Positions 1 through 64,000 of a stretch of DNA of 64,000 nucleotides are shown here, one piece after another. The stretch lies in the NCBI RefSeq assembly GCF_009646095.1, contig NZ_CP045725.1, forward strand, positions 310,001 through 374,000, in the 5' to 3' direction. Source of the stretch: Raineyella fluvialis (GTDB lineage Bacteria; Actinomycetota; Actinomycetes; Propionibacteriales; Propionibacteriaceae). Each line of letters begins with the position of its first letter. The first letter of the stretch is position 1. The notes beneath the pieces were generated by a model. That model did not search any database. It was not told the DNA's origin and saw nothing but the letters and a program-made list of their open reading frames with translations. The position numbers were made by a program, and so were the translations under genes.

Positions 1-309
1 TCGCTGGACACGGGAGCATTCGTCGCGGGCCTGGAGCAAGCAGCCGACATCGAGGCGGTCGTCATCGGCAAGCCGGCCCCGGCGATGTTCGCGGCAGGCG
101 TGTCCGCCCTCGGGCTGAGCGCCGAGCGGGTGGCGATGGTCGGGGACGACCTCACCTCCGACGTCCGCGGCGGCATGGCGTCGGGACTCATCGGCGTCCA
201 GGTCCGGACCGGCAAGTTCCGGGAGGACCAACTGCACGACGCGGGCCCGGCCCCTGATGTCGTGCTGGACTCGTTCGCCGACCTCCCGGGCTGGCTCGGC
301 CTCGCCTGA
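1..309 (+). CDS. HAD-IIA family hydrolase, 3' end only
   Basis: The window opens inside this gene; the last 102 residues are readable from base 1. Seen: a conserved IGKP, then VGDD about 25 residues later followed by a downstream D, and a closing G-x-V-x-TGKF. These are the C-terminal HAD motifs (Lys of motif III, acidic motif IV) of subfamily IIA, the family that includes LHPP and NagD phosphatases. The products are small cytosolic phosphomonoesterases; the substrate cannot be told from this fragment. The catalytic DxD motif I lies upstream of the window. The stop is ten bases from the end of the convergent PHP gene. Confidence 0.85.
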   Translation, partial: SLDTGAFVAGLEQAADIEAVVIGKPAPAMFAAGVSALGLSAERVAMVGDDLTSDVRGGMASGLIGVQVRTGKFREDQLHDAGPAPDVVLDSFADLPGWLGLA

Positions 310-318
310 CCGCGCCAT

Positions 319-1365
319 TCAGCCGGAGCGGCCGGATCGGCGTCCGGTCCAAGCGAGCAGGTCCTCGACCGGCCAGGTGTTCACGATGCGGTCCAGCGGC
401 ACACCGGCCTCCTCGGCGCGGGCGCACCCGTACGGTTGCCAGTCCAGCTGGCCCGGGGCATGTGCATCGGTGTCGATCGAGAACAGACAGCCGATCTCGA
501 CGGCTTCGCGCAGCAGTCGCATCGGCGGGTCGAGGCGTTCGGGCCGGGAGTTGATCTCCACCGCCACGCCGAAGTGCGCACACGCCTCGAACACCAGCCC
601 CGCGTCGAAGGTCGACTCCGGCCGGGTTCCTCGCCCTCCCGCGACGAGCCGGCCGGTGACGTGACCCAGGATGTTGACGTGCCGGTCGGCGAGCGCAGTG
701 ATCATCCGCCGCGTCATGTCCGCGCGGGGCATCCGCAGTTTCGAGTGGACGCTCGCGACGACGACGTCGAGCCGATCGAGGAGCGCGGACTCCTGGTCCA
801 ATGCGCCGTTCTCGAGGATGTCGACCTCGATCCCGGCCAGGACGCGGATCCCGGGATCGGATGCGTTGATCTCGGCCAGCACGCCCAGTTGCGTACGCAG
901 CCGCTCGGCCGACAACCCGTTCGCCACCTTGAGCCGCGGCGAGTGATCGGTCAGCGCCAGGTAGCGGTGCCCCAGACCGGCGGCGGTGGCCACCATCTCC
1001 GGGATCGGGGAACCACCGTCCGACCAATCCGAGTGCAGGTGCAGATCCCCCTGGAGCGCGGCGCGGATAGTCTCTCCCCCGGTGACGACCGGCCCGGCGA
1101 CCTCGCCTTCGAGATGGACGAGGTACTCCGGCGTACGTCCCTCGAGGACGTCGGCGACGACAGCAGCCGTACGTTGCCCGATGCCGGGCAGTTCCGTCAG
1201 GGTGCCGGCGGACAGGTGGCGACGCAGTTCCTCAACACCGACCTGCTCGGCGGTGTCCGCGGCATGGCGGAACGCGCGCACCCGGAAGGTGTCCGCGGAG
1301 GCGCGCTCCAGCAGGTAGGCGATCCGGCGCAGGGTGATGACAGGATCGAGGTCAGCGGTGGCCAC
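319..1365 (-). CDS. PHP-domain phosphoesterase with PolX-type helix-hairpin-helix N-terminus
   Basis: 348 residues from a GTG at 1365 (GGAAG 12 bases upstream). An open frame continues upstream, but recognisable homology begins here. Residues 1-85 resemble the lyase/helix-hairpin-helix part of family X DNA polymerases (TLRRIAYLLE, then LPGIGQRTAAVV). A PHP domain follows, with metal-binding motifs GDLHLHSDWSDG, LTDHS, GIEVDI, VASVH, GHVTGR and a late IDTDAHA. Bacterial PolX joins a nucleotidyltransferase to PHP; here the polymerase palm is missing, so the likely role is a metal-dependent phosphoesterase or nuclease in DNA repair. Histidinol-phosphatase labels are often given to such proteins but are less apt. 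Convergent with the preceding HAD gene. Confidence 0.8.
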   Translation of the reverse strand: MATADLDPVITLRRIAYLLERASADTFRVRAFRHAADTAEQVGVEELRRHLSAGTLTELPGIGQRTAAVVADVLEGRTPEYLVHLEGEVAGPVVTGGETIRAALQGDLHLHSDWSDGGSPIPEMVATAAGLGHRYLALTDHSPRLKVANGLSAERLRTQLGVLAEINASDPGIRVLAGIEVDILENGALDQESALLDRLDVVVASVHSKLRMPRADMTRRMITALADRHVNILGHVTGRLVAGGRGTRPESTFDAGLVFEACAHFGVAVEINSRPERLDPPMRLLREAVEIGCLFSIDTDAHAPGQLDWQPYGCARAEEAGVPLDRIVNTWPVEDLLAWTGRRSGRSG

Positions 1366-1515
1366 GGCCCCAGTCTTCCACCGTGGGAACCGGGGCCCTA
1401 GTTCCCGGGCTCCACGAGCGGCCCGGCCGGGCGCCCTCACCAGAACGGCGTGGGGGTCCCAGGCAGGTCTCGCCAGGGTCGCCCCACGGCGCGACAATGG
1501 GGGCAGGAGGTCATC

Positions 1516-2031
1516 ATGTCCGCCGCCATCACATCCCGGCCGCGTACCCACGGTCACCACCGACGGGGCCTCACCTTGCTCGGCACGATCCTCGCCGCGA
1601 TGCCTCTGGCCAGCGGGCTCGCCGCGGGCGTGGCAGCCCTGTTCACGCCGCGGTTCGGAGGGATGGACGGCATCCTGACGACCCTGTGGTACGTCCCGAT
1701 GGTCATGTCCCCGCTGGCCCTGATCGGCGCTGCCGTGCTGATCGTGGCGGTCCACGCCGAGCGCCGGCCACGGAACCTGGTCATCGTCGCCACCACGTTC
1801 ACGGTGGTGGGTCTGGTGCTGCTGGTGACCCTCGCCACCTACACCGGTATCACCCTCACGTCCGAACCCCTCACCGCCAAGCCGCCACTGCCGTTCATCG
1901 TGGGACTGAGCATCCTGACGCTGATGTACCTGGTCGGTTCGGTGTCCTTGGTCGCTCTGGGCGCCCGCCACCTGCACGGCGAACCCCCGCGGCCCGTTCG
2001 TCACCGGAGAAGTGCCGGCCGGATGGCCTGA
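1516..2031 (+). CDS. Small integral membrane protein, unknown function
   Basis: 171 residues. The ATG at 1516 sits six bases after a strong GGAGG-type ribosome site (1503-1510). Four hydrophobic segments can be seen, beginning LTLLGTILAAMPLASG, WYVPMVMSPLALIGAAVL, NLVIVATTFTVVGLVLLV and FIVGLSILTLMYLVGSV. The tail is short and arginine-rich, probably cytoplasmic. I recognise no family motif. It stands alone: an intrinsic hairpin follows 18 bases after the stop and the next gene is convergent. Confidence 0.7.
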   Translation: MSAAITSRPRTHGHHRRGLTLLGTILAAMPLASGLAAGVAALFTPRFGGMDGILTTLWYVPMVMSPLALIGAAVLIVAVHAERRPRNLVIVATTFTVVGLVLLVTLATYTGITLTSEPLTAKPPLPFIVGLSILTLMYLVGSVSLVALGARHLHGEPPRPVRHRRSAGRMA

Positions 2032-2049
2032 ACCACCGGCACGCGCGCC

Positions 2050-2079
2050 GATGGCCACCCGGTTGCCCGGGTGGCCATC
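2050..2079. terminator. Bidirectional intrinsic terminator
   Basis: A perfect 11-bp stem (GATGGCCACCC with GGGTGGCCATC) closes an 8-base loop. It lies between two convergent genes, the small membrane protein and the sugar permease, so it probably serves both. Neither side has a long T tract, as is usual in high-GC actinobacteria. Confidence 0.7.
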
Positions 2080-2100
2080 AGCAGTGGGGTGGAGGAGCCG

Positions 2101-3528
2101 TCAGCCGCGGCTCGCGGTCTCCCGCTTGTGCCGGGCCGCACCGAGTGAGGCACCGTTGATCTTCTTGAACCCGCTGACGGTGTTGACCGTCGCACCATCG
2201 ACCTTGACCGGGGCCTCACCGGTCTCGGAGCCGGTGGCCGGCAGACCCAACGCCGGGCCGCTCTCGGCGGACCCGCCGCGGCCGCCACCGACGGCTCTGA
2301 TGATCATGTCGATGAAGTTCGACTTGCCGCGCAGCTTGCTGATCACGTCGAAGGCGACGGCTCCCAGCAGCACGAGGCCCTTGATGATCTGGATCCAGTT
2401 GGAGTCGACCGACATGTTGGCCAGGCCAAGGTTGAGCACGCCCATCACCAGACCACCGATCATCGAGCCGGCGACCGTACCGACACCGCCGGCGACCGCG
2501 GCACCACCGATGAACACGGCGGCGATGGCGTCCAGCTCGAAGTTCTGGCCGTCCTTGGGGTTGGCCGCGTTGAGGTAGGCGGTGAAGACCATGCCGGCGA
2601 TCGCGGCGAGGAAGCCCATGTTGACCATCACGAAGAAGTCGATCTTCTTCGTGTCGACGCCGGACAGGCCGGCCGCGTGCCGGTTGCCACCGACCGCGTA
2701 GATGCGGCGTCCGGTGACCGTCTGCTGGGTGACGAAGGTGTAGGCGATGACCAGCGCGAGGAGGATCAGGCCGACGACGGGCACGCCACGGTAGGAGGCG
2801 AGGAGCATGCCGAAGATCATGATGAGGGCACCGAGCACGACCAGCTTGATCACGGAGCCGATCATCGACGGCATGGGCATGTCGTGCTGCTTGAGATCGG
2901 CACGGCGGCGGAACTCGAACCAGACCATGGCGACGACGGCAAGGATGCTGAGCAGCAGGGTGATGTTGTGGTAGCCCGTGTTCGGGCCGATCTCGGGCAG
3001 GTAGCCGTTGGCGATCTTCTGGAAAGCCTCCGGGACCGGGATCGACTGGGCGTTGAGGATCATCAGGTCGAGGCCGCGGAAGAGCAGCATGCCCGCCAGG
3101 GTCACGATGAAGGCCGGGATGCCGACGTACGCCACCCAGAAGCCCTGCCAGATGCCGACCACGATGCCCATCGCCAGGCCCAGCAGGATCGCCGCGGGCC
3201 ACGGGAAGTGCCAGGTGTGCATGGCGGTGGCGACCGTGGCGCCGACGAAGGCGCAGACCGAACCGACCGACAGGTCGATGTGCCCGGCGATGATCACCAT
3301 CACCATGCCGATGGCGAGGATGAGCACGTAGCCGTTCTGCACCAGCAGGGAGGTGACGTTGCGCGGCTGGAGGAACAGGCCGTTGGTGAGGAACTGGAAG
3401 AGCAGGACCAGCAGGCCCAGGGCGATCATCATGCCGTACTGGCGCAGGCCGCCGCCGCCGACCGCATCGCGGAACTTCTTCAGGACGGAGGTCCTGGGGC
3501 TCCCCGTCTCGGAGGTGATCTCTGCCAT
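2101..3528 (-). CDS. mmsB: Multiple-monosaccharide ABC transporter, permease (GguB/MmsB type)
   Basis: 475 residues, long for a ribose-type permease (about 320-350) but normal for the GguB/MmsB/XylH class with extra membrane spans. Seen: repeated hydrophobic segments through residue 415 and the family motif region GHIDLSVGSVCAF, with a second conserved stretch FIGGAAVAGGVGTVAGS. The C-terminal 55 residues are hydrophilic. It forms the inner-membrane channel for the binding protein and ATPase encoded upstream. Start ATG 3528 lies one base after the ATPase stop (TGA-C-ATG), with GAAAGG inside the upstream gene as ribosome site, so translation is probably coupled. Related systems import xylose, arabinose, galactose or glucose; the sugar is not determinable here. 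Confidence 0.9.
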   Translation of the reverse strand: MAEITSETGSPRTSVLKKFRDAVGGGGLRQYGMMIALGLLVLLFQFLTNGLFLQPRNVTSLLVQNGYVLILAIGMVMVIIAGHIDLSVGSVCAFVGATVATAMHTWHFPWPAAILLGLAMGIVVGIWQGFWVAYVGIPAFIVTLAGMLLFRGLDLMILNAQSIPVPEAFQKIANGYLPEIGPNTGYHNITLLLSILAVVAMVWFEFRRRADLKQHDMPMPSMIGSVIKLVVLGALIMIFGMLLASYRGVPVVGLILLALVIAYTFVTQQTVTGRRIYAVGGNRHAAGLSGVDTKKIDFFVMVNMGFLAAIAGMVFTAYLNAANPKDGQNFELDAIAAVFIGGAAVAGGVGTVAGSMIGGLVMGVLNLGLANMSVDSNWIQIIKGLVLLGAVAFDVISKLRGKSNFIDMIIRAVGGGRGGSAESGPALGLPATGSETGEAPVKVDGATVNTVSGFKKINGASLGAARHKRETASRG

Positions 3529-3529
3529 G

Positions 3530-5062
3530 TCAATCGGCCTTTCGCTGGGTCATGTAGCGCATGAGGGTCTCCTGGTCGGCGTTCTCACGCGGGACGTCGG
3601 CAGTGATGACTCCGGCCGACAGGGTGTAGATGCGATCGCAGATACCGAGGAGTTCCGGCAGCTCGGAGGAGATCACGAGCACGCCCTTCCCGGAGTCCGC
3701 GAGCTTGTTGATGATTTCGTAGATCTCGTACTTGGCCCCGACGTCGATGCCGCGGGTGGGCTCGTCGAGGATGAGGATCTCGGGATCGGTGAAGATCCAC
3801 TTGCCGAGGACGACCTTCTGCTGGTTGCCGCCCGACAGCTTGCCCACGCCCTCCTCGATCGAGGGAGCCTTGATGTGCAGCGACGTGCGGTACTCGTTGG
3901 CCGCCTTGATCTCGAGGTTGGCGTTCAGCACGCCGCGCTGGGAGATCTTGTGCAGCTTCGCCGACGGGATGGAGCGGCGGATCGTGTCGATGAGGTTGAG
4001 CCCGAGCACCTTGCGGTCCTCGGTGACGTACGCCAGACCGTCCTCGATGGCTCCTTCGACGGTGCGCAGCTTCAGGAGCCGCCCGTTGAGGCGCGCCTCG
4101 CCGGACACCTTGTGGCCCCAGCTCTGCCCGAAGAGGCTGCGGGCGAACTCGGTGCGGCCCGCCCCCATCAGACCGGCCAGGCCGACGATCTCACCGCGAC
4201 GGATCGACAGGTCGGCGTGCTTGACCACGAGGCGACGGGGATCGTCGGGGTGGGCGACGGTCCAGTCCTTGACCTCGAACATGACCTCGCCGATGTGCGA
4301 CTCGTGCGGCGGGTAGCGGTGCTCGAGGTCGCGGCCGACCATCCCGCGGATGATGCGGTCCTCGTTCACCTCGCCGGAACCCACCTCGAGGGTCTCGATG
4401 GTGTGACCGTCGCGGATGATCGTGATCGAGTCGGAGATCTGCTCGATCTCGTTCAGCTTGTGGCTGATCATGATGCTGGTGATGCCCTCGGCCTGCAGCC
4501 CCTTGAGGATGCCGAGGAGGTGCTTGCTGTCGGTGTCGTTGAGGGCCGCGGTGGGTTCGTCGAGGATGAGCAGCTTGACGTCCTTGGCCAGTGCCTTGGC
4601 GATCTCGACGAGCTGCTGCTTGCCGACACCGATGCTGCGGATCGGCGTGTCGGGGCTCTCGTCCAGGCCCACCATGCGGAGGTACTTCAGGGCACGGGCC
4701 CGGTTCTCCTGCCAGTCGATCACACCACCCTTGGCGTGCTCGTTGCCGAGGAACATGTTCTCGGTGATCGTGAGCTCAGGAATCAGGGCGAGCTCCTGGT
4801 GGATGATGACGATCCCGGCGTGCTCGCTCTCCCGGATGTTCCGGAAGTGGCACTCCTGGCCGTCGTATTCGATCTCGCCGGTGTAGGAGCCGTACGGGTG
4901 GACCCCGGACAGGACCTTCATCAGGGTGGACTTGCCTGCGCCGTTCTCGCCGCAGATGCTGTGGATCTCGCCCCGGCGCACCTCGAGATTGACGTCGGAC
5001 AGGGCCTTGACCCCAGGGAACGTCTTCGTGATGCCGCGCATGGACAGGAGGGTGTCGGTCAT
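3530..5062 (-). CDS. mmsA: Multiple-monosaccharide ABC transporter, ATP-binding protein (GguA/MmsA type)
   Basis: 510 residues with two ABC cassettes. The first has Walker A GENGAGKS at 38-45, Q-loop HQELALIPE and Walker [13 protein letters not shown]. The second has the degenerate Walker A typical of the family (GLMGAGRTE), signature LSGGNQQK and Walker [13 protein letters not shown]. Both halves of a carbohydrate-uptake (CUT2) ATPase are therefore present and full length. GAGGAAGG lies just upstream of ATG 5062. It hydrolyses ATP at the cytoplasmic face to drive import through the permease encoded next. The gene is separated from the binding-protein gene by a strong hairpin (5091-5136), which would set a lower expression level. 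Confidence 0.92.
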
Positions 5063-5090
5063 GATGCCTTCCTCGTGGTGCCGACGTGGT

Positions 5091-5136
5091 TTCCGGTACG
5101 GCCGGGAGCCGGGTCACAGCCCCCGGCCGTACGGAA
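5091..5136 (-). terminator. Intergenic hairpin between sugar-binding protein and ATPase genes
   Basis: TTCCGGTACGGCCGGG at 5091-5106 pairs with CCCGGCCGTACGGAA at 5122-5136, leaving one bulged base and a 15-base loop. It is the only sizeable structure in the 80 bases between the binding-protein stop and the ATPase start. Hairpins at this place in sugar ABC operons commonly act as partial terminators or RNA stabilisers, so that the binding protein is made in excess; that role is inferred here. Confidence 0.6.
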
Positions 5137-5142
5137 TCCGGA

Positions 5143-6231
5143 CTACTTGAGCTGGTCGGCCGTGTAGTACTTGGCGTCGGTCAGGATCTGCGAGCAGTTC
5201 GACTTGTCGCAGGGGACCGGGTCGAGGAGCATCGTCGGGACGACCTTCACACCGTTGTTGTAGGAGGAGGTGTCGTTCGTGGTGACGGTCTGGCCACTGG
5301 CGATCTGCTGGATCATCGTGACCGTGGTGTCGGCGAGCTTGCGGGTGTCCTTGAAGATGGTGGAGTACTGCTCACCCGCGAGGATGCTCTTCACCGACTC
5401 GAGCTCGGCGTCCTGGCCGGTGACGACCGGGAGCTTCTTGCCGCCGGAGCCGTAGCCGGCACCCTTGAGGGCGGCGATGATGCCGCGGGAGATGCCGTCG
5501 TAGGGGGACAGCACACCGTTGACGTCGGCCGAGGAGTACGACTTGGTCAGCAGGTTCTCCATCCGCTTCTTGGCGGTGGCGGCGTCCCAACGGAGGGTGG
5601 CGACGGTGTTGAAGTCGGTCTCACCGGAGCGGACCTTGAGCTCACCGGAGTCGATCTTCGGCTGCAGGACGCTCATCGCGCCCTTGTAGAAGAAGGTCGC
5701 GTTGTTGTCGTCGGGGGAACCGGCGAAGACCTCGATGTTGTACGGCTTCGGGGCGCTGCTGGCCTCGAGGCCCTTGACGAGGGACTCGCCCTGCTGCACG
5801 CCGACCTTGTAGTTGTCGAAGGTCGTGTAGTAGGCCACCGCGTCGGTCTCACGGAGCAGGCGGTCGTAGGCGATCACCGGGATACCGGCGTCCTTCGCGT
5901 CCTTGAGGGCACCCTTGAGGGCCACACCGTCGATGGCGGCGACCACGAGGACCTGGTTCTTCTTGGTCACCATGTCGGAGACCTGGGTGACCTGGGTCGG
6001 GATGTCGTCGTTGGCGTACTGGAGGTTGACCTTGTAGCCGGCGGACTCAAGAGCGTTCTTGATGTTGTCGCCGTCCTTGATCCAGCGTTCGGACGTCTTG
6101 GTGGGCATCGCCACACCGATCGTCCCCTTGGTCGCCGTCGACCCCGCGGGCGTCGAGGCCGTCGAACGACCACAGGCGGCCATGGCCAGGGCCATGATCC
6201 CCGCAAGGATGATCGCAAGAAGCTTGCGCAT
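5143..6231 (-). CDS. chvE: Multiple-monosaccharide ABC transporter, substrate-binding lipoprotein (ChvE type)
   Basis: 362 residues. The N-terminus is a lipoprotein signal: MRK, a hydrophobic run, then AMAAC with the lipidated Cys at residue 20. The mature part is a type-1 periplasmic-binding fold (IGVAMPTKTSERWIKDG; VVAAIDGVALKGALKDAKDAGIPVIAYDRL; VTGQDAE), matching the ChvE/MmsE/XylF sugar-binding group. It captures a monosaccharide outside the membrane and delivers it to the permease and ATPase encoded downstream. First gene of the three-gene operon. The ATG at 6231 is preceded by GGGGAAAG. About 440 bases upstream are promoter-like boxes and a LacI-type operator. Confidence 0.9.
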   Translation of the reverse strand: MRKLLAIILAGIMALAMAACGRSTASTPAGSTATKGTIGVAMPTKTSERWIKDGDNIKNALESAGYKVNLQYANDDIPTQVTQVSDMVTKKNQVLVVAAIDGVALKGALKDAKDAGIPVIAYDRLLRETDAVAYYTTFDNYKVGVQQGESLVKGLEASSAPKPYNIEVFAGSPDDNNATFFYKGAMSVLQPKIDSGELKVRSGETDFNTVATLRWDAATAKKRMENLLTKSYSSADVNGVLSPYDGISRGIIAALKGAGYGSGGKKLPVVTGQDAELESVKSILAGEQYSTIFKDTRKLADTTVTMIQQIASGQTVTTNDTSSYNNGVKVVPTMLLDPVPCDKSNCSQILTDAKYYTADQLK

Positions 6232-6652
6232 TATTGCTCACTTTCCCCGATCACGCATCGTTGCGAGATCGGATCAAGCCTGCCCGGGACCCCCGGGAGG
6301 CGTTTGGGTCGTGCCTACTGCCCCGGAGCGAGGAGGCGGCAGGTGATGGTCCGGCACCTTGACTGCAAGGGACGGCCGATTTGGTTGGCCCCGGGCCAGA
6401 TCCTCGAGCGATGGCCGGTCAGGACCGGCCGTTCGTCGAAGCGCTGGACACGAGGGTGACGGAACGAATGATGGGTCACGGGATCGATGGATGCCGTGAC
6501 CGTGCACGCGCGCGAGAGCGACGGCGACATTCGACCCGTGAAGGTTGTGTCTGCATCATGGCAGAAAAACATTCTCGGCGTCATCCCCCCACTCGCCTCC
6601 TTGCGCGTGATGCGGTCCGCGGAAAACCGGGCCGTCCTGGTTCGTTGTCACC
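6232..6652. other. Long leader region of the sugar ABC operon, no gene seen
   Basis: No credible coding region is present. If the promoter at 6683-6713 is the real one, this is a 5' untranslated leader of about 440 bases on the minus-strand transcript. It contains a GC-rich imperfect hairpin around 6282-6301 (CCCGGG repeated in inverted order). I could not match it to a known riboswitch. Confidence 0.45.
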
Positions 6653-6713
6653 ATGTTAACGGTAACATCAGCCTGTAGCAGTATTCTCACACCTTGTACC
6701 CAGGCTCTGTCAA
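6653..6713 (-). promoter_or_regulatory. Candidate sugar-operon promoter with LacI-family operator
   Basis: On the minus strand a perfect TTGACA (6708-6713) precedes a -10-like GAGAAT (6683-6688) at 19 bases; TGAGAA gives 18. Just downstream, at 6653-6668, is ATGTTAACGGTAACAT, a palindrome with seven of eight pairs matched, close to the TGTTAACGTTAACA style of operator used by LacI-family sugar repressors. It would sit about 8-23 bases after the start point, a repressing position. The regulator gene is not in the window. Confidence 0.55.
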
Positions 6714-6959
6714 GCCCGGCGCGACACTCGTTCGGACGGCCTTCTGGGAGACGCCCACGGGGGCCCTGAAACGGCGCTATCGGACAAGTTCATGGACCGA
6801 ACGCGAGGACGCGGCAAACGGCCCGGCGGCCGACGGCCTCGCCCGGCAACTGTGTCTGAGGGCACACGGCCCGCGAGGGCGCCGGCCTCCGAGGACCACG
6901 CTTCGCTTTTCGCGGCCGGCCCCCGAGGGGACGACACTCGCAGCAGACCTCACGAAGAT

Positions 6960-6989
6960 GGCCCCGACGATCCGTGATCGTCGGGGGCC
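6960..6989 (-). terminator. Terminator of the L,D-transpeptidase gene
   Basis: GGCCCCGACGATC and GATCGTCGGGGGCC form a 13-bp stem with a three-base loop, 20 bases after the transpeptidase stop on the minus strand. It separates that gene from the sugar-operon promoter further on. Confidence 0.65.
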
Positions 6990-7009
6990 GGAGCCGAGCC
7001 GGGGCCTTG

Positions 7010-8221
7010 TCAGGCCTGGGCGGACCTCGCCTGCCACTGCTGCCAGGAGTCGTTCCAGGCGGTCCACCCGTTGCCGTCATCCAAAGAACGGTTCGTGCCG
7101 GAGACGACGACGGGGTCGCCCACCTGGATGATGCCGAAGATCTTCTGGGCATCCGCCGTGCTCATGCCGACGCACCCGTGGCTGGCGTTGGTGTTGCCGA
7201 AGTAGGCCTGGTTCCACGGCGCGGCGTGAAGGAACTCACCACTGGTGGTGATCCGGATCGCATACTTGACCATGAGGTCATACCCGTCGGGCGAGTTGTT
7301 GGCGATGCCGACGGTCTCGGACGCCATCCGGGTCTCGGGCAGCTTCTCCATCGCCACGCTGGTCCCGCTGCGCGTCTCGTCACCCTGCTTGCCGCCGCTG
7401 ACCGGGATGGTCGCCACCGACTGGCCGTTGACGTACTGGGTGAGTTGCTTGGAACCGAGGTCCACCTTGGTGATCCGGGACTGGCCGATGGTGAAGTCTG
7501 CCGACGCCGAGTTCTGGCCGTACGTGCCGTTGCCCGCGCTCACGCCGTTGAGATCCGCCTTGACCGAGACCTTGGTACCGGGCTGGAAGTAGTCCTGCGG
7601 GCGCCACTGCACCTCGCGGTCGGAGACCCAACCCCAGGACCCGTTCTGCGCGGGGACTGTGGTGATCTTCAGGTTCTGCTCGAACGCCTTCTTGTCCTTC
7701 ACTGGCAGGTCGAACTGGACGATGACCGGCATGGCCACGCCGTACGTCGACCCCGACTGGTTGGTGATCGTGACGTAGATCTGCTGCTTGAGCGAGAGCG
7801 CGGTGGTGGTGAACGTCGAGGTCAGGGACGACTCGCCGGCAGGGGCCGAACCCGTGGAGACGACGGTGTACGTCGTCGCGGGGTCCAGGCGCTCCGAGGC
7901 GGTCCAGGAACCATCGGCGCCGACCGAACCCTTGACCGTGGTGCTGACCGTCTTGCCGTTGCGGTCGGTGGCCGACCCGGTGACAGCGACATCCTTCAGC
8001 GCACCCGTGGAAGCGCTGACCTTGAGCAACGTGTCGACCGGCACATCCTTGGCGTCGGCGGCGACGTTCGACGTCACGGCGAAAGCGGCCGGGGCCGGAT
8101 TCGCGGACGCGGAGGTGCCGGCAGGCGCGCGATTTGCGGGGCTGGCCGGCGCACAGGCGCTGATGGCGAGGGCGAGGGTGATCGCCGTGAGTGCGGCGAC
8201 GCCACGGGCCTTCCAGGTCAT
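7010..8221 (-). CDS. L,D-transpeptidase lipoprotein (YkuD domain)
   Basis: 403 residues. The signal ends in LAISAC (lipid Cys at residue 23), so the protein is anchored outside the membrane. Residues about 45-280 form Ig-like repeats as in mycobacterial Ldt enzymes. The C-terminal YkuD domain has the active-site motif SHGCVGMS, with the upstream FLHA His about 20 residues before it. The enzyme makes 3-3 cross-links in peptidoglycan or attaches proteins to it. A good GGAGG lies six bases before ATG 8221. Monocistronic, closed by the hairpin at 6960-6989. Confidence 0.92.
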   Translation of the reverse strand: MTWKARGVAALTAITLALAISACAPASPANRAPAGTSASANPAPAAFAVTSNVAADAKDVPVDTLLKVSASTGALKDVAVTGSATDRNGKTVSTTVKGSVGADGSWTASERLDPATTYTVVSTGSAPAGESSLTSTFTTTALSLKQQIYVTITNQSGSTYGVAMPVIVQFDLPVKDKKAFEQNLKITTVPAQNGSWGWVSDREVQWRPQDYFQPGTKVSVKADLNGVSAGNGTYGQNSASADFTIGQSRITKVDLGSKQLTQYVNGQSVATIPVSGGKQGDETRSGTSVAMEKLPETRMASETVGIANNSPDGYDLMVKYAIRITTSGEFLHAAPWNQAYFGNTNASHGCVGMSTADAQKIFGIIQVGDPVVVSGTNRSLDDGNGWTAWNDSWQQWQARSAQA

Positions 8222-8482
8222 ATGGGCCTCCGAACACTACTACGAGTAAGCATCGATGCAAAGACTACCCGGCAGGAGTCACAGTTCGATGCAGCGGCTC
8301 CACAGGTTGCGCTGAGTCTGAGTGTCGTCTTAGGGCTGAGGGCGAACCGCCGGTGCAGCTTCCGCGTCTCGGGGTTTTCGGCGACGGGCGCCTGGCAAAC
8401 TCCTGGAGTCGCCGAGGCGCCTCGCGTATCGGCGGCCGGCCCGGTGGCGTTGGGTGGGGTCATCCCGACCCTCCGGTCCTGT

Positions 8483-8520
8483 GGCGGGTGGCGGGTGGCG
8501 GGTGGCCGGTGGCGGGTGGC
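8483..8520. repeat. Tandem heptamer GGCGGGT array
   Basis: Five 7-bp units in a row: GGCGGGT three times, GGCCGGT once, GGCGGGT once, then GGC. The run has four GGG tracts on one strand, so it could form a G-quadruplex. Its role is unknown. Confidence 0.7.
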
Positions 8521-8576
8521 CTCCGACGGCCTGTAGCCGCCGCGCTTCTCGCCAGACGCCGCCCGCTCAGTTCCCC

Positions 8577-8640
8577 GCCGGGCGCCGATGCCCGGCAGCT
8601 GAATGGGAGTCCGGCGGCTGTCCGGAACAGCCGCGACTGC
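8577..8640. repeat. REP-like palindromic repeat, copy 1
   Basis: A hairpin of CCGGGC/GCCCGG (8578-8583, 8590-8595) followed by CAGCTGAATGGG and CCGGCGGCTGT. The same order occurs at 23109-23165 (CCCGGCAGCTGATGGG, then CCCGGCGGCTGTGCGG). Two intergenic copies 14.5 kb apart suggest a small dispersed palindromic family. Confidence 0.55.
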
Positions 8641-8680
8641 GGCACCGCGGGTCACGGGCAGGACGTCCAGTGCCCGACAC

Positions 8681-8721
8681 GACGAAGGGCGCCGGCGGAA
8701 ACATTCCGCCGACGCCCTTCG
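8681..8721 (-). terminator. Terminator of yceI copy 1
   Basis: A stem of ACGAAGGGCG with CGCCCTTCGT, continued by GGCGGA with TCCGCC, lies a dozen bases after the yceI stop. The second copy has an equivalent hairpin whose stem base is shared (GAAGGGCG) but whose top differs. Confidence 0.75.
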
Positions 8722-8733
8722 TGGGGGTGTGGA

Positions 8734-9348
8734 TCAGGCGGCCTTGATCGCGGAGATCTCGAACTCCAGGGTGATCTTGTCCGACACCAGGACACCACCG
8801 GTCTCCAGCGCCGCGTTCCAGGTCAGACCGAACTCCTTGCGGTCCACCACGGTCGAGCCCTCCAGGCCCACACGCTGGTTACCGAACGGGTCCAGCGCCG
8901 CACCCGCGTACTCGAAATCGATCGTGACGGGCTTGGTCACGTCCTTGATCGTCAGCTCACCGGCAACCCGCAGCGTGTCATCGGCCACCGCGGTGACATC
9001 GGTCGAGGAGAACGTGATCGTGGGGAACTGCTCCACATCGAAGAAGTCAGCCGACTTCAGGTGACCGTCACGACCCTCGTCGTTGGTGCTGATCGAGGGA
9101 ACCTGCACGGTCACCTCGATCTTCGGGTCAACAAGACCAGCCTTGGTCGAGGCCGAACCCGAGAACTCCGCGAAACGGCCACGAACCTTGGTCACCATCG
9201 CGTGACGGGCAACGAACCCGATCTGGGTGTGCGACGGATCCAGGTTGTAGGTCCCGTCCAACTGGAACAGCGGGCCCGTGGTCGACACCGTCGCGACCGG
9301 GGCCGGGGTCTGGTCAGCAGCGCGCTTGGCCTTGTTGAAGAAGCTCAT
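8734..9348 (-). CDS. YceI family lipid-binding-like protein, copy 1
   Basis: 204 residues from the ATG at 9348, chosen because GAG lies six bases upstream. ATGs at 9354 and 9381 are in frame. Seen: the YceI lipocalin-like order YNLDPSHTQIGFVARH, then VRGRFAEFSG, then HLKSADFFDVEQFP, with EFGLTWN near the end. No signal peptide, so it is probably cytoplasmic, as in many actinobacterial YceI proteins. The family binds polyprenoids or amphiphiles and is often stress-induced. A nearly identical paralogue lies 1.8 kb away; the encoded proteins differ at only a few positions in the first 30 residues. Confidence 0.9.
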   Translation of the reverse strand: MSFFNKAKRAADQTPAPVATVSTTGPLFQLDGTYNLDPSHTQIGFVARHAMVTKVRGRFAEFSGSASTKAGLVDPKIEVTVQVPSISTNDEGRDGHLKSADFFDVEQFPTITFSSTDVTAVADDTLRVAGELTIKDVTKPVTIDFEYAGAALDPFGNQRVGLEGSTVVDRKEFGLTWNAALETGGVLVSDKITLEFEISAIKAA

Positions 9349-9389
9349 GTTCATCTCGCAATCAGAGTGGAAGTCGTTCAACCCGGGGC

Positions 9390-9437
9390 AGGTTTAGTTG
9401 ATAGTTAAATAGTACAAGGTGTGAGCAAGACCAGCAA
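9390..9437 (-). promoter_or_regulatory. Promoter of yceI copy 1 with heptad ACTA repeats
   Basis: Minus strand: -35 TTGCTG (9432-9437), 17-base spacer, -10 TACTAT (9409-9414). From the -10 on, ACTATTT, AACTATC and AACTAAA follow at a 7-bp period in an AT-rich patch unlike its surroundings. This looks like an operator overlapping the promoter. An identical arrangement precedes copy 2. Confidence 0.65.
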
Positions 9438-9575
9438 GTCGACCGTTCCAAAGACCAGCACCCTGACGGGAGGCACTCACGCCGAGTAGCGCCGTGTGCA
9501 CTCACACCGGGTAGCGCCCTGTCAGCGGCTCCGTCTCAAGCGCACCACCAGACGGCTCAGCGGGCCCCCGCCGCA

Positions 9576-10388
9576 TCAGTGCTCGACCGGAGCCACACCG
9601 ACTCCCCCACGGACGGCATCCACCCGGAGGAGGACGACTCCCACCCAGCCGAACCACACCGGCAGGAGTAGTCCGTAGAGGAGGTAGGCCACGCCGATCA
9701 CCGGCCGCAGGACCTCGCTCACCATACCGAGGACACCGGCGACGATTCCGAGGACGGCCAGTCCACGACGGCTGTCACCTCGCCACATCGCCAGGGACAG
9801 CACGAGGATGCCGGCAGCGGTCAGCACGCCGGCCCAGGGCATGGCGTTCGCGATGGCCACCAGGGCATCGGCCGCGCCCACCAGGGTGAGGCGCTCTGCC
9901 TCGCTGGTCGCGCTCGTATAGGCGTCGCTGAGCAGGACAAGACCACCATGCAGGGATTCGGGGCTGCTGCCGACTGCCAACGCGATGATCTCGGAGGAGA
10001 TGCCGAAGAGTCCTCCGATTGCGGCAAGCCCCCTGGCCGGGCGTGCGAGGGAAACCGCGAGGGCGGCGAACACCACCAGGGCAGGGATGCTCAGCCCGAC
10101 AAAGCACACCAACTCGACGAGGTAGACGACACGGTGGGCGGCGATGTAGTCGAGGACGGCGCGACCCTCGGCCGGTGGAAGGGGTGCGACGAAGACGAGC
10201 GTCACCGGGATCAGCACGAGGGCGACGTACACCCAGGCCGAAACGCCGCCCCACCGGTAGAGCGGCTGCCACGACAGGTCGGGGCTCGTACGGATGGCCG
10301 CTTCGTCTACGAGGTGCACCATTGGACCGTCGCCCCCTGTCGTAGCGCCGGTGGATGCCGTCGCCCGTCTCGTGGCGACGGATGCCAT
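9576..10388 (-). CDS. Multi-spanning membrane protein, unknown function
   Basis: 270 residues with about six or seven hydrophobic segments (for example VYVALVLIPVTLVFVAPL, VVYLVELVCFVGLSIPALVVF, AGVLTAAGILVLSLAM, VAYLLYGLLLPVWFGWVGV). The overall look resembles DUF4386-type proteins, but I cannot confirm the family. An in-frame ATG at 10322 is an alternative start, which would remove a 22-residue low-complexity head. The gene lies between the two yceI copies, in the same orientation. Confidence 0.6.
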   Translation of the reverse strand: MASVATRRATASTGATTGGDGPMVHLVDEAAIRTSPDLSWQPLYRWGGVSAWVYVALVLIPVTLVFVAPLPPAEGRAVLDYIAAHRVVYLVELVCFVGLSIPALVVFAALAVSLARPARGLAAIGGLFGISSEIIALAVGSSPESLHGGLVLLSDAYTSATSEAERLTLVGAADALVAIANAMPWAGVLTAAGILVLSLAMWRGDSRRGLAVLGIVAGVLGMVSEVLRPVIGVAYLLYGLLLPVWFGWVGVVLLRVDAVRGGVGVAPVEH

Positions 10389-10468
10389 CGCCAGTACCAG
10401 GCTAGGACCGTGCGCCGCCCGACATCAGGGGAACGGCATGGGGATGCTGCTCACACGGCGAACAGCAC

Positions 10469-10501
10469 GAAGGGCGCTCCGGGAGTACCGGAGCGCCCTT
10501 C
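10469..10501 (-). terminator. Terminator of yceI copy 2
   Basis: GAAGGGCGCTCCGG and CCGGAGCGCCCTTC form a perfect 14-bp stem with a five-base loop, 15 bases after the stop of the second yceI gene. Confidence 0.8.
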
Positions 10502-10515
10502 ATTGGGGGCGTGGA

Positions 10516-11130
10516 TCAGGCGGCCTTGATGGCGGAGATCTCGAACTCGAGGGTGATCTTGTCCGAGACCAGGACGCCACCGGTCTCCAGCGCCGCGTTC
10601 CAGGTCAGACCGAACTCCTTGCGGTCCACCACGGTCGAACCCTCCAGGCCCACACGCTGGTTACCGAACGGGTCCAGCGCCGCACCCGCGTACTCGAAAT
10701 CGATCGTGACGGGCTTGGTCACGTCCTTGATCGTCAGCTCACCGGCAACCCGCAGCGTGTCATCGGCCACCGCGGTGACATCGGTCGAGGAGAACGTGAT
10801 CGTGGGGAACTGCTCCACATCGAAGAAGTCAGCCGACTTCAGGTGACCGTCACGACCCTCGTCGTTGGTGCTGATCGAGGGAACCTGCACGGTCACCTCG
10901 ATCTTCGGGTCAACAAGACCGGCCTTGGTCGAGGCCGAACCCGAGAACTCCGCGAAACGGCCACGGACCTTGGTCACCATCGCGTGACGGGCCACGAAAC
11001 CGATCTGGGTGTGCGACGGATCCAGGTTGTAGGTCCCGTCCAGCTGGAACAGCGGGCCGCTGGTCGACACCGCCGCGACCGGGGCGGGGGTCTGGTCAGC
11101 AGCGCGCTTGGCCTTGTTGAAGAAGCTCAT
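10516..11130 (-). CDS. YceI family lipid-binding-like protein, copy 2
   Basis: 204 residues from ATG 11130, the equivalent start to that of copy 1. All YceI motifs are present and unchanged (DPSHTQIGF, VRGRFAEFSG, SADFFDVEQF). Differences from copy 1 are confined mainly to the linker after the first 15 residues (PVAAVSTSG against PVATVSTTG). Near-identity including silent sites points to a recent duplication or ongoing gene conversion. Both copies have their own promoter and terminator, so gene dosage may be the benefit. Confidence 0.9.
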   Translation of the reverse strand: MSFFNKAKRAADQTPAPVAAVSTSGPLFQLDGTYNLDPSHTQIGFVARHAMVTKVRGRFAEFSGSASTKAGLVDPKIEVTVQVPSISTNDEGRDGHLKSADFFDVEQFPTITFSSTDVTAVADDTLRVAGELTIKDVTKPVTIDFEYAGAALDPFGNQRVGLEGSTVVDRKEFGLTWNAALETGGVLVSDKITLEFEISAIKAA

Positions 11131-11171
11131 GTTCATCTCGCAATCAGAGTGGAAGTCGTTCAACCCGGGGC

Positions 11172-11219
11172 AGGTTTAGTTGATAGTTAAATAGTACAAG
11201 GTGCGAGCAAGACCAGCAA
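11172..11219 (-). promoter_or_regulatory. Promoter of yceI copy 2 with heptad ACTA repeats
   Basis: The same boxes as in copy 1: -35 TTGCTG (11214-11219), 17-base spacer, -10 TACTAT (11191-11196), then the ACTA repeats. The only spacer difference is a T-to-C change in GTGTGAGC/GTGCGAGC. Confidence 0.65.
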
Positions 11220-11244
11220 GTCGACCGTTCCAAAGACCAGCACC

Positions 11245-11511
11245 GCCCGATCAGAAGGGCAAGGGTGCTGTCGCCGTGGCCCGCCCGCCCCGATCACACT
11301 CCGGCGAGAGTGCCGGTCGAGCCACCGAGGCGCTGGGGTAAGCCGGCTCCTCGTGCCATGAGTTCGGGAGCCGGCGGTCCTCGGCGTCCCCACGGTCACT
11401 CCCGCAGCGCTCCCTAGTCACCCTCGCCGACACGTACGTCGATGTCACGAGACTGCCTGAGAGGGCACGCAGGACCGCGCCGAGGACCCTCGGTGGGTAC
11501 CGCGATCGGAC
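11245..11511. other. Intergenic, nothing recognised
   Basis: This stretch of 267 bases lies between the duplicated yceI promoter and the IS110-family element. No supported gene, repeat or strong hairpin was found. Confidence 0.4.
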
Positions 11512-12718
11512 CATAGGTTTCTCCTATGTCAAGCGGCGGCCGGCAGACAGGGCTGGGGTGCTGATCGTCGGGCGTTCTTGAGGGTGGTGAAGACCAGGCG
11601 GATGAGGTGGCGTTTGAGGCAGCGCAGGGCTTCGCGGTTGGACATGCCTTCGGACTTCTTCTTGTCGTAGTAGGCCCGACCCAGACTGTCCTTGAGCCGG
11701 GTCTGGGTGACCGCGATGCGGTGGATGGCGCAGTTGATCTGCCGGTTGCCCGAGCGCGTCATCCGGACCCGGCCCTCGGTCCGGCCCGACCAGACCGGGA
11801 TCGGCGCGATCCCGGCATGGCGGGCCAGCTGGGCCTCGTTGTCGAACCGGTCAAGGGCCCCGATCTCGCCGACCAGCTTGGCCGCGGTCAGCGCCCCGCA
11901 ACCGGGCAGCGCCACCAGTTCAGGGGCCCGTTGGGCGACCAGGGCAGCAATCCTCTTCTCCAGCACGTTGATCCGCCCGGTCAGGGCGATCACGTCCTCC
12001 AGCTCGTCGGTGGCCAGTTCGGCCACGATGCCCGTCTGCGCGGCCAGCCAAGCGGCGAGCGTGCTGGTGCTTGGCCCGGTCCAGGCCGGACGGCTTGATC
12101 GGGTACTCGGGGTCGAGTTCATGGACCCGCCAGCGCAGGCTGTTGATCGTGGCGGTGCGCTGGGTGATCAGCGTGTCGCGCCGGTCGACCAGCAGCTTCA
12201 GCTCCCGGGCCTGGTCATCGTGGCAAGCCCTGGGCAGGTTCGGCTCGGCCAGCGCGGCCCGGGCGACGGCCAGCGCGTCGATCGGGTCGGACTTGCCACG
12301 GGTGCGGGCGATCGCGCGGGCCTGGCCCGTCATCTTGGGCGGGACCCGGACCACCGTCTGCCCGGCGCCCAACAGGTCACGCTCCAGCCGCGACGACAGG
12401 TGGCGACAGTCCTCGATCGCCCATTCCAGCTCGTCACCGAACTCCCGGCGGGCCCAGCTCAGGGCCTTCAGATGCCCTGCCGTGATGGCCTCGACGGTCA
12501 GCTGACCCAGTTTGCGGCCGGTCTGGTCGACCGCAACGAACGTGTGGCTGCGCTTGTGAACATCGGCTCCGACGACAACCATGGTGGTTGCCTCCTTTCA
12601 CCCTGATCAGTGAGGGACGGTCGGGCCGGTCGGCGGACACATCTCAGTGGGGGCGGTGCCACGCTCCTATCAAGTCACGCCGGCCGGTCCTTCACACTGA
12701 CCGGCGACAAAACCTATG
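11512..12718 (-). mobile_element. IS110-family insertion sequence, decayed
   Basis: About 1.2 kb, with a DEDD-type transposase on the minus strand. CATAGGTTT at 11512-11520 and AAACCTATG at 12710-12718 are inverted copies at the two ends, which I take as the borders. No target duplication is seen, as expected for IS110. The 135 non-coding bases before the transposase start (12583-12718) contain several inverted repeats and are where IS110-group elements encode their bridge RNA; that part is inference. Confidence 0.7.
11529..12582 (-). pseudogene. IS110-family transposase, frameshifted
   Basis: Two overlapping frames make up one transposase of about 350 residues. The N-terminal frame (12582 to about 12060) has the RuvC-like DEDD signs VVGADVHKRSHTFVAVD, the E of AIEDCRHLS, and KSDPIDALAVARA. 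The C-terminal frame carries the Tnp_IS116/IS110 part with helix-hairpin-helix LPGCGALTAAKLVGEIG and RMTRSGNRQIN. The frames meet near 12060-12075, where the change corresponds to one extra base or two missing. This is the opposite polarity to the other frameshifts in the window, so it is probably true inactivation. GGAGG precedes ATG 12582. Confidence 0.8.
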
Positions 12719-12855
12719 AACGCCATGCAGGCAGCACCCCTACGAGTCAGCCGACCAGTGATCCGGATCCAACCACCGCGTCAACAGCGGCACCACCCAA
12801 AATGACACTGAGGCAGCCCTATGGTCAAAAAACCGTGCACACACTCCGGCGCGGA

Positions 12856-14228
12856 TCAGTTCCAGTTCGACGGCCCACTGGACCCGGCGCGGTATTCGTC
12901 GAGCGGCACGCGCCCGTCGGCCCACGCCTCGACGACCGGGGTGAGGATGCGCCAGCATTCCTCCGCGACGTCACCGCGGACCGCCAGCAGCGGGTCACCC
13001 TTGATGATCCCGTACAGGATCTGTCCGTAGGGCCGCACCGGGCTGTCGGTGAGTTCGGCATAGAGATCGGTCTGCTCGAGGTCCCACCGGTCGCCCTCGG
13101 CGTTGGTGGCCAGGCGGATCCCGAGGGTCTCGGGGCTCATCCCGATCGACAGCACATCGCGGGCGGCTTGGTTGCGGAAGCCCTCCGGCTGGTGCGCCAC
13201 CGGACGGAAGACCACGGTGATGCCGCGGACCCCGTCGCCCAGTGCCTTGCCGCTACGCAGCCGGATCGGCACCCCGGCCCAGCGGCTGTTGCGGATCTCG
13301 ACGATGACCTCGGCCAGGGTCTCGGTCATGGCCGACGGGTCGACGCCTTCCTCGTCCACGTACGCCGGGATCTGCCGCCCTCGATGGTGCCCGCGGTATA
13401 GCGGGCACGCCGGGAACTCGCCACGGGGTCGTTGTCCCACAGGTGGGTGGACCGCAGGGTGTGCACCATCAGGTCCCGCAACTCGACCGCGTCGAGGCGG
13501 GCTGGCTCCTCCAGGGCGAACATCGCCATCACCAGCAGCAGGTGGCTCTGGATCATGTCCTTCAGCGCGCCCGCGTGGTCGTAGTAGCGCGCCCGGCCCT
13601 CCAGGGCCAGCGTCTCGTCGGCGACGAACTCCACCCGCTCGATGTTGGTGGCGTTCCACACCGGCTCGAGGATCCGGTTGGCGAAGCGCAGGCCGAGCAG
13701 ATTGAGGACCGTGGCCTTGCCGAGGAAGTGGTCGACGCGGAAGATCTGCTCCTCCGGCACCAGCCGGGCCAGCAGCGCGTTGAACTGCTGGGCGCTGGTG
13801 AGATCCGAGCCGAAGGGCTTCTCGATCGCCAGCCGGATCCCGGCCGGCAGGTCGACGTGGGCCAGCGCCTCGCAGGACCGCATCGAGACCGCCGGCGGCA
13901 GCGCGAAGTAGAGCACGATCTGGCCCGACAGCTCGGTCAGGAACCGCTGCATCTGCGCCGCGTCGGTGACATCGAGTCGCTCGTAACGGGTGCCCTCCAC
14001 CAGCCGGCGGATGCCGGCCGCCGAACACCCACCGTCGGTGAGTGCCGAGCTCACCCGATCGGCCCACTTCTCCTGCGACCAGTCCAGATCGGACGCGCCG
14101 ACCAGGGTGACGTCCAGCTCCGGTTCGGCCTTCAGCAGGGTCGCCAGGCCCGGCAACAGGAGCCGGCCCGTGAGGTCCCCGGAGGCTCCGAGGATGACCA
14201 GCGTGACAGCTTCAGGGGCATCGGACAT
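12856..14228 (-). pseudogene. zwf: Glucose-6-phosphate dehydrogenase, one apparent frameshift
   Basis: Restored length is 457 residues. The first frame runs from ATG 14228 with the NADP motif ILGASGDLTGRLL, substrate motif AIEKPFGSDL and active-site RVDHFLGKATV. It breaks after TAGTIEG, at the CCC run 13378-13380 (plus strand). One missing base there restores RQIPAYVDEEGVDP and the rest of the C-terminal domain to the stop at 12856. The enzyme oxidises glucose-6-phosphate in the first step of the pentose phosphate pathway, producing NADPH. No tkt, tal, gnd or opcA neighbour is present. Given the pattern across the window, this is probably a sequence error and the gene is functional. Confidence 0.85.
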
Positions 14229-14373
14229 GACACGTACTCTACGAGCGCGCGACCCGCCAGCGGCCGCACATGCGGGATCTTGCCACCGCCAGCCGGAATC
14301 TCGCACTGGTGTGAACGCCGTCGGCGGGTTGTAATGGGGGTCACACAGTCCCCCGACGATGAGGAGCCGGCCG

Positions 14374-15597
14374 ATGACCGCACCCCCGCAGCTCCGGCGC
14401 GCCGAGATCAGCGACTCCTGGACGCGGTGTGCGGCGACGGGCGTGAGCATCGACCTGCCGGCTGCCCCGGTCACCCTGGACGAGGGCGCGCTGCTGCTCC
14501 GGCGTGATACCCACCCGCTCGGTCGCGTACGCCCCCTGCTGGAGGACGTCCTCGGCGACGCGGTCCACGACTGCGAGGCGGTGCTGGCGCTGGGCGACGT
14601 CGACGGTCACCTGCTCTGGGTCAGTGGCGCCCGGGCCGCGATGCGGCGCGCCGAACGGATCGGCTTCGTCGCCGGCAGCAACTGGGACGAACGGGTCGCC
14701 GGCACCAACGCGCCGGGCACCGCCCTGCGGCTCGACACCCCGTTGGTCGTCCGCGGCGGAGAGCACTACGTCGACGCGGTGCGCGGCTGGAGCTGCGCCG
14801 CCACCCCGATCCACGACCCGGCCACGCGATCGGTGATCGGGGTGCTGGACGTGACGGGCGGTCCGCGGATCGCCATCCCGCAGACGCTCGCGATGGTCCG
14901 GGCCGCCGCCCGGATGGCCGAGGCCGAACTGGCCCGCCTAGCCCCCGGACCGGGCGATGACACGGCCCCCGGCCGACCCCCGGCCGATGTCCGGCTGGAG
15001 GCCCTCGGGCGGACCGAGGCGCTCCTCACCCCGACGGCGGATCCGGCCCGCGCCGTCCGACTCGGGCCGCGCCACAGCGAGATGCTCGTGGTCCTCGCCG
15101 CCCATCCCGGCGGCCTGACCGGCACCGAACTCGCCGAGCTCGTCTATCCCCACCCCGTCGGCGACGCAACCGTCCGGGCCGAGGTCAACCGGCTGCGCGC
15201 CCTGCTCGGGCCCGAGATGCTGGAGTCCCGCCCGTACCGGTTACGGGCCCGGCTCGGCGGGGACTGGTGCGACGTCCGGACGATGCTCGCCGACGGCGAT
15301 GTCGAGGGCGCGTTGCGTACGTACAGCGGTCGACTGCTCCCCCGCTCCACCTCACCGGCCGTCGAAGCTCTGGCCGCCGATCTCGAGTGGGCCCTGCGCG
15401 CCGCGGTCCTCGACAGCGGACGGCCCGACCTGATGGCGTCGTGGACGCGCACCGCAGCGGGCGCGGACGACCTGGAGATGTGGACCGCGCAGCACCATCA
15501 CCTGCCCGCCACATCGCCGCTGCGGCCGATGGTGGCCGCGCAGATCGCCCGGCTCGACCGGGAATTGGCCGCCCCGACCCCTGTCCGCCGGAGGTAG
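14374..15597 (+). CDS. GAF-domain transcriptional regulator with winged-helix C-terminus
   Basis: 407 residues; GAGGAG at 14361-14366 fixes the ATG at 14374. Residues about 75-190 form a GAF sensor domain (WDERVAGTNAPGTAL, then SCAATPIHDP). Residues about 235-310 look like a winged helix (RHSEMLVVLAAHPGGLTGTEL, with VRAEVNRLRALLGP as recognition part). The N-terminal layout resembles AcoR-type activators, but there is no sigma-54 AAA domain. The position 102 bases upstream of, and in line with, an aldehyde dehydrogenase gene strongly suggests that it senses an aldehyde or alcohol and controls that gene. Confidence 0.8.
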   Translation: MTAPPQLRRAEISDSWTRCAATGVSIDLPAAPVTLDEGALLLRRDTHPLGRVRPLLEDVLGDAVHDCEAVLALGDVDGHLLWVSGARAAMRRAERIGFVAGSNWDERVAGTNAPGTALRLDTPLVVRGGEHYVDAVRGWSCAATPIHDPATRSVIGVLDVTGGPRIAIPQTLAMVRAAARMAEAELARLAPGPGDDTAPGRPPADVRLEALGRTEALLTPTADPARAVRLGPRHSEMLVVLAAHPGGLTGTELAELVYPHPVGDATVRAEVNRLRALLGPEMLESRPYRLRARLGGDWCDVRTMLADGDVEGALRTYSGRLLPRSTSPAVEALAADLEWALRAAVLDSGRPDLMASWTRTAAGADDLEMWTAQHHHLPATSPLRPMVAAQIARLDRELAAPTPVRRR

Positions 15598-15645
15598 CCC
15601 CCCGCAGCGTCCTGCAGCCTCATGCAACGTTCCCGCAACCTCAGC

Positions 15646-15659
15646 GTGACTAGTGTCAC
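15646..15659. promoter_or_regulatory. Inverted repeat upstream of aldehyde dehydrogenase gene
   Basis: GTGAC-TAGT-GTCAC, a 5-bp inverted repeat around four bases, 41 bases before the dehydrogenase start. Nearby GCAACGTTCCCGCAACC holds a direct GCAAC repeat (about 15624-15639). A reasonable binding site for the adjacent GAF regulator, not proven. Confidence 0.4.
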
Positions 15660-15699
15660 ACGCCATCGGACAACGAGGTTCGGACGAAAGGAATCCAGC

Positions 15700-17223
<1,524 letters not shown>

Positions 17224-17253
17224 TCGACCCCTGGTTTCTGATCAACTCCCGGT

Positions 17254-17292
17254 CCGGTCCACGTACGCAGCGAAGGGGCGTACGTGGACCGG
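17254..17292 (+). terminator. Terminator of aldehyde dehydrogenase gene
   Basis: CCGGTCCACGTACGC and GCGTACGTGGACCGG form a perfect 15-bp stem with a nine-base loop, 30 bases after the stop. Confidence 0.8.
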
Positions 17293-17350
17293 CATCGGGT
17301 TGAGGCCGATGCCCCAGGTGGCCCGGTAGTCCTGGACGCACGCTGGAGTC

Positions 17351-18064
17351 ATGAACACCACACCTCGCGAGGCCGTAGCGATCCTGACGGCCGGCCCTCG
17401 GCTCATCGAGGGAACCGACGAACGCTTCACCGGGTACGGCGTGATGGGCCTGCCGTACGCGATTGGTCACTACCTGGCGCTGCGCGACTTCCTGGCCACG
17501 TCGATCGGACCCGCGTACCGGTCGATCTGGCACCGAGCACCGGACGGGCGCTGGGAGATCTTCACCACCGTCGCGCCGGAGTTGAGTTGCCCGCGCTACT
17601 TCGGGTCGCAGGCCCCGGGCGAGCAGGTGCCGGCCATCGACGTCCACTGGAGCGACGACTGGACCGTCGAGGTGACCATGGGCCGACGACTGTCCTGGCG
17701 GTTGGCTCTGGCGAGCACCCCCGCGACCCGGATGATGACCTCGATGGGCGGGGCCCTGCCGGACGCTGCCTGGAACAGCGACGTCGTCCTCGGTTCGATG
17801 GGCCCGATGGCGTCCGCGTTCCTGGGCACCGGCCGGACCCGGCTCCACGGCGCCACGCCGAACGGTCCGCTCTACAAGGCGGCACCCCAACAGGTGTGGC
17901 GCGTGGTGGAAGGGCAGGCCCACCTCGACGGCGAGGACCTGGGTGACGTCGGGCCCCTGGCCGAGCAGGGCCACCTGGGCGACTTCTGGCTCCCCCAACG
18001 CGGCATCTTCTACGCGGGCCGAGCCAGCTTCAGCCCCGTCCTGGCCAGCGCCACAGCGGTGTGA
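17351..18064 (+). CDS. Hypothetical protein, 237 residues
   Basis: A soluble protein with no signal or membrane segment and no motif I recognise. It contains conserved-looking stretches such as GYGVMGLPYAIGHYLALRDF and SIWHRAPDGRWEIFT, and a tryptophan-rich middle. The sequence suggests a beta-rich domain binding a small ligand. ATG 17351 lacks a clear ribosome site. The stop is 20 bases before the HD-GYP gene, so the two may be cotranscribed. Confidence 0.6.
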   Translation: MNTTPREAVAILTAGPRLIEGTDERFTGYGVMGLPYAIGHYLALRDFLATSIGPAYRSIWHRAPDGRWEIFTTVAPELSCPRYFGSQAPGEQVPAIDVHWSDDWTVEVTMGRRLSWRLALASTPATRMMTSMGGALPDAAWNSDVVLGSMGPMASAFLGTGRTRLHGATPNGPLYKAAPQQVWRVVEGQAHLDGEDLGDVGPLAEQGHLGDFWLPQRGIFYAGRASFSPVLASATAV

Positions 18065-18083
18065 CATGGAGCACACTTGAGGC

Positions 18084-19667
18084 ATGCACCCCACGGCCCG
18101 AGACCTCGGCGAGGGCCTCCCGCGTCGCGTCGAGGTCCTGGCGGGTCTGTCGGTGGCCATCGACCTCGGCCTCGGCCAGCCGGCCGAGCACATGCTGAGA
18201 TCCGCCATCCTCGCCTGCCGCCTCGCCGACCGGCTCGGGCTGACCCGCGACCAGCGCGCCACGACGTACTACACGTCGCTGGTCATGTGGATCGGCTGCC
18301 ATGCCGACTCCCAGGAGTACGCGCGCTGGTTCGGCGACGACATCGCCGTGCGGCGTGCGGCCTACCTGGTGGACTGGACGGGGCTGCCGTTCCTGCGGTT
18401 CCTGCTCGGCAACGTCGCCCGCGGCGAGCCGGTGGCGCAGCGCCTGCTGACGACCGCGGCCCTGCTCCGCGATGCCCGGGGCCAGCTGGGAGCGCTGATG
18501 CACTCCCACTGCCTGTCCGCGGCGGCGCTGGCCCACCACCTCGGTCTGCCGGCCGAGGTGGAGCAGGCGGTGACGTACACCTTCGAACGCTTCGACGGGA
18601 CCGGTCTTCCCCAGGGATGCCAGGGAGCCGCGATCCCGATCGAGATGCGGATCGCGCAACTGGCCGACACCGCCGAGGTCCACCACCGGCTGCACGGGGT
18701 CGGCGCTGCGGTCGCGATGGCGCGCCGGCGCCGCGGCGGGCACTTCGACCCGGACGTCGTCGACGCGCTGCTCACGTCACCGGCGGAAGTGTTCGCCGAT
18801 GTCCCCGACTCCGATGCCTGGAAGGCCGCGATCGCGGCGGCGCCTGACGCCGAGGTCCGCCTCGACCCCGCCGGCCTGGACCTGTTGGTCTGCGCGATCG
18901 GGGACTTCGCCGACCTGAAGTGCCCCTTCACGCTGGGACATTCCCGCGCGGTCGCCACGCTGGGCGCCGCGGCAGGGGAGCTGATGGGACTCGCCCCGCG
19001 GGAGGTCCGAGCATTGCGCCGCGCCGGCCACCTGCACGACATCGGCAGGCTCGGGGTGTCGAACCAGGTGTGGTCGACACCCAGCAGACTGACCTCGTCG
19101 GAGTGGGAGCGGGTCCGGATGCATCCCTACCTCACCGACCGGGTGCTCAGCCGGATCAACGGTCTGGAGCAGGAACGTACGTACGCACGAGCCCACCACG
19201 AGCACCTCGACGGCACCGGCTACCCCGTGGGCATGAGCGGCGCCGCCCTCGGCCCCGGCGAACGTATCCTCGCCGCAGCCGTCGCCTACCGGTCCGGACT
19301 GGAACCGCGACCCTACCGGGAGGCCCTCGACGCCGAGCAGGCGGCTCGCAGACTGCGGGACCGGAGCGCGGCGGGACACCTCGATCCGGAGTGCGTGGAC
19401 GCGGTCCTCGCGGCCGCCGGCCAACCCGCACCCCGGGTGGCGCGCGACGATGCGCTGACACCGCGGGAACGCGAGGTGCTCGGGTACGTCGCCCGGGGCC
19501 TGACCAACCGCCAGATCGCCGAGAAGCTGGTGCTGAGCGAGAAGACCGTCCGCAACCACGTGGAGCGGACGTACGCCAAGATCGGTGCGACGAACCGGGT
19601 CGGGGCCAGCCTGTACGCGCTGGGGCATGGGTTGGTGGCGACCGGAGTCGGTGGGGCAACGGCCTGA
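18084..19667 (+). CDS. Double HD-GYP-like protein with LuxR-type DNA-binding C-terminus
   Basis: 527 residues. Two HD-like halves are visible. The first (about 135-215) has HSHCLSAAALAHHLGL and a GYP-like FERFDGTGLP. The second (about 275-400) has GHSRAVATLG, LRRAGHLHDIGRLGV and HHEHLDGTGYPVGM. Residues 455-515 are a LuxR helix-turn-helix (LTPREREVLGYVARGLTNRQIAEKL, split here by the length limit only in my quoting: LTPREREVLG and NRQIAEKLVLSEKTV). HD-GYP domains hydrolyse cyclic-di-GMP or related nucleotides; joined to a DNA-binding domain this may be a nucleotide-responsive transcription factor. The second half keeps the HD pair, so it may be active; the first looks degenerate. Confidence 0.82.
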   Translation: MHPTARDLGEGLPRRVEVLAGLSVAIDLGLGQPAEHMLRSAILACRLADRLGLTRDQRATTYYTSLVMWIGCHADSQEYARWFGDDIAVRRAAYLVDWTGLPFLRFLLGNVARGEPVAQRLLTTAALLRDARGQLGALMHSHCLSAAALAHHLGLPAEVEQAVTYTFERFDGTGLPQGCQGAAIPIEMRIAQLADTAEVHHRLHGVGAAVAMARRRRGGHFDPDVVDALLTSPAEVFADVPDSDAWKAAIAAAPDAEVRLDPAGLDLLVCAIGDFADLKCPFTLGHSRAVATLGAAAGELMGLAPREVRALRRAGHLHDIGRLGVSNQVWSTPSRLTSSEWERVRMHPYLTDRVLSRINGLEQERTYARAHHEHLDGTGYPVGMSGAALGPGERILAAAVAYRSGLEPRPYREALDAEQAARRLRDRSAAGHLDPECVDAVLAAAGQPAPRVARDDALTPREREVLGYVARGLTNRQIAEKLVLSEKTVRNHVERTYAKIGATNRVGASLYALGHGLVATGVGGATA

Positions 19668-19729
19668 TCAGCGAGAGGAATGAGCTGCCCCTCCGCGACC
19701 CTTGAGGTCCCCCGACGAGATGCCTGCCG

Positions 19730-22700
19730 CTAGATTCCCCGGCGGTAACGCCCGCCGACCTCGAAGAAGGCCTGCGAGATCTGGCCCAGCGAACAGGAGC
19801 GGACCGCCTCCATCAGGGCCTCGAAGACGTTGCCGCCGGACGTCGCCACCTCCTTGAGCCGGGCGAGGGCGGCGGGGGCCTCCTCGGCGTGCCGAGCGTG
19901 GAAGTCGGCCAGCCGGGCCAGCTGGGATGCCTTCTCCTCGGTGGTCCCCCGGGCGAGCGGGACGGTGGCGACCGGGCGCCCCTCCCCCACGAAGGTGTTC
20001 ACACCGATCACCGGGATCGTCGCGGCGTGCACGCCCTGTTCGTACGCCATCGACTCGTCCTGGATCCGGCCGCGCTGGTAGCCGGTCTCCATGGCGCCGA
20101 GCACACCGCCGCGGTCGGCGAGCCGTTCGAACTCGGCCAGCACCTCGGCCTCGACGAGGTCGGTGAGCTGTTCGACGACGTACGACCCCTGCAGCGGATT
20201 GTCCGAGGCGGCCAGACCCCACTCGGACTCGATGATGAGCTGGATCGCCAACGCGCGGCGCACCGACTCCGCCGAAGGGGTGGTGACCGCCTCGTCGTAG
20301 GCGTTGGTGTGCAGGCTGTTGGCGTTGTCATAGACCGCGCACAGTGCCTGGAGCGTGGTCCGGATGTCGTTGAAGTCCATGTTCTGCGCGTGCAGCGACC
20401 GCCCCGACGTCTGGATGTGGTACTTCAGCTTCTGCGCCCGCTCCCCGGCGCCGTACACGTCGCGCATCGCGATCGCCCAGATCCGGCGCGCCACCCGACC
20501 GATGACGGTGTACTCGGCGTCCATGCCGTTGGAGAAGAAGAACGACAGGTGCGGTGCGACGTCGTCGACCGACAGGCCACGCGCCCGGTAGGCCTCCACG
20601 TAGGTGAGGCCGTTGGCCAGGGTGAAGGCGAGCTGGGTGATCGGGTTGGCCCCCGCCTCGGCGATGTGGTAGCCGCTCACCGACGCCGAGTAGAAGTGGC
20701 GTACGCCATGGCTGACGAACCACTCCTCGACGTCCGTCATCACCCGCAGGGAGAAGTCGGTGGAGAAGATGCAGGTGTTCTGTGCCTGGTCCTCCTTGAG
20801 GATGTCGGCCTGCACTGTGCCGCGCACCCGGCGCCACGTGTCGGCGGCGAGGTCTGCCGTCTCCTCGGCCGTCGGCCCGCGGCCGTGCTCGGCCTCGAAT
20901 GCCCCTACTCGCTGATCGAGGGCAGCGTTGAGGAACATCGCCAGGATCGTGGGAGCCGGCCCGTTGATGGTCATCGACACCGACGTGGTCGGCGCGCACA
21001 GGTCGAAGCCGGCGAACAGGTCGCGCATGTCGTCCAGCGTCGCGATCGACACCCCTGACGTACCCACCTTGCCCAAGACATCGGGAGATTCGGCCGGGTC
21101 ACGGCCGTAGAGGGTGACCGAGTCGAACGCCGTGGACAGGCGGGTCGTCGGCTGTCCGTCGGCGAGCAGGTGGAAGCGCCGGTTGGTGCGGGCGGCATCC
21201 CCCTCGCCGGCGAACATCCGCGTCGGCCGTTCACCGACCTCGCGGGAGGCGAAAACGCCGGCGGTGAAGGGGAAGTGCCCGGGCAGGTTCTCGGTGCGCA
21301 GGTAGGCCAGCAAGGCGCCGGGATCCGCGTCGCCGGGCGTGGCGATCCGCGGCAGGCTGAGTCCGGACAGGGTCACGTACGCCTCGGGGGCGGAATCGTC
21401 CCGGTCGTCGTTCGGGTCAGTGCGGGAGGCCCAGGCGTCGAGCAGCGTACGGGCATCCGGCGAGACGTCGCCGGCCAGGCGATCCACGAGCGCATCGAGG
21501 GCTGGGTCCGGCGCGTCAAGTCGGGCGCGGGTGGCTGCCGCCGAGGTCCAGGCCCGGACGGCATCGACCTGGCGTCGGGTCTCCGCGTGGTAGTCACGCA
21601 CCGCCTCGGCGACCTCGGCGAGGTGGCGCTCGCGCCCGCGCGGCACCACCCGGGCAAGCGTCGATGAGACGCGACCGGGGACGGTCGGCAGGTGACCGGT
21701 GGCGACCTTGAGACCGTGCTCGCGGAGCAGACCGACGAGGTGGTGGTAGAGCGCCGTCGTGCCGTCGTCATCGAAGGCCGAGGCGCGGGTGCCGAAGACG
21801 GGCATCTCCTGCCAGGGCGTCCCGAAAGCCTCCCGGTTGCGGACCACCTGGCGCGCCACGTCACGCAGCGCGTCTTCGGCACCGCGGCGGTCGAACTTGT
21901 TGATCGCGACGGCGTCGGCGCGCTCGAGCAGAGCGATCTTCTCCAACTGGGTCGCCGAGCCGTACTCCGGCGTCATCACGTACAGGCTGACGTCGGCGTG
22001 GTCAACGATGGCGACGTCGCCCTGGCCGACGCCGGGTGTCTCGATGATCACCAGGTCGTGGCCGGCCGCGGCACAGGCCGTGATGATCTCATCGAGCGCC
22101 GCGGGCAGGGGGCGGGTGACGTCGCGGGTGGCCAGCGACCGGAAGAAGGTGACGCCGGGGGCGAGCGCATTCATCCGGATTCGGTCGCCGAGGAGAGCAC
22201 CCGTTCCCCTGGCACGGCTCGGATCGATAGCGATGACCGCGATCCGGGCCGTGTCGCCGGTGTCGCGACGCAGCCGCACGACGAGTTCATCCACCAGCGA
22301 CGACTTCCCGGATCCGCCGACGCCGGACACCCCGAGCACGGGCACCCGGCGGCCGTGGGCCCGCAGCGTCTCGGCGAGGTCGTCGGCGCGTCCGTCCTGG
22401 AGCAGGGTGATCGTGCGGGCCAGCGCGGCCTCCTCCCCTGCCAGGACCCGGTCCGCCAGCCCGTCCGGCGCCGGGGGCATCACGTCGCACGTACGGACCA
22501 GCTCGTTGACCATCCGGGGCAGGCCGAGCCGCTGCCCGTCCGCGGGGGTGAAGATGCGGACGCCGAGTCGCGCCAGGGCCTCGACCTCCTCGGCCACGAT
22601 GACGCCCCCACCGCCACCGAACACGCGTACGTGACCAGCCCCGGCGCGTCGTAGCTGCTCGACCAGGTAGCCGAAGTACTCGAGGTGGCCGCCCTGGTAG

Positions 22701-22939
22701 GAGGAGATCGCGACGCCTTGGACGTCCTCCTGGATCGCGGCGGTGACCACGTCGTCGACGCTGCGGTCGTGCCCGAGGTGCACGACTTCGACCCCCTGCG
22801 CCTGCAGGATGCGGCGGATGATGTTGATCGCGGCGTCATGGCCGTCGAAGAGCGCGGCTGCGGTGACGAACCGGACGTGATGGGTCGGAACGTGGAGGGC
22901 GTCGGGGTCCTGCCCGGGCATCGGGGAGGCCATGGTCAT
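19730..22939 (-). CDS. icmF: Fused isobutyryl-CoA mutase (IcmF)
   Basis: 1,069 residues from ATG 22939; an in-frame ATG at 23005 would add 22 unlike residues. Order: B12-binding domain (LFDGHDAAINIIRRIL, with the base-off His), a MeaI-type G-protein chaperone (Walker A GVSGVGGSGKSS, NKFD), then the mutase barrel (QTSGRSLHAQNMDFND). The Phe in FPFTAGVF matches the IcmF-type active-site Phe rather than the Tyr of methylmalonyl-CoA mutase. The enzyme interconverts isobutyryl-CoA and n-butyryl-CoA (and often isovaleryl/pivalyl-CoA) using adenosylcobalamin, with GTP-driven cofactor loading. Full length and intact. No cobalamin riboswitch was recognised upstream. Confidence 0.95.
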   Translation of the reverse strand: MTMASPMPGQDPDALHVPTHHVRFVTAAALFDGHDAAINIIRRILQAQGVEVVHLGHDRSVDDVVTAAIQEDVQGVAISSYQGGHLEYFGYLVEQLRRAGAGHVRVFGGGGGVIVAEEVEALARLGVRIFTPADGQRLGLPRMVNELVRTCDVMPPAPDGLADRVLAGEEAALARTITLLQDGRADDLAETLRAHGRRVPVLGVSGVGGSGKSSLVDELVVRLRRDTGDTARIAVIAIDPSRARGTGALLGDRIRMNALAPGVTFFRSLATRDVTRPLPAALDEIITACAAAGHDLVIIETPGVGQGDVAIVDHADVSLYVMTPEYGSATQLEKIALLERADAVAINKFDRRGAEDALRDVARQVVRNREAFGTPWQEMPVFGTRASAFDDDGTTALYHHLVGLLREHGLKVATGHLPTVPGRVSSTLARVVPRGRERHLAEVAEAVRDYHAETRRQVDAVRAWTSAAATRARLDAPDPALDALVDRLAGDVSPDARTLLDAWASRTDPNDDRDDSAPEAYVTLSGLSLPRIATPGDADPGALLAYLRTENLPGHFPFTAGVFASREVGERPTRMFAGEGDAARTNRRFHLLADGQPTTRLSTAFDSVTLYGRDPAESPDVLGKVGTSGVSIATLDDMRDLFAGFDLCAPTTSVSMTINGPAPTILAMFLNAALDQRVGAFEAEHGRGPTAEETADLAADTWRRVRGTVQADILKEDQAQNTCIFSTDFSLRVMTDVEEWFVSHGVRHFYSASVSGYHIAEAGANPITQLAFTLANGLTYVEAYRARGLSVDDVAPHLSFFFSNGMDAEYTVIGRVARRIWAIAMRDVYGAGERAQKLKYHIQTSGRSLHAQNMDFNDIRTTLQALCAVYDNANSLHTNAYDEAVTTPSAESVRRALAIQLIIESEWGLAASDNPLQGSYVVEQLTDLVEAEVLAEFERLADRGGVLGAMETGYQRGRIQDESMAYEQGVHAATIPVIGVNTFVGEGRPVATVPLARGTTEEKASQLARLADFHARHAEEAPAALARLKEVATSGGNVFEALMEAVRSCSLGQISQAFFEVGGRYRRGI

Positions 22940-23104
22940 CGCCGACCCGTCGAGGGTCGGACGATCCGGGTGCCAGGAGCTTCGCAGAGATCTCCCATGT
23001 CTCAACGCTAGCCCCGGATCAATGCTGGCCCCGGTCGTTCGAGTGGCAGTAGTGCGGGCGCTGGGGCGTGGTGCGGGTGGCCGCCCGCGCAGGCGCCGGG
23101 ACTC

Positions 23105-23228
23105 CAGTCAGCTGCCGGGCATCGGCGCCCGGCAGCTGATGGGTAGCCCGGCGGCTGTGCGGAGGGTAGCTGCGCCGGGAGGGTAGCTGCGCCCGGCACG
23201 TCCGCCCGCCCGGCACGTCCGCCGGACG
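23105..23228. repeat. REP-like palindrome, copy 2, with short tandem duplications
   Basis: CAGCTGCCGGGC (23109-23120) and GCCCGGCAGCTG (23127-23138) form a perfect 12-bp stem around six bases. It is followed by two copies of GGAGGGTAGCTGCGCC and two copies of CCGGCACGTCCGCC. The hairpin part is shared with 8577-8640. It may also terminate the membrane-protein gene to its right on the minus strand. Confidence 0.6.
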
Positions 23229-23234
23229 GACCTG

Positions 23235-23866
23235 TCACCCCACCAGCGAGGGTCCCGGCTCGGTCACCCTCGCCTCCCGCCGGGGCGCCACCAGCCACGC
23301 GGCCAGTACCAGGCACCAGAGCACGAAGACGTAGAAGGTGAAGTAGAGCGGTGCGGTGATCCCGCAGACACTGGCCAGCACCGAGAAGACCCGCAGCCAC
23401 GTGGGCATCGGTGCGCGGATGGCGAGGATGAGTGCCGCCACTCCGATGACGATCGAGGGGCCGCAGGCGCCGAGCAGGTTCGCCATCTCCGACAGCACGT
23501 ACGTCAGGGGATGGCTGAGGCCGGCCTGCACCTCCGGTCCCCCTCCGCCAGCGCCACGGAGATGCCGCCGCTGAGCATCCACCCCGCCGCGCCGAGGGTC
23601 GCACCGACCGTGGCGAGTCGCTCGAGCGCCGCCCCTCCCCTGCTGCCCAAGACCGTGCGGGCGTGGTGCGCGACGACCAGGAGAGCCAGGGCCGCGGCGA
23701 CGCCGACGTACGCCATGACGAAGGCTGTCACCCAGTGGTCGCGCCCCACCCAGGTCGTGACGACGGCGTCCTTGTACTGCCCTCCGGGCCCGGCCTGGGT
23801 GAGGGCGACAGCGGTCCCCAGACCGAAGAGGGCCAGACCGAATCCGAGGCTGCGTCGAGCGTTCAT
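23235..23866 (-). pseudogene. Membrane protein, one apparent frameshift
   Basis: Two frames combine into about 210 residues with six hydrophobic spans. The first starts at ATG 23866 (GGGAG seven bases upstream) with LGFGLALFGLGTAVALT, and runs to GGISVALAEG. The second continues GPEVQAGLSHPLTYVLSEMANLLGA (two quoted pieces: GPEVQAGLSHPL and YVLSEMANLLG) to the stop at 23235. One missing base in the five-G run near 23541-23545 (seen as C on the plus strand) reconnects them. No family recognised. Likely intact in the organism. Confidence 0.7.
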
Positions 23867-24039
23867 CATTGCTCCCATGGCTGTGCGGACCGGGCGATCC
23901 GGCCCACTCACCACGCTAGGAAGGAGCCGGCGCCACGGCGTCCTGCTGGCCGATGAACCTCGGCTCAGGCCTGGGGAGGAGCCACGATCGTCCGCAAGGA
24001 GGAGGCCGCGCGGGGCTTGTTCGGCGTAGGGTCGGCGGC

Positions 24040-25172
24040 ATGGACCGGCGCAGCTGGTGGTTCGACGCGACGATCGCCGCGGGTGTGATCATCGTCGGCC
24101 AGTTGGACGGCTGGCTGGGCGTCACGGCGACGCATCGCCAGGGGCCGCACTGGGCCGAAGCCCTCCTCTACGCCATCGGCGGTGCCCTGTTGCTGTGGCG
24201 GCGTGCGCGGCCCTTGGCCGTGCTGAGCGCGATCGTCGCCGCCGCCGTGGTCGAGTTCGCCACCTTCGGGTCGCCGGAGGGCTTCGGCGTCGAAATGCCT
24301 GCCCTGATCGCGGCCTACACGGTCGCCCGGTGGGAGCAACGCCGCTCGACCTGGTGGGCGCTGCCTCTCCTGGGCGTCTACGGTGCCGCGTGGATCCTGC
24401 TGGATCCCCTCCAGATCACGGCGACGCAGCGGTTCGGCGGGCTCTTCTGGGTGAGCCAGTTGTTCATCGGCTGGCTCATCGGCGCGCTGGTCCGCGGCCG
24501 CCTGCGCACTCTCGAGCAGAGACGTCTTCGGCGTGCCGAACACCAGCAGCGCGCCATCGCCGAGGAACGCACCCGCATCGCCCGGGAACTGCACGACGTC
24601 ATCGGACACAGCGTGAGCGTGATGACGCTCCAGGCCGCGGCCGTGCGCCGTCGGCTCACCCCGAGCAGGCCGCCGAACGCGAGGCGCTCGAATCGGTGGA
24701 GGCCGTGGGACGCGAGGCGATGACCGAGATGCGACGGATGGTGGCGGTGTTGCGCGACCGGAACGAGCTGGTGGGCCGGGAACCTCCGCCGAGTCTCGCC
24801 CAGGTGGAGGGGCTCGTCGAGAACTTCCGGAGCGCCGGGCTCCCGGTCGAGCTCAGGGTCACCGGCACCCCACGGCACCTGGCACCGGGACTGGATCTGG
24901 CCGCCTACCGGGTGGTCCAGGAGGGCCTCACGAACGTCCTGCGGCACGCCGTCGATCCCCGCAGGGCCGTGGTCACGATCGACTACGCCACGGACCGGCT
25001 CGAGCTCCACGTCCGCGACGACGGGGCGACGATGCCGGTGGAGGTTCAGTACGGCGACGGGCTGCTCGGGCTGCAGGAACGCGTCGCCATGAACGGCGGC
25101 ACCTTCCAGGCGGGGCCGTTGCCGGACCGGGGCTTCGAGCTGCGGACGACGCTACCGCTGGAGGCGCCATGA
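24040..25172 (+). pseudogene. Sensor histidine kinase (NarL-type partner), one apparent frameshift
   Basis: Restored length about 377 residues. Four or five hydrophobic segments occupy residues 5-150 (a membrane sensor without a large extracellular part). A HisKA_3 dimerisation box follows (RIARELHDVIGHSVSVM, with the phosphorylated His), then an HATPase domain with N-box QEGLTNVLRHA and G-box GDGLLGLQERV. The frame breaks at the CCCC run 24659-24662; one extra C gives EQAAEREALESVEAVGREA and the rest. The kinase overlaps the response-regulator start by four bases (ATGA), a standard two-component operon. Confidence 0.85.
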
Positions 25173-25825
25173 CCATCACGGTGCTGGTGGCCGATGACCA
25201 GGCGCTGGTCCGCCGAGGTTTCCGGATGGTGCTCGAGATCGAGCCCGATCTCGAGGTCGTCGGGGAGGCGGCTGACGGTGCCGAGGCCGTCAGGCTGTCC
25301 CGCCAACTGCGTCCGGACGTCGTGCTGATGGACGTACGCATGCCAGGCGTGGACGGCATCACGGCGACCGAGCGGATCGCGGCGGACCCGACGTTGACCA
25401 CCCGGGTGCTGATGCTGACGACGTTCGACCTGGACGAGTACGTCTACGAGGCGCTGCAGGCCGGGGCGAGCGGGTTCCTGCTGAAGGACGTCGAGCCCGA
25501 GGTTCTCGTCGCCGGCATCCGGGCCGTGCAGGCGGGCGAGTCACTGCTTGCTCCCACGGTGACCCGCCGGATGATCGGGGCGTTCCTGGCGCGCCGGCCC
25601 GTGGCCGACCCGGCATCGGACCGCGAGCTGGGCCAGCTCACGCCGCGCGAGCGGGAGACCCTGGTCCTCGTCGCCCACGGACTCACCAACGCCGAGATCG
25701 CCGACAGGCTGGTCCTGTCCGAGACGACCGTGAAGACCCACGTCGGCCACGTCCTGATGAAGCTGCAGCTCCGCGACCGCGTCCAGGCGGTGATCTGGGC
25801 CTACGAACACGGTCTGGTGAGCTGA
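25169..25825 (+). CDS. NarL/LuxR-family response regulator
   Basis: 218 residues, intact. Receiver domain: acidic VADDQ at the start, phospho-acceptor Asp in VVLMDVRMPGVDG, the T of LMLTTFD and Lys of FLLKDV. The C-terminal LuxR helix-turn-helix has LTPRERETLVLVAHGLTN and SETTVKTHVGHVLMKL. It is phosphorylated by the kinase encoded just upstream, with which it overlaps (ATGA). The signal is unknown. Confidence 0.93.
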   Translation: MTITVLVADDQALVRRGFRMVLEIEPDLEVVGEAADGAEAVRLSRQLRPDVVLMDVRMPGVDGITATERIAADPTLTTRVLMLTTFDLDEYVYEALQAGASGFLLKDVEPEVLVAGIRAVQAGESLLAPTVTRRMIGAFLARRPVADPASDRELGQLTPRERETLVLVAHGLTNAEIADRLVLSETTVKTHVGHVLMKLQLRDRVQAVIWAYEHGLVS

Positions 25826-25835
25826 TCCGGTAGGC

Positions 25836-26473
25836 CTAGAGGCCGGACACCCTCAGAACCCGATCGGCCCTCTCAGCCATGGACTCGATCAGCTGAGCGT
25901 TGACCTCGTCCGTGCCCAGCGCCCAGTCGCGGGCTGCCTGCTCGGACTTGCCGTACGCCACGTGGCGCCGGATGAGCCAGCGGTGACGATGCTCCCGCTC
26001 CGGGTCAAGGAACCAGGTCTCGGTGAGGCAGGCGCGGGCCCGTGGCCAGGCGCCGACGTCGGCCAACAGATAGTTCCCCTCGGTGATGACCAGGGGACGT
26101 CGGCGAACACCGGGATGCTGCCGGCGATCGGCTCCTCGAGGTCCCGGTCGAAGCTGGGGGCATAGACGATGTCACCCGGCTGCTGGCCCCGGATGCGCTC
26201 CAGCAGGTTCGCGTAGCCGGCGTCGTCGAAGGTCTGAATGGCGCCCTTGACCTGGCGGAGCCCGTGGGCGAGCAGCACGGCGTTCGCCAGGTGGAATCCG
26301 TCCATGGGGACCAGAACGGCCCGAGTAGGTCCCAACGCTTCGACGAGGCGACCGCCGAGCAGGGACTTGCCGGCCCCGGGGGCGCCGGTGATGCCCAGGA
26401 TGGTGCGGCGTCCGCTGGCCGCGAGCTCGCTCGCGGCGTCGACCAACTCCTCAACGGTGACCGATGTCGTCAT
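25836..26473 (-). pseudogene. P-loop nucleoside/sugar kinase-like protein, one apparent frameshift
   Basis: Restored length about 212 residues. Walker A GITGAPGAGKSLL, then PMDGFHLANAVL and FDRDLEEPIAGSIPV, as in the uridine-kinase/pantothenate-kinase-like group of small-molecule kinases. After FADVP the frame is lost at the CCC run near 26095-26098 (plus strand: GGGG area); one base restores LVITEGNYLLADVGAW and the C-terminal half to 25836. ATG 26473 overlaps the stop of the PfkB kinase gene (ATGA), so the pair forms one operon, perhaps phosphorylating a sugar or nucleoside. Confidence 0.75.
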
Positions 26474-27432
26474 GCTTCCCCGTTCCTCAGGAACTCGACC
26501 AGCGTCGTCTCGCCGATCTCGGCCAACCACGCGCGGGTACCGGGCGAGATGCACTTCAGCGCAGCGACATGGCTGGCGAAACGCAGGCAGTCGACGGTCC
26601 GGAGCGTGTGTTCTTCATGGTCACGCATCACGCGGGCGAAGCTGTAGGCGCCGTGGAAGAAGTCCCCGGCGCCCAGCGTGTCGATCGCCCGGATCTGCTC
26701 GGCCGCCACCATTCCCCGCGACGTACGCGTCCTCCACTCGATGGGATCGGGGCCATGGGTGACAGCAGCCAACTCGGGCCCTTGGGACAGGATCCAGGAC
26801 ATCAGGTCCAGCCGTTCACGGCGCTCGTGGTCATCGGGCACCGCGAAGGTTGCCGAGCACAGCACGTCCGTGGCCAGCGGGACGAGCCTCGCCATCACTG
26901 TCTTCCAGCGGCCCGCATCGACGACGCGCGGAACGCCGTGCGAGGCGCCCCACTCGGCGACCGTCAGCGTGAGGTCCGGATGATGTCCGTCGCAATGGAC
27001 GATGTCGACCGGAGCCACGCGCTCCAGGTGGCGGACGATCCTCTGGCGGACATCGGATGCCGACGTCGCCGGCTCCCCCGCTCCTCGGGCATCCGTGGAG
27101 ACGACCTGGCGTTGTCCGGTCGAGTCGTCGACGGTGATCGTCGAGATGGCCGGCGCGAAGGAAGGGTCGGCGAGGTCGATGATCTCCACGCCGCGCGATG
27201 CGACATCGTCCCTGATGAAGGAGGACAAAGCTCCTTCGCCGAGCCGTGTCACGAGGGACGACCGTCCTCCAAGGGCCGAGAAGACGACGGCGGCGTTGAG
27301 CGCGGGACCTCCCGCGGCGATGTCCGTGCGCGACGCCGTGACCTTCTCATCAGCTCCCGGCACGTGGGGAACGCGCTGGATGATGTCCAGCGTGGCGAGC
27401 CCGACGAACAGCCCCTGCGGATCATGCTCCAT
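26470..27432 (-). CDS. PfkB-family carbohydrate kinase
   Basis: 320 residues. N-terminal GLATLDIIQRVPHVPG and IAAGGPALNAAVVFSALG match the ribokinase fold. The C-terminal signature DTLGAGDFFHGAY holds the catalytic Asp and anion hole. It phosphorylates a sugar or nucleoside with ATP in the cytosol; substrate unknown. It leads a two-gene minus-strand operon with the P-loop kinase. Confidence 0.88.
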   Translation of the reverse strand: MEHDPQGLFVGLATLDIIQRVPHVPGADEKVTASRTDIAAGGPALNAAVVFSALGGRSSLVTRLGEGALSSFIRDDVASRGVEIIDLADPSFAPAISTITVDDSTGQRQVVSTDARGAGEPATSASDVRQRIVRHLERVAPVDIVHCDGHHPDLTLTVAEWGASHGVPRVVDAGRWKTVMARLVPLATDVLCSATFAVPDDHERRERLDLMSWILSQGPELAAVTHGPDPIEWRTRTSRGMVAAEQIRAIDTLGAGDFFHGAYSFARVMRDHEEHTLRTVDCLRFASHVAALKCISPGTRAWLAEIGETTLVEFLRNGEA

Positions 27433-27481
27433 CGCTTGATTCCTCCGTCGGTTCCATGGCCGGCTGCTCCGACGGACAGAC

Positions 27482-28122
27482 TCAGCGCTCGAACGTCAGG
27501 TGGATCGTCCCACTGGGTGCGGTCTCGGCCATGACGTCGTAGCCCTTGTCCAGGCCCGCATGCCGTCCCAGAGGTTGATGCCGCGCCCGAGCAGGATCGG
27601 CGCGATGGCGACGTGGAGGTGGTCGACGAGCCCCGCCTGCAGGAAGTCACGCACGACCGTGGCGCCACCGCCGATGCGTACGTCCTTGCCCTCGGCTACC
27701 TCGACGGCTCGCTCCAGCGCCTCGGCGGGAGTGGCGGAGAGGAAGTGGAAGGTGGTGCCACCCGCCATCTCGAGCGAGGGCCGCGGCGTGTGGGTGAGGA
27801 CGAACACGGGCGTACGGAACGGCGGTTCGTCGCCCCACCAGCCGCGCCAGTCCGGGTCGTCCGGGAAGTTGTGCAGCCCGAACATCCCGGCGCCCATGAT
27901 CTCGGCCCCCACCTCGGCGAAGTAGGCCTCTGCGTACCGGTCGTCAACCCCGGTCGTCCCCTCCCCGCTGGTGTCGTGGAGCACGCGGCTGCGGAAGGTC
28001 TTCGTGGAGACGTACGCCTCCGTCAGGCGGGACCAGTCCTCCCCCATCGGGTCGTCGGGCGTCTGGTCGGTGGTGGTCATGAAGCCGTCCAGTGAGATGT
28101 TCAGATCAACCCGTACGGACAT
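27482..28122 (-). pseudogene. RibD C-terminal/dihydrofolate-reductase-like protein, one apparent frameshift near the end
   Basis: Begins MSVRVDLNISLDGFM, the usual start of this group. It has MGAGMFG, a long DVRIGGGATVVRDFLQAGLVDHL (quoted as two pieces: DVRIGGGATVV, FLQAGLVDHL) and ILLGRGINLWDG. The frame changes near 27570; one extra base restores AGLDKGYDVMAETAP, then HLTFER and a stop at 27482-27484. As read, the protein ends in about 17 wrong residues. Members are NADPH-dependent reductases of mostly unknown substrate. Confidence 0.78.
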
Positions 28123-28154
28123 GTCGTCTCCCCGTTGTTGTGGTGTGAGTCACT

Positions 28155-28718
28155 CTACGAGGCAGGGCGGACACTGCGCCGGTAGCGCTCGTAGATCACC
28201 CGGGAGCTGAACGTCCTGGTCTCGACCAGGTCCAGCTCGATCGGTGTAGCGACCGGGGGCAGCAGGGGCGTGCCGCCACCGAGGACGATGGGGTGGCGGA
28301 AGATCCGCAGTTCGTCGACCAGGCCGAGCTCGATCGCCTGACCGGCCAGGTCGGCGCCGCCGATCTCGACGTCCTTGTCCGTCGCGGCAAGCGCCGCCGC
28401 GACCTCGTCGGCAACGGTACCGGTGGCGAGTCGGGCGTTGCCCTGGACGCGGTCGAGCGTACGGCTGAAGACGACCTTCGGGATGGCGCTCCAGACCTCG
28501 GCGAACTCGGCCTCGAACTCGTCGTCAGGGAACGACGGATCCGTCTCCCACACCAGCATCGTCTCGTAGAGCCGGCGGCCCAGCAGTTCGACGCCGATCT
28601 CACGTACGCGCGCGAGGTGGAAGCGGAAGAGCTCCTCGCTCGGGACGGACCATCCGAGTCCGCCCTCTCGGTCATTGATGAACCCGTCCACGGAGACGCT
28701 CATCGAAACCATCAGCAT
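28155..28718 (-). CDS. RibD C-terminal/dihydrofolate-reductase-like protein
   Basis: 187 residues, intact. Start MLMVSMSVSVDGFINDREG; then LLGRRLYETMLVWE, VFSRTLD, DVEIGGADLAGQAIELGLVDE (GGADLAGQAIE) and HPIVLGGGTPLL. It is a second, diverged member of the same reductase family as its neighbour 33 bases downstream on the same strand. The pair may have arisen by an old duplication. Confidence 0.88.
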   Translation of the reverse strand: MLMVSMSVSVDGFINDREGGLGWSVPSEELFRFHLARVREIGVELLGRRLYETMLVWETDPSFPDDEFEAEFAEVWSAIPKVVFSRTLDRVQGNARLATGTVADEVAAALAATDKDVEIGGADLAGQAIELGLVDELRIFRHPIVLGGGTPLLPPVATPIELDLVETRTFSSRVIYERYRRSVRPAS

Positions 28719-28804
28719 GGCTGCACACTCCTCGTACGTGACTGACGGATGACGGTGTCCATGAGTCCTCCTGGATCGAACCTCAGCGAGCTGATCCCCG
28801 CTGC

Positions 28805-29869
28805 TTACTGGGGACGGGCCTGCTCCTGGATGATGTCGACCGAAACCTCCACCGCGGGGACGGTTCCCTTGTTCTCGAGCCAGTGGACCGTGTTCCGATC
28901 CTCGGGCCAGCCCAGTCCGGGCCCGTAGTCGGTGGCGACGCCGTTGCGGTGATCGGTGATCGTGCCCTGCAGGATGTACACGATGCCCGGACGGCCCTTG
29001 TGGTCGTGGACCGGGCCGAAGACGGCGCCGGGCTCGAAGGTGAACCGCCGCAGGCGGAGTCGCCGGCCTTCCATCCCGTCGAGCTCGGGGCCGAGATCGA
29101 CGGTGCCCAGGAGTTCGGCAGTGACGCCCTTGGTCTCGGGCGCCACCTCGTCGGCGGTCACGCTGTGCTCCTCGATGCCGTCCCCACGAGGGCCACCTTC
29201 GGTCAGAAGCTCAGCCATGGCGACGGGCTGGGTGAGGGAGCTGAGATGACCGCCCGGCGTCACCTCGACCTCGAGGCCGAGGCGCTCCGCCACGACGCGG
29301 CGCTGGAAGTCCAGCGGGAACAGGCGATCGTCACGGGCGGCCAGGAACCGCGTCGGCACGCTCGGCCACGCCGCCAACGGCCAGGGATCCTGCATCGGCC
29401 GCCCCGATTGCACCTGCCCCGGCCCGGCCTTGGCCTCCGCCAGCAGCTGCGCATCGGCGTCGTGGAAGAACGTCTCCCAGGGGTCATCAAGCGACGCGAG
29501 GTCACGTCCCTGCTGCTCGGCGTACGCTCGGGCAGCCTCGGCCTGCCCGGTGGTGGCCCACCAGTCGGCGCCGGTCTCTCCGGGCGAGGGGGTCATGGCG
29601 TTGACCAGGATGATCTGTTCCACGTCGAGGCGGTCACAGACCAGCGGCGCGATCATGCCGCCCAACGACTGCGCGACCAGGGTCACCGGGCCGGCAATGT
29701 CGACGGACCGTACGACGGCGTCGGCGTACGCGTCCAGACCGGCGGAGTCGTCGCCGGCAGGAAGGTCCACGGCGATCGCCCGGTGCCCACGCGACCGCAG
29801 CTCCGGCACCAGTCGGCGCCAGAACGAGGCCTGACCACCTGCTCCGGGAATCAGCACGAACGTCGTCAT
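28805..29869 (-). CDS. Alpha/beta hydrolase-cupin fusion protein
   Basis: 354 residues from ATG 29869. Residues 1-235 are an alpha/beta hydrolase of the salicylate-esterase/MhpC kind: FVLIPGAGGQASFW (oxyanion), nucleophile Ser in VAQSLGGMIAP, Asp in LAARDDRLFPLD, His in TPGGHLSSL. Residues about 255-354 form a cupin barrel (FEPGAVFGPVHDHKGRPGI; IVYILQGTITDHRNG) with the metal-type HDH pattern. Such a fusion suggests a two-step enzyme on one substrate, or a cupin sensor attached to an esterase. It follows a 44-bp operator-like site that is repeated at 41.9 kb. Confidence 0.85.
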   Translation of the reverse strand: MTTFVLIPGAGGQASFWRRLVPELRSRGHRAIAVDLPAGDDSAGLDAYADAVVRSVDIAGPVTLVAQSLGGMIAPLVCDRLDVEQIILVNAMTPSPGETGADWWATTGQAEAARAYAEQQGRDLASLDDPWETFFHDADAQLLAEAKAGPGQVQSGRPMQDPWPLAAWPSVPTRFLAARDDRLFPLDFQRRVVAERLGLEVEVTPGGHLSSLTQPVAMAELLTEGGPRGDGIEEHSVTADEVAPETKGVTAELLGTVDLGPELDGMEGRRLRLRRFTFEPGAVFGPVHDHKGRPGIVYILQGTITDHRNGVATDYGPGLGWPEDRNTVHWLENKGTVPAVEVSVDIIQEQARPQ

Positions 29870-29947
29870 CTCACCCCGCTCCTCGCTCCCTGGGCGACCC
29901 TGACGTTGCCGAGCGCCAGGAGGACCATGGCCCTCCTCGAGCCCGAG

Positions 29948-29991
29948 ACCACGTGTGACCGAGGTCTCACTGGATGCTTCGGACGCTAGCA
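29948..29991 (-). promoter_or_regulatory. 44-bp conserved regulatory site, copy A
   Basis: Starts ACCACGTGTGACCGAGGTCT and ends TGCTTCGGACGCTAGCA (plus strand). It matches 41901-41944 at 39 of 44 positions. Both copies lie upstream of minus-strand enzyme genes. The site contains two dyads (ACCACG...CGTGGT and TGCTAC...GTAGCA in the copy-B form). Probably a shared promoter/operator. Confidence 0.6.
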
Positions 29992-30140
29992 GAGAGGTCA
30001 CTCATCGTCACCGTCCCTGGACGGCCGATCGGTGGATCATGACGCTTCGCCGTCGTGGTCGTCGCTGTCGAATGTCGGCGACGGTCGAGATCGGCTCGCC
30101 TCCCTTCGTCGCGGTCGTACGCCCGTGCGAGGATCACCGG

Positions 30141-30803
30141 GTGAGCGCTGCGCGACGAGGCACCGGAGGTCCGCGACAAGGGTGTCCCGATCTCGGACAT
30201 CTCCCGGAGGGCGATCCCGCCGACCTCTCCCCCGGTGCCGACGTCTCCGGGGTCGACTTCACCGACCTGGCCGTTGCGTCCCTCGACCTGGCCGGGGCAC
30301 TCGTCACGTCGACCCGGGTCGCGGCCCTGTCGGCGAAGGACGTCGACCTGACCGGGACACGACTCTCGGAGGTCGAGCTGAGTCGCGTCGACCTCCCCTT
30401 GGTGCGTGCCGCCCTAGGTCACTGGAACGCGGTGACGGTGAACGGCCGCTGGGGAGCCCTGGAGGCGTACGAGGCCCAGTGGAGGTCGGTGCGCTTCGTC
30501 GGCTGCAAGCTCGGGTTCGTCAATGTACGTCGAGCCAAGCTGGCCGAGGTGGAGTTCACCGATTGCGACATCGAGGAGCTCGACCTGGTGGACGCGCAGG
30601 TGCGGCGACTGCGCTTCTCCGACTCACGCATCCGGCACCTGGACGTCACGCACGCCACTCTGCGTGACGTCGACCTGCGCGGTGCCGCCCTCACCTCGGT
30701 CGCCGGGGTGACGGAGCTGCGGGGCACGACCCTGACCACGGACCAGGTCACGTTCCTGGCGCCGATGCTGGCTGCCGGGCTGGGGATCAGGGTCGATCCC
30801 TGA
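30141..30803 (+). CDS. Pentapeptide-repeat-like protein
   Basis: 220 residues from GTG 30141, chosen because GAGGA lies eight bases upstream; an open frame exists further upstream but looks non-coding. Degenerate A(D/N)LxX-type five-residue repeats run from about 40 to 200 (GVDFTDLAVASLDLAGAL, AKDVDLTGTRLSEVELSRVDL quoted in part as VDLTGTRLSEVELS, AKLAEVEFTDCDIEELDL). This forms a right-handed quadrilateral beta-helix. Some relatives mimic DNA and protect gyrase; function here unknown. Confidence 0.75.
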   Translation: MSAARRGTGGPRQGCPDLGHLPEGDPADLSPGADVSGVDFTDLAVASLDLAGALVTSTRVAALSAKDVDLTGTRLSEVELSRVDLPLVRAALGHWNAVTVNGRWGALEAYEAQWRSVRFVGCKLGFVNVRRAKLAEVEFTDCDIEELDLVDAQVRRLRFSDSRIRHLDVTHATLRDVDLRGAALTSVAGVTELRGTTLTTDQVTFLAPMLAAGLGIRVDP

Positions 30804-30866
30804 GCGCCTGAACCACCCTGTCACCGACTCGTGCAGCAGTTCCCCGTATACGCCTACGCTTCAGAT

Positions 30867-31424
30867 ATGTGGAGGGTCCTGCGCTCGCGGCTCACGCCGC
30901 TCCTCACCTGCCTGCTGGTGCTGGGTGTGCTGCTCAGCGCCTACGTGATGGTCCAACAAGCCCTTCGGCACAGCGCCGACATCCCTCCACAACTCACCGC
31001 CCGAGCACTGGCCGACGCAGCCCGAGGCGGAGCTACCGATGCCACCACGCAACTGAACCCGCCGACCGGCACCACGGCGCTGCTCGTCCGGGACGGGGAT
31101 ATCGTCGCGGCGAGGCCGCAATGGGCCGGCGCCATGCCGCCAGCAGGTGCCTTGCAGGCCTCGGAGGCCACAGGCGAGAACCGGGTGACCTGGAAGGACA
31201 CAACCGGGACGCGGCGGGCCCTGGTCGTCGAACAGGTTTCCGGACAGCCCCACACGTACGCCCTCGCCTTCCAGCCACTCGACCCCTTCGAGCAAGCCAT
31301 CGACGACGCCACCCGCGTCTGGCTGGGCGCCTCGACCGCCGCCGTCCTCGTGTGCGTCGGATGGGTCCTGATCGAAGCGAAGAACCCCCACGGCACCGAT
31401 CCACGACGGTCAACGACGAATTGA
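30867..31424 (+). CDS. Hypothetical protein with two membrane segments
   Basis: 185 residues from ATG 30867. A TACGCT box at 30855-30860 with only six bases before the ATG suggests a leaderless transcript. A first hydrophobic segment (LLTCLLVLGVLLSAYVMV) and a last one (ASTAAVLVCVGWVLI) flank a soluble domain of about 110 residues that would lie outside the membrane. No family recognised; the layout resembles small sensor-like domains. Confidence 0.6.
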   Translation: MWRVLRSRLTPLLTCLLVLGVLLSAYVMVQQALRHSADIPPQLTARALADAARGGATDATTQLNPPTGTTALLVRDGDIVAARPQWAGAMPPAGALQASEATGENRVTWKDTTGTRRALVVEQVSGQPHTYALAFQPLDPFEQAIDDATRVWLGASTAAVLVCVGWVLIEAKNPHGTDPRRSTTN

Positions 31425-31714
31425 CACAGCACCGGGTCTTGTCGGCATGGCTCCCTGTCCCCGGGTCCTCGGTCCCGCAGCCGGCCCACGGCAGGATGGA
31501 CGAGCAGAACACCGTCATGGCACCATCTTTCCGACGCCCAACCCATGACATTGACCAACGACCGACATTGGATCGTCCACCGATATTAGACTGGAAAGAT
31601 CCACTCTCCATGTCGCGGATGCCCACCGGTATCAGCAAGCACGGGAGGCGAAATCGACCGGACCAGTTCCGCGACTCCCTGTGAGCGCCCGAAATCCGGT
31701 CGAGGAGTATTCCG
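31425..31714. other. Intergenic, promoter region of the DUF1254 cluster
   Basis: 290 bases. The stretch 31540-31600 is richer in A+T than its surroundings (GACATTGACC, CCGATATTAG) and probably holds the promoter. No coding region or strong hairpin seen. Confidence 0.4.
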
Positions 31715-33180
31715 ATGTCCGTGTATGCCAGGCCGACGATGGCCACTGAAATCCCGGCTTCCATTACCACCCCCGACACCGTGGAGACGCGTCTGGGGAC
31801 CCTTCGCTTCTTCGACGGACTGCCCGACGAAGCGACCGTCCAGACGGTCTACGACAACCTCGACTTCCAGCGCGCCGTGCAGGCCTTCCTGCTGGCCATG
31901 CCGTACGCGCCGCACCACGCGTTGCGGACGGGGTTCCGAGCCTTCGGTCCCGACAACCGTACGATCCTGATCGCCGAGTCGCTGCTGGATTCCCGCACCC
32001 TGATGCACGGGGCGAACACGGAAACCATCTACAACTTCGGCTGGCTCGACACGCACAAGGGCCCGTTGGTGGTCGAGGTGCCGCCGCACGTACTCGGCTT
32101 CATCAACGACTTCTGGGGGCGCTTCGTCGTCGACGTCGGCAACGCCGGTCCGGACAAGGGCCAGGGCGGGAAGTACCTGCTGCTGCCCCGGACTACACCG
32201 GCGAGGTCCCCGAAGGTTACTTCGTCGTACGCTCCCGGACGTACGGCAATCTGCTCACCTTTCGCGGCTTCGTCGTCGACGGTGACCTGCGGCGCGCCGT
32301 CGAGAACACCCAACGCCACTACCGCGCGTACCTGCTCGCCGAGGCGGCGGACCGACCGGCGATGAGCTTCGTCAACATCTCCGGTGAGGCCTGCAGTTTC
32401 ATCCATCCCACCGATGTCTCCTTCTACGACGCCCTCGCCGAGGTCGTCCACGAAGAACCGCTGGACGCGATCGACCCCGAGATCCGCGGGCTGCTGGCCG
32501 CCATCGGCATCCGCAAGGATCGGCCCTTCGCACCCGACGAGAGGATGCAGCGGATCCTCGCCGAGGCCGCGTCCGTCGGCAACGCAACCGCCCGCACGCT
32601 GGCCTTCAGCACCCGCAACCGGGAGGGCTACTACTACCCCGACAGTGCCTGGCAGATCGGCTGGCTCGGCGACTACCAGTTCTCGCCGGGAGGGGTGCTG
32701 GACGTCGACGCCCGTACGTACATCTTCTACGTCGGATGGGGCACGAGCCCCGCGATGACGATCAAGATGGTCGGCCTCGGCTCCCAGTACGCCTGGACCT
32801 GCCGCGACTCGACCGGCCGCTACCTCGACGGCGGCAACGCCTACCGCCTCCACCTGCCCGCGGACGTCCCGGCCAAGGATTTCTGGTCGGCGATCGTGTA
32901 CGACCCGCAGACGCGCTCGATGCTGCAGACCGACCAGCGGTTCCCCAGCCTCAGCAGCCAGAAGCCGGACCTCGCCGTCAATGCCGACGGATCGGTCGAC
33001 CTCTGGTTCGGGCCCGAGGCACCGGCCGGCCGGGAGGCGAACTGGGTCCAGACCATTCCCGGCAAGGGCTGGTGGATGATCCTGCGTCTCTACGGCCCGC
33101 TCGAATCGTGGTTCGACAAGACCTGGCGGCCGGGAGAGATCGAGTTGATGGAAACAGAAGGACAGGCAAACCTCACCTGA
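31715..33180 (+). pseudogene. DUF1254/DUF1214 protein, first of a pair, one apparent frameshift
   Basis: Restored length about 488 residues. DUF1254 part: YDNLDFQRAVQAFL, NTETIYNFGWLD, GPLVVEVPPHVLG, GPDKGQGGKYLLLP. The frame breaks at CCCC near 32185-32188; one extra C gives DYTGEVPEGYFVVRSRTYGN. The second frame carries the DUF1214 part with YDPQTRSMLQTDQRFPSLSSQ (quoted without the last residue elsewhere) and WFGPEAPAG. No signal peptide. Function of the family is unknown. GAGGAG precedes ATG 31715. The next gene is a paralogue with the same architecture. Confidence 0.85.
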
Positions 33181-33344
33181 GAAGAACCGGATGCCGACAT
33201 CCGTCCCACGCTCCGAAAAAGTCCCGAGCATCCATTGAAAAGGACCGACTATCGGGCCGTGAAAACCCATCGTTCCACCACAGTAATGGGCAGCCGACCA
33301 CTATTCCCAAGAGCTGCCGGGCCAATTCCTCTTGGAGCCACACC

Positions 33345-34781
33345 ATGAGTACGTACACCATGACCACGGACATCCCCGCCTCCATCACCACTCCGGACTG
33401 CACCGAGACGCGGCTGGGGACATTGCGGTTCTTCGACGGGCTACCGGACGAGACGACCGTGCAGGCGGTCTACGACAACCTCGACTTCCAGCGTGCCGTG
33501 CAGGCGTTCCTCACCGCGCTGCCGGCGGCCTCGCTCTCCGCGACACGGGCGGGTATCCGCAGGTTCGGTCCGGACAACCAGACGATGCTGATCACCGAGT
33601 CGCTGATGGACTCGCACACGCTGCTCCTCACCGCCAACACCGAGACCATCTACACCTTCGGCTGGCTCGACACGAAGGCCGGCCCGGTGGTGATCGACGT
33701 GCCGCCGCATGCGCTCGGCCTGATCGACGACTTCTGGCAGCGCTACGTCGGCGATGTGGGCAACGCCGGGCCGGACAGGGGCCAGGGCGGGAAGTACCTG
33801 CTCCTCCCGCCCGACTTCACCGGCGACGTGCCGGCGGGCTACTTCGTCCTACGCTCACGTACGTACGGCAACCTGCTCGGTGTCCGCGCTTTTGTCGTCG
33901 GCGGCGACGTGCAGGGGGCAGCGGACAGCGTGAAGAGTCACCTGCGCGTCTATCCGCTGGCCGAGGCGGCCGATCCACCCGCCACGACCTTCGTCAATAT
34001 CTCCGGGACCCTGGTCAACACCATCCACGCCAACGACGTGACGTTCTTCGACGAGGTCGTGCCGGTCGTCGAGGAGGAACCGCTCGAGGCCACCGATCCC
34101 GAGGTCCGCGGGCTGCTCGCCGCCATCGGCATCCGAAAGGGCACACCCTTCGCACCGGACGACCGGATGCAGCGCATCTTGGCCGAAGGCGCCGCCGTCG
34201 GCAACGCTACCGCGCGAGCACTCGTCTTCAGCGCGCGCAATCCGGCCGCCTTCCACTACCCCGGCAGCGCCTGGCAGCTGGTCTGGATCGGCAACGACTA
34301 CGAGTTCTCCCCGGGCGGTGTCCTCGACGTCGACGCGCGGGCCCTGTTCTACTACATGGGGCTGGGCATCAGCCCGGCGATGGCGGTGAAGATGGTCGGC
34401 ATCGGCTCCCAGTACGCCATGGCCTATCACGACGCGGCGGGCGCGTACCTCGACGGCGGGCAGACCTACCGGCTCCACCTGCCGGGGCCGATCCCGGCCA
34501 AGGACTTCTGGTCGATCGTCGTCTACGACCCGCAGACCCGGACGATGCTGCAGACCGACCAGCAGTTCCCCAGCCTGAGCAGCCAGAAGCCGGATGTGGT
34601 CGCCGATCCCGACGGGTCGGTGGACGTCTGGTTCGGGCCCGAGGCGCCCGCAGGCCACGAGACGAACTGGATCCAGACCATCCCCGGCAAGGGCTGGTTC
34701 GTCGCGCTGCGCCTCTACGGGCCCCTCGAACCATGGTTCGACAAGACCTGGTGGCCGGGCGAGATCGCCGAACGGACCTAG
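33345..34781 (+). CDS. DUF1254/DUF1214 protein, second of a pair
   Basis: 478 residues, intact. DUF1254 occupies the N-terminal third (DNLDFQRAVQAFLTALP, NTETIYTFGWLD, DRGQGGKYLLLPPDF, GYFVLRSRTYGN). DUF1214 occupies the C-terminal third (GSQYAMAYHDAAGAYLDGG, YDPQTRTMLQTDQQFPS, WFGPEAPAGHETN). The central part links them. About two-thirds identical by eye to the preceding gene. A ribosome site CTTGGAG precedes ATG 33345. The family is often encoded in tandem; substrate or partner unknown. Confidence 0.9.
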   Translation: MSTYTMTTDIPASITTPDCTETRLGTLRFFDGLPDETTVQAVYDNLDFQRAVQAFLTALPAASLSATRAGIRRFGPDNQTMLITESLMDSHTLLLTANTETIYTFGWLDTKAGPVVIDVPPHALGLIDDFWQRYVGDVGNAGPDRGQGGKYLLLPPDFTGDVPAGYFVLRSRTYGNLLGVRAFVVGGDVQGAADSVKSHLRVYPLAEAADPPATTFVNISGTLVNTIHANDVTFFDEVVPVVEEEPLEATDPEVRGLLAAIGIRKGTPFAPDDRMQRILAEGAAVGNATARALVFSARNPAAFHYPGSAWQLVWIGNDYEFSPGGVLDVDARALFYYMGLGISPAMAVKMVGIGSQYAMAYHDAAGAYLDGGQTYRLHLPGPIPAKDFWSIVVYDPQTRTMLQTDQQFPSLSSQKPDVVADPDGSVDVWFGPEAPAGHETNWIQTIPGKGWFVALRLYGPLEPWFDKTWWPGEIAERT

Positions 34782-34783
34782 CC

Positions 34784-35211
34784 GTGGACCCGCGCCAGGA
34801 GGAGAACGCCAGGACGACGGCGGACACCAACACCCGCCTCGCCTGGATGCGTACGCGCCTGGCGGTCGAACGCACGATGATGGCGTGGAACCGGACGTCG
34901 TTGTCGCTGATCGGTTTTGGCTTCACGATCTACCAGTTCCTGAAGAAGGTCCAGGAGGCGTCCGGCGGTGGCGTCCTGCGGTCCCAGTCACCGCGCAACT
35001 TCGGCCTGGCCTTCATCATCGCCGGGGTCCTCGGGACCTGATCGCCCTGTGGCAGCACCACCTCGTCATGCGATACCTCAACGGCCCCGAATACGAGGGC
35101 GCCGTCATCAGGAGTGACCAGTTGCCCCGCGCGTCCCTGACCGTCGTGATCACGGTGTTCCTGGCCGTGATCGGGATCGTCACCGGCATCTCCGTCGCAC
35201 TGGATGCCTGA
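34784..35211 (+). pseudogene. DUF202/YidH-like membrane protein, one apparent frameshift
   Basis: GTG 34784 lies two bases after the stop of the preceding gene. First frame: TRLAWMRTRLAVERTMMAWNRTSLSLIGF, quoted in part as RTMMAWNRTSLSLIGFGF, the hallmark of DUF202 proteins. It then reads a hydrophobic stretch to AGVLGT and stops at 35041. One missing base near GGGACC (35034-35038) restores LIALWQHHLVMRYLNG and a last membrane span (TVVITVFLAVIGIVTGI) ending at 35211. Restored size about 142 residues with three spans. Confidence 0.75.
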
Positions 35212-35264
35212 CCGCCAGGGGTGGCCTGGCTCGACCGAATGGCTCGAACAATTGGAGGGACACG

Positions 35265-35792
35265 ATGTCCGACACACCCATCTACCTGGTGGCCATCGCC
35301 TACGACGACGAGTTCAAGGCCGACGAAGCGCGGATCCTGGTGAGGCGCGCGCAGGACGAAGGCATCTCCGACGTGATCGAGACCGCCGTCGTCGTCCTCC
35401 AACGCAACGGCAAGAAGCGACTCACCCAGGACATCGACCTCGAAGCGAAGAGCAGGAACGTGGGGCACTGGCTGGGGATCGCCGCCGCACTGATCACGGG
35501 CATCCCGCCGCTGATCTTCGTCGGGACCGCCGTCGGGGAGATCGTCGGCCGGCTGACCGACACCGGCATCCTGACCAGCGACCTGAAGGGTGCCGCGAGG
35601 AAGCTCCAGCCCGGCACCTCGGCGCTCTTCGTCCTGGCCCACGAGGCGGTCCCGCGAGGCGCGATGGCCCAACGGTTGGCCCCTCTCGGTGGTCATGTCA
35701 TGCGGGCCACGTTGCCAACGGCACTCGAGGACGAACTCGACCGGATCCTGGAGCCGACGCCGGCGCCGGACGTCACCGCGTCCACTTCGTGA
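35265..35792 (+). CDS. DUF1269-like protein with glycine-rich membrane segment
   Basis: 175 residues. Opens IYLVAIAYDDEFKADEA, has a central hydrophobic hairpin (LGIAAALITGIPPLIFVGTAVG) and ends with LFVLAHEAVPRGAMAQRL, the order seen in DUF1269 proteins. GGAGG lies upstream of ATG 35265. It follows the DUF1254 pair and DUF202 on the same strand, so all four may be cotranscribed. Function unknown, possibly membrane-stress related. Confidence 0.75.
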   Translation: MSDTPIYLVAIAYDDEFKADEARILVRRAQDEGISDVIETAVVVLQRNGKKRLTQDIDLEAKSRNVGHWLGIAAALITGIPPLIFVGTAVGEIVGRLTDTGILTSDLKGAARKLQPGTSALFVLAHEAVPRGAMAQRLAPLGGHVMRATLPTALEDELDRILEPTPAPDVTASTS

Positions 35793-35803
35793 GAGCAGCC
35801 GCC

Positions 35804-35875
35804 GTTCCCGCGGACACTGATGGCTTCCCGCGGATACCCAGGGATCCGCGGGAAGGCAACAGCGTCCGCGGGAAC
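35804..35875. terminator. Nested palindromic terminator built of CCGCGG repeats
   Basis: Outer arms GTTCCCGCGGAC (35804-35815) and GTCCGCGGGAAC (35864-35875) are perfect inverted copies. Inside them TTCCCGCGGAT (35825-35835) pairs with ATCCGCGGGAA (35844-35854). It lies between convergent genes, so it probably terminates both. The same CCGCGGA module makes up the array at 40.4-40.6 kb. Confidence 0.7.
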
Positions 35876-35910
35876 ATCGCCCCTCGCCGCGGCACCGTCC
35901 GCGGGAGCGG

Positions 35911-37554
35911 TCAGCTCGTCGGCAACTGCAGGCGCAGCACCGTAGCCGGCAGGGTCAGGGTGGAGTTGGGGCCGCGCTGCGTCCCGACGGCCATGTAGTC
36001 GCGCTGGACGAGCGAGGCCGATACACCGGTCGGGATGACCAGCGGGTCGTTCTCCACCGACGTGCAGTTGCCGCCGGTGAGGGCGGCCACGGCGGTGCAG
36101 TCGCGGGTGAAGTAGTGCACGTACAACTGGTCGGCGTGGCCGACCGCATAGCCGTCGGCGCTGCCTACCAACTGCGCGCCGTCGACGTTCTTGGCGCCCA
36201 GGCGCAGCTGGGTGTTGTTGACGCCCAGGCTGACGTACGTCGCGTTGCCGGTGTGGGTGCCCAATGTCCCGACGACGGCGTAGACCTCGCCGTTGTCGAA
36301 CCGCAGCCCGGGACGGAACTGGTAGCTCGCGTCCTGGGTGTCACCCAGGCAGTCCATGCCGATGGTGTCGCAGCGCGGACCGACGAGGTTGAACGGGGAG
36401 CTCTGCGTGTCGATGAACGGCGCTGCCCGTCCGGTGCAGTCGGTGGTGGCGCAGGGCTGCGACCAGTGCTGGCTCACCTGGTAGACGAGGTTGGTGAGGT
36501 CGGTCTGCAGGTACGCCTCGGAGACGCCCCCGCGCACCTCGGGGCTGGTGTCCACCCAGGCGGGATAGGGCTGGTTCGGACGGTCGGGGCGGGTGTCGCG
36601 GATGCGCAGCACGTGCAGCGACGGGTTCTGGCGCCAGGCGGCCGAGCCTGTGCCGGCCCCACCCCCGTCGGCGGGGTTGGCGTAGCGTACGGCCGTCATG
36701 AACTCGTCCGCCGACGAGCCGAGGCCGAGCTGCATGTTCGAGGGGATGTGCTCGGAGAAGACGTCCTGCCCGTCCACGCCCATGGTGTGCAGGACCTGGC
36801 GGACCTGCTTGTCCATGAACCGGTCGGGCGTGATGACGAAGAAACGCGGCTGGTTCCACGTGCTGCCGGACTGACGGTCGATGACGACGTTGTTCACGGC
36901 GTTGCTGAGGCTGGAGAACGTGGATATCCGCGCTGTGTTCTGGGGAACCTGGTGGAAGAAGATGCTGGTCGCGTTGAGGCCGCTGAGGTAGTCGTAGGTG
37001 GGGTTGTCGGTCGAGTACGTCCCCTGGTGGGTGAACTGGTAGCTCTGGATCCCGAAGTAGGCGGCCTGCGGTGGCAGATCCCCGTAGATGACCAGCGCCT
37101 CGTTCGGATCGAGCCGATGCACCACTCCGGAGCCAGAAGGCACCTCACCGAAGGCCCCGCGGGTGGCCGGGTCGACGAACTCGTCGGGCCAGTACGGCAC
37201 CGTCGGCACGACGTAGGGGGCGGTCGGGTTGTTGAAGTAGCAACTCCCCATCAGGGCGTACGTCGCGGGGCATTCGTCGACCCCCCACAGCTTGAAGCCG
37301 CCCTGGCCGACCTCGAAGCCGCGCTTCTGCAGGGACCTGACGAAGCTGTCGGGATCGCTGATCGGATCGGCGGAGCGATCTGCTCGCGTCGTCGTCACCG
37401 CACCGGCGCTGCCGGCCACCCCGGCGCCCCAGGCCAGCGGCGAACCGGTCGGCGGTGCCGTCAGGGCCAGCGCGATCGCCATCGCCAGCAGCGCGCCGGC
37501 CAGCAGCCGGGTACGGCGGCGGGTGATGCCCCTCGTGGAGTGAGTGCGTGACAT
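35911..37554 (-). CDS. Secreted protein of unknown function
   Basis: 547 residues from ATG 37554 (GGGGG seven bases upstream). The N-terminus has several arginines, then LLAGALLAMAIALALTAPP, a Sec (possibly anchored) signal. The mature part has paired cysteines (for example DECPATYALMGSCYF; QPCATTDCTGR) that suggest disulfide bonds outside the cell. No catalytic motif recognised. It is convergent to the DUF1269 gene. The C-terminal part has beta-type repeats (GTHTGNATYVSLGVNNTQLR). Confidence 0.7.
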   Translation of the reverse strand: MSRTHSTRGITRRRTRLLAGALLAMAIALALTAPPTGSPLAWGAGVAGSAGAVTTTRADRSADPISDPDSFVRSLQKRGFEVGQGGFKLWGVDECPATYALMGSCYFNNPTAPYVVPTVPYWPDEFVDPATRGAFGEVPSGSGVVHRLDPNEALVIYGDLPPQAAYFGIQSYQFTHQGTYSTDNPTYDYLSGLNATSIFFHQVPQNTARISTFSSLSNAVNNVVIDRQSGSTWNQPRFFVITPDRFMDKQVRQVLHTMGVDGQDVFSEHIPSNMQLGLGSSADEFMTAVRYANPADGGGAGTGSAAWRQNPSLHVLRIRDTRPDRPNQPYPAWVDTSPEVRGGVSEAYLQTDLTNLVYQVSQHWSQPCATTDCTGRAAPFIDTQSSPFNLVGPRCDTIGMDCLGDTQDASYQFRPGLRFDNGEVYAVVGTLGTHTGNATYVSLGVNNTQLRLGAKNVDGAQLVGSADGYAVGHADQLYVHYFTRDCTAVAALTGGNCTSVENDPLVIPTGVSASLVQRDYMAVGTQRGPNSTLTLPATVLRLQLPTS

Positions 37555-37726
37555 GACAGAACCCCCTGCCCGCCGAGGGGTGTCCCCGTCCATGACGTCG
37601 TTGCGCGCCCTGGCCCGCCCCCGCTGCGCCTATGGATCGACGGTACGCCGATCGGCCGTCGGGCGGGGTCCGTACGGGGGATTCGCAGGGGGCCGTGACA
37701 CTCGCCAGGCCGCCTATCCTCGGATC

Positions 37727-38056
37727 ATGCCGAAGACGACTGACATCGCCACCTTCGCCGCTGCGTACGAGGCGGGTGCCCCCGTGGTCGACGTCCGGGA
37801 GCCGTACGAGTACGAGGCCGGCCACCTACGTGGCGCGACGCTGATCCCGCTCGGTCAGCTCGGCGCCCGGGCCGGTGAACTCGACAAGAACACCACCACG
37901 TACCTGATCTGTCAGGTGGGCCAGCGCTCACTGCGCGCCGTCGAGGCGCTCGAGGCGGCCGGGTACGACGTCATCAACGTCGACGGGGGGATGAGCGCGT
38001 GGGCCGCCCAGGGTCGGCCGATCGAGCGGGGACCGGAGCAGCGGCCAGGGGCCTGA
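37727..38056 (+). CDS. Single-domain rhodanese
   Basis: 109 residues. Opening VVDVREPYEYEAGHLRGA and the active-site loop CQVGQRS (catalytic Cys, closing Arg) followed by GYDVINVDGGMSAW are the complete rhodanese signature. It carries sulfane sulfur on the Cys. A TATCCT box at 37715-37720 lies seven bases before ATG 37727 with no ribosome site, so the mRNA may be leaderless. Confidence 0.92.
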   Translation: MPKTTDIATFAAAYEAGAPVVDVREPYEYEAGHLRGATLIPLGQLGARAGELDKNTTTYLICQVGQRSLRAVEALEAAGYDVINVDGGMSAWAAQGRPIERGPEQRPGA

Positions 38057-38182
38057 AGGCTCCGATGCTCCTGCGGCACAGAAAGACACCTCAGCTGGGG
38101 TAACAGAGGAATAGACGCGGAGCCCCTCCCGTTGACGACGATGACGCACCGCGCGCCTCAGCACGCCAGCAGAGGGAGAGCC

Positions 38183-39263
38183 ATGACAACCCAACACGAG
38201 ATCCCACCGCAGGCGGCCCTCCCCCGATCCCTGAGCCTGCGCCAGCTGATCGGCAACGGCCCTGCACTCCTTCCTTCCCGGCGTGCCCGCGTGGGCCTTC
38301 ACCGCCCTCGCGGTCCTCGTCACCACCGCGGTGAACCTCGCGGGCGGCAAGTCGATCGCCCGGGCGGCCGCAGCCGTCGTCATCGCGGAGGTGGCGGTGC
38401 TCGGCATCGTCCTCGTCGGGGCCCTCGCGGTCCTGGCGACATCGGGAGCGCGCCAAGGCCTCGCCGCGCCGTTCGTCGGTGTGGGCGGCTTCTCCGGCAC
38501 CGCAGTCATCGGCACGGTCTCGATCGCGGCCATGGCCTATCTCGGCTTCGACGCGATCGCGACGTTCGCCGAGGAGTCCGCCGGCGGGGCCAAGGCCGTG
38601 GGCAAGGCGATGCTCGCGTGCCTCGTGATCGCCGGACTCCTGTTCCTCCTGCAGAGCTACGTCATCCAACTGCTCACCCCGGCGACTCCCGCAGCTCTCG
38701 CCGCGGATCCGTCGTCGGAGGGCACGCTGTTCTACGACGTGATCCGCACCCAGGTCGCGCCGTGGCTCGCCACGCTGCTGGCCGTGGCCAAGGCGATCGG
38801 GGCGAGCTTCGCCGGGATGATGGGCCTGGCCGCCGGCTCCCGTGTGGTCATGACCATGGCCCGCGACGACCGCTTCCCCCGCGCCTTCTCCCGCGTCACG
38901 GCCCGCACGGGATCTCCCGCGCTCGCGACGACGCTCGTCACCGCGGTCACCCTCGTCCTGGCGGTGTGGGCCGCGTACGCACCCGACGGCCTGGACCTGC
39001 TCGCCTCGACCGTCTCGATCGGGGCGCTGAGCGCCTTCATCCTGCTGCACGCCTCGGTCATCGGCTACTTCGCCGTCCGCCGACGCAGTGGCCGGCGCGT
39101 CCTCCACATCGCCGTGCCCGCACTGGCGATCGTGGTCCTAGGAGTGATCGTCGTGTTCGCGAGCCGGAACGCCCTCCTCGTCGGGGCCGGGTGGTTCGTG
39201 ATCGGTGCCGTCGCCGCTACCGTGCAGTACGCCCGCGGCCGGCGGCGCGGCGTCGCCCGCTGA
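38183..39263 (+). pseudogene. APC-family amino-acid permease with internal deletion
   Basis: ATG 38183 with AGGGAG upstream encodes a normal cytoplasmic start (PRSLSLRQLIGNG), as in APC permeases. The next part then jumps into another frame at a point equal to about the fourth membrane span (LPGVPAWAFTALAVLVTTAVN) and runs intact to 39263 (FLGFDAIATFAEES region and later spans). Roughly the first three spans, about 110 residues, are missing, so a real deletion has occurred around 38255-38280. The product is unlikely to transport. Confidence 0.75.
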
Positions 39264-39304
39264 CCACCGACGTCACTCTCTCGTTACGTACCGAAAGGGC
39301 TCCC

Positions 39305-39681
39305 ATGGCCGACTTCTACACCACCACCGCCACCCACACCGGGCCCGAACAGTTCTCCGTGACCAACGGCACCACCACCGTCACCTCCGATGCGAGTTTC
39401 CGCCCGACCGAGTTGCTGCTCGCCTCGCTCAGCTCCTGCATCCTGTGGACCGTGGTGGACTTCGCCGAACGCAACGCGATCGAGCTCTCCGGCGAGGCCA
39501 GCGTGACCGCGGCCGGCACCATGACCAACCGGCCGCGGCGCATGGGCGAGATCCGCGTGGAACTCAGGCTCCCGAGGGCCTGAGCGAGAGGCAGCGCGAG
39601 GTCTTGCTACGCGCCGGCCGGCACTGCCCCGTGCACGCCACGCTCGCGAACTCCCCCGAGATCACCATCGACCTCGCCTGA
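39305..39681 (+). pseudogene. OsmC-family protein, one apparent frameshift
   Basis: Restored length about 125 residues. The first frame gives TTTVTSDASFRPTELLLASLSSC (quoted: PTELLLASLSSC, the first redox Cys) and an RPRRMGEIRVE strand. It ends early at 39583. One extra C in the CCC run near 39571-39574 restores EGLSERQREVLLRAGRHCPVHATL (HCPVHATL with the second Cys) to the stop at 39681. These thiol peroxidase-like proteins reduce organic hydroperoxides. Follows the damaged permease by 41 bases. Confidence 0.8.
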
Positions 39682-39688
39682 TTACACC

Positions 39689-40369
39689 TCACGCTTCGGC
39701 GCGCCACCAGTGGCGCGACGCCCACGCGGCCAGCACGGCACCGGCGGTGTTGACCAGGACGTCGTCCACCGAGGAGACGCGGTCCAGCCGCAGGACGTAC
39801 TGCGCGGTCTCGACCAGCACCGAGCAGCTTGCGACCAACGCCGCGACCCGAGGGATCGATGCCAGCCGCGGGAAGCGCAGCGGGGCGAAGAACCCCAGCG
39901 CCGCGAACACGAGCAGGTTGCCGCCGATCTGCATCGTCGCTGACAACGGGCCACTGGCCAGGATCGCGAGCAGGTCCCGCAGCGGGACCAGGCTCACCCG
40001 CTCCGGGACGACGCCGGCCCCGGAGCCGGGTAACAGGGTGATCCAGACCCACGGCACCGTCCCGTAGACCATGCCGACCTCCGCCAGCGACGTCCGCCAT
40101 GGCGACGTGATGCCAGCTGCTTTCCGGCGGCGGGCCAGGGCCCACACCGCGAGCGCCGCTACGGGGAGGGCGGCCACCGCCAGGAGCACCACGCCGTTGA
40201 ACGTGCCGAACACCCCGTGCCATCCCCTGCGCAACGGCAGCAACAGCATCCTCAGCACCACGTCGAACGGGAAGAACGCAGCGATCGCCACACCAATGAT
40301 CGCCAGGCCGCCCCACACGATCCTGCGCGTCCGGGTGGCTTCGGCGGTGAGTGAGACGTCGCTGCGCAT
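39689..40369 (-). CDS. VanZ-like membrane protein
   Basis: 226 residues from ATG 40369 (40381 is an alternative). Five hydrophobic segments, with the VanZ-type end: NLLVFAALGFFAPLRFPRL, then VLVETAQYVLRLDRVSSVDDV (quoted VETAQYVL and SSVDDVLVNTAGAVLG-like VNTAGAVLAAW). VanZ relatives include low-level teicoplanin resistance proteins, but most act in unknown envelope roles. Convergent with the OsmC gene, seven bases apart. Confidence 0.82.
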   Translation of the reverse strand: MRSDVSLTAEATRTRRIVWGGLAIIGVAIAAFFPFDVVLRMLLLPLRRGWHGVFGTFNGVVLLAVAALPVAALAVWALARRRKAAGITSPWRTSLAEVGMVYGTVPWVWITLLPGSGAGVVPERVSLVPLRDLLAILASGPLSATMQIGGNLLVFAALGFFAPLRFPRLASIPRVAALVASCSVLVETAQYVLRLDRVSSVDDVLVNTAGAVLAAWASRHWWRAEA

Positions 40370-40418
40370 GACCCCATTCAAGCCGCAGGCCGGTAATCGC
40401 CGGCGCCCGGCCGGGGCT

Positions 40419-40603
40419 TCCCGCGGACCATCCGCGTTCCCGCGGACCTTCAGGGTCGCCGCGGACCTTCAGGGTTCCCGCGGACCTTCAGGGTTCCCGC
40501 GGACCTTCAGGGTCGCCGCGGATGTTCATGGCTTCCCGCGGACATCATGCGATCCGCGGGGAGGCACCAAGATCCGCGGGGAGCTGGACGGTCCGCGGGA
40601 GGC
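40419..40603. repeat. Array of CCGCGG-containing 19-bp repeats
   Basis: Four 19-bp units follow directly from 40438 to 40513 (TTCCCGCGGACCTTCAGGG or TCGCCGCGGACCTTCAGGG), flanked by degenerate units. From 40553 the module turns round (ATCCGCGGGGAGG twice, TCCGCGGGAGG once). The same module forms the nested hairpin at 35.8 kb. It lies between two minus-strand genes, downstream of the LOG-like gene's neighbour promoter; it is not a CRISPR. Confidence 0.8.
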
Positions 40604-40621
40604 AACCCTCATGCCCGGGGC

Positions 40622-41089
40622 TCAGTCACCGAGGACGGCCGCCACTGCCTGCGCGGCGCCACCGACCCGCAACGGCCCGTCCTCCGGGAGGTCCCAGCAC
40701 TCGATCGCCACGATCGGCACGCCGGTCCGGACAGCAAGGGCCACCTCGCTGAGCCAGCTGCAGCCCACCGCGATCACGGCGTCACCACTGCGCACCAACA
40801 ACGCGTTGCGCATCTCCCCCAGACCGGTCGGCAGGGCCACGGTCAGGTACGGGTTCGCTTCGCTGCGGTCAGGGCCGGGAAGCAGGCCGACCGTGATGCC
40901 GCCGGCCTCGTACGCCCCGCGGCTCGCCGCCTCCATCACACCGCCGAGGCCACCGGAGAGCACGACCGCTCCGCGAGCTGCAAGCAGCCGTCCGACCTCG
41001 CGGGCCTGCGCCAGGAGTGCCGGCGACACGTCGTGTCCCGGTCCGACGACGGCGACGTACGTCCCCGATCCCGATCCCGATCCCGTCAT
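40622..41089 (-). CDS. TIGR00725/LOG-like Rossmann-fold protein
   Basis: 155 residues from ATG 41089 (AGGGA nine bases before; 41131 is an alternative). TYVAVVGPG, then LLAARGAVVLSGGLGGVMEAASRGA (quoted VVLSGGLGGVMEAA) and GITVGLLPG, as in the lysine-decarboxylase-like nucleotide-binding family. The full PGGxGTxxE catalytic motif of cytokinin LOG enzymes is not seen, so a nucleotide-binding role of unknown substrate is likely. Confidence 0.8.
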   Translation of the reverse strand: MTGSGSGSGTYVAVVGPGHDVSPALLAQAREVGRLLAARGAVVLSGGLGGVMEAASRGAYEAGGITVGLLPGPDRSEANPYLTVALPTGLGEMRNALLVRSGDAVIAVGCSWLSEVALAVRTGVPIVAIECWDLPEDGPLRVGGAAQAVAAVLGD

Positions 41090-41201
41090 GCGGTCGTTCC
41101 CTGGTCGCTCATCGGCCTGTGCGAACGCCACGCCTGGCCACCGGTCCCGGACCTGAGGACGAACGTCGGCATGTCACCTCCCGCGCTGCGCGACAGCCGC
41201 C

Positions 41202-41879
41202 TCAGCGTACGACCTTGAAGTCGAACAGGCTCGTGCCCAAGGTCCTCGCCAGGCTGAGCCAGACCGGGAGCATCATCTCCGGGCCCCGGGCAGTCTCGAT
41301 ACCACCGAGGTCGATCACGTCGTCGTGGCCGACGTCGGTCAGCAGCCCCACGACTGTGGCCTTGGCCTCGGTGTCGTCCCCGGAGAGGAACACGGTGAAG
41401 GACGCGCCGAGCGACCGGGGGTCGACCATCAGGTCGGCGGTGACGGTGTTGAGCGCCTTGACGACCCGGGCCTCCGGGAAGGCGCGCTGGATGGTCTCGC
41501 CGAGGGAGTCGGTGTCCTTGACGAACAGCGTGGGCGGGTAGCCGGCGGAGAAGTCGAGCGGGTTGGAGACGTCGAGGAGCACCTTGCCGGCCAGGTTGGC
41601 GGCGCCGGCGAGGCGAAGGACCTCCATGGACGCGGCCCCGTTGGAGGCATTCACCACCAGGTCGGCCGCGGACGCCGCGTCGGCGAACGTGGCGAGCCCG
41701 ATGTCGCCGTGCGACGCCTGCCACGCGCTGAACGGCGGCCTGCCCATGCCGTCGGCCCCGGTCCGGGCCGACGTCGCCGCGGGGTCACGGGTGCCAACGA
41801 CCACGGTGTGGCCGAGCTCGTGCAGGCGGGCCGCGAGGGCCCGGCCCACCATGCCGGTGCCGAGTACCGCGATGTTCAT
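41202..41879 (-). CDS. NADPH-dependent F420-reductase-like oxidoreductase
   Basis: 225 residues. N-terminal Rossmann motif MNIAVLGTGMVGRALAARL with VVVGTRDP, then LLDVSNPLDFSAG and VVKALNTVTADLMVDP. These match the NADP-binding domain family related to F420H2:NADP oxidoreductase. GAAGGAGG precedes ATG 41879. Just upstream is the second copy of the 44-bp site found before the hydrolase-cupin gene, so the two may be coregulated. Confidence 0.87.
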   Translation of the reverse strand: MNIAVLGTGMVGRALAARLHELGHTVVVGTRDPAATSARTGADGMGRPPFSAWQASHGDIGLATFADAASAADLVVNASNGAASMEVLRLAGAANLAGKVLLDVSNPLDFSAGYPPTLFVKDTDSLGETIQRAFPEARVVKALNTVTADLMVDPRSLGASFTVFLSGDDTEAKATVVGLLTDVGHDDVIDLGGIETARGPEMMLPVWLSLARTLGTSLFDFKVVR

Positions 41880-41900
41880 GGCGACCTCCTTCGGACGGAA

Positions 41901-41944
41901 ACCACGTGTGACCGTGGTCTCTCCGGATGCTACGGACGGTAGCA
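41901..41944 (-). promoter_or_regulatory. 44-bp conserved regulatory site, copy B
   Basis: Starts ACCACGTGTGACCGTGGTCT and ends TGCTACGGACGGTAGCA (plus strand). ACCACG/CGTGGT and TGCTAC/GTAGCA are both perfect dyads here. Its edge is 22 bases from the oxidoreductase start on the minus strand, so it overlaps the promoter or leader. Confidence 0.62.
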
Positions 41945-41947
41945 CCG

Positions 41948-42568
41948 TCACGCCGCGACGATGTCCCCGTTGCGCGGCAGGCGTCCGTCGAAGCTGATCG
42001 GCAGCGCCTTGGCCCGCTCGGGGTCGAGGTGGTCCATGGCCTGGAGGTGGACGTGGGGTTCGGTGCTGTTGCCGGAGTTGCCGCAGGCACCGACCGCGTC
42101 GCCGACCGCAACCCTGCCGCCGAGGGCGACGAGGATGCTCCCGCGACGCAGGTGACACAGGGCGACGAGCACGCCGGGTGCGGCCTCGATGACGACGGAG
42201 TTGCCGGTGAGTGCGGTGGGTCCGGCCGCGGCTCGTTCGCGTTGGGTCAGGGCGTAGCGCACCGACGGCAGGCCGCGGTAGGCGTCGTGGTCGGATTCGC
42301 CGTCGTGGACGGCGACAACCGTGCCGGCGACGGGCGCCAGCACCGGCCAGCCGAATCCGACGAACACCTCCGGAGGCTCGGGCCACAGGACCGATCGCAG
42401 CGTGTACGGGGCGGAACGGCTCCGGGTGTCGACCGGCACGAAGTCGATGGCATACGTAGTGGCGTACAGGTCGGTGCCGTGGCTGGGCACCCGGTTGGCG
42501 GGACTGTTGCGGACCTGGCACCGGCCACGGAACGGGTAGGCCAGGGCGATCGGCTGCCGGGTGTCCAC
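41948..42568 (-). CDS. M23-family metallopeptidase (LytM-like)
   Basis: 206 residues from GTG 42568, the most probable start. Zinc-site pieces: an HGTDLYATTYAIDFV (His and Asp) and late EPHVHLQ (HxH). Between them APVAGTVVAV and GNSGNSTEPHVH are typical of M23 peptidases, which cut peptidoglycan peptides. No signal peptide was seen with this start, so an intracellular or differently exported form is possible. Confidence 0.82.
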   Translation of the reverse strand: MDTRQPIALAYPFRGRCQVRNSPANRVPSHGTDLYATTYAIDFVPVDTRSRSAPYTLRSVLWPEPPEVFVGFGWPVLAPVAGTVVAVHDGESDHDAYRGLPSVRYALTQRERAAAGPTALTGNSVVIEAAPGVLVALCHLRRGSILVALGGRVAVGDAVGACGNSGNSTEPHVHLQAMDHLDPERAKALPISFDGRLPRNGDIVAA

Positions 42569-42681
42569 ACCCCTAACGCTATTCCTCGGCCGGACCGTCA
42601 CCTTCGGCCCGGCTCGGCTCACGCGCCGGATCGGATACCTGACCCGCAGATCGCGCGGCCCCCGCGAATAGCAGACCCAGG

Positions 42682-43542
42682 TCAGGCCGCGGTGAGCGTA
42701 CGCATCTCCTCGTCCGTCAACTGGAGGTCTGCCGCGGCGCAGTTGGCCTCGAGGTGGGCGACGCTCCCGGTCCCGGGGATCGGCAGCATCACGGGCGATC
42801 GACGCAGCAGCCAGGCGAGTGCGACCTGCGACGGGGTGGCTCCCTGATGGGCACGTACGACGTCGTCCAGCGGACCGCCCGGCTGGGCGAGGTGACCCGC
42901 ATCCATCGGCGCCCACGGGATGAAGCCGATCCCCTCGGACTCGCAGTACTCCAGTACGTCCTCGCTGGAGCGGTCCGAGAGGTTGTAGCGGTTCTGCACC
43001 GAGGCGACGACAAGACCGGCGCCCTGGGCGGCCTTGATCTCCTCGACGCCCACCTGGGAGAGCCCGACGAGGCGGACCAGGCCCTCGTCGACGAACTCCT
43101 TGATCACCCCGAACTGCTCCTCGCGGGGCACCTTCGGATCGATGCGGTGCAGCTGCCACAGCGGGATCTGCTCCAGGCCGAGGCGGCGCAGCGACATCTG
43201 CACGCACTGGCGCAGGTACTCCGGCCTCCCCACGGGGACCCATTGGCGCGGTCCCTGACGGGTGAACCCGCCCTTCGTCGCGATCACCACGTCGCCGTAC
43301 CCGTCGCCTTGGTGCAGGGCCTCGAAGATCAGGTTCTCCGAGTCGTACGGACCGTACGAATCCGCCGTGTCGATGAAGTCCACGCCGAGGTCGACGGCCC
43401 GGCGCAGCACCCGGATCGCCTCGTCGTGGTCGGCGGGCGGGCCCCAGACCCCCTCGCCCGTGATGCGCATAGCGCCGAAGCCGAGACGTGTGACCTGCAG
43501 CTGTCCGGCCAACTGGAACGTGCCCGATTGTGCGACTGTCAT
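42682..43542 (-). CDS. Aldo/keto reductase
   Basis: 286 residues. [16 protein letters not shown] at the start, catalytic Asp and Tyr in [15 protein letters not shown], Lys in VIATKGGF, His in [11 protein letters not shown], and a C-terminal NADPH-site region [14 protein letters not shown]. It uses NADPH to reduce carbonyl compounds in the cytosol; closest in look to the YajO/PdxI-type group. Complete length, ATG start at 43542. Ten bases from the Fic gene. Confidence 0.9.
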
Positions 43543-43551
43543 GAGTCGACC

Positions 43552-44790
43552 CTAGTGCTGTTCTCGGGCGTCGCCCTTCCGGAGCGTGCGTCGTCCGGCT
43601 CGGGCGGCGAACCGGTCCAGCGCCTCGGTCAGCCCCGGAACGGTCCACACCGTCGATCCACGGATCGGCTTCTCCGGACGGATGATTCCGGCCTCGACCA
43701 GACGGTCCAGGATCCGATAGGCACTCGAGGTCGAGACCCCCCGGTCGGTGACCATCTGCGCGGTGAACGCCGGTTCACTTGCGCACAGCTCGGCCAGCGT
43801 GAGCAGGTTGGCCGTACGTCGCTGCGCGGTGGCGAGCACCGAATCGCGTACGGCCTGCACCTCATCGCGCAGGAGGACCGCATTGTCGACGGCCCGTCGC
43901 GCGGCATAGGCGAAACGTTCGACAATCGGGGCGAGATCGCCGAGTCGGTAGGCGGTCAGGGCGGCGAAGTACTCCTCTGTGTCGACCAGCAGACCGGAGG
44001 AGATCGGCACCGACATGTGCGTCGTCACCGCCCTTCGCCGCAGGATCGCGCTCACCAGAGCCCGACCGGTCCGGCCGTTACCGTCGGTGAAAGGGTGGAT
44101 CGTCTCGAACTGGGCGTGTGCGATCGCTGCTTGGACCAGGGGCTGGATGTCGTCGCGCCGGATGAAGCCGACCAGATCGGCGATGTCGCTCTGGATGGCA
44201 TCCGGGTGGACACCGACGTGTGCGGCTGTGACCGGTGATTGGCCGCCGATCCACACCCATTCCCGACGGAAGCGTCCGGCGTTGTCGGGATCGTCGCCAC
44301 CGTCCAACCGCTCGTGCATGGCCAGGATGGTGGTCGCGCTGATGCGATCGGCCAGGTCGACTGCCGCACGCAGTGCCGCGGTGTTGCGGGCGATCATCGT
44401 CGCATTCGGGCGGCTGGAGTCGCCCAGTGCGGCCAGGGCGATCCGGCGCGCGTTCGCGGTCAGGTGCTCGATCTGGGAGCTGGCAGCCGATTCGCTGCGC
44501 AACAGCACCGAGGAGAAGGGCACCCCCCAGCCCAAGGAATCCCTGTCGAAGGCCTGCATCCTCGTCAGTGCATCGTCGGCGTCGGACAGCACCTCACCGC
44601 TGACCGGCGGCTCGAGGGCGGCGATGTGGGGGACGACGGCATAGTGGAAGGTGCCTCGGTTGGCCGCACGTTGGCGGCGGCTCGCCGCGGGGTCGGGTCG
44701 GTCCCAGTCGGCCTGACCGTACTGGAGGGACGGCCAGGAATTGGGCGCGGTGGCCGGTGTCGCAGTCTGGTGTTCGGCTGGCCGCTGCAT
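43552..44790 (-). CDS. Fic-domain protein (AMP transferase) with Fic_N and winged helix
   Basis: 412 residues. Fic motif HPFTDGNGR at 232-240 followed by TGRAL is fully conserved (catalytic His and the GNGR loop). Upstream at 104-109 SSQIEH fits the N-terminal inhibitory helix (S/T-x-x-x-E-G/N), except for His in place of Gly/Asn. The last 100 residues resemble a winged-helix (SSAYRILDRLVEAGII). Such proteins AMPylate target proteins and are kept off by the inhibitory Glu. A palindrome lies just before the start. Confidence 0.9.
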   Translation of the reverse strand: MQRPAEHQTATPATAPNSWPSLQYGQADWDRPDPAASRRQRAANRGTFHYAVVPHIAALEPPVSGEVLSDADDALTRMQAFDRDSLGWGVPFSSVLLRSESAASSQIEHLTANARRIALAALGDSSRPNATMIARNTAALRAAVDLADRISATTILAMHERLDGGDDPDNAGRFRREWVWIGGQSPVTAAHVGVHPDAIQSDIADLVGFIRRDDIQPLVQAAIAHAQFETIHPFTDGNGRTGRALVSAILRRRAVTTHMSVPISSGLLVDTEEYFAALTAYRLGDLAPIVERFAYAARRAVDNAVLLRDEVQAVRDSVLATAQRRTANLLTLAELCASEPAFTAQMVTDRGVSTSSAYRILDRLVEAGIIRPEKPIRGSTVWTVPGLTEALDRFAARAGRRTLRKGDAREQH

Positions 44791-44824
44791 GTCACCTCCT
44801 GATGGGAACAGCGTATGTCCAGTT

Positions 44825-44847
44825 TCTCATTAAGGTTGCTAATGAGA
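44825..44847. promoter_or_regulatory. Palindrome upstream of the Fic gene
   Basis: TCTCATTA and TAATGAGA, a perfect 8-bp inverted repeat around seven bases, 35 bases upstream of the Fic start and in an AT-rich patch. The winged-helix part of the Fic protein could bind it for self-control; that is inference. Confidence 0.5.
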
Positions 44848-45041
44848 GCTTCCGCGCGCGTATTCCCATTAGCGGCGGTTGGCGGTCGATCGCTGATTGC
44901 TGAAGGCTGGAGCGCAAGCAGTTCGGTTCACTATCGACATCGTGCTGCAAGGTTTGGGACTCTCGCCGGAGGATTGATGACGACGGGTCGTCACCGCTCC
45001 CTCGACTGCCTTCCGCTCCCGCCTTCTCTTCGGAGGTTGCC

Positions 45042-46316
45042 GTGTCCGATCTCGCTGATGCCGTGCTGCCGCTGGTCCGTACGCGCGCCGACTTGCACCG
45101 CTGGAGCGCTGCCAACGCGTACGGAAGCCAGCTACAGGGGGCCGTGGACATGCTCCGACAGGCCGCCCAGGACGAACCCGCCGACCAGGTGCTCGGGGTG
45201 ACCCAACGGGCGATCGCCAGTGCGCTGCGGGTGATCTGGCGAGCCGATGACTCCAGCGGCATCATCGGCGACGCCATCAGGGACCTGCTCGACCTGCACG
45301 CCGAACTGGCCAGGGCCGCACAACCCCCAGCAGCCAAGCTCGTGGACTGGATGGTCAACTTCCAGTTCGTCCAGGAGGTCGACTACTTCGAGATCGACCC
45401 GGTCGCGTACGCTCCGGCCCTCGGCGAGAAGGGGCTGGCGCGGTACCGGGCCAAGCTGGCCGAGATCGCCGACACGCTGGGCCCGGAACTGACCGACGAA
45501 CAGGAGGCTGCGCTCTGGGCCCAGCGGGCGACGGACCCGGAGAGCTGGGAGCGTCGGGCCAACGATCGTCACGTACGGTTCACGCTGGCCTGGAACGCGC
45601 GACGGCTCGCGGTCTGGGACCGTGACGTAGCGGCGATCATCGCGACCCACGCGCGCGACCGCAGGGTCGCCGCCTGGCTTACCGACACTGCCGAAGCCCT
45701 CGCGGAGGTCGGCGAGTTCGACCTGGCCATCGACTGGGCACGGCAGGCCACTGAGTTCGGTCCGGGCCACCAGTCGGTTGCCGCGGCCGCGTACTGGTGC
45801 ACGCTGCTGGCCGAGCACCGCCCGCAGGATGAGCTGGCTGCGAGGCTCGAGGTGTTCCGACGCTGGCCCACGGCCGGCCACGCCGGTGCCGTACACAAGG
45901 CGGCCGGCGATGCCTGGCCCGACCATCGCGACGCGGTGATGGTCGGACTGGAGCAGCATCCCCGCGAGGCCGTCGCCTTCACCCTGCACCACCTGGCGGA
46001 CGTCCCCTTGGCCTGGACGCTGGCCCACTCGCTCGGCCTGGACGACCCCCAGCTGTGGGACGAGCTCGCCACCGCGTACGAGAAGATCGATCCGGTCGCA
46101 GCCCTCGCGGTGCACACCGCGCGGGTCGTGGCGGACCTCGAGATCGCGGATGCCAAGCGCTACCGCGCCGCGGCTCGGCGGCTCGCCAGGATGCGTACAC
46201 TTGCCCGCAAAGCTGACCAGGTGGCCGAGATTGACCAGCTGATCGCCGAACTCCGCGCCACGCACCGTCGACGGCCACGCCTGCAGTTGGAATTCGACCG
46301 GGCCAGGCTGCCGTGA
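45042..46316 (+). CDS. Large helical protein, DUF6880-like
   Basis: 424 residues from GTG 45042 (GGAGG six bases upstream). The protein is almost entirely alpha-helical with TPR-like pieces (TEALAEVGEFDLAIDWARQA; RLARMRTLARKADQVAEIDQL, each within the length limit as shown). It resembles the C-terminal helical part of SWIM-zinc-finger-associated proteins (DUF6880 as I recall the family). No catalytic motif seen. Divergent to Fic. Confidence 0.65.
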   Translation: MSDLADAVLPLVRTRADLHRWSAANAYGSQLQGAVDMLRQAAQDEPADQVLGVTQRAIASALRVIWRADDSSGIIGDAIRDLLDLHAELARAAQPPAAKLVDWMVNFQFVQEVDYFEIDPVAYAPALGEKGLARYRAKLAEIADTLGPELTDEQEAALWAQRATDPESWERRANDRHVRFTLAWNARRLAVWDRDVAAIIATHARDRRVAAWLTDTAEALAEVGEFDLAIDWARQATEFGPGHQSVAAAAYWCTLLAEHRPQDELAARLEVFRRWPTAGHAGAVHKAAGDAWPDHRDAVMVGLEQHPREAVAFTLHHLADVPLAWTLAHSLGLDDPQLWDELATAYEKIDPVAALAVHTARVVADLEIADAKRYRAAARRLARMRTLARKADQVAEIDQLIAELRATHRRRPRLQLEFDRARLP

Positions 46317-46371
46317 GTGCGACCTTGACCCTCACCGTCATCGCGTGCACTTTTCTGTACAGGGGGTCACG

Positions 46372-46629
46372 ATGAAGACGATGAGCTACACCGAGTCCCG
46401 GGCCCGCTACGCCGAGGTCCTGGATGCCGTCGTCAACGACCGCGAGGAGGTCGTCATCACCCGCGCCGGACACGAGCCCGTGGTGATCGTCTCCCTGGAG
46501 GACTACGAGTCGCTGCGCGAGACCGCCTATCTGATGCGTTCCCCGGCCAACGCACGACGCCTCCTTGACGCGATGGAGCGCCTCGAAAGCGGTGGCGGTC
46601 AGCAGCACGATCCAGTGGAGACGGACTGA
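46372..46629 (+). CDS. YefM/Phd-type antitoxin
   Basis: 85 residues from ATG 46372 (GGGGG before it). YTESRARYAEVLDAVVNDRE, then VVITRAGHEPVVIVSLEDYESL, shown as VVIVSLEDYESL: the classical Phd/YefM DNA-binding half. The acidic C-terminal tail binds the toxin. The toxin gene starts one base after the stop. In the family the pair represses its own promoter. Confidence 0.9.
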   Translation: MKTMSYTESRARYAEVLDAVVNDREEVVITRAGHEPVVIVSLEDYESLRETAYLMRSPANARRLLDAMERLESGGGQQHDPVETD

Positions 46630-46630
46630 C

Positions 46631-46987
46631 GTGCTCCTCGTCTGGGATGAGAACGCCTGGGAGGACTACCTGTGGTGGCAAGCACAGGATCGACGGGTAC
46701 TGAAGCGGATCAACACTCTCCTGGCAGACATCCAGCGCAACGGCAACGAGGGCATCGGCAAGCCCGAAGCGCTCAAGCACGACGTCGCCGACTACTGGTC
46801 CCGGCGCATCACCGACGAACATCGACTGGTCTACAAGGCTGCAGGAAACGAGGTTCGCGTCCCGGCCTGCCGCTACCACCAGCACGCATACACCACGCCC
46901 TCAAGGATCACTCGGGGCAGGCGGAGCAGTTCTGGCAGGCTTAGACGGTGGACTACGCCAACCTCCCCGAGCGCCTGCAGGCAGTGA
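46631..46987 (+). CDS. YoeB/Txe-type toxin with extended C-terminus
   Basis: 118 residues from GTG 46631. The first 85 match YoeB ribosome-dependent mRNA interferases: VWDENAWEDYLWWQ, KRINTLLADIQRNGNEGIGKPEALKHD (quoted NGNEGIGKPEALK), YWSRRITDEHRLVYK, and catalytic-end ACRYHQH. YoeB proteins normally stop right after ACRYHY; here the frame runs on for about 33 residues (arginine/serine-rich) and overlaps the following GntR gene by 40 bases. Either the stop codon has been lost or a base is missing. Confidence 0.82.
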   Translation: MLLVWDENAWEDYLWWQAQDRRVLKRINTLLADIQRNGNEGIGKPEALKHDVADYWSRRITDEHRLVYKAAGNEVRVPACRYHQHAYTTPSRITRGRRSSSGRLRRWTTPTSPSACRQ

Positions 46988-47571
46988 TCACGGAACGGAT
47001 CATCGACGGCACCTACACGCCAGGAGAGCGCCTCGTCGAACTGCAGCTCGCCAAGGAGTTCGGTGTCAGCCAGGCTCCGGTACGTGAGGCTCTCCGAACC
47101 CTGGCAGCCATGAGGCTCGTCGAGATCCGGCCACGGAGGGGAACATTCGTCCGCGCCGCCTCGCACGACGACCTTGCGGAGGTGTACCTGGTCCGCGGAG
47201 CCTTGGAACGGGCAGCCGGCATAGCCGCCTATGCAGACGTGCACCGCGATCCGTCCGCACTGGAAGCCGCGCTCACGGACATGCGGGCAGGCGCCGAGGC
47301 GGACGACACCACCCGACTGGTCGAGGCCAGCACGCAATTCCACCGGGCCATCGTGCTCGCCTCCCGCAACAGCATCCTCATCGGGATCTGGGACAACCTG
47401 GCGATCGGGGTGAGGACTCTGGCGACCGTCCGGCGTACGGGTCTCGATCTCCATCAGGCCGCAGAGGCGCACGTCCCCATCCTCGAAGCCTTCAGGTCCG
47501 GCACCCCTGAGTCCGTGGGTCGACTGCTCGAGGAACACCAGCAGCACTACCTCCGTCTACCCCACGACTGA
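46948..47571 (+). CDS. GntR-family (FCD) transcriptional regulator
   Basis: 207 residues from GTG 46948. Winged-helix part: ITERIIDGTYTPGERL, ELQLAKEFGVSQAPVREALR (exactly the GntR signature), and RPRRGTFVRA. The FCD effector domain follows with the DxxxH...H pattern (STQFHRAIVLASRN; AEAHVPILEAF). Ligands are usually organic acids. It directly precedes a catabolic cluster and a palindrome in its promoter, so it is probably that cluster's repressor. Confidence 0.9.
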   Translation: MDYANLPERLQAVITERIIDGTYTPGERLVELQLAKEFGVSQAPVREALRTLAAMRLVEIRPRRGTFVRAASHDDLAEVYLVRGALERAAGIAAYADVHRDPSALEAALTDMRAGAEADDTTRLVEASTQFHRAIVLASRNSILIGIWDNLAIGVRTLATVRRTGLDLHQAAEAHVPILEAFRSGTPESVGRLLEEHQQHYLRLPHD

Positions 47572-47635
47572 TCAGCAGCCAGCACCTTCGAATGTGACCC
47601 TTGCCACATTGCCGGCCACCCCTTAGGCTCTGAGT

Positions 47636-47660
47636 ACCGATTATCGATAACCGATAGGAG
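47636..47660 (+). promoter_or_regulatory. Operator-like palindrome before the catabolic cluster
   Basis: TTATCGATAA, a perfect 10-bp palindrome at 47641-47650, is flanked on both sides by ACCGA (47636-47640 and 47650-47654) and lies 15 bases before the first gene, next to the ribosome site AGGAG. The location fits repression by the adjacent GntR regulator. Confidence 0.6.
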
Positions 47661-47665
47661 CACTC

Positions 47666-48554
47666 ATGAAGTTCGTAGCGTACGAGACCGGGGACGGCCC
47701 GAAGACCGGCATCGTCATGGACGACGAACGCGTCCTCCCGCTCGAGCTCGCACTCCCCGACGGGCCGCAGGACGTACGAGGCCTCGTCGAGAACTGGGAC
47801 AGCGTTCGCGACGCCTTCCAACTCGACCAGGCGGACCAGGCGATCGACCTGCCCGAGGCGGCCCTGATCGCTCCCATCCCTGTCCCCCGCGCAACATCTT
47901 CTGCGTGGGACGCAACTACGCCGAGCATGCCGCCGAGTTCGCCCGGTCAGGCTTCGACGCCACCCAGGCGTCCACATCGAGCATCCCCGAGGCGCCAGTG
48001 GTGTTCTCGAAGCCCTACACGTCCATCACCGGCGCCCGCGCCGAGATCGAACCGCACGCAGGGCTCACCTCCGGTCTGGACTACGAGGCGGAGCTGGGAG
48101 TCGTGATCGGACGCGGCGGGCGCAGCATCGGCCGTGACCAGGCGATGGAGCACGTGTGGGGCTACACCATCATCAACGACGTCACCGCTCGTGACCTGCA
48201 GAAGCTGCACAAGCAGTGGCTGATCGGCAAGAGCCTCGACACCTTCTGTCCGATGGGACCGTACGTGGTCACGGCCGACGAGATCGGCCCGGGCCCGCTC
48301 CAGGTGCAGTGCTCGGTGAACGGGGAGCTGCGGCAGGACGCGAGCACCGCCGACCTGATCTTCGACATCCCGACGATCATCGAGACCCTCAGCGCCGGCA
48401 TCACGCTGGTCCCGGGGACATCATCGCCACCGGCACACCTCAGGGCGTGGGGATCGGATTCGAACCGCCGAAGTTCCTCCAGCCGGGTGACGAGGTGGAG
48501 ATCACCATCACGGGGCTGGGCACGATGCGCAACAGGGTCGGGTCGCCGCGATGA
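47666..48554 (+). pseudogene. Fumarylacetoacetate-hydrolase-family protein, two apparent frameshifts
   Basis: Three frames make one protein of about 297 residues. The N-terminal cap (FVAYETGDGPKTGIVM) breaks at CCCCC near 47883-47888, where one C restores RNIFCVGRNYAEHAAEF. The core has [41 protein letters not shown] and the metal Asp/Glu set of the FAH fold. A second break, in GGGG near 48414, needs one G to give [18 protein letters not shown]. The family hydrolyses or isomerises 2-oxo-acids such as fumarylpyruvate or 2-hydroxyhepta-dienedioate. Probably intact in nature. Confidence 0.85.
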
Positions 48555-49309
48555 GCGAACCGAAGGTCCACTACGAAGTCCTCGGGGAGGGCCCACCGCT
48601 GGTAATGATCCACGGCCTGGGCGGAACCATCAACTTCTACGAGCCCATCGTGGAGCGTCTGGCCACGACGCACCGGGTGATCCGCTATGACTTCAACGGC
48701 CATGGCCGCTCGCCCCTCGAGGAACCGATCACCGTGGAAGGCCTGGCGGACCAGGCTGCGGCCCTGATCGATGAACTCGCCGATGGGCAGGCCCACGTGG
48801 TCGCCCACTCGATGGGCACGCTGATCGCACAGCACCTCGGCGCCGCCCACCCGGACAAAGTGGCATCGATGGTGCTCCTGGGCCCCGTCACGGCGCAGCA
48901 CGACGCCGCCAGGCGAGCCACCCGCGAGCGGGCAGCCACCGTGCGTGCCACCGGCATGGGCGCCGTGGCCGACGCCATCGTCCGGTCGGGTACCGCCCCC
49001 ACGTCGCGCGCCGCGAACGCGCTGGTGGGCGCATGCGTCCGCGAAATGCTGACCCGTCAGGTCCCCGAGAACTACGCGCAGGCCTGCGAAGCCCTGGCAT
49101 CAGCGGAGGATCCTGACCTGTCCCCTGTCGCCGGCCGCGTACTCCTGCTCACCGGATCAGCGGATGCGGTCGGGAAACCGGAGATCGCCCAGGAACTAGC
49201 CACCCGATTCACCGACGCCGAGTGTCACGTCATCGAGGACATCGGCCACTGGACGGTGATCGAGGCACCCGGAGAAGTTCTGCGGGCAATCGAGGCCTTC
49301 CTCGGCTGA
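48551..49309 (+). CDS. Alpha/beta hydrolase (lactonase-like)
   Basis: 252 residues, intact; ATGA overlap with the FAH stop. Oxyanion LVMIHGLGG, nucleophile Ser in [12 protein letters not shown], Asp in [13 protein letters not shown] and His in [11 protein letters not shown] make a full triad. Closest in look to 3-oxoadipate enol-lactonase/MhpC hydrolases, cytosolic enzymes opening lactones or C-C bonds. It fits a ring- or lactone-degrading cluster. Confidence 0.88.
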
Positions 49310-49427
49310 ACCCCCGGCAGGAGATGGGACGGACGCGCCAACGTCCACCCCACCAAGGTGGGATCGACATTCCCTCCGCACCACAACAGAAACCAACCCC
49401 GATAACTCAACGAAGAGGATCACCACG

Positions 49428-50707
49428 ATGAGCAAGAGTCAGCCCATTCTCATCAGCAACGTCATGGTACTGGACAGCACGGGCAGCGAGCCGTTCCCCG
49501 GCGAGGTGCTGGTCGCCGACGAGAGGATCGTCGACGTCCGACGCGTGCCCACCGGTGAGGCCCCGGAGGGGGCCGAGCGCGTGAACGGACGCGGCCACAC
49601 CCTGATGTCGGGTCTGTGCGACGCCCACACCCACTTCACCTGGAACGAGGGCGACCTCGACGCACTCGCCACGCTCCCCGTCGAGGAGCATGTGCTCCAC
49701 TCCATGCGCTCGGCCCGCATCTACATCGATCACGGCTACACCATGTGCGTCGGCGCCGCCAGCGCCAAGTCCCGGCTCGACGTCGTCATGCGTGACGCGA
49801 TCAACAGGCGCGAGATCCAAGGGCCGCGCTACCTCGCCAACGGCATGGAGATCGCGGTCACCGGAGGGCAGCTGGTGAGCGGCATCACACAGTTCGCCGA
49901 CGGTCCCGAAGAGATGCGGAAGGTGGTCCGCGAGACGATCTCGCTGGGTGTGGACACCATCAAGTTGTCCATGTCCGGGGAGGAGATCACCGGACGCAAC
50001 CGCGCGGCCGACAACTACTTCAGTGACGAGGAGGTAGAAGCAGCCGTGCGCGAGGCGCACCGGCGCGGCGTCCGGGTGGCTGTCCATGCCCGCGCCGCAG
50101 AGAGCGTCCGTCTGGCCCTGCGCCACGGCGCCGACATCATCTACCACGCCAGCTTCATCGATGACGAGGGCATGGACATGCTCGAGGAGCGGAAGGATTC
50201 GGTGTTCGTGGCGCCCGGACTGAACTGGTTGATCGCGACGCTCAACGAGGCCGGCGACTTCGGATATCCCCGGCCGCAGCTGAGGCAGCCGGCTACAAGT
50301 ATGAGCTGGAGTGCGCGATCGAGGGGCTGAAGGAGATGAAGCGCCGCGGCATCCGCATCCTGCCCGGCGGCGACTACGGCTTCGCCTGGACACCGCACGG
50401 CACCTACGCACGCGACCTCGAGCACTTCGTCAACCTGCTCGGCTTCACTCCCATGGAGGCGATCCTGTCCGCCACTGCACTCGGCGGCGAGATCATGATG
50501 CAGCCCGACTTCCTGGGCAAGATCCTGCCGGGCTACGCGGCTGACATGGTCCTCGTGGACGGCAATCCCCTGGAGGACATCACCATCCTCCAGGACAAGT
50601 CGAAGATCGTCGGCGTCATGAAGGAAGGGCGCTACTTCCGCGAGTTCCCCACCGGTGACCCGATCCCGCGGTCTATCGGCGCGGACGCACGGGGGCGCTT
50701 CACCTGA
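49428..50707 (+). pseudogene. Amidohydrolase-family enzyme, one apparent frameshift
   Basis: Restored length about 426 residues. First frame: MSGLCDAHTHFTWNE (metal HxH), then IKLSMSGEEITG and VAVHARAAES, HASFIDDEGMDML (further metal His). The frame is lost near 50270 (CCCGGCC); one missing base restores AAAEAAGYKYELECAIEGL and the C-terminal part with the late metal Asp region GGDYGFAWTPHGTYARD and ADMVLVDGNPLEDI. Belongs to the imidazolonepropionase/prolidase-like amidohydrolases. Same operon as FAH and hydrolase. Confidence 0.85.
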
Positions 50708-50715
50708 CCGTCGTA

Positions 50716-50762
50716 CCAGGGACGTCCCGGCCGATGCAGGGAGGCAGGCGGGACGTCCCTGG
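50716..50762 (+). terminator. Terminator of the catabolic cluster
   Basis: CCAGGGACGTCCCG and CGGGACGTCCCTGG form a perfect 14-bp stem with a 19-base loop, eight bases after the amidohydrolase stop. Confidence 0.8.
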
Positions 50763-51082
50763 CCGGGGCCGGGAGTGACGCCGTCGCGGCCGCCGGTGAG
50801 CACCTGTCCATCGATCCGGGCGGTTGCGCTGGCCGGGCGGTTCGGGCAGTGGTTCCAGCGGGCGACGGGAGTACACGCCCGCCCAACTCACAACGTTCCG
50901 GAAGCAACGTCCACCCGCGCACGTGGAACGCTTCCGGCAGGTGATCGAACGGACTGACGGGCTTAGGTTCAAGTGACCGACCGGGCTGGCATGGCAGGAG
51001 ATGTCCTTTTCCACCTCCATACAGTCGGCAGCTAGCGCAGACTGGTGACATCCGAAGACTCCAATGAGGAGGCGCCCGGGCC
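50763..51082. other. Intergenic region at the island border, with imperfect hairpin
   Basis: 320 bases. CCGGAAGC (50898-50905) and GCTTCCGG (50930-50937) with partly paired inner arms make an imperfect hairpin. No supported gene. This region divides the catabolic cluster from the accessory island and probably holds the promoter for 51083 and 51196. Confidence 0.45.
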
Positions 51083-51193
51083 ATGGACGACGCCCTGTTC
51101 GCCAGCGTTCCCAGCGCGAATGTCATCGTCGACCGGGGTGCCGTCAGGCAGGTTCTAGCCGAGACCCGCGGACTGCTCGGGGCGAAGGCCTGA
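51083..51193 (+). CDS. Small upstream coding region, 36 residues
   Basis: ATG 51083 follows GAGGAGG at 51066-51072 and encodes 36 residues (starts MDDALFASVPSANVIV) up to a TGA two bases before ATG 51196. Good ribosome site and near-overlap suggest that it is translated and couples to the next gene. It could be a leader peptide or a small partner protein. No family recognised. Confidence 0.45.
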   Translation: MDDALFASVPSANVIVDRGAVRQVLAETRGLLGAKA

Positions 51194-51560
51194 CGATGAC
51201 GATCTGGGAGATGCTGGCGGAGGCAGTCGAGTCACTACCCGAGCCCTTCAGCAGGCAGGATGTGCTGCGCTGGTTCGCGACCCACCATCCTGAGACCAAC
51301 CCGAATTCGGTTAGCACGCACTTGCAGCTGGCTACAGCGGACACCTCCATCGAGACGCGCGGCGCCTTCGCCCGGCGCACCCCACTCGTCACACGCGTCG
51401 GGAGGGGCGAGTACATTCGCTACGGTGGCGCGGGGTCCGAGTCGGCTGCGCGCGACAGGCCGATCCGCGAAGGATCGGCTCCATCCGACAGGCCGATCCG
51501 TGAGAAGCTCCACCCGCCAGCCTCCACGCCAATGGCCCCCTCACTCACTGAGACCTACGA

Positions 51561-51568
51561 CTTTGCCC
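51561..51568 (+). repeat. Target duplication of the ISL3-family element, left copy
   Basis: CTTTGCCC, repeated exactly at 55390-55397 on the other side of the element. Eight bases is the normal duplication for ISL3-family elements. Confidence 0.9.
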
Positions 51569-52408
51569 GGCTCTTCGCAGTTGAGGGTGTAGGTGCGCAC
51601 TGAACTGGGGCCGACTCTGGGACATGGGCGTGAAGAAGGGCCCTGGGTTGGAAGATGGAGGTTCTCTACGCCGTCATCGCCAAGCCCAAGGCCCGTATGT
51701 CCCAGCCTACGTCACCCCTGTCCACTCCTTGCCTGGACGAGTTCTGCCGCCTCGATCGTCTCGGCCTGACGGTGGTCGGCCAGCAGGTCGCTCCCGACCA
51801 CACCGTTCTGGTCTGCCACGTCGTCGCGCCCGGTGACGTGTGTCCCGCGTGCGGGCAACGCGGGACTGCCCGCGACATGGTGACCCGCCGACTGGCGCAT
51901 GTCCCGTTCGGCTGGTGGCCGACGATCCTGCACGTGCGGGTGCGCCGCTACCGGTGCTCGCAGTGCCGCAAGGTGTGGCGCCAGGACCTGCGGCCGGCCG
52001 CCTCGGCGCGGGCGAAGCTGTCGCGTGACGCGGTGACGTGGGCCTTGCGCGCGTTGGTGATCGATCGGATGTCGGTCGCCCGGATCGCCCAGGCGCTGGG
52101 CGTGGCGTGGAACACCGCGAACAAGGCCGTCCTCGCCGCAGGCCGCCAGCTGTTGATCGCCGACCCTGCCCGTCTGGGCGGGGTGGAGGTGATCGGGGTC
52201 GATGAGCACGTGTGGCGCCACACCCGCCACGGCGAGCGCTACGTCACGGTGATCATCGACCTGACCCCGATCCGTGACCACACGGGCCCGGCGCGCCTCC
52301 TCGACATGGTCGAGGGACGTTCGAAGAAGGTGTTCAAGGCCTGGTGTCGGGGTACTGCCTGACGTGTCGTGTTGAGTACGGGCTGACGTGTCGGTTCCGG
52401 CGTGGTCA

Positions 52409-53179
52409 TCATGTCAGGTGGTCGGGGTCGTTGACGAGGGCGTGGTGGTCTTTGAGTCGGTAGCTGGGGCCGTTGATGGTGATGACGTCGCAGTGGTGCA
52501 GGAGGCGGTCGAGGATGGCGGTGGCGAGGACTTCGTCGCCCAGCACGCTGCCCCATTCGACGAAGGATTTGTTGCTGGTGATGATCAGGGAGCCGCGTTC
52601 GTAGCGGCGGGAGACGAGTTGGAACAGCATGTTCGCCTCGTCGCGGTCCAAGGGGAGGTAGCCGACCTCGTCAACGACGAGGACGGAGGGTCGGAGGTAG
52701 GTCTGGAGTTGGCGGTTGAACCGGCCTGTCGTCTCCGCGGTCCGTAGCCGGCGGACGAGGTCGTCGAGGGTGGTGAAGTAGATCGAGAACCCGGCCTGGC
52801 AGGCGGCGACGGCCAGGCCGACGGCGAGCATCGTCTTCCCGACCCCGGGCGGGCCGAGGAGGGCGATGTTCGACTTCGCGCGGACGAACTCCAGGGTCGC
52901 GAGGTCTCGTATCTTGCGGGGCTCGAGGTCGGGCTGGAATGCGTAGTCGAACTCGTCGAGGCGTTTGTGGTGGGGCAGGCCGGACAGTTTCAGTGCGTTG
53001 GTGAACCGGCGGGCCTCGCGCATCCCGGCTTCCTCTTCCAGCAGCAGGTCGAGGAAGTCCAGGTAGCCCATCTGGGCGGTCTCGGCCCGGTCGGTGAGTT
53101 CGGTGATCGTGTCGGTGAGGTGGGTCAGGCCCAGCCGGGTCGCGTTGGCGCGGATCCGGTCGACGGTCAGGCTGCTCAC
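52409..53179 (-). CDS. istB: IS21 helper ATPase IstB
   Basis: 256 residues from GTG 53179, overlapping the istA stop (GTGA). Walker A LLGPPGVGKT with Walker B VLVVDEVGYLPLD and sensor ITSNKSF: the AAA+ IstB group. It binds target DNA and activates the IstA integrase. Intact. Confidence 0.95.
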   Translation of the reverse strand: MSSLTVDRIRANATRLGLTHLTDTITELTDRAETAQMGYLDFLDLLLEEEAGMREARRFTNALKLSGLPHHKRLDEFDYAFQPDLEPRKIRDLATLEFVRAKSNIALLGPPGVGKTMLAVGLAVAACQAGFSIYFTTLDDLVRRLRTAETTGRFNRQLQTYLRPSVLVVDEVGYLPLDRDEANMLFQLVSRRYERGSLIITSNKSFVEWGSVLGDEVLATAILDRLLHHCDVITINGPSYRLKDHHALVNDPDHLT

Positions 53180-54537
53180 GCCCGTCCCCGTCCGGCGGCG
53201 AGGGCTTGGTAGGCGGCCAGGTCACGGCGGGCCACGGCAACATCGGCACGGTGATGAGCGACCACGGCTGCGAGCGGGCCCGTCCCCGCGCCGTCGACGC
53301 TCGCGGCGGCGGGTCGGGTGGGGAGTTCGATGACGGTCGCGCGGGTGTGGCCGTCGGGCAGTCCGTCCCAGTGGGCCGGGTCGATGACCCACTGCCCGCG
53401 GCGGGTGGCGCGGGTGTGGGTGGTGAGCAGGGTTGTGCCGTCGGGGTCGGGGGTCAGGGTGTGGATGGTGAGGGTGTCGGCGCCGGCCCGGACGGCGACG
53501 CGTTGGCCGGGCCGGATCCGGGCGGCGGGCACCGAGTAGAAGCTGGCTTCGAAGGAGACCAGGGCGTCCTTGCCGACGCGGCGCAGGTGGGACTCACAGA
53601 CCAGATACGGGTGTGGCGGGATCGGCGCGAGGGCGGCGCGGTCGGCCTCGGCGCGCACGGCGATGACTTCACCGTGGGTGCGGTGGACCTGGGCGCGGCG
53701 GATCGCGAGCCAGTCGGTGAAAGCGGTCTGGAGCTCGGCCAGGGAGTCGAACCGGCGCCCGGCGACGACGTGGTCGCGCACGATGTCGACCTGGCGTTCG
53801 ATCTTGCCCTTGCCGGTGGGCCGGTAGGCGGCCAGGACATCAATGTCGAAGCCGTAATGATCGGCGAACGCCGCGGCCTCGGGATGGAGCGGGACCGGCG
53901 CCCTGGGGGCGACGTGGCGTTTGATCACGGTCTTGGTGCGGTCGTAGACGATCTGGGCCGGGACCCCGCCGAAGTGGTCGAACGCGGCGCGGTGGGCCTC
54001 CCAGAACGTGGCCAGGTCGGTGCTGGTCGTGAACAGGCAGAACGGGTCGCGGGAATGTGCCAGGACCATGTGGAAGGAGTACACGTGTCCGATCCCGACA
54101 TGGGCGAGCAGATCGCCCTCATCGCCCCAGTCGACCTGGGCCTGCACCCCGGGCTGGGTCTCGAAGCGACGGTGCAGGCCGGTCAGCCGGTTCTCGTCGT
54201 CGGCGTCCAGTTCGGCGCTGATCCGGGGCCGGGCCGTCGCGACGAACATCTTCACCCGCTGGTAGTGGCCGGTGAAGCCGTACTGCGCGACCAGTCGTTC
54301 ATGGATCACGCTGGCCTTCAACCCGATATCGGCGCGCAGCCAGCCCTCGACCACCGAGACGAACGGGGTGATCAGCGCCGGCTGGGTCCCCGCCCTCGGC
54401 GGGGCCTTCGGAGGGCCGACCAGAGCGTCGGCCGTCAGGTACTTACGGACGGTGCGCCAGTCACACCCGCACTCACGGGCGATCTCGGCATACGTCGCGC
54501 CTGCCTGGTGCAGGACGCGGAAACGGCGGATGTTCAT
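53176..54537 (-). CDS. istA: IS21 transposase IstA
   Basis: 453 residues from ATG 54537, chosen because GAGGAG lies seven bases upstream; ATGs at 54561 and 54630 are in frame. An N-terminal helix-turn-helix (GATYAEIARECGCDWRTVRK) is followed by the rve-type catalytic core (QVDWGDEGD; IVYDRTKTVI; TGKGKIERQVD giving the DDE set) and a C-terminal beta domain. Intact and upstream of istB, so this IS may still be mobile. Confidence 0.94.
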   Translation of the reverse strand: MNIRRFRVLHQAGATYAEIARECGCDWRTVRKYLTADALVGPPKAPPRAGTQPALITPFVSVVEGWLRADIGLKASVIHERLVAQYGFTGHYQRVKMFVATARPRISAELDADDENRLTGLHRRFETQPGVQAQVDWGDEGDLLAHVGIGHVYSFHMVLAHSRDPFCLFTTSTDLATFWEAHRAAFDHFGGVPAQIVYDRTKTVIKRHVAPRAPVPLHPEAAAFADHYGFDIDVLAAYRPTGKGKIERQVDIVRDHVVAGRRFDSLAELQTAFTDWLAIRRAQVHRTHGEVIAVRAEADRAALAPIPPHPYLVCESHLRRVGKDALVSFEASFYSVPAARIRPGQRVAVRAGADTLTIHTLTPDPDGTTLLTTHTRATRRGQWVIDPAHWDGLPDGHTRATVIELPTRPAAASVDGAGTGPLAAVVAHHRADVAVARRDLAAYQALAAGRGRA

Positions 54538-56684
54538 CCAGGACTCCTCATCCAGGATCATGGGGGTAAGCCACCCTTCGGTCTCGTCTTCTTGGCGGTT
54601 GACGAATCGAAGGGTGGCCCACCCACACACGGGCGAGCAAGGGGTTAACTCGCCGGAACCGACCTACACATCAGGTCGTACCCACCACGACACATGAGGT
54701 CGTACGCCGACACCTGGCTCGCCGACCAGACCGCAGCGTTCCGCGCCCGGGTGGAGGTCGTCGCGATGGACGGGTTCACTGGCTTCAAGACCGCCGCTGT
54801 CGAGGAACTGCCCGACGCGGCGGAGGTGATGGACCCCTTCCACGTCGTCGCCCTCGCCGGAGACAAGCTCGACCAGACCAGACAGCGGATCCAGCAGGCC
54901 ACCCGCGGGCATCGGGGCCGGTCGGGTGACCCGCTCTACGGCATCCGCCGGGCGTTGCGGACCAGCGCCGGCCTGCTCACCGACAGGCAGATTGCCCGGA
55001 TCGGAGCGGTGTTCGCCGACGACGCCCACGTCGCCGTCGAGGCCACCTGGGGCGTCTACCAGCGGGTGATCGAGGCCTACCGACAGCCGTCACGGGCCGA
55101 CGGCAAGCAGATGATGACAGCGCTGATCGCCTCGATCTCCCACGGGGTCCCGAAGGCGTTGGGTGAGGTGATCACGCTGGGACGGACACTGAAACGCCGC
55201 CGCACCGACATCTTGGCCTACTTCGACCATCCCGGCACCTCGAACGGGCCGACGGAGGCGATCAACGGCCGACTGGAACACCTACGCGGCACCGCCCTCG
55301 GCTTCCGGAACCTTGTCCACTACCGGCTACGAGCACTGCTCGACACCGGGGGCTTCAGACCCCGACTCCACTCTCTTTTGTGAAGAGCCCTTTGCCCTTG
55401 TCTCGTGTGGGAAGGCCAAGCGGTCAGCTCCGAGCGCCGCCGCGGATCTCTACACGTCGGATAGCTTCCGCAAGCGTCGCGCGATCGCCGAGGATGCCGG
55501 ACGAGCGTGGTTCATCCTGTCTGCCCAGCACGGTCTAGTGCCGCCGGACGAGGTCCTCGCGCCATACGACCTGGCGCTCGCCGAGACCGGCCCGGACTAC
55601 CGCTCCGCCTGGGGAGCCTGGGTCGTCGCGAAGCTGATGCACAAGGTCGGCCCGTTGAACAGCAAGTCGGTGCTCGTCCTGGCACCCGCCGCGTACGCCG
55701 ATGCGATCAGACCGCACCTCCAGCAGGCCGGAGCCCGGCTCAAGGAGCCTCTGGTCGGCCTGCGCCAGGGCGAACAAGGCGCATGGCTGGCAGCCGAAGT
55801 CAGACGCCACCGTCTCGCAGGTGGGGGACCGGCCACTACCGCGGCTCCCGTAACGGTGGCTTCGGTTGACGACCACGTGCGCGAAGCCCGGGACGCGGCC
55901 GTTGCTGCTGCCCTGGTGGCCTACCGCGAGAGCAACGAGAAGCTGCATGAATCGCGACTCGGATATGCCGACACGGCCGAGGCCGACGAATTACTGCAGA
56001 CTGATCCGTTCGCCTTCCTCCTCGGCGTCGTGCTCGACGAAGGCATCCGGGCCGAACGGGCATGGGGAGGCCCACTCGAGCTGAAGAAGCGCCTGGGACA
56101 CCTGGATCCGTGGCGAGTGCGCGACCAACGCGACGACGTCCGCGCGGCGGTGGCCGGCCCGCCGGCGCTCCACCGCTTCGTCGAGATCATGGCCGAGGCG
56201 ATCGTCGATGCCGCCGACCGGGTGTGCTCCACGTACGGCGGTGACGCGAGCCGGCTCTGGGCGCCGGGATCCACGGCTGCCCAGGTCGACGCACGGCTCC
56301 GGAAGTTCCGCAAGATCGGACCTAAGAAGGCAGCCATGGCCGTGGAACTGCTCGTGACCCACTTCGGCATCGAGCTCGCCGAACTCCAAGGAACCAACGT
56401 CGCCTACGACGTGCACGTGCGGCGGGTGTTCCTCCGCACCGGGCTCGTCGATCGCGACGACATCCGCGAAGTCACCCGGGCCGCGCGATCCCTGTACCCC
56501 GCTCGGCCCGGCTACCTGGACCTGCCCGCCTGGCTGATCGGGCGAGGCTGGTGCCACGCCACTGGGCCCGACTGCGCTCAGTGCCCCTGGGCGATGTCTG
56601 CCCGATGCTGACTGATCGAAACGTGTCCTAATGAGCCGCCTATTGGAGGGGTGAACTCCAAGGCGTCAATCACCTGGCACGCAG

Positions 56685-57056
56685 CTAGGCGGTGTCGATG
56701 GCTGACTGGATCTCCTTGGCTACAGGCGCCTTCTCGTTCATCCACACTCGGGCGTAGACGTCAACAACCAAGGGCCAGACCTTCTGGATTCCATCTTCGA
56801 CGGAGTGGATGTCGTCGGCCAGCGGTCCCCATACGACGAAGTCATGAGGGATGATGCGACCGGCTGCGTCTACGCGGTTCAGCGGATCGAGAAAGCGCAG
56901 CGCCACCCGCTCCTCGGCGCGTCGGGATACCTCGACGTCATCCTCGATGCCCGCGAAGGCACGCTCATACGCTGACAGCGGATCGGAGTAGCCTCCAAAC
57001 AGGAGGAAGCGAAATCCCCAGGACCGGCCGCGGGTGGCCCAAATGAGGTCTACCAC
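56685..57056 (-). CDS. Small protein of the defence-like operon, unknown
   Basis: 123 residues, last gene of the minus-strand operon. It overlaps the GTPase stop by seven bases. Seen: WGFRFLLFGGYSDPLSAYERA and VVWGPLADDIHSVEDGIQK, with many aromatic residues; no signal or membrane span. No family recognised. Tight coupling to the GTPase suggests a partner or regulator of it. Convergent with the DUF6884 gene, 73 bases apart. Confidence 0.65.
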   Translation of the reverse strand: MVDLIWATRGRSWGFRFLLFGGYSDPLSAYERAFAGIEDDVEVSRRAEERVALRFLDPLNRVDAAGRIIPHDFVVWGPLADDIHSVEDGIQKVWPLVVDVYARVWMNEKAPVAKEIQSAIDTA

Positions 57057-58219
57057 GGGCTTTTGACCAGCAAGCGGTCCTTCACACCGCGGTCCAAGTC
57101 AAGCCGAAACTGCGTGAGGGTCGCCGTGAGATAGTCCCTGTTCGCGAGCGCTTGCGCATGGATCTCCTCGAGTTTCGCCCCACCCGACTTGATGAGTTCT
57201 GCCAGCGCGGGAACGGCGAGTGGTGCGAGGACCGGGCCAACCTTGGGAACCTTGCTCAGGACCTTGGTGAGCAAGGTTCCTGCCGCACCTGTGAGAACCA
57301 CGGCGAACTCGTTGGCGTGGTCGACCAGTCCCCCCAGCATCCTGAGAGGCATATCGACCTTTTCTGCCCACTGTGCGACCCGTTCAAGAGGAAGCATCGT
57401 GGCCACCGGGAGGATGAGGTCGAGGCCGACCCGCTCAGTCACCTCGATCTTGCCAGGCTCGAACTTGGCCGAGGACAGCAGCATGAAGTCTTCGCCGAGC
57501 GACAAGGCCTCGGGCGCCTGGACGAAACCCTTGAGCGTCTGCTGCAGCATGACGATGTCACCCGCAGCCTTCTCAACGAGCAGGTCCTTGAACCCTTGGA
57601 CATCCAACTCAGGGTGCAAGTCCGCCTTTGAGAGGGCGAGGATCCAGATGCGCGGAAACTCCTCCAGTGGCTTGCCATCCGCCAAGATGTCGTCCTTGAG
57701 TTTCTCCAGCCCGACGCGCAGACCCCCGAGCATCATCCTGAAGTACTTCTCCTCCTCACCCGCGTAGTCGAGGAGCTTTTGCCCGTCGACCAGCACGAGA
57801 GCGACGTCGGACTTTAGGAGCTTGGTGAAGGTCTCGACCCGACGCCGGGACACTTCGTCACTGCTCGGATCCTGCTCGAACCATTGGCCTGGGTAGTCGT
57901 GCCAGACCAAGCGCAGCGCACCAAACGAACTTGATGGGGCGGCCGCCGCCCCATCCCCATCCTTCGGCCTGATCGTGAAGGAGTACGGAACCGCATCGAA
58001 ACGATTGGTCGGCGGAACCTGCGCAGCTTTGCTCATCTTGAGGTAGTTGGCATGCAGGCGAAGGCCCTGGCTGGTGTCGTCGGCCAGTACTTGGTACAAG
58101 TTGCTGCTGAGAAATGAGGGTTCCTGGGTCGCGCCATAGAACGACGAAAGTAGGACGGTCTTGCCGCTGCCGCTTTCCCCAAAAACGGCAATGTTCTGTT
58201 CCTTCACCTTCGGCGCCAT
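57050..58219 (-). CDS. TRAFAC-like GTPase of the defence-like operon
   Basis: 389 residues from ATG 58219, one base after the helicase stop. G1 GESGSGKT at 14-21, G3-like WHDYPG at 106-111 and G4 LALSKAD at about 195-200 show a complete GTPase core of the TRAFAC type (double-GTPase-like families look similar). Residues about 300-345 are strongly hydrophobic and rich in Gly/Ala/Val/Pro (VVLTGAAGTLLTKVL; GPVLAPLAVPALAELI), which may contact membrane. In such operons a GTPase or ATPase often senses or triggers the effector. Known family match not made. Confidence 0.75.
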   Translation of the reverse strand: MAPKVKEQNIAVFGESGSGKTVLLSSFYGATQEPSFLSSNLYQVLADDTSQGLRLHANYLKMSKAAQVPPTNRFDAVPYSFTIRPKDGDGAAAAPSSSFGALRLVWHDYPGQWFEQDPSSDEVSRRRVETFTKLLKSDVALVLVDGQKLLDYAGEEEKYFRMMLGGLRVGLEKLKDDILADGKPLEEFPRIWILALSKADLHPELDVQGFKDLLVEKAAGDIVMLQQTLKGFVQAPEALSLGEDFMLLSSAKFEPGKIEVTERVGLDLILPVATMLPLERVAQWAEKVDMPLRMLGGLVDHANEFAVVLTGAAGTLLTKVLSKVPKVGPVLAPLAVPALAELIKSGGAKLEEIHAQALANRDYLTATLTQFRLDLDRGVKDRLLVKSPW

Positions 58220-58220
58220 G

Positions 58221-61200
58221 TCAGTCACTGCCACTTTCGATCGGGAACGGATGTGTGATGGCAACAGTATCGGCCTCGGCTCGGACGAGCGTCGCCGGAG
58301 GTCCCGCGGTGGTCACACGATGGGCCTTGCCAGCTGCTCCATCCCACCGATCGCTCATCGGCGCGCTCAGGTCCAGCCGCAGCTTCTCCAACTCCTCCGG
58401 ACTCGCCTCCGAGTAGTGCACCTTCAGAAGCTCGAGCATGTCCTCCTGCCGTGGCTGCCCGAAGGTCAGTCGGTACAGCGCCACGTCCCGCTTGATCTCG
58501 TCCAGCCGCGCGGAGTCGATGCTGAGCGGAAATGGCGCCACATGGCGCTCGATGCGCGCCGGCCCGGGATACACCCAATGCGGAGCGAACTCTCCCAGCC
58601 GTTCCCGCTCGTCCTCGGCCAACTCGTACGCCACCCGCCAGGGGTTCGGCTCCTCATTCGTGAGGATCGCCCTACGGTGCCGTGCCGCAATATTGCGGCG
58701 CACTGCGTGGCCGTCGAAGCGGTCAACGCGGCCCTCCCGTTGCTCGAAGTCGATGGGGTTGGCCGGCGTGTTCCAGTGCATCACCGCATGGCACCACCAG
58801 TGGAAGTCGACGCCCTCCTGTCCCACGCTCGTGGTGGCCAGCACGAAGGGCCAGAACGGACTGTTGAAGGCCTGGCGGACGACCGGCTGCCTGTTGCTCT
58901 CCTCAGTCGCGCGTCGACTGCCGAATCGCAGGGCGAAGCGCGCTCGGATCCTCTGCTGCTTACCGGGATCATCGGGATCGAACAGTTCGTACGTGGCCGG
59001 GCGCAGTTCGAGTGCCGTGGCGACGGAGCGCGCGACGTCCATGAGCCCGTCGTCGTCCAGGGCGGCACCTCCCTGGGCGGCATGGACGTGATGGACGAAC
59101 TCGTCGAGCACTGCCTGCAGATTGCCCCAGGCGCAGTACTGCAACACCTTGTGCCAGTAGGGCACCTGCTCGGGGATGAGCTGGTCGAGCAACAGGACGG
59201 TCTCGGGCCTGGAGAACAAGGTGCGGAAGGCCGACGACATGCGTGCCGCTGCCTGCCAGAGTCCTGTCTCGGTGACCTGCGGCTGCGTAGCGGCGATGCG
59301 TGACAGTGCGCGGTAGGCGGCGTTGCCAGGGCTGTGGGTCGCGACCCGGGCGATCAGGTCGAGCGTCTCGTCAGTGACGGTGCGGTCCTGCTGTTGGCCG
59401 CGGATCCGCAGGGCCAGCTCGATGTGTCGGAACCGGCGCTCGCTGCTCTGCCTGCTCGTGTCGGATCCGCCCGGGCCCGAGTCCTGGTCATCACCGGTGG
59501 AGCCGCTGGCGGCATCCTGAACCCGGTCAGCGGTCAGACCCTCCGGTGTCGAGTCCGGGCGCCGAAGCGCCTCGTACCAGTGAGACGCCCGCTGGCCGGC
59601 TGTGTCAGGGAGATCGACGCGATGATCGTCACGCAGCCGTTCCACCACGGTGGCATGCAACCGCTGCGGGTCGAGGTGTTTGCTCTCTTCTCCACGATGC
59701 AGATCGGGGCGCCGAGGGTCCCCGACGCGGGCGAGGCCCGGCATCGGCCAGAAGATCGCCAGGGTCGACATCGACGAGGGTCGTTCCCGCTCACCCTCAG
59801 GGTCCATCCGGTAGCCGAGCAGGTTGCGGCGATTGTGCCGGTCCTTGTCCCGTTCCTTCGCCGTCATGCCCCGGTAGGTCTCGCCAGCCCCCAGCCGATC
59901 GGCCTCATAGCTGAGCAGGGAGGCGACCGCACCCGGGGTCGCTGTCCACGACGAGAAGATCAGGCGCTTGGTCACGTCCTGCGCGAACTCCTCGGCGTAC
60001 GGCCCGCTCGGGGTCAGGTACGGCAGCGACGGCGGCACCCACAGCAGCTTCCACCAGCCCTGGTCGACGGTTCGGGCGGCCAGCTCGCGTAGCCGGGCGT
60101 TGCCCATGTCGATGGGCTCGTAGGCATCGAGGGCTCCGAAGTCGATCTGCTGGGTCCGGTCCAGCAGGGCACGAACCTCGCCAGCGCGTGATGGATCGGC
60201 CAGCGCGGCCCGGACCTGGTCGGCGACCTTGTAGCCGTCCATGAAGTTGACGAAATAGGGTGCGGACTTCCAGTAGCTCACCGGGAACGGGGCGCCGACC
60301 TGGCGAGCGACCTGCTGCATGGCGACGTATCCCCGCAGGTCGTCAGCCGGTGGCGGGGCGAGCGGGACTGCGCGCTCGCTGGTCATGGTGGAGGTCAGCA
60401 GACGCGGCCGTTCAGTGCGTTCCATCACGCTGAGCAGGCGGTCGCGGACCTGGTGGGTGAGGTCGGCCGCACCACGACCGGTCACCACGGCGTTGCGGTA
60501 GTCCCGCAGTGCCTCGGCGATCCCGTCGGTGACCGCACCCTCCCGGCCTCCGGCCAGGAAGCGGACGATCTCGAGGAAGTCGCGGTGGTGGTCGTCACCG
60601 CTCTGGGCCTCCTCGGCGTAGGTGAACGGCTTGAACGGCGTGGCCGAGAGCAGCAGCACCTTGGCCCGGTGGTCGGTGCCCTCCTCGTTGTAGTTGAACA
60701 GGTGGTGGGCCAGCTCGCCGGCTTCGCTGTCCTCCACCAGCAGGTCCCGGAACCGTTGGAACTCGTCGAGGATCACGAGGTCAGGGGTGAGCAATCGGAC
60801 ACTCTCCCGGGCCAGCAGTGCGCGCAGTCGGGCGACCAAGGGCCAGGCGACGTCCCACTTCTTGCTGTAGCGGACATCCTGCAGCAGGTCCTCGAACTCA
60901 TCGAGCAGGCTGCGCTCCCCCGCAGCCGCAGCGGCGAGGAAGGGACGGGAGATGGCGGGGTCGAGGCAGTCGGGAAGTTCGGGATCGTCTAGAGCTTCGA
61001 CGATGGGTGCGCGGCCGTGGGTGAGCTGCCTACGCAGATCGCTCACGTACCAGTCCCGGAACCGTCCCGAGGTCGATACGGTGCCCTGCAACACCTGGAG
61101 CGCCCCCTTCGCCCGCCAGCCGGTGAGCCGCATCTTCTTCTCGAGCAGGAGGTAGAGCATCGCCCGCTCCTGCGCCGTCCCAGACCGCCAACTGCTGCTG

Positions 61201-61619
61201 AACGACGTCCCTGGCGTGAAGGAGACCAGGTTGACGGCCTTCATCAGGCCGTCATCACCGGGCTGGGTGAAGTCGCGCGAGTGCTTGGCGAGCAAGGTCA
61301 ACCGGCTGGCGATGCCGTGCTGGGCTCCACCGGTGACGTTGAGCTTGCGCAGGTTCTGATGGGCCAGGTCGAGGTTGGAGCAGACGTAGACGACGTCGAT
61401 CCGGTCGACGTGGTCGTTGCGCTGCAGTCGCTCGACGGTGCGCGCGATGACGCCGCGAGCGACGATGGTCTTGCCCAGGCCCGTCTCGTCCGCAACGAGG
61501 AAGCGGTCTGTCGGGTCGTCACCGTAGAAGCGGTCGATGACGTGCTCGACGGTGTTGCGCTGGAAGCTGGTGAGGCCATCCAGGACGGGTTGGGCCACGA
61601 ACGCTCGGCGCTCACTCAT
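58221..61619 (-). CDS. SNF2-type helicase of the defence-like operon
   Basis: 1,132 residues from ATG 61619, overlapping the PLD stop (ATGA). Walker A ADETGLGKT at 43-51, motif II DEFQ at 285-288, motif III LLSATP at about 323-328. The C-terminal lobe has ATTSVGQEGVDFHWW and FEQREGRVDRF (motifs V and VI with arginine finger). A long insertion separates the lobes. It would translocate on nucleic acid with ATP. Relatives occur beside PLD-like nucleases in several phage-defence systems. Intact despite its length. Confidence 0.88.
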   Translation of the reverse strand: MSERRAFVAQPVLDGLTSFQRNTVEHVIDRFYGDDPTDRFLVADETGLGKTIVARGVIARTVERLQRNDHVDRIDVVYVCSNLDLAHQNLRKLNVTGGAQHGIASRLTLLAKHSRDFTQPGDDGLMKAVNLVSFTPGTSFSSSWRSGTAQERAMLYLLLEKKMRLTGWRAKGALQVLQGTVSTSGRFRDWYVSDLRRQLTHGRAPIVEALDDPELPDCLDPAISRPFLAAAAAGERSLLDEFEDLLQDVRYSKKWDVAWPLVARLRALLARESVRLLTPDLVILDEFQRFRDLLVEDSEAGELAHHLFNYNEEGTDHRAKVLLLSATPFKPFTYAEEAQSGDDHHRDFLEIVRFLAGGREGAVTDGIAEALRDYRNAVVTGRGAADLTHQVRDRLLSVMERTERPRLLTSTMTSERAVPLAPPPADDLRGYVAMQQVARQVGAPFPVSYWKSAPYFVNFMDGYKVADQVRAALADPSRAGEVRALLDRTQQIDFGALDAYEPIDMGNARLRELAARTVDQGWWKLLWVPPSLPYLTPSGPYAEEFAQDVTKRLIFSSWTATPGAVASLLSYEADRLGAGETYRGMTAKERDKDRHNRRNLLGYRMDPEGERERPSSMSTLAIFWPMPGLARVGDPRRPDLHRGEESKHLDPQRLHATVVERLRDDHRVDLPDTAGQRASHWYEALRRPDSTPEGLTADRVQDAASGSTGDDQDSGPGGSDTSRQSSERRFRHIELALRIRGQQQDRTVTDETLDLIARVATHSPGNAAYRALSRIAATQPQVTETGLWQAAARMSSAFRTLFSRPETVLLLDQLIPEQVPYWHKVLQYCAWGNLQAVLDEFVHHVHAAQGGAALDDDGLMDVARSVATALELRPATYELFDPDDPGKQQRIRARFALRFGSRRATEESNRQPVVRQAFNSPFWPFVLATTSVGQEGVDFHWWCHAVMHWNTPANPIDFEQREGRVDRFDGHAVRRNIAARHRRAILTNEEPNPWRVAYELAEDERERLGEFAPHWVYPGPARIERHVAPFPLSIDSARLDEIKRDVALYRLTFGQPRQEDMLELLKVHYSEASPEELEKLRLDLSAPMSDRWDGAAGKAHRVTTAGPPATLVRAEADTVAITHPFPIESGSD

Positions 61620-63496
61620 CGTCGCGCCTCCCTCGGCTCGAGAACGTCCATCACGGTCGCCCAAAGCTCGTCGAAGCCCTGCGGCAGCACGTTGCGCCCT
61701 TGGTCGGTCGCCCGGAGACGACGGACCAACCGGTCCAGGTCTCGAAGTGCTTCCGGACGGTCGGCCAGTGCCCGGACGACGAGTTCGAAAATGCCAGTAC
61801 TTCCCCCGAATGCCGGATCCCAGGCGCCCCCGGACTGTCCGTCGGGCCCCGTTGTCGCAGTCCACAGGGCGGCGGGATCGCTGAGTCCGAGCAGGAGCGA
61901 CAGGAAGCGCAGGAACTTCTCAGGGGTATCGACCTGGCGGGCCAGCACCTCGTCGAGCCGGTTCGGCGGGTCGTTCTCCAGGGGTGCGTGCACGACGGTG
62001 CTGACGGTCACGCCGTGGGGATCGGTGACGCGCATCGTGACGAACGGCGTGATGTCGGGCAGCACGACCTGGAAGCACGCGTCAGTCCGACCGGACTCGG
62101 TCTGAGTGCGGCTGATCCCGGGCTGTGTGAGCAGGGCGAGCTGGACGACGTGGTCAGCCGGGATGGCCAGCTCGGTCTCGCTGGTCAGGTGCAGCTGGTA
62201 GGTGCCGTCGACGTGCTCAACGGTGATTCCGAAGGGAACCGCGGCCAGCGTACGCAGCAGGTTCTCCAGGTCGCGGACCGCGGCGTCCTCCTCCGGGATC
62301 GGATGGTCGGCGCCGGGGGCGTACGCCTGCAGCAGGGTTCGGAGGTTGGCGCTCGTCTGGGGGTCGTCCGGCAGCGTCATCATGGCGTCGACGCCCAGGT
62401 GCTGGGACCGGCCGACCAGTTCGACCACGAACTCGACGTTGCCTCCGTAGGCGGCCGAGGTGGCGTTGGCCGAGCCGATGAAGACGTGGGTCTCACCGCG
62501 GTTGCGCTCCACGACGGTGACCTTGGCATGCAGGCCCACCAGTTCGCTGGCCGAGGACCCGGGTTCCTTCGTGCTGCCCGGCTGGGCGGACCTGGCATCT
62601 CCTGCCTCTGTCGTCGTCGCTTCGACCGCGGTGATGTCCGCATTCGCCAAGGGGTCGAGGACGAAAACCGCCTCCCCGCCGGGACGTCGTAGGCCGGCAA
62701 GGGACTCGGGCCCCAGGGCATCCAGCGCCTCCGGGCGGGAGACCAGTGCCACGTCCCTGGTGTTGGCACCGCTGACGTGGCGAATGCCGGCGGCGTCGAG
62801 GAAGGGGGAAATGACGAGGTGGCGGTAGCCGGTGAAGTCGGGCTCAGCCCGAAGGCGAGGCACACCGAAGGCGTGGAAGTGCATCTCACTGACGTGGTCG
62901 GGCAGGGACCAGTCCACTCGCTCGGCACGGTCGGCCAAGTCGTTCACCCGGGCGAGTCGCTCGGGCGCCAGGTCGGTGACGGCCCAGTTGGGCAGCTGTC
63001 GGAGGAACCGGGCCAGCGACCGGTTGCTGTCGTGGCGACGACCGCCGGCGATCCCCTCGAGAGTGACGACGGCATCCCATGCGCGGCTGTCAGCCAAGTT
63101 CCGGGTCGAGCAGATCAGTCGATAGGCGTCCGGAAGGTCCTCCGCGGTGTAGCGCAGGAACCAGATCTTGGGATGGAAGAGGTATCCGGGCCGCGGACGG
63201 TGGACGGGGTGCAGCATCGGCTCGAGGAAAGCCATCAGGTCGGATGCCTGCTGGGGGACGGCGATCTGGCCGGCTTGGCAGAAGATGTCGACGCGGTCGG
63301 CGCAGGCTCGTACCGCCTCCAGCGCGGCGATCGGGTCCTCGCGTGTGCGCATGTCGTACGAGGCGAAGGCGAGCGGGGCGACCAGCGCTGTCGGCAGGTG
63401 CAGGGTGAACGTTGTCGTCACTGCGGCCTCGAGCCGGTAGCCGGCGGGTGGGCGGAGCTGGTCCATCAGGACGACACGGCTGTCGGGCTCAAACAC
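61616..63496 (-). CDS. Phospholipase-D-like protein with two HKD-type motifs
   Basis: 626 residues from GTG 63496, chosen for GAGGGG seven bases upstream; ATG 63511 is in frame. The first site is LFHPKIWFLRY (108-110 HPK) with STRNLADSRAW about 22 residues later. The second is GLHAKVTVVERN with HVFIGSANATSAAYGGN. Two HxK and two S/T-x-N parts fit a PLD-fold nuclease or phosphodiesterase. The C-terminal 200 residues look beta-rich. It overlaps the gene before it by a few bases and the helicase by four. Probable nuclease partner of the helicase. Confidence 0.86.
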   Translation of the reverse strand: MFEPDSRVVLMDQLRPPAGYRLEAAVTTTFTLHLPTALVAPLAFASYDMRTREDPIAALEAVRACADRVDIFCQAGQIAVPQQASDLMAFLEPMLHPVHRPRPGYLFHPKIWFLRYTAEDLPDAYRLICSTRNLADSRAWDAVVTLEGIAGGRRHDSNRSLARFLRQLPNWAVTDLAPERLARVNDLADRAERVDWSLPDHVSEMHFHAFGVPRLRAEPDFTGYRHLVISPFLDAAGIRHVSGANTRDVALVSRPEALDALGPESLAGLRRPGGEAVFVLDPLANADITAVEATTTEAGDARSAQPGSTKEPGSSASELVGLHAKVTVVERNRGETHVFIGSANATSAAYGGNVEFVVELVGRSQHLGVDAMMTLPDDPQTSANLRTLLQAYAPGADHPIPEEDAAVRDLENLLRTLAAVPFGITVEHVDGTYQLHLTSETELAIPADHVVQLALLTQPGISRTQTESGRTDACFQVVLPDITPFVTMRVTDPHGVTVSTVVHAPLENDPPNRLDEVLARQVDTPEKFLRFLSLLLGLSDPAALWTATTGPDGQSGGAWDPAFGGSTGIFELVVRALADRPEALRDLDRLVRRLRATDQGRNVLPQGFDELWATVMDVLEPREARR

Positions 63497-64000
63497 GTGC
63501 CAGCCCCTCATGGATGTCCGTCACGATGGTCTTCACCGTGCCCCAGCGGTAGTCCAGGCCACCGCCACCACCGCCGCCCCACTGGCCGAGAAGCTTCTGG
63601 TTGGCCAGCCGCGCCTGCTTGCCCTTCAAAGCAGCCTCGCGGTTGGCGATCAGCACGCGGAGGGACTCGTTCCTCACTCCGTTGGTGACGATGCCGTCAA
63701 GCATGGCACCGACCCACTGGTCGACGAACGCCTGGGTCCGCAGGGAGATGCGCGGGTTCCTGGCGCGAACCGATACCCAGAAGTCCTGCTGGTCCCAGGC
63801 GTGGAGTTGGTGACGGAGGTCCCCCAGCTCGTCGAGCCACGCGAAGTACTGGTCGCGGTAGTCCTCGACAGTTGCCCGGACAGTGGTGAAGCCAGCCTGC
63901 TCGTAGGCCTCGGCGAGCAGCACGTTATAGAGACGGGTAGCGCCCTTGACTGCGAGTGAGAAGAGCTGCGCATGGTGCAGGAAGCGCGCAGCCGGATCCG
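63489..64000 (-). CDS. Helical protein of the defence-like operon, 5' end outside window (possibly DUF6361)
   Basis: The last 170 residues are in the window; the start lies beyond 64000. Seen: HHAQLFSLAVKGATRLYNVLLAEAYEQAG (quoted FLHHAQLFSLAV, LYNVLLAEAYEQAG), WLDELGDLRHQLHAWDQQDFW and a glycine run of eight near the end. This order resembles, as I remember it, the DUF6361 family found next to helicase/PLD genes. The role is unknown; it may recognise a target or regulate. First visible gene of the operon. Confidence 0.65.
   Translation of the reverse strand, partial: DPAARFLHHAQLFSLAVKGATRLYNVLLAEAYEQAGFTTVRATVEDYRDQYFAWLDELGDLRHQLHAWDQQDFWVSVRARNPRISLRTQAFVDQWVGAMLDGIVTNGVRNESLRVLIANREAALKGKQARLANQKLLGQWGGGGGGGLDYRWGTVKTIVTDIHEGLARV

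Follow-up and report, generated by a model that had tools for sequence, protein, structure and literature searches.

A GTPase and a predicted longin-like partner behind an Azaca operon of Raineyella fluvialis, apparently a separate two-gene module of actinobacteria with partner-domain homologs in actinophages

The window analyzed here, a stretch of 64,000 nucleotides (bases 310001-374000 of the 3.65 Mb single-contig genome of Raineyella fluvialis), ends in five minus-strand genes that the original prediction had described as following each other with overlaps or a one-base gap, a layout that is borne out when the frames are re-read with the first fitting ATG or GTG as start. In order of reading, these genes encode the C-terminal part of ZacA, a DUF6361 protein that leaves the window (63489-64000, minus strand; PADLOC ZacA 4.6e-41, Pfam PF19888 1.9e-12), the phospholipase-D-like protein ZacB, with two HxK sites (61616-63511, minus; PADLOC ZacB 6.4e-168), the helicase ZacC (58221-61619, minus; PADLOC ZacC E 0, 1109.6 bits, model positions 5-1016 of 1019), a TRAFAC-type GTPase of 389 aa from the DO-GTPase2 family (57050-58219, minus; Pfam PF19993, 29.7 bits) and a small partner protein of 123 aa with a predicted longin-like fold (56685-57056, minus; phrog_38171, 2.8e-15), the last two being the first and second genes of the module that is the main subject of this work. 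The ZacA and ZacB genes overlap by 23 nt and those of ZacB and ZacC by 4 nt (ATGA), one free base lies between the ZacC and GTPase genes (TGA-C-ATG), placing the GTPase ATG 1 nt behind the ZacC stop, and the GTPase and small-protein genes overlap by 7 nt. The genes would form one transcript with translational coupling, and this transcript probably holds two units: Azaca (ZacABC) and, behind it, an autonomous GTPase module.

Judged by profile, the first three genes are the known anti-phage system Azaca, and they would be expected to serve in defense here. They share with that system the DUF6361 protein, the PLD-like protein and the helicase in the same order, and ZacB and ZacC are matched over nearly their full length (PADLOC PDLC03828-03830). 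The complete helicase and the two-site PLD fold that had been read from the sequence are both present, with ZacC carrying GLGKT, DEFQ, SAT and QREGRVDR and ZacB two HxK sites (FHPK..., GLHAK...GSAN). The proposal that helicase and PLD protein make up a defense pair stands, but DISARM is rejected as its identity, the DISARM models lying far below those of Azaca: in PADLOC, DrmD reaches 42.2 bits against 1109.6 for ZacC and DrmC 17.2 bits against 558.2 for ZacB, and with NCBIfam models DrmC obtains 21.2 bits (cut-off 133) and DrmD 47.9 (cut-off 610). The idea of a less-studied or undescribed type does not apply to these three genes, which PADLOC names as Azaca, and appears to apply to the GTPase pair, which is without a named counterpart in the libraries searched; a named system thus covers the operon in part, the GTPase pair lying outside it. 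Azaca is said to have been originally described by Millman et al. in 2022. A literature search on the Zac gene names gave nothing related among the matches listed. Passages in published work list Azaca with a PLD-like domain (PMC10952713), count ZacC among defense helicases (PMC12278908) and name Azaca among systems of unknown mechanism (PMC10482375). The ZacC helicase may translocate on invading DNA and direct the ZacB PLD nuclease, and ZacA would be an accessory factor.

A neighborhood survey of the helicase had been proposed as a means of finding a recurrent five-gene set, and such a set was encountered from neither side. ZacC matches were obtained in 10 of 147 family, 19 of 293 order, 9 of 394 class and 5 of 396 phylum genomes (overlapping search sets that include this genome), and profiles of both the GTPase and the small protein found neither in 25 other Azaca loci spanning 462.6 kb, 24 of which show the stretch behind ZacC (L055 ends inside ZacC); the pair behind Azaca therefore sets the present locus apart from all 25. 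An additional Azaca locus on a 4.3-kb contig outside that scan (L050) yielded no match to the pair by tblastn, and the closest Azaca locus, from a relative of the same genus with a ZacC 83% identical (L030), has a different gene behind ZacC. Conversely, ZacB or ZacC lies near the GTPase in 0 of the best 80 of 120 GTPase loci, where the flanks viewed extend up to 10 kb or, in some cases, to the end of the contig, and one genome (G027) holds Azaca and the GTPase pair about 1.1 Mb apart. In the samples searched, the GTPase pair is independent of Azaca, and a single recurrent five-gene system is rejected. The close packing of the genes (overlaps of 4 and 7 nt on either side of a 1-nt gap) and the lack of a promoter box right before the GTPase gene would suit an enlarged Azaca whose helicase-nuclease complex is gated by the GTPase, but we consider such a system highly improbable given a pair missing from every other Azaca locus scanned, L030 included, an Azaca in view at none of the best 80 of 120 module loci and a genome in which the two lie far apart.

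The operon does sit in a defense island, as had been claimed, and its Azaca differs from the known system in a broken ZacA frame: in the adjoining genome sequence just outside the window, ZacA is split over two frames (L004:11349-11687 and 10489-11352), two pieces that share one frame in 25 of 25 relatives, so that Azaca, if the break does not stem from a faulty assembly, may be nonfunctional here. Two neighbors, a DruE-like gene (L004:15904-18126 against L004:18072-20000) and a type IIG gene (L005:4640-5860 against 5353-9333), are each found in at least two frames. Within the window, an amidohydrolase-like metabolic gene (49428-50707, named by eye) is split likewise. One may read the breaks in ZacA, the DruE-like gene and the type IIG gene as the marks of a decaying island, in which Azaca has already been lost and the GTPase pair alone is intact, but the metabolic gene is split in the same manner, which fits assembly indels as well as decay, and a dead Azaca in a decaying island is, to us, a possible but somewhat doubtful state of affairs.

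As far as our searches show, the GTPase and the small protein form a separate and apparently undescribed two-gene module of actinobacteria, with no named counterpart of the pair in the family libraries searched (Pfam, PADLOC, NCBIfam and phrog) or among the papers listed by our literature searches. By protein search, the GTPase is present in 10 of 137 family genomes, this one included, and in 0 of 3 other genomes of the genus. A first genome scan with the GTPase alone returned 41 pattern matches and no relatives; a profile scan of genome contigs returned 120 GTPase relatives, the best 80 of which, all from Actinomycetota, were taken for analysis. Pairing is near-constant in both collections, which overlap (the best 80 of 120 re-find 7 of the first set): the small protein follows the GTPase at all 11 of the remaining full-length loci from the first set and in 79 of the best 80 of 120, where the first matched residue of the partner lies no more than 30 nt from the GTPase end. 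At the one locus that departs from this, L155, the frame of the GTPase is broken and the partner is missing. Plasmid remnants with one gene each were also seen, a 61-aa GTPase piece in L079 and a 67-aa partner piece in L080.

Elsewhere, the module appears to carry a promoter-like box of its own. Leaderless promoters of actinobacteria are laid out with a TANNNT box at a distance of 6-8 nt, and boxes of this kind ending 6-8 nt before the GTPase start number 70 in 80 loci (the best 80 of 120), compared with 6 in 42 other upstream positions. Four Pseudoclavibacter loci without the box have an AGGAG site instead. A coiled-coil gene (DUF2130-like by eye) ends 34-71 nt upstream in three of these four loci. 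The GTPase gene of the window shows no TANNNT box at 6-8 nt, and what comes before its start codon is the stop of ZacC (TGA-C-ATG). With a box of its own elsewhere and, here, a ZacC stop 1 nt before the start in place of one, the module looks captured, and the most economical reading is that it was inserted downstream of zacC and has come to be expressed as part of the transcript of Azaca.

The GTPase itself bears the G1, G3 and G4 motifs that had been proposed for it (GESGSGKT, DYPG and SKAD) and a G5 motif in addition (SSAK). Identical in all 66 aligned GTPases (the window sequence and 65 of the 80 loci taken as the best of 120) are the glycines, lysine and threonine of G1, the DYPG motif, the S, K and D of G4 and the alanine of G5. 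Its DO-GTPase2 score narrowly exceeds the cut-off of 27 bits and involves only the N-terminal part of the model (positions 3-142 of 226), with relatives scoring 32.9 (L098) and 38.2 bits (L148). No solved structure was matched by sequence; the AlphaFold model (pLDDT 85.1) matches TRAFAC GTPases (Foldseek, best E 3.3e-5), and the highest TM values by query length among the 50 PDB matches listed belong to YcjX entries (0.36 and 0.38). The hydrophobic C-terminal segment previously attributed to the protein is present in modest form, with a Kyte-Doolittle peak (19-aa mean) of only 1.37 in the window sequence that does not establish membrane insertion; 14 of the 66 aligned sequences reach 1.6.

Two kinds of known systems invite comparison with the pair. 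In sections of Kaur et al. 2020 (PMC7159879), DO-GTPase/GAP1 conflict systems are described that have in common with the present module a GTPase above the DO-GTPase2 cut-off and a partner gene directly downstream, but the partner found here has no counterpart among the GAP1 families (matched by 0 of 12 small proteins), and no GAP1, FNIII, GASH or effector gene was recognized adjoining the pair. GAP1-M was detected neither in this genome nor in the other 79 of 80 phylum genomes by a search that, as a control, finds the GAP1-M of Corynebacterium glutamicum. With none of the 12 small proteins matching GAP1 and GAP1-M absent from this genome, a GAP1-type DO-GTPase system is rejected. Parts of three further papers (PMC3521125, PMC10933270, PMC8107286) concern MglA-MglB, where MglB is a roadblock GAP, and longin-type regulators; these likewise join a GTPase to a small partner, and the order of structural elements predicted for the partner found here would fit the roadblock/longin kind, but the module differs from MglA-MglB in its larger, DO-GTPase-like GTPase, and its small protein differs from roadblock/longin regulators in having no sequence match to solved structures, no significant Pfam match and a weak fold match.

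That small protein indeed gave no significant match to Pfam families and none to solved structures by sequence, falling instead in phrog_38171, a phage family of unknown function. Its very confident AlphaFold model (pLDDT 96.5) consists of five strands, the second of which is followed by a helix, and ends in two further helices, and the first 15 Foldseek ranks in the PDB are GATOR1, SEA, DENND10, FLCN-FNIP2, AP-4 and VAMP7-type entries, which we take to be longin-bearing proteins or complexes, only the VAMP7 and synaptobrevin-like titles saying longin. The matches are weak (best E 0.025, TM <=0.49, rmsd of 5 A and more), and unrelated folds are mixed in from rank 16. An alignment of 70 small proteins (the window sequence and 69 of 79 from the best 80 of 120 loci) keeps R9, R67, D57, D63, H71 and tryptophans 6 and 13 in all 70 sequences, and R54 and R61 in 69. 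Longin and roadblock domains bind GTPases, according to a portion of PMC3521125, and a passage of PMC8107286 assigns a catalytic arginine to the longin of FLCN; that one of the conserved residues of the small protein is an arginine finger would be a guess.

Recognizable homologs of the partner domain occur in actinophages. A Foldseek search of BFVD retrieved gp8 of Arthrobacter phage Nightmare (E 9.6e-10, TM 0.82), and further relatives were found by sequence in Tokki gp8 and two IMG/VR contigs, with gp016 of Rhodococcus phage ReqiPepy6 more distant. The C-terminal domain of the phrog_38171 proteins of the Arthrobacter phages (Nightmare gp8 and Tokki gp8) is about 40% identical to the small protein of the window, from which these proteins differ by an N-terminal DUF7211 tag and a hydrophobic stretch, and no GTPase was found in these phages. 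All five phage proteins share this arrangement, with an N-terminal tag of the HYGVKGMKWG type, a hydrophobic stretch (by eye) and a C-terminal partner domain; the tag is Pfam DUF7211 in the three proteins scanned, and a literature search on it found nothing related, whereas one on the phages listed genome announcements among its matches. In Nightmare, the first 11.9 kb contain 6 tagged frames and the remainder of the genome has none. The GTPase profile gave no match at E values up to 1 in the phage pieces (Nightmare whole, the others in part) and none in the viral contigs searched. Among all phage records, the doubtful MT835574 alone matched the GTPase, and it was set aside as a phage carrier of the gene. 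Its neighbor resembles the NERD-type gene that adjoins the module in Brachybacterium (L156), and close by there is a quinolinate-synthase-like gene (both judged by eye), so that the record looks bacterial.

In Nightmare, Tokki and ReqiPepy6, the gene for the partner-domain protein lies between those for terminase and portal. Proteins encoded next to terminase and portal are often packaged in the head and injected, as stated in a part of PMC9503650, and this position suggests that the tagged proteins are packaged and that the phage delivers a mimic of the partner. The phage domains lack tryptophans 6 and 13 of the bacterial small proteins, and may therefore bind something else.

The genomic neighborhood of the module points to a possible function in defense. 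Clustering of the 862 neighbor genes within 6.5 kb placed type I hsdM, hsdR and hsdS genes (named by eye) at 8, 7 and 6, respectively, of the best 80 of 120 loci, and no third gene accompanies the module at more than 8 of these 80; hsdS and hsdR flank the module in L137, and on a Curtobacterium plasmid it precedes a type ISP enzyme, close to CBASS-type genes. We counted one family, N6_Mtase, against background at E <=1e-20, leaving weaker matches uncounted, using as an internal control the same 78 genomes that hold 79 of the best 80 of 120 loci (L109 was left out) and dropping 20 of 30 candidate places that frame length assigned to other contigs. The 366.7 Mb of these genomes hold 87 matches, and the 1.57 Mb of the 79 loci hold 10 genes in 9 loci against 0.37 expected, an enrichment of about 27-fold (Poisson P ~3e-10 counting loci, a value that is not that of a blind test, as the hsdM genes in the clusters had prompted the choice of the family). 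The module thus lies beside N6-methyltransferase genes more often than chance would have it, with 70 of the 79 loci lacking a strong match of this kind (E <=1e-20), and many of the neighborhoods of the best 80 of 120 loci hold ordinary metabolic genes (by eye).

Those metabolic surroundings, together with the leading TM values of YcjX among the 50 PDB matches listed, would suit a GTPase pair devoted to membrane or stress homeostasis in the manner of YcjX, which came to lie beside defense genes through shared sites for mobile cargo. Against such a role speak the patchy presence of the GTPase in the family, the existence of phage copies of the partner and the enrichment beside N6 methyltransferases, measured within the same genomes, although co-collection of cargo would produce this enrichment likewise, and we judge a homeostatic pair unlikely. 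Patchiness and coupling of two genes are also traits of a toxin-antitoxin-like addiction pair, in which the GTPase would be toxic and the small protein would neutralize it, and the decayed locus L155 has lost both an intact GTPase and the partner; against this, the first gene is large and has all GTPase motifs, the partner is strongly conserved and no known toxin family was matched in Pfam, PADLOC or NCBIfam, making an addiction pair very unlikely in our estimation.

A bolder reading, possible but to us less likely than not, would make the module an undescribed, actinobacteria-wide immune switch, composed of a TRAFAC GTPase and a bacterial longin-like partner, that is captured into operons of other defense systems, here Azaca, and is countered by actinophages whose virions bring along a copy of the partner domain with a membrane anchor. 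In the mechanism that we propose for the module, the GTPase would act as a nucleotide switch, and the small protein as its longin-type regulator (GAP, GEF or platform), docking on the G domain and setting the off state. Infection would tip the switch, upon which the GTPase may drive a local, perhaps membrane-proximal, response, and phages whose head-gene cassette includes the partner domain in membrane-anchored form would bring it in along with their DNA to hold the host GTPase off.

Azaca being already known, it is the GTPase and its partner that constitute the interesting part of this locus, which also carries a warning that "extended" Azaca operons can be two systems on one transcript. If the proposed immune switch is real, the phage copies of the partner would name candidate trigger or inhibitor proteins together with phage-host pairs, as in the Arthrobacter phages Nightmare and Tokki, and GTPase switches joined to longin-type partners, familiar chiefly from nutrient sensing and membrane traffic in eukaryotes, would also act in the conflict of bacteria with their phages.

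Upstream of zacA, the DUF6361 gene of the Azaca operon, lies a large defence island that occupies positions 11734-20000 of L004 and 1-18144 of L005, the genome stretches adjoining the window (genome 374.7-401.1 kb), and encodes an Mrr-type type IV enzyme, DruF-like and DruE-like genes, a DrmD-like helicase, a type IIG restriction enzyme, a second DruE-like helicase and a UvrD-like helicase. Of 25 further Azaca loci, two, L030 and L032, likewise have an Mrr gene in front of zacA. Within the window, an amidohydrolase-like gene identified by eye (49428-50707) is split over two frames, as are zacA and, nearby, the type IIG and DruE-like genes; the split gene and its split neighbours suggest assembly indels or decay.

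Two pieces of an ISL3-like transposase were recognized by eye at 51655-55383, with an IS21-like istA/istB pair sitting between them on the minus strand (52409-54630, also by eye). A gene at 55313-56611, a fusion of DUF6884 with an HhH glycosylase-like domain, has a listed start that overlaps with where the ISL3-like element ends; the fusion matches PADLOC PDC-M57A (5.3e-28) and, under the cut-off, NCBIfam TIGR03252 (1.1e-25). A fragment resembling this ISL3-like element lies behind the GTPase-partner module at another locus, L072.

The Rhodococcus genome ARC_M5 (G1072) holds two copies of the module, L108 and L121, with GTPases 53% and 50% identical, respectively, to that of the window. MT835574.1 (L078), labelled Bacteriophage sp., looks like a piece of Brachybacterium chromosome because its NERD-type neighbour resembles, by eye, that of the module locus L156.

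In five actinophages (L161, L162, L163, L164 and L166), an HYGVKGMKWG-type tag, matching DUF7211 in the three proteins scanned, is carried by 4-8 frames of the terminase-portal region, and it is possible that it serves as a cargo tag of the virion, attached to domains of various kinds. Behind zacC, the helicase gene, other Azaca operons (L032, L034, L044, L047 and L049) carry different genes on the same strand, which start at or overlap the ZacC stop; this place may constitute a variable-cargo slot.
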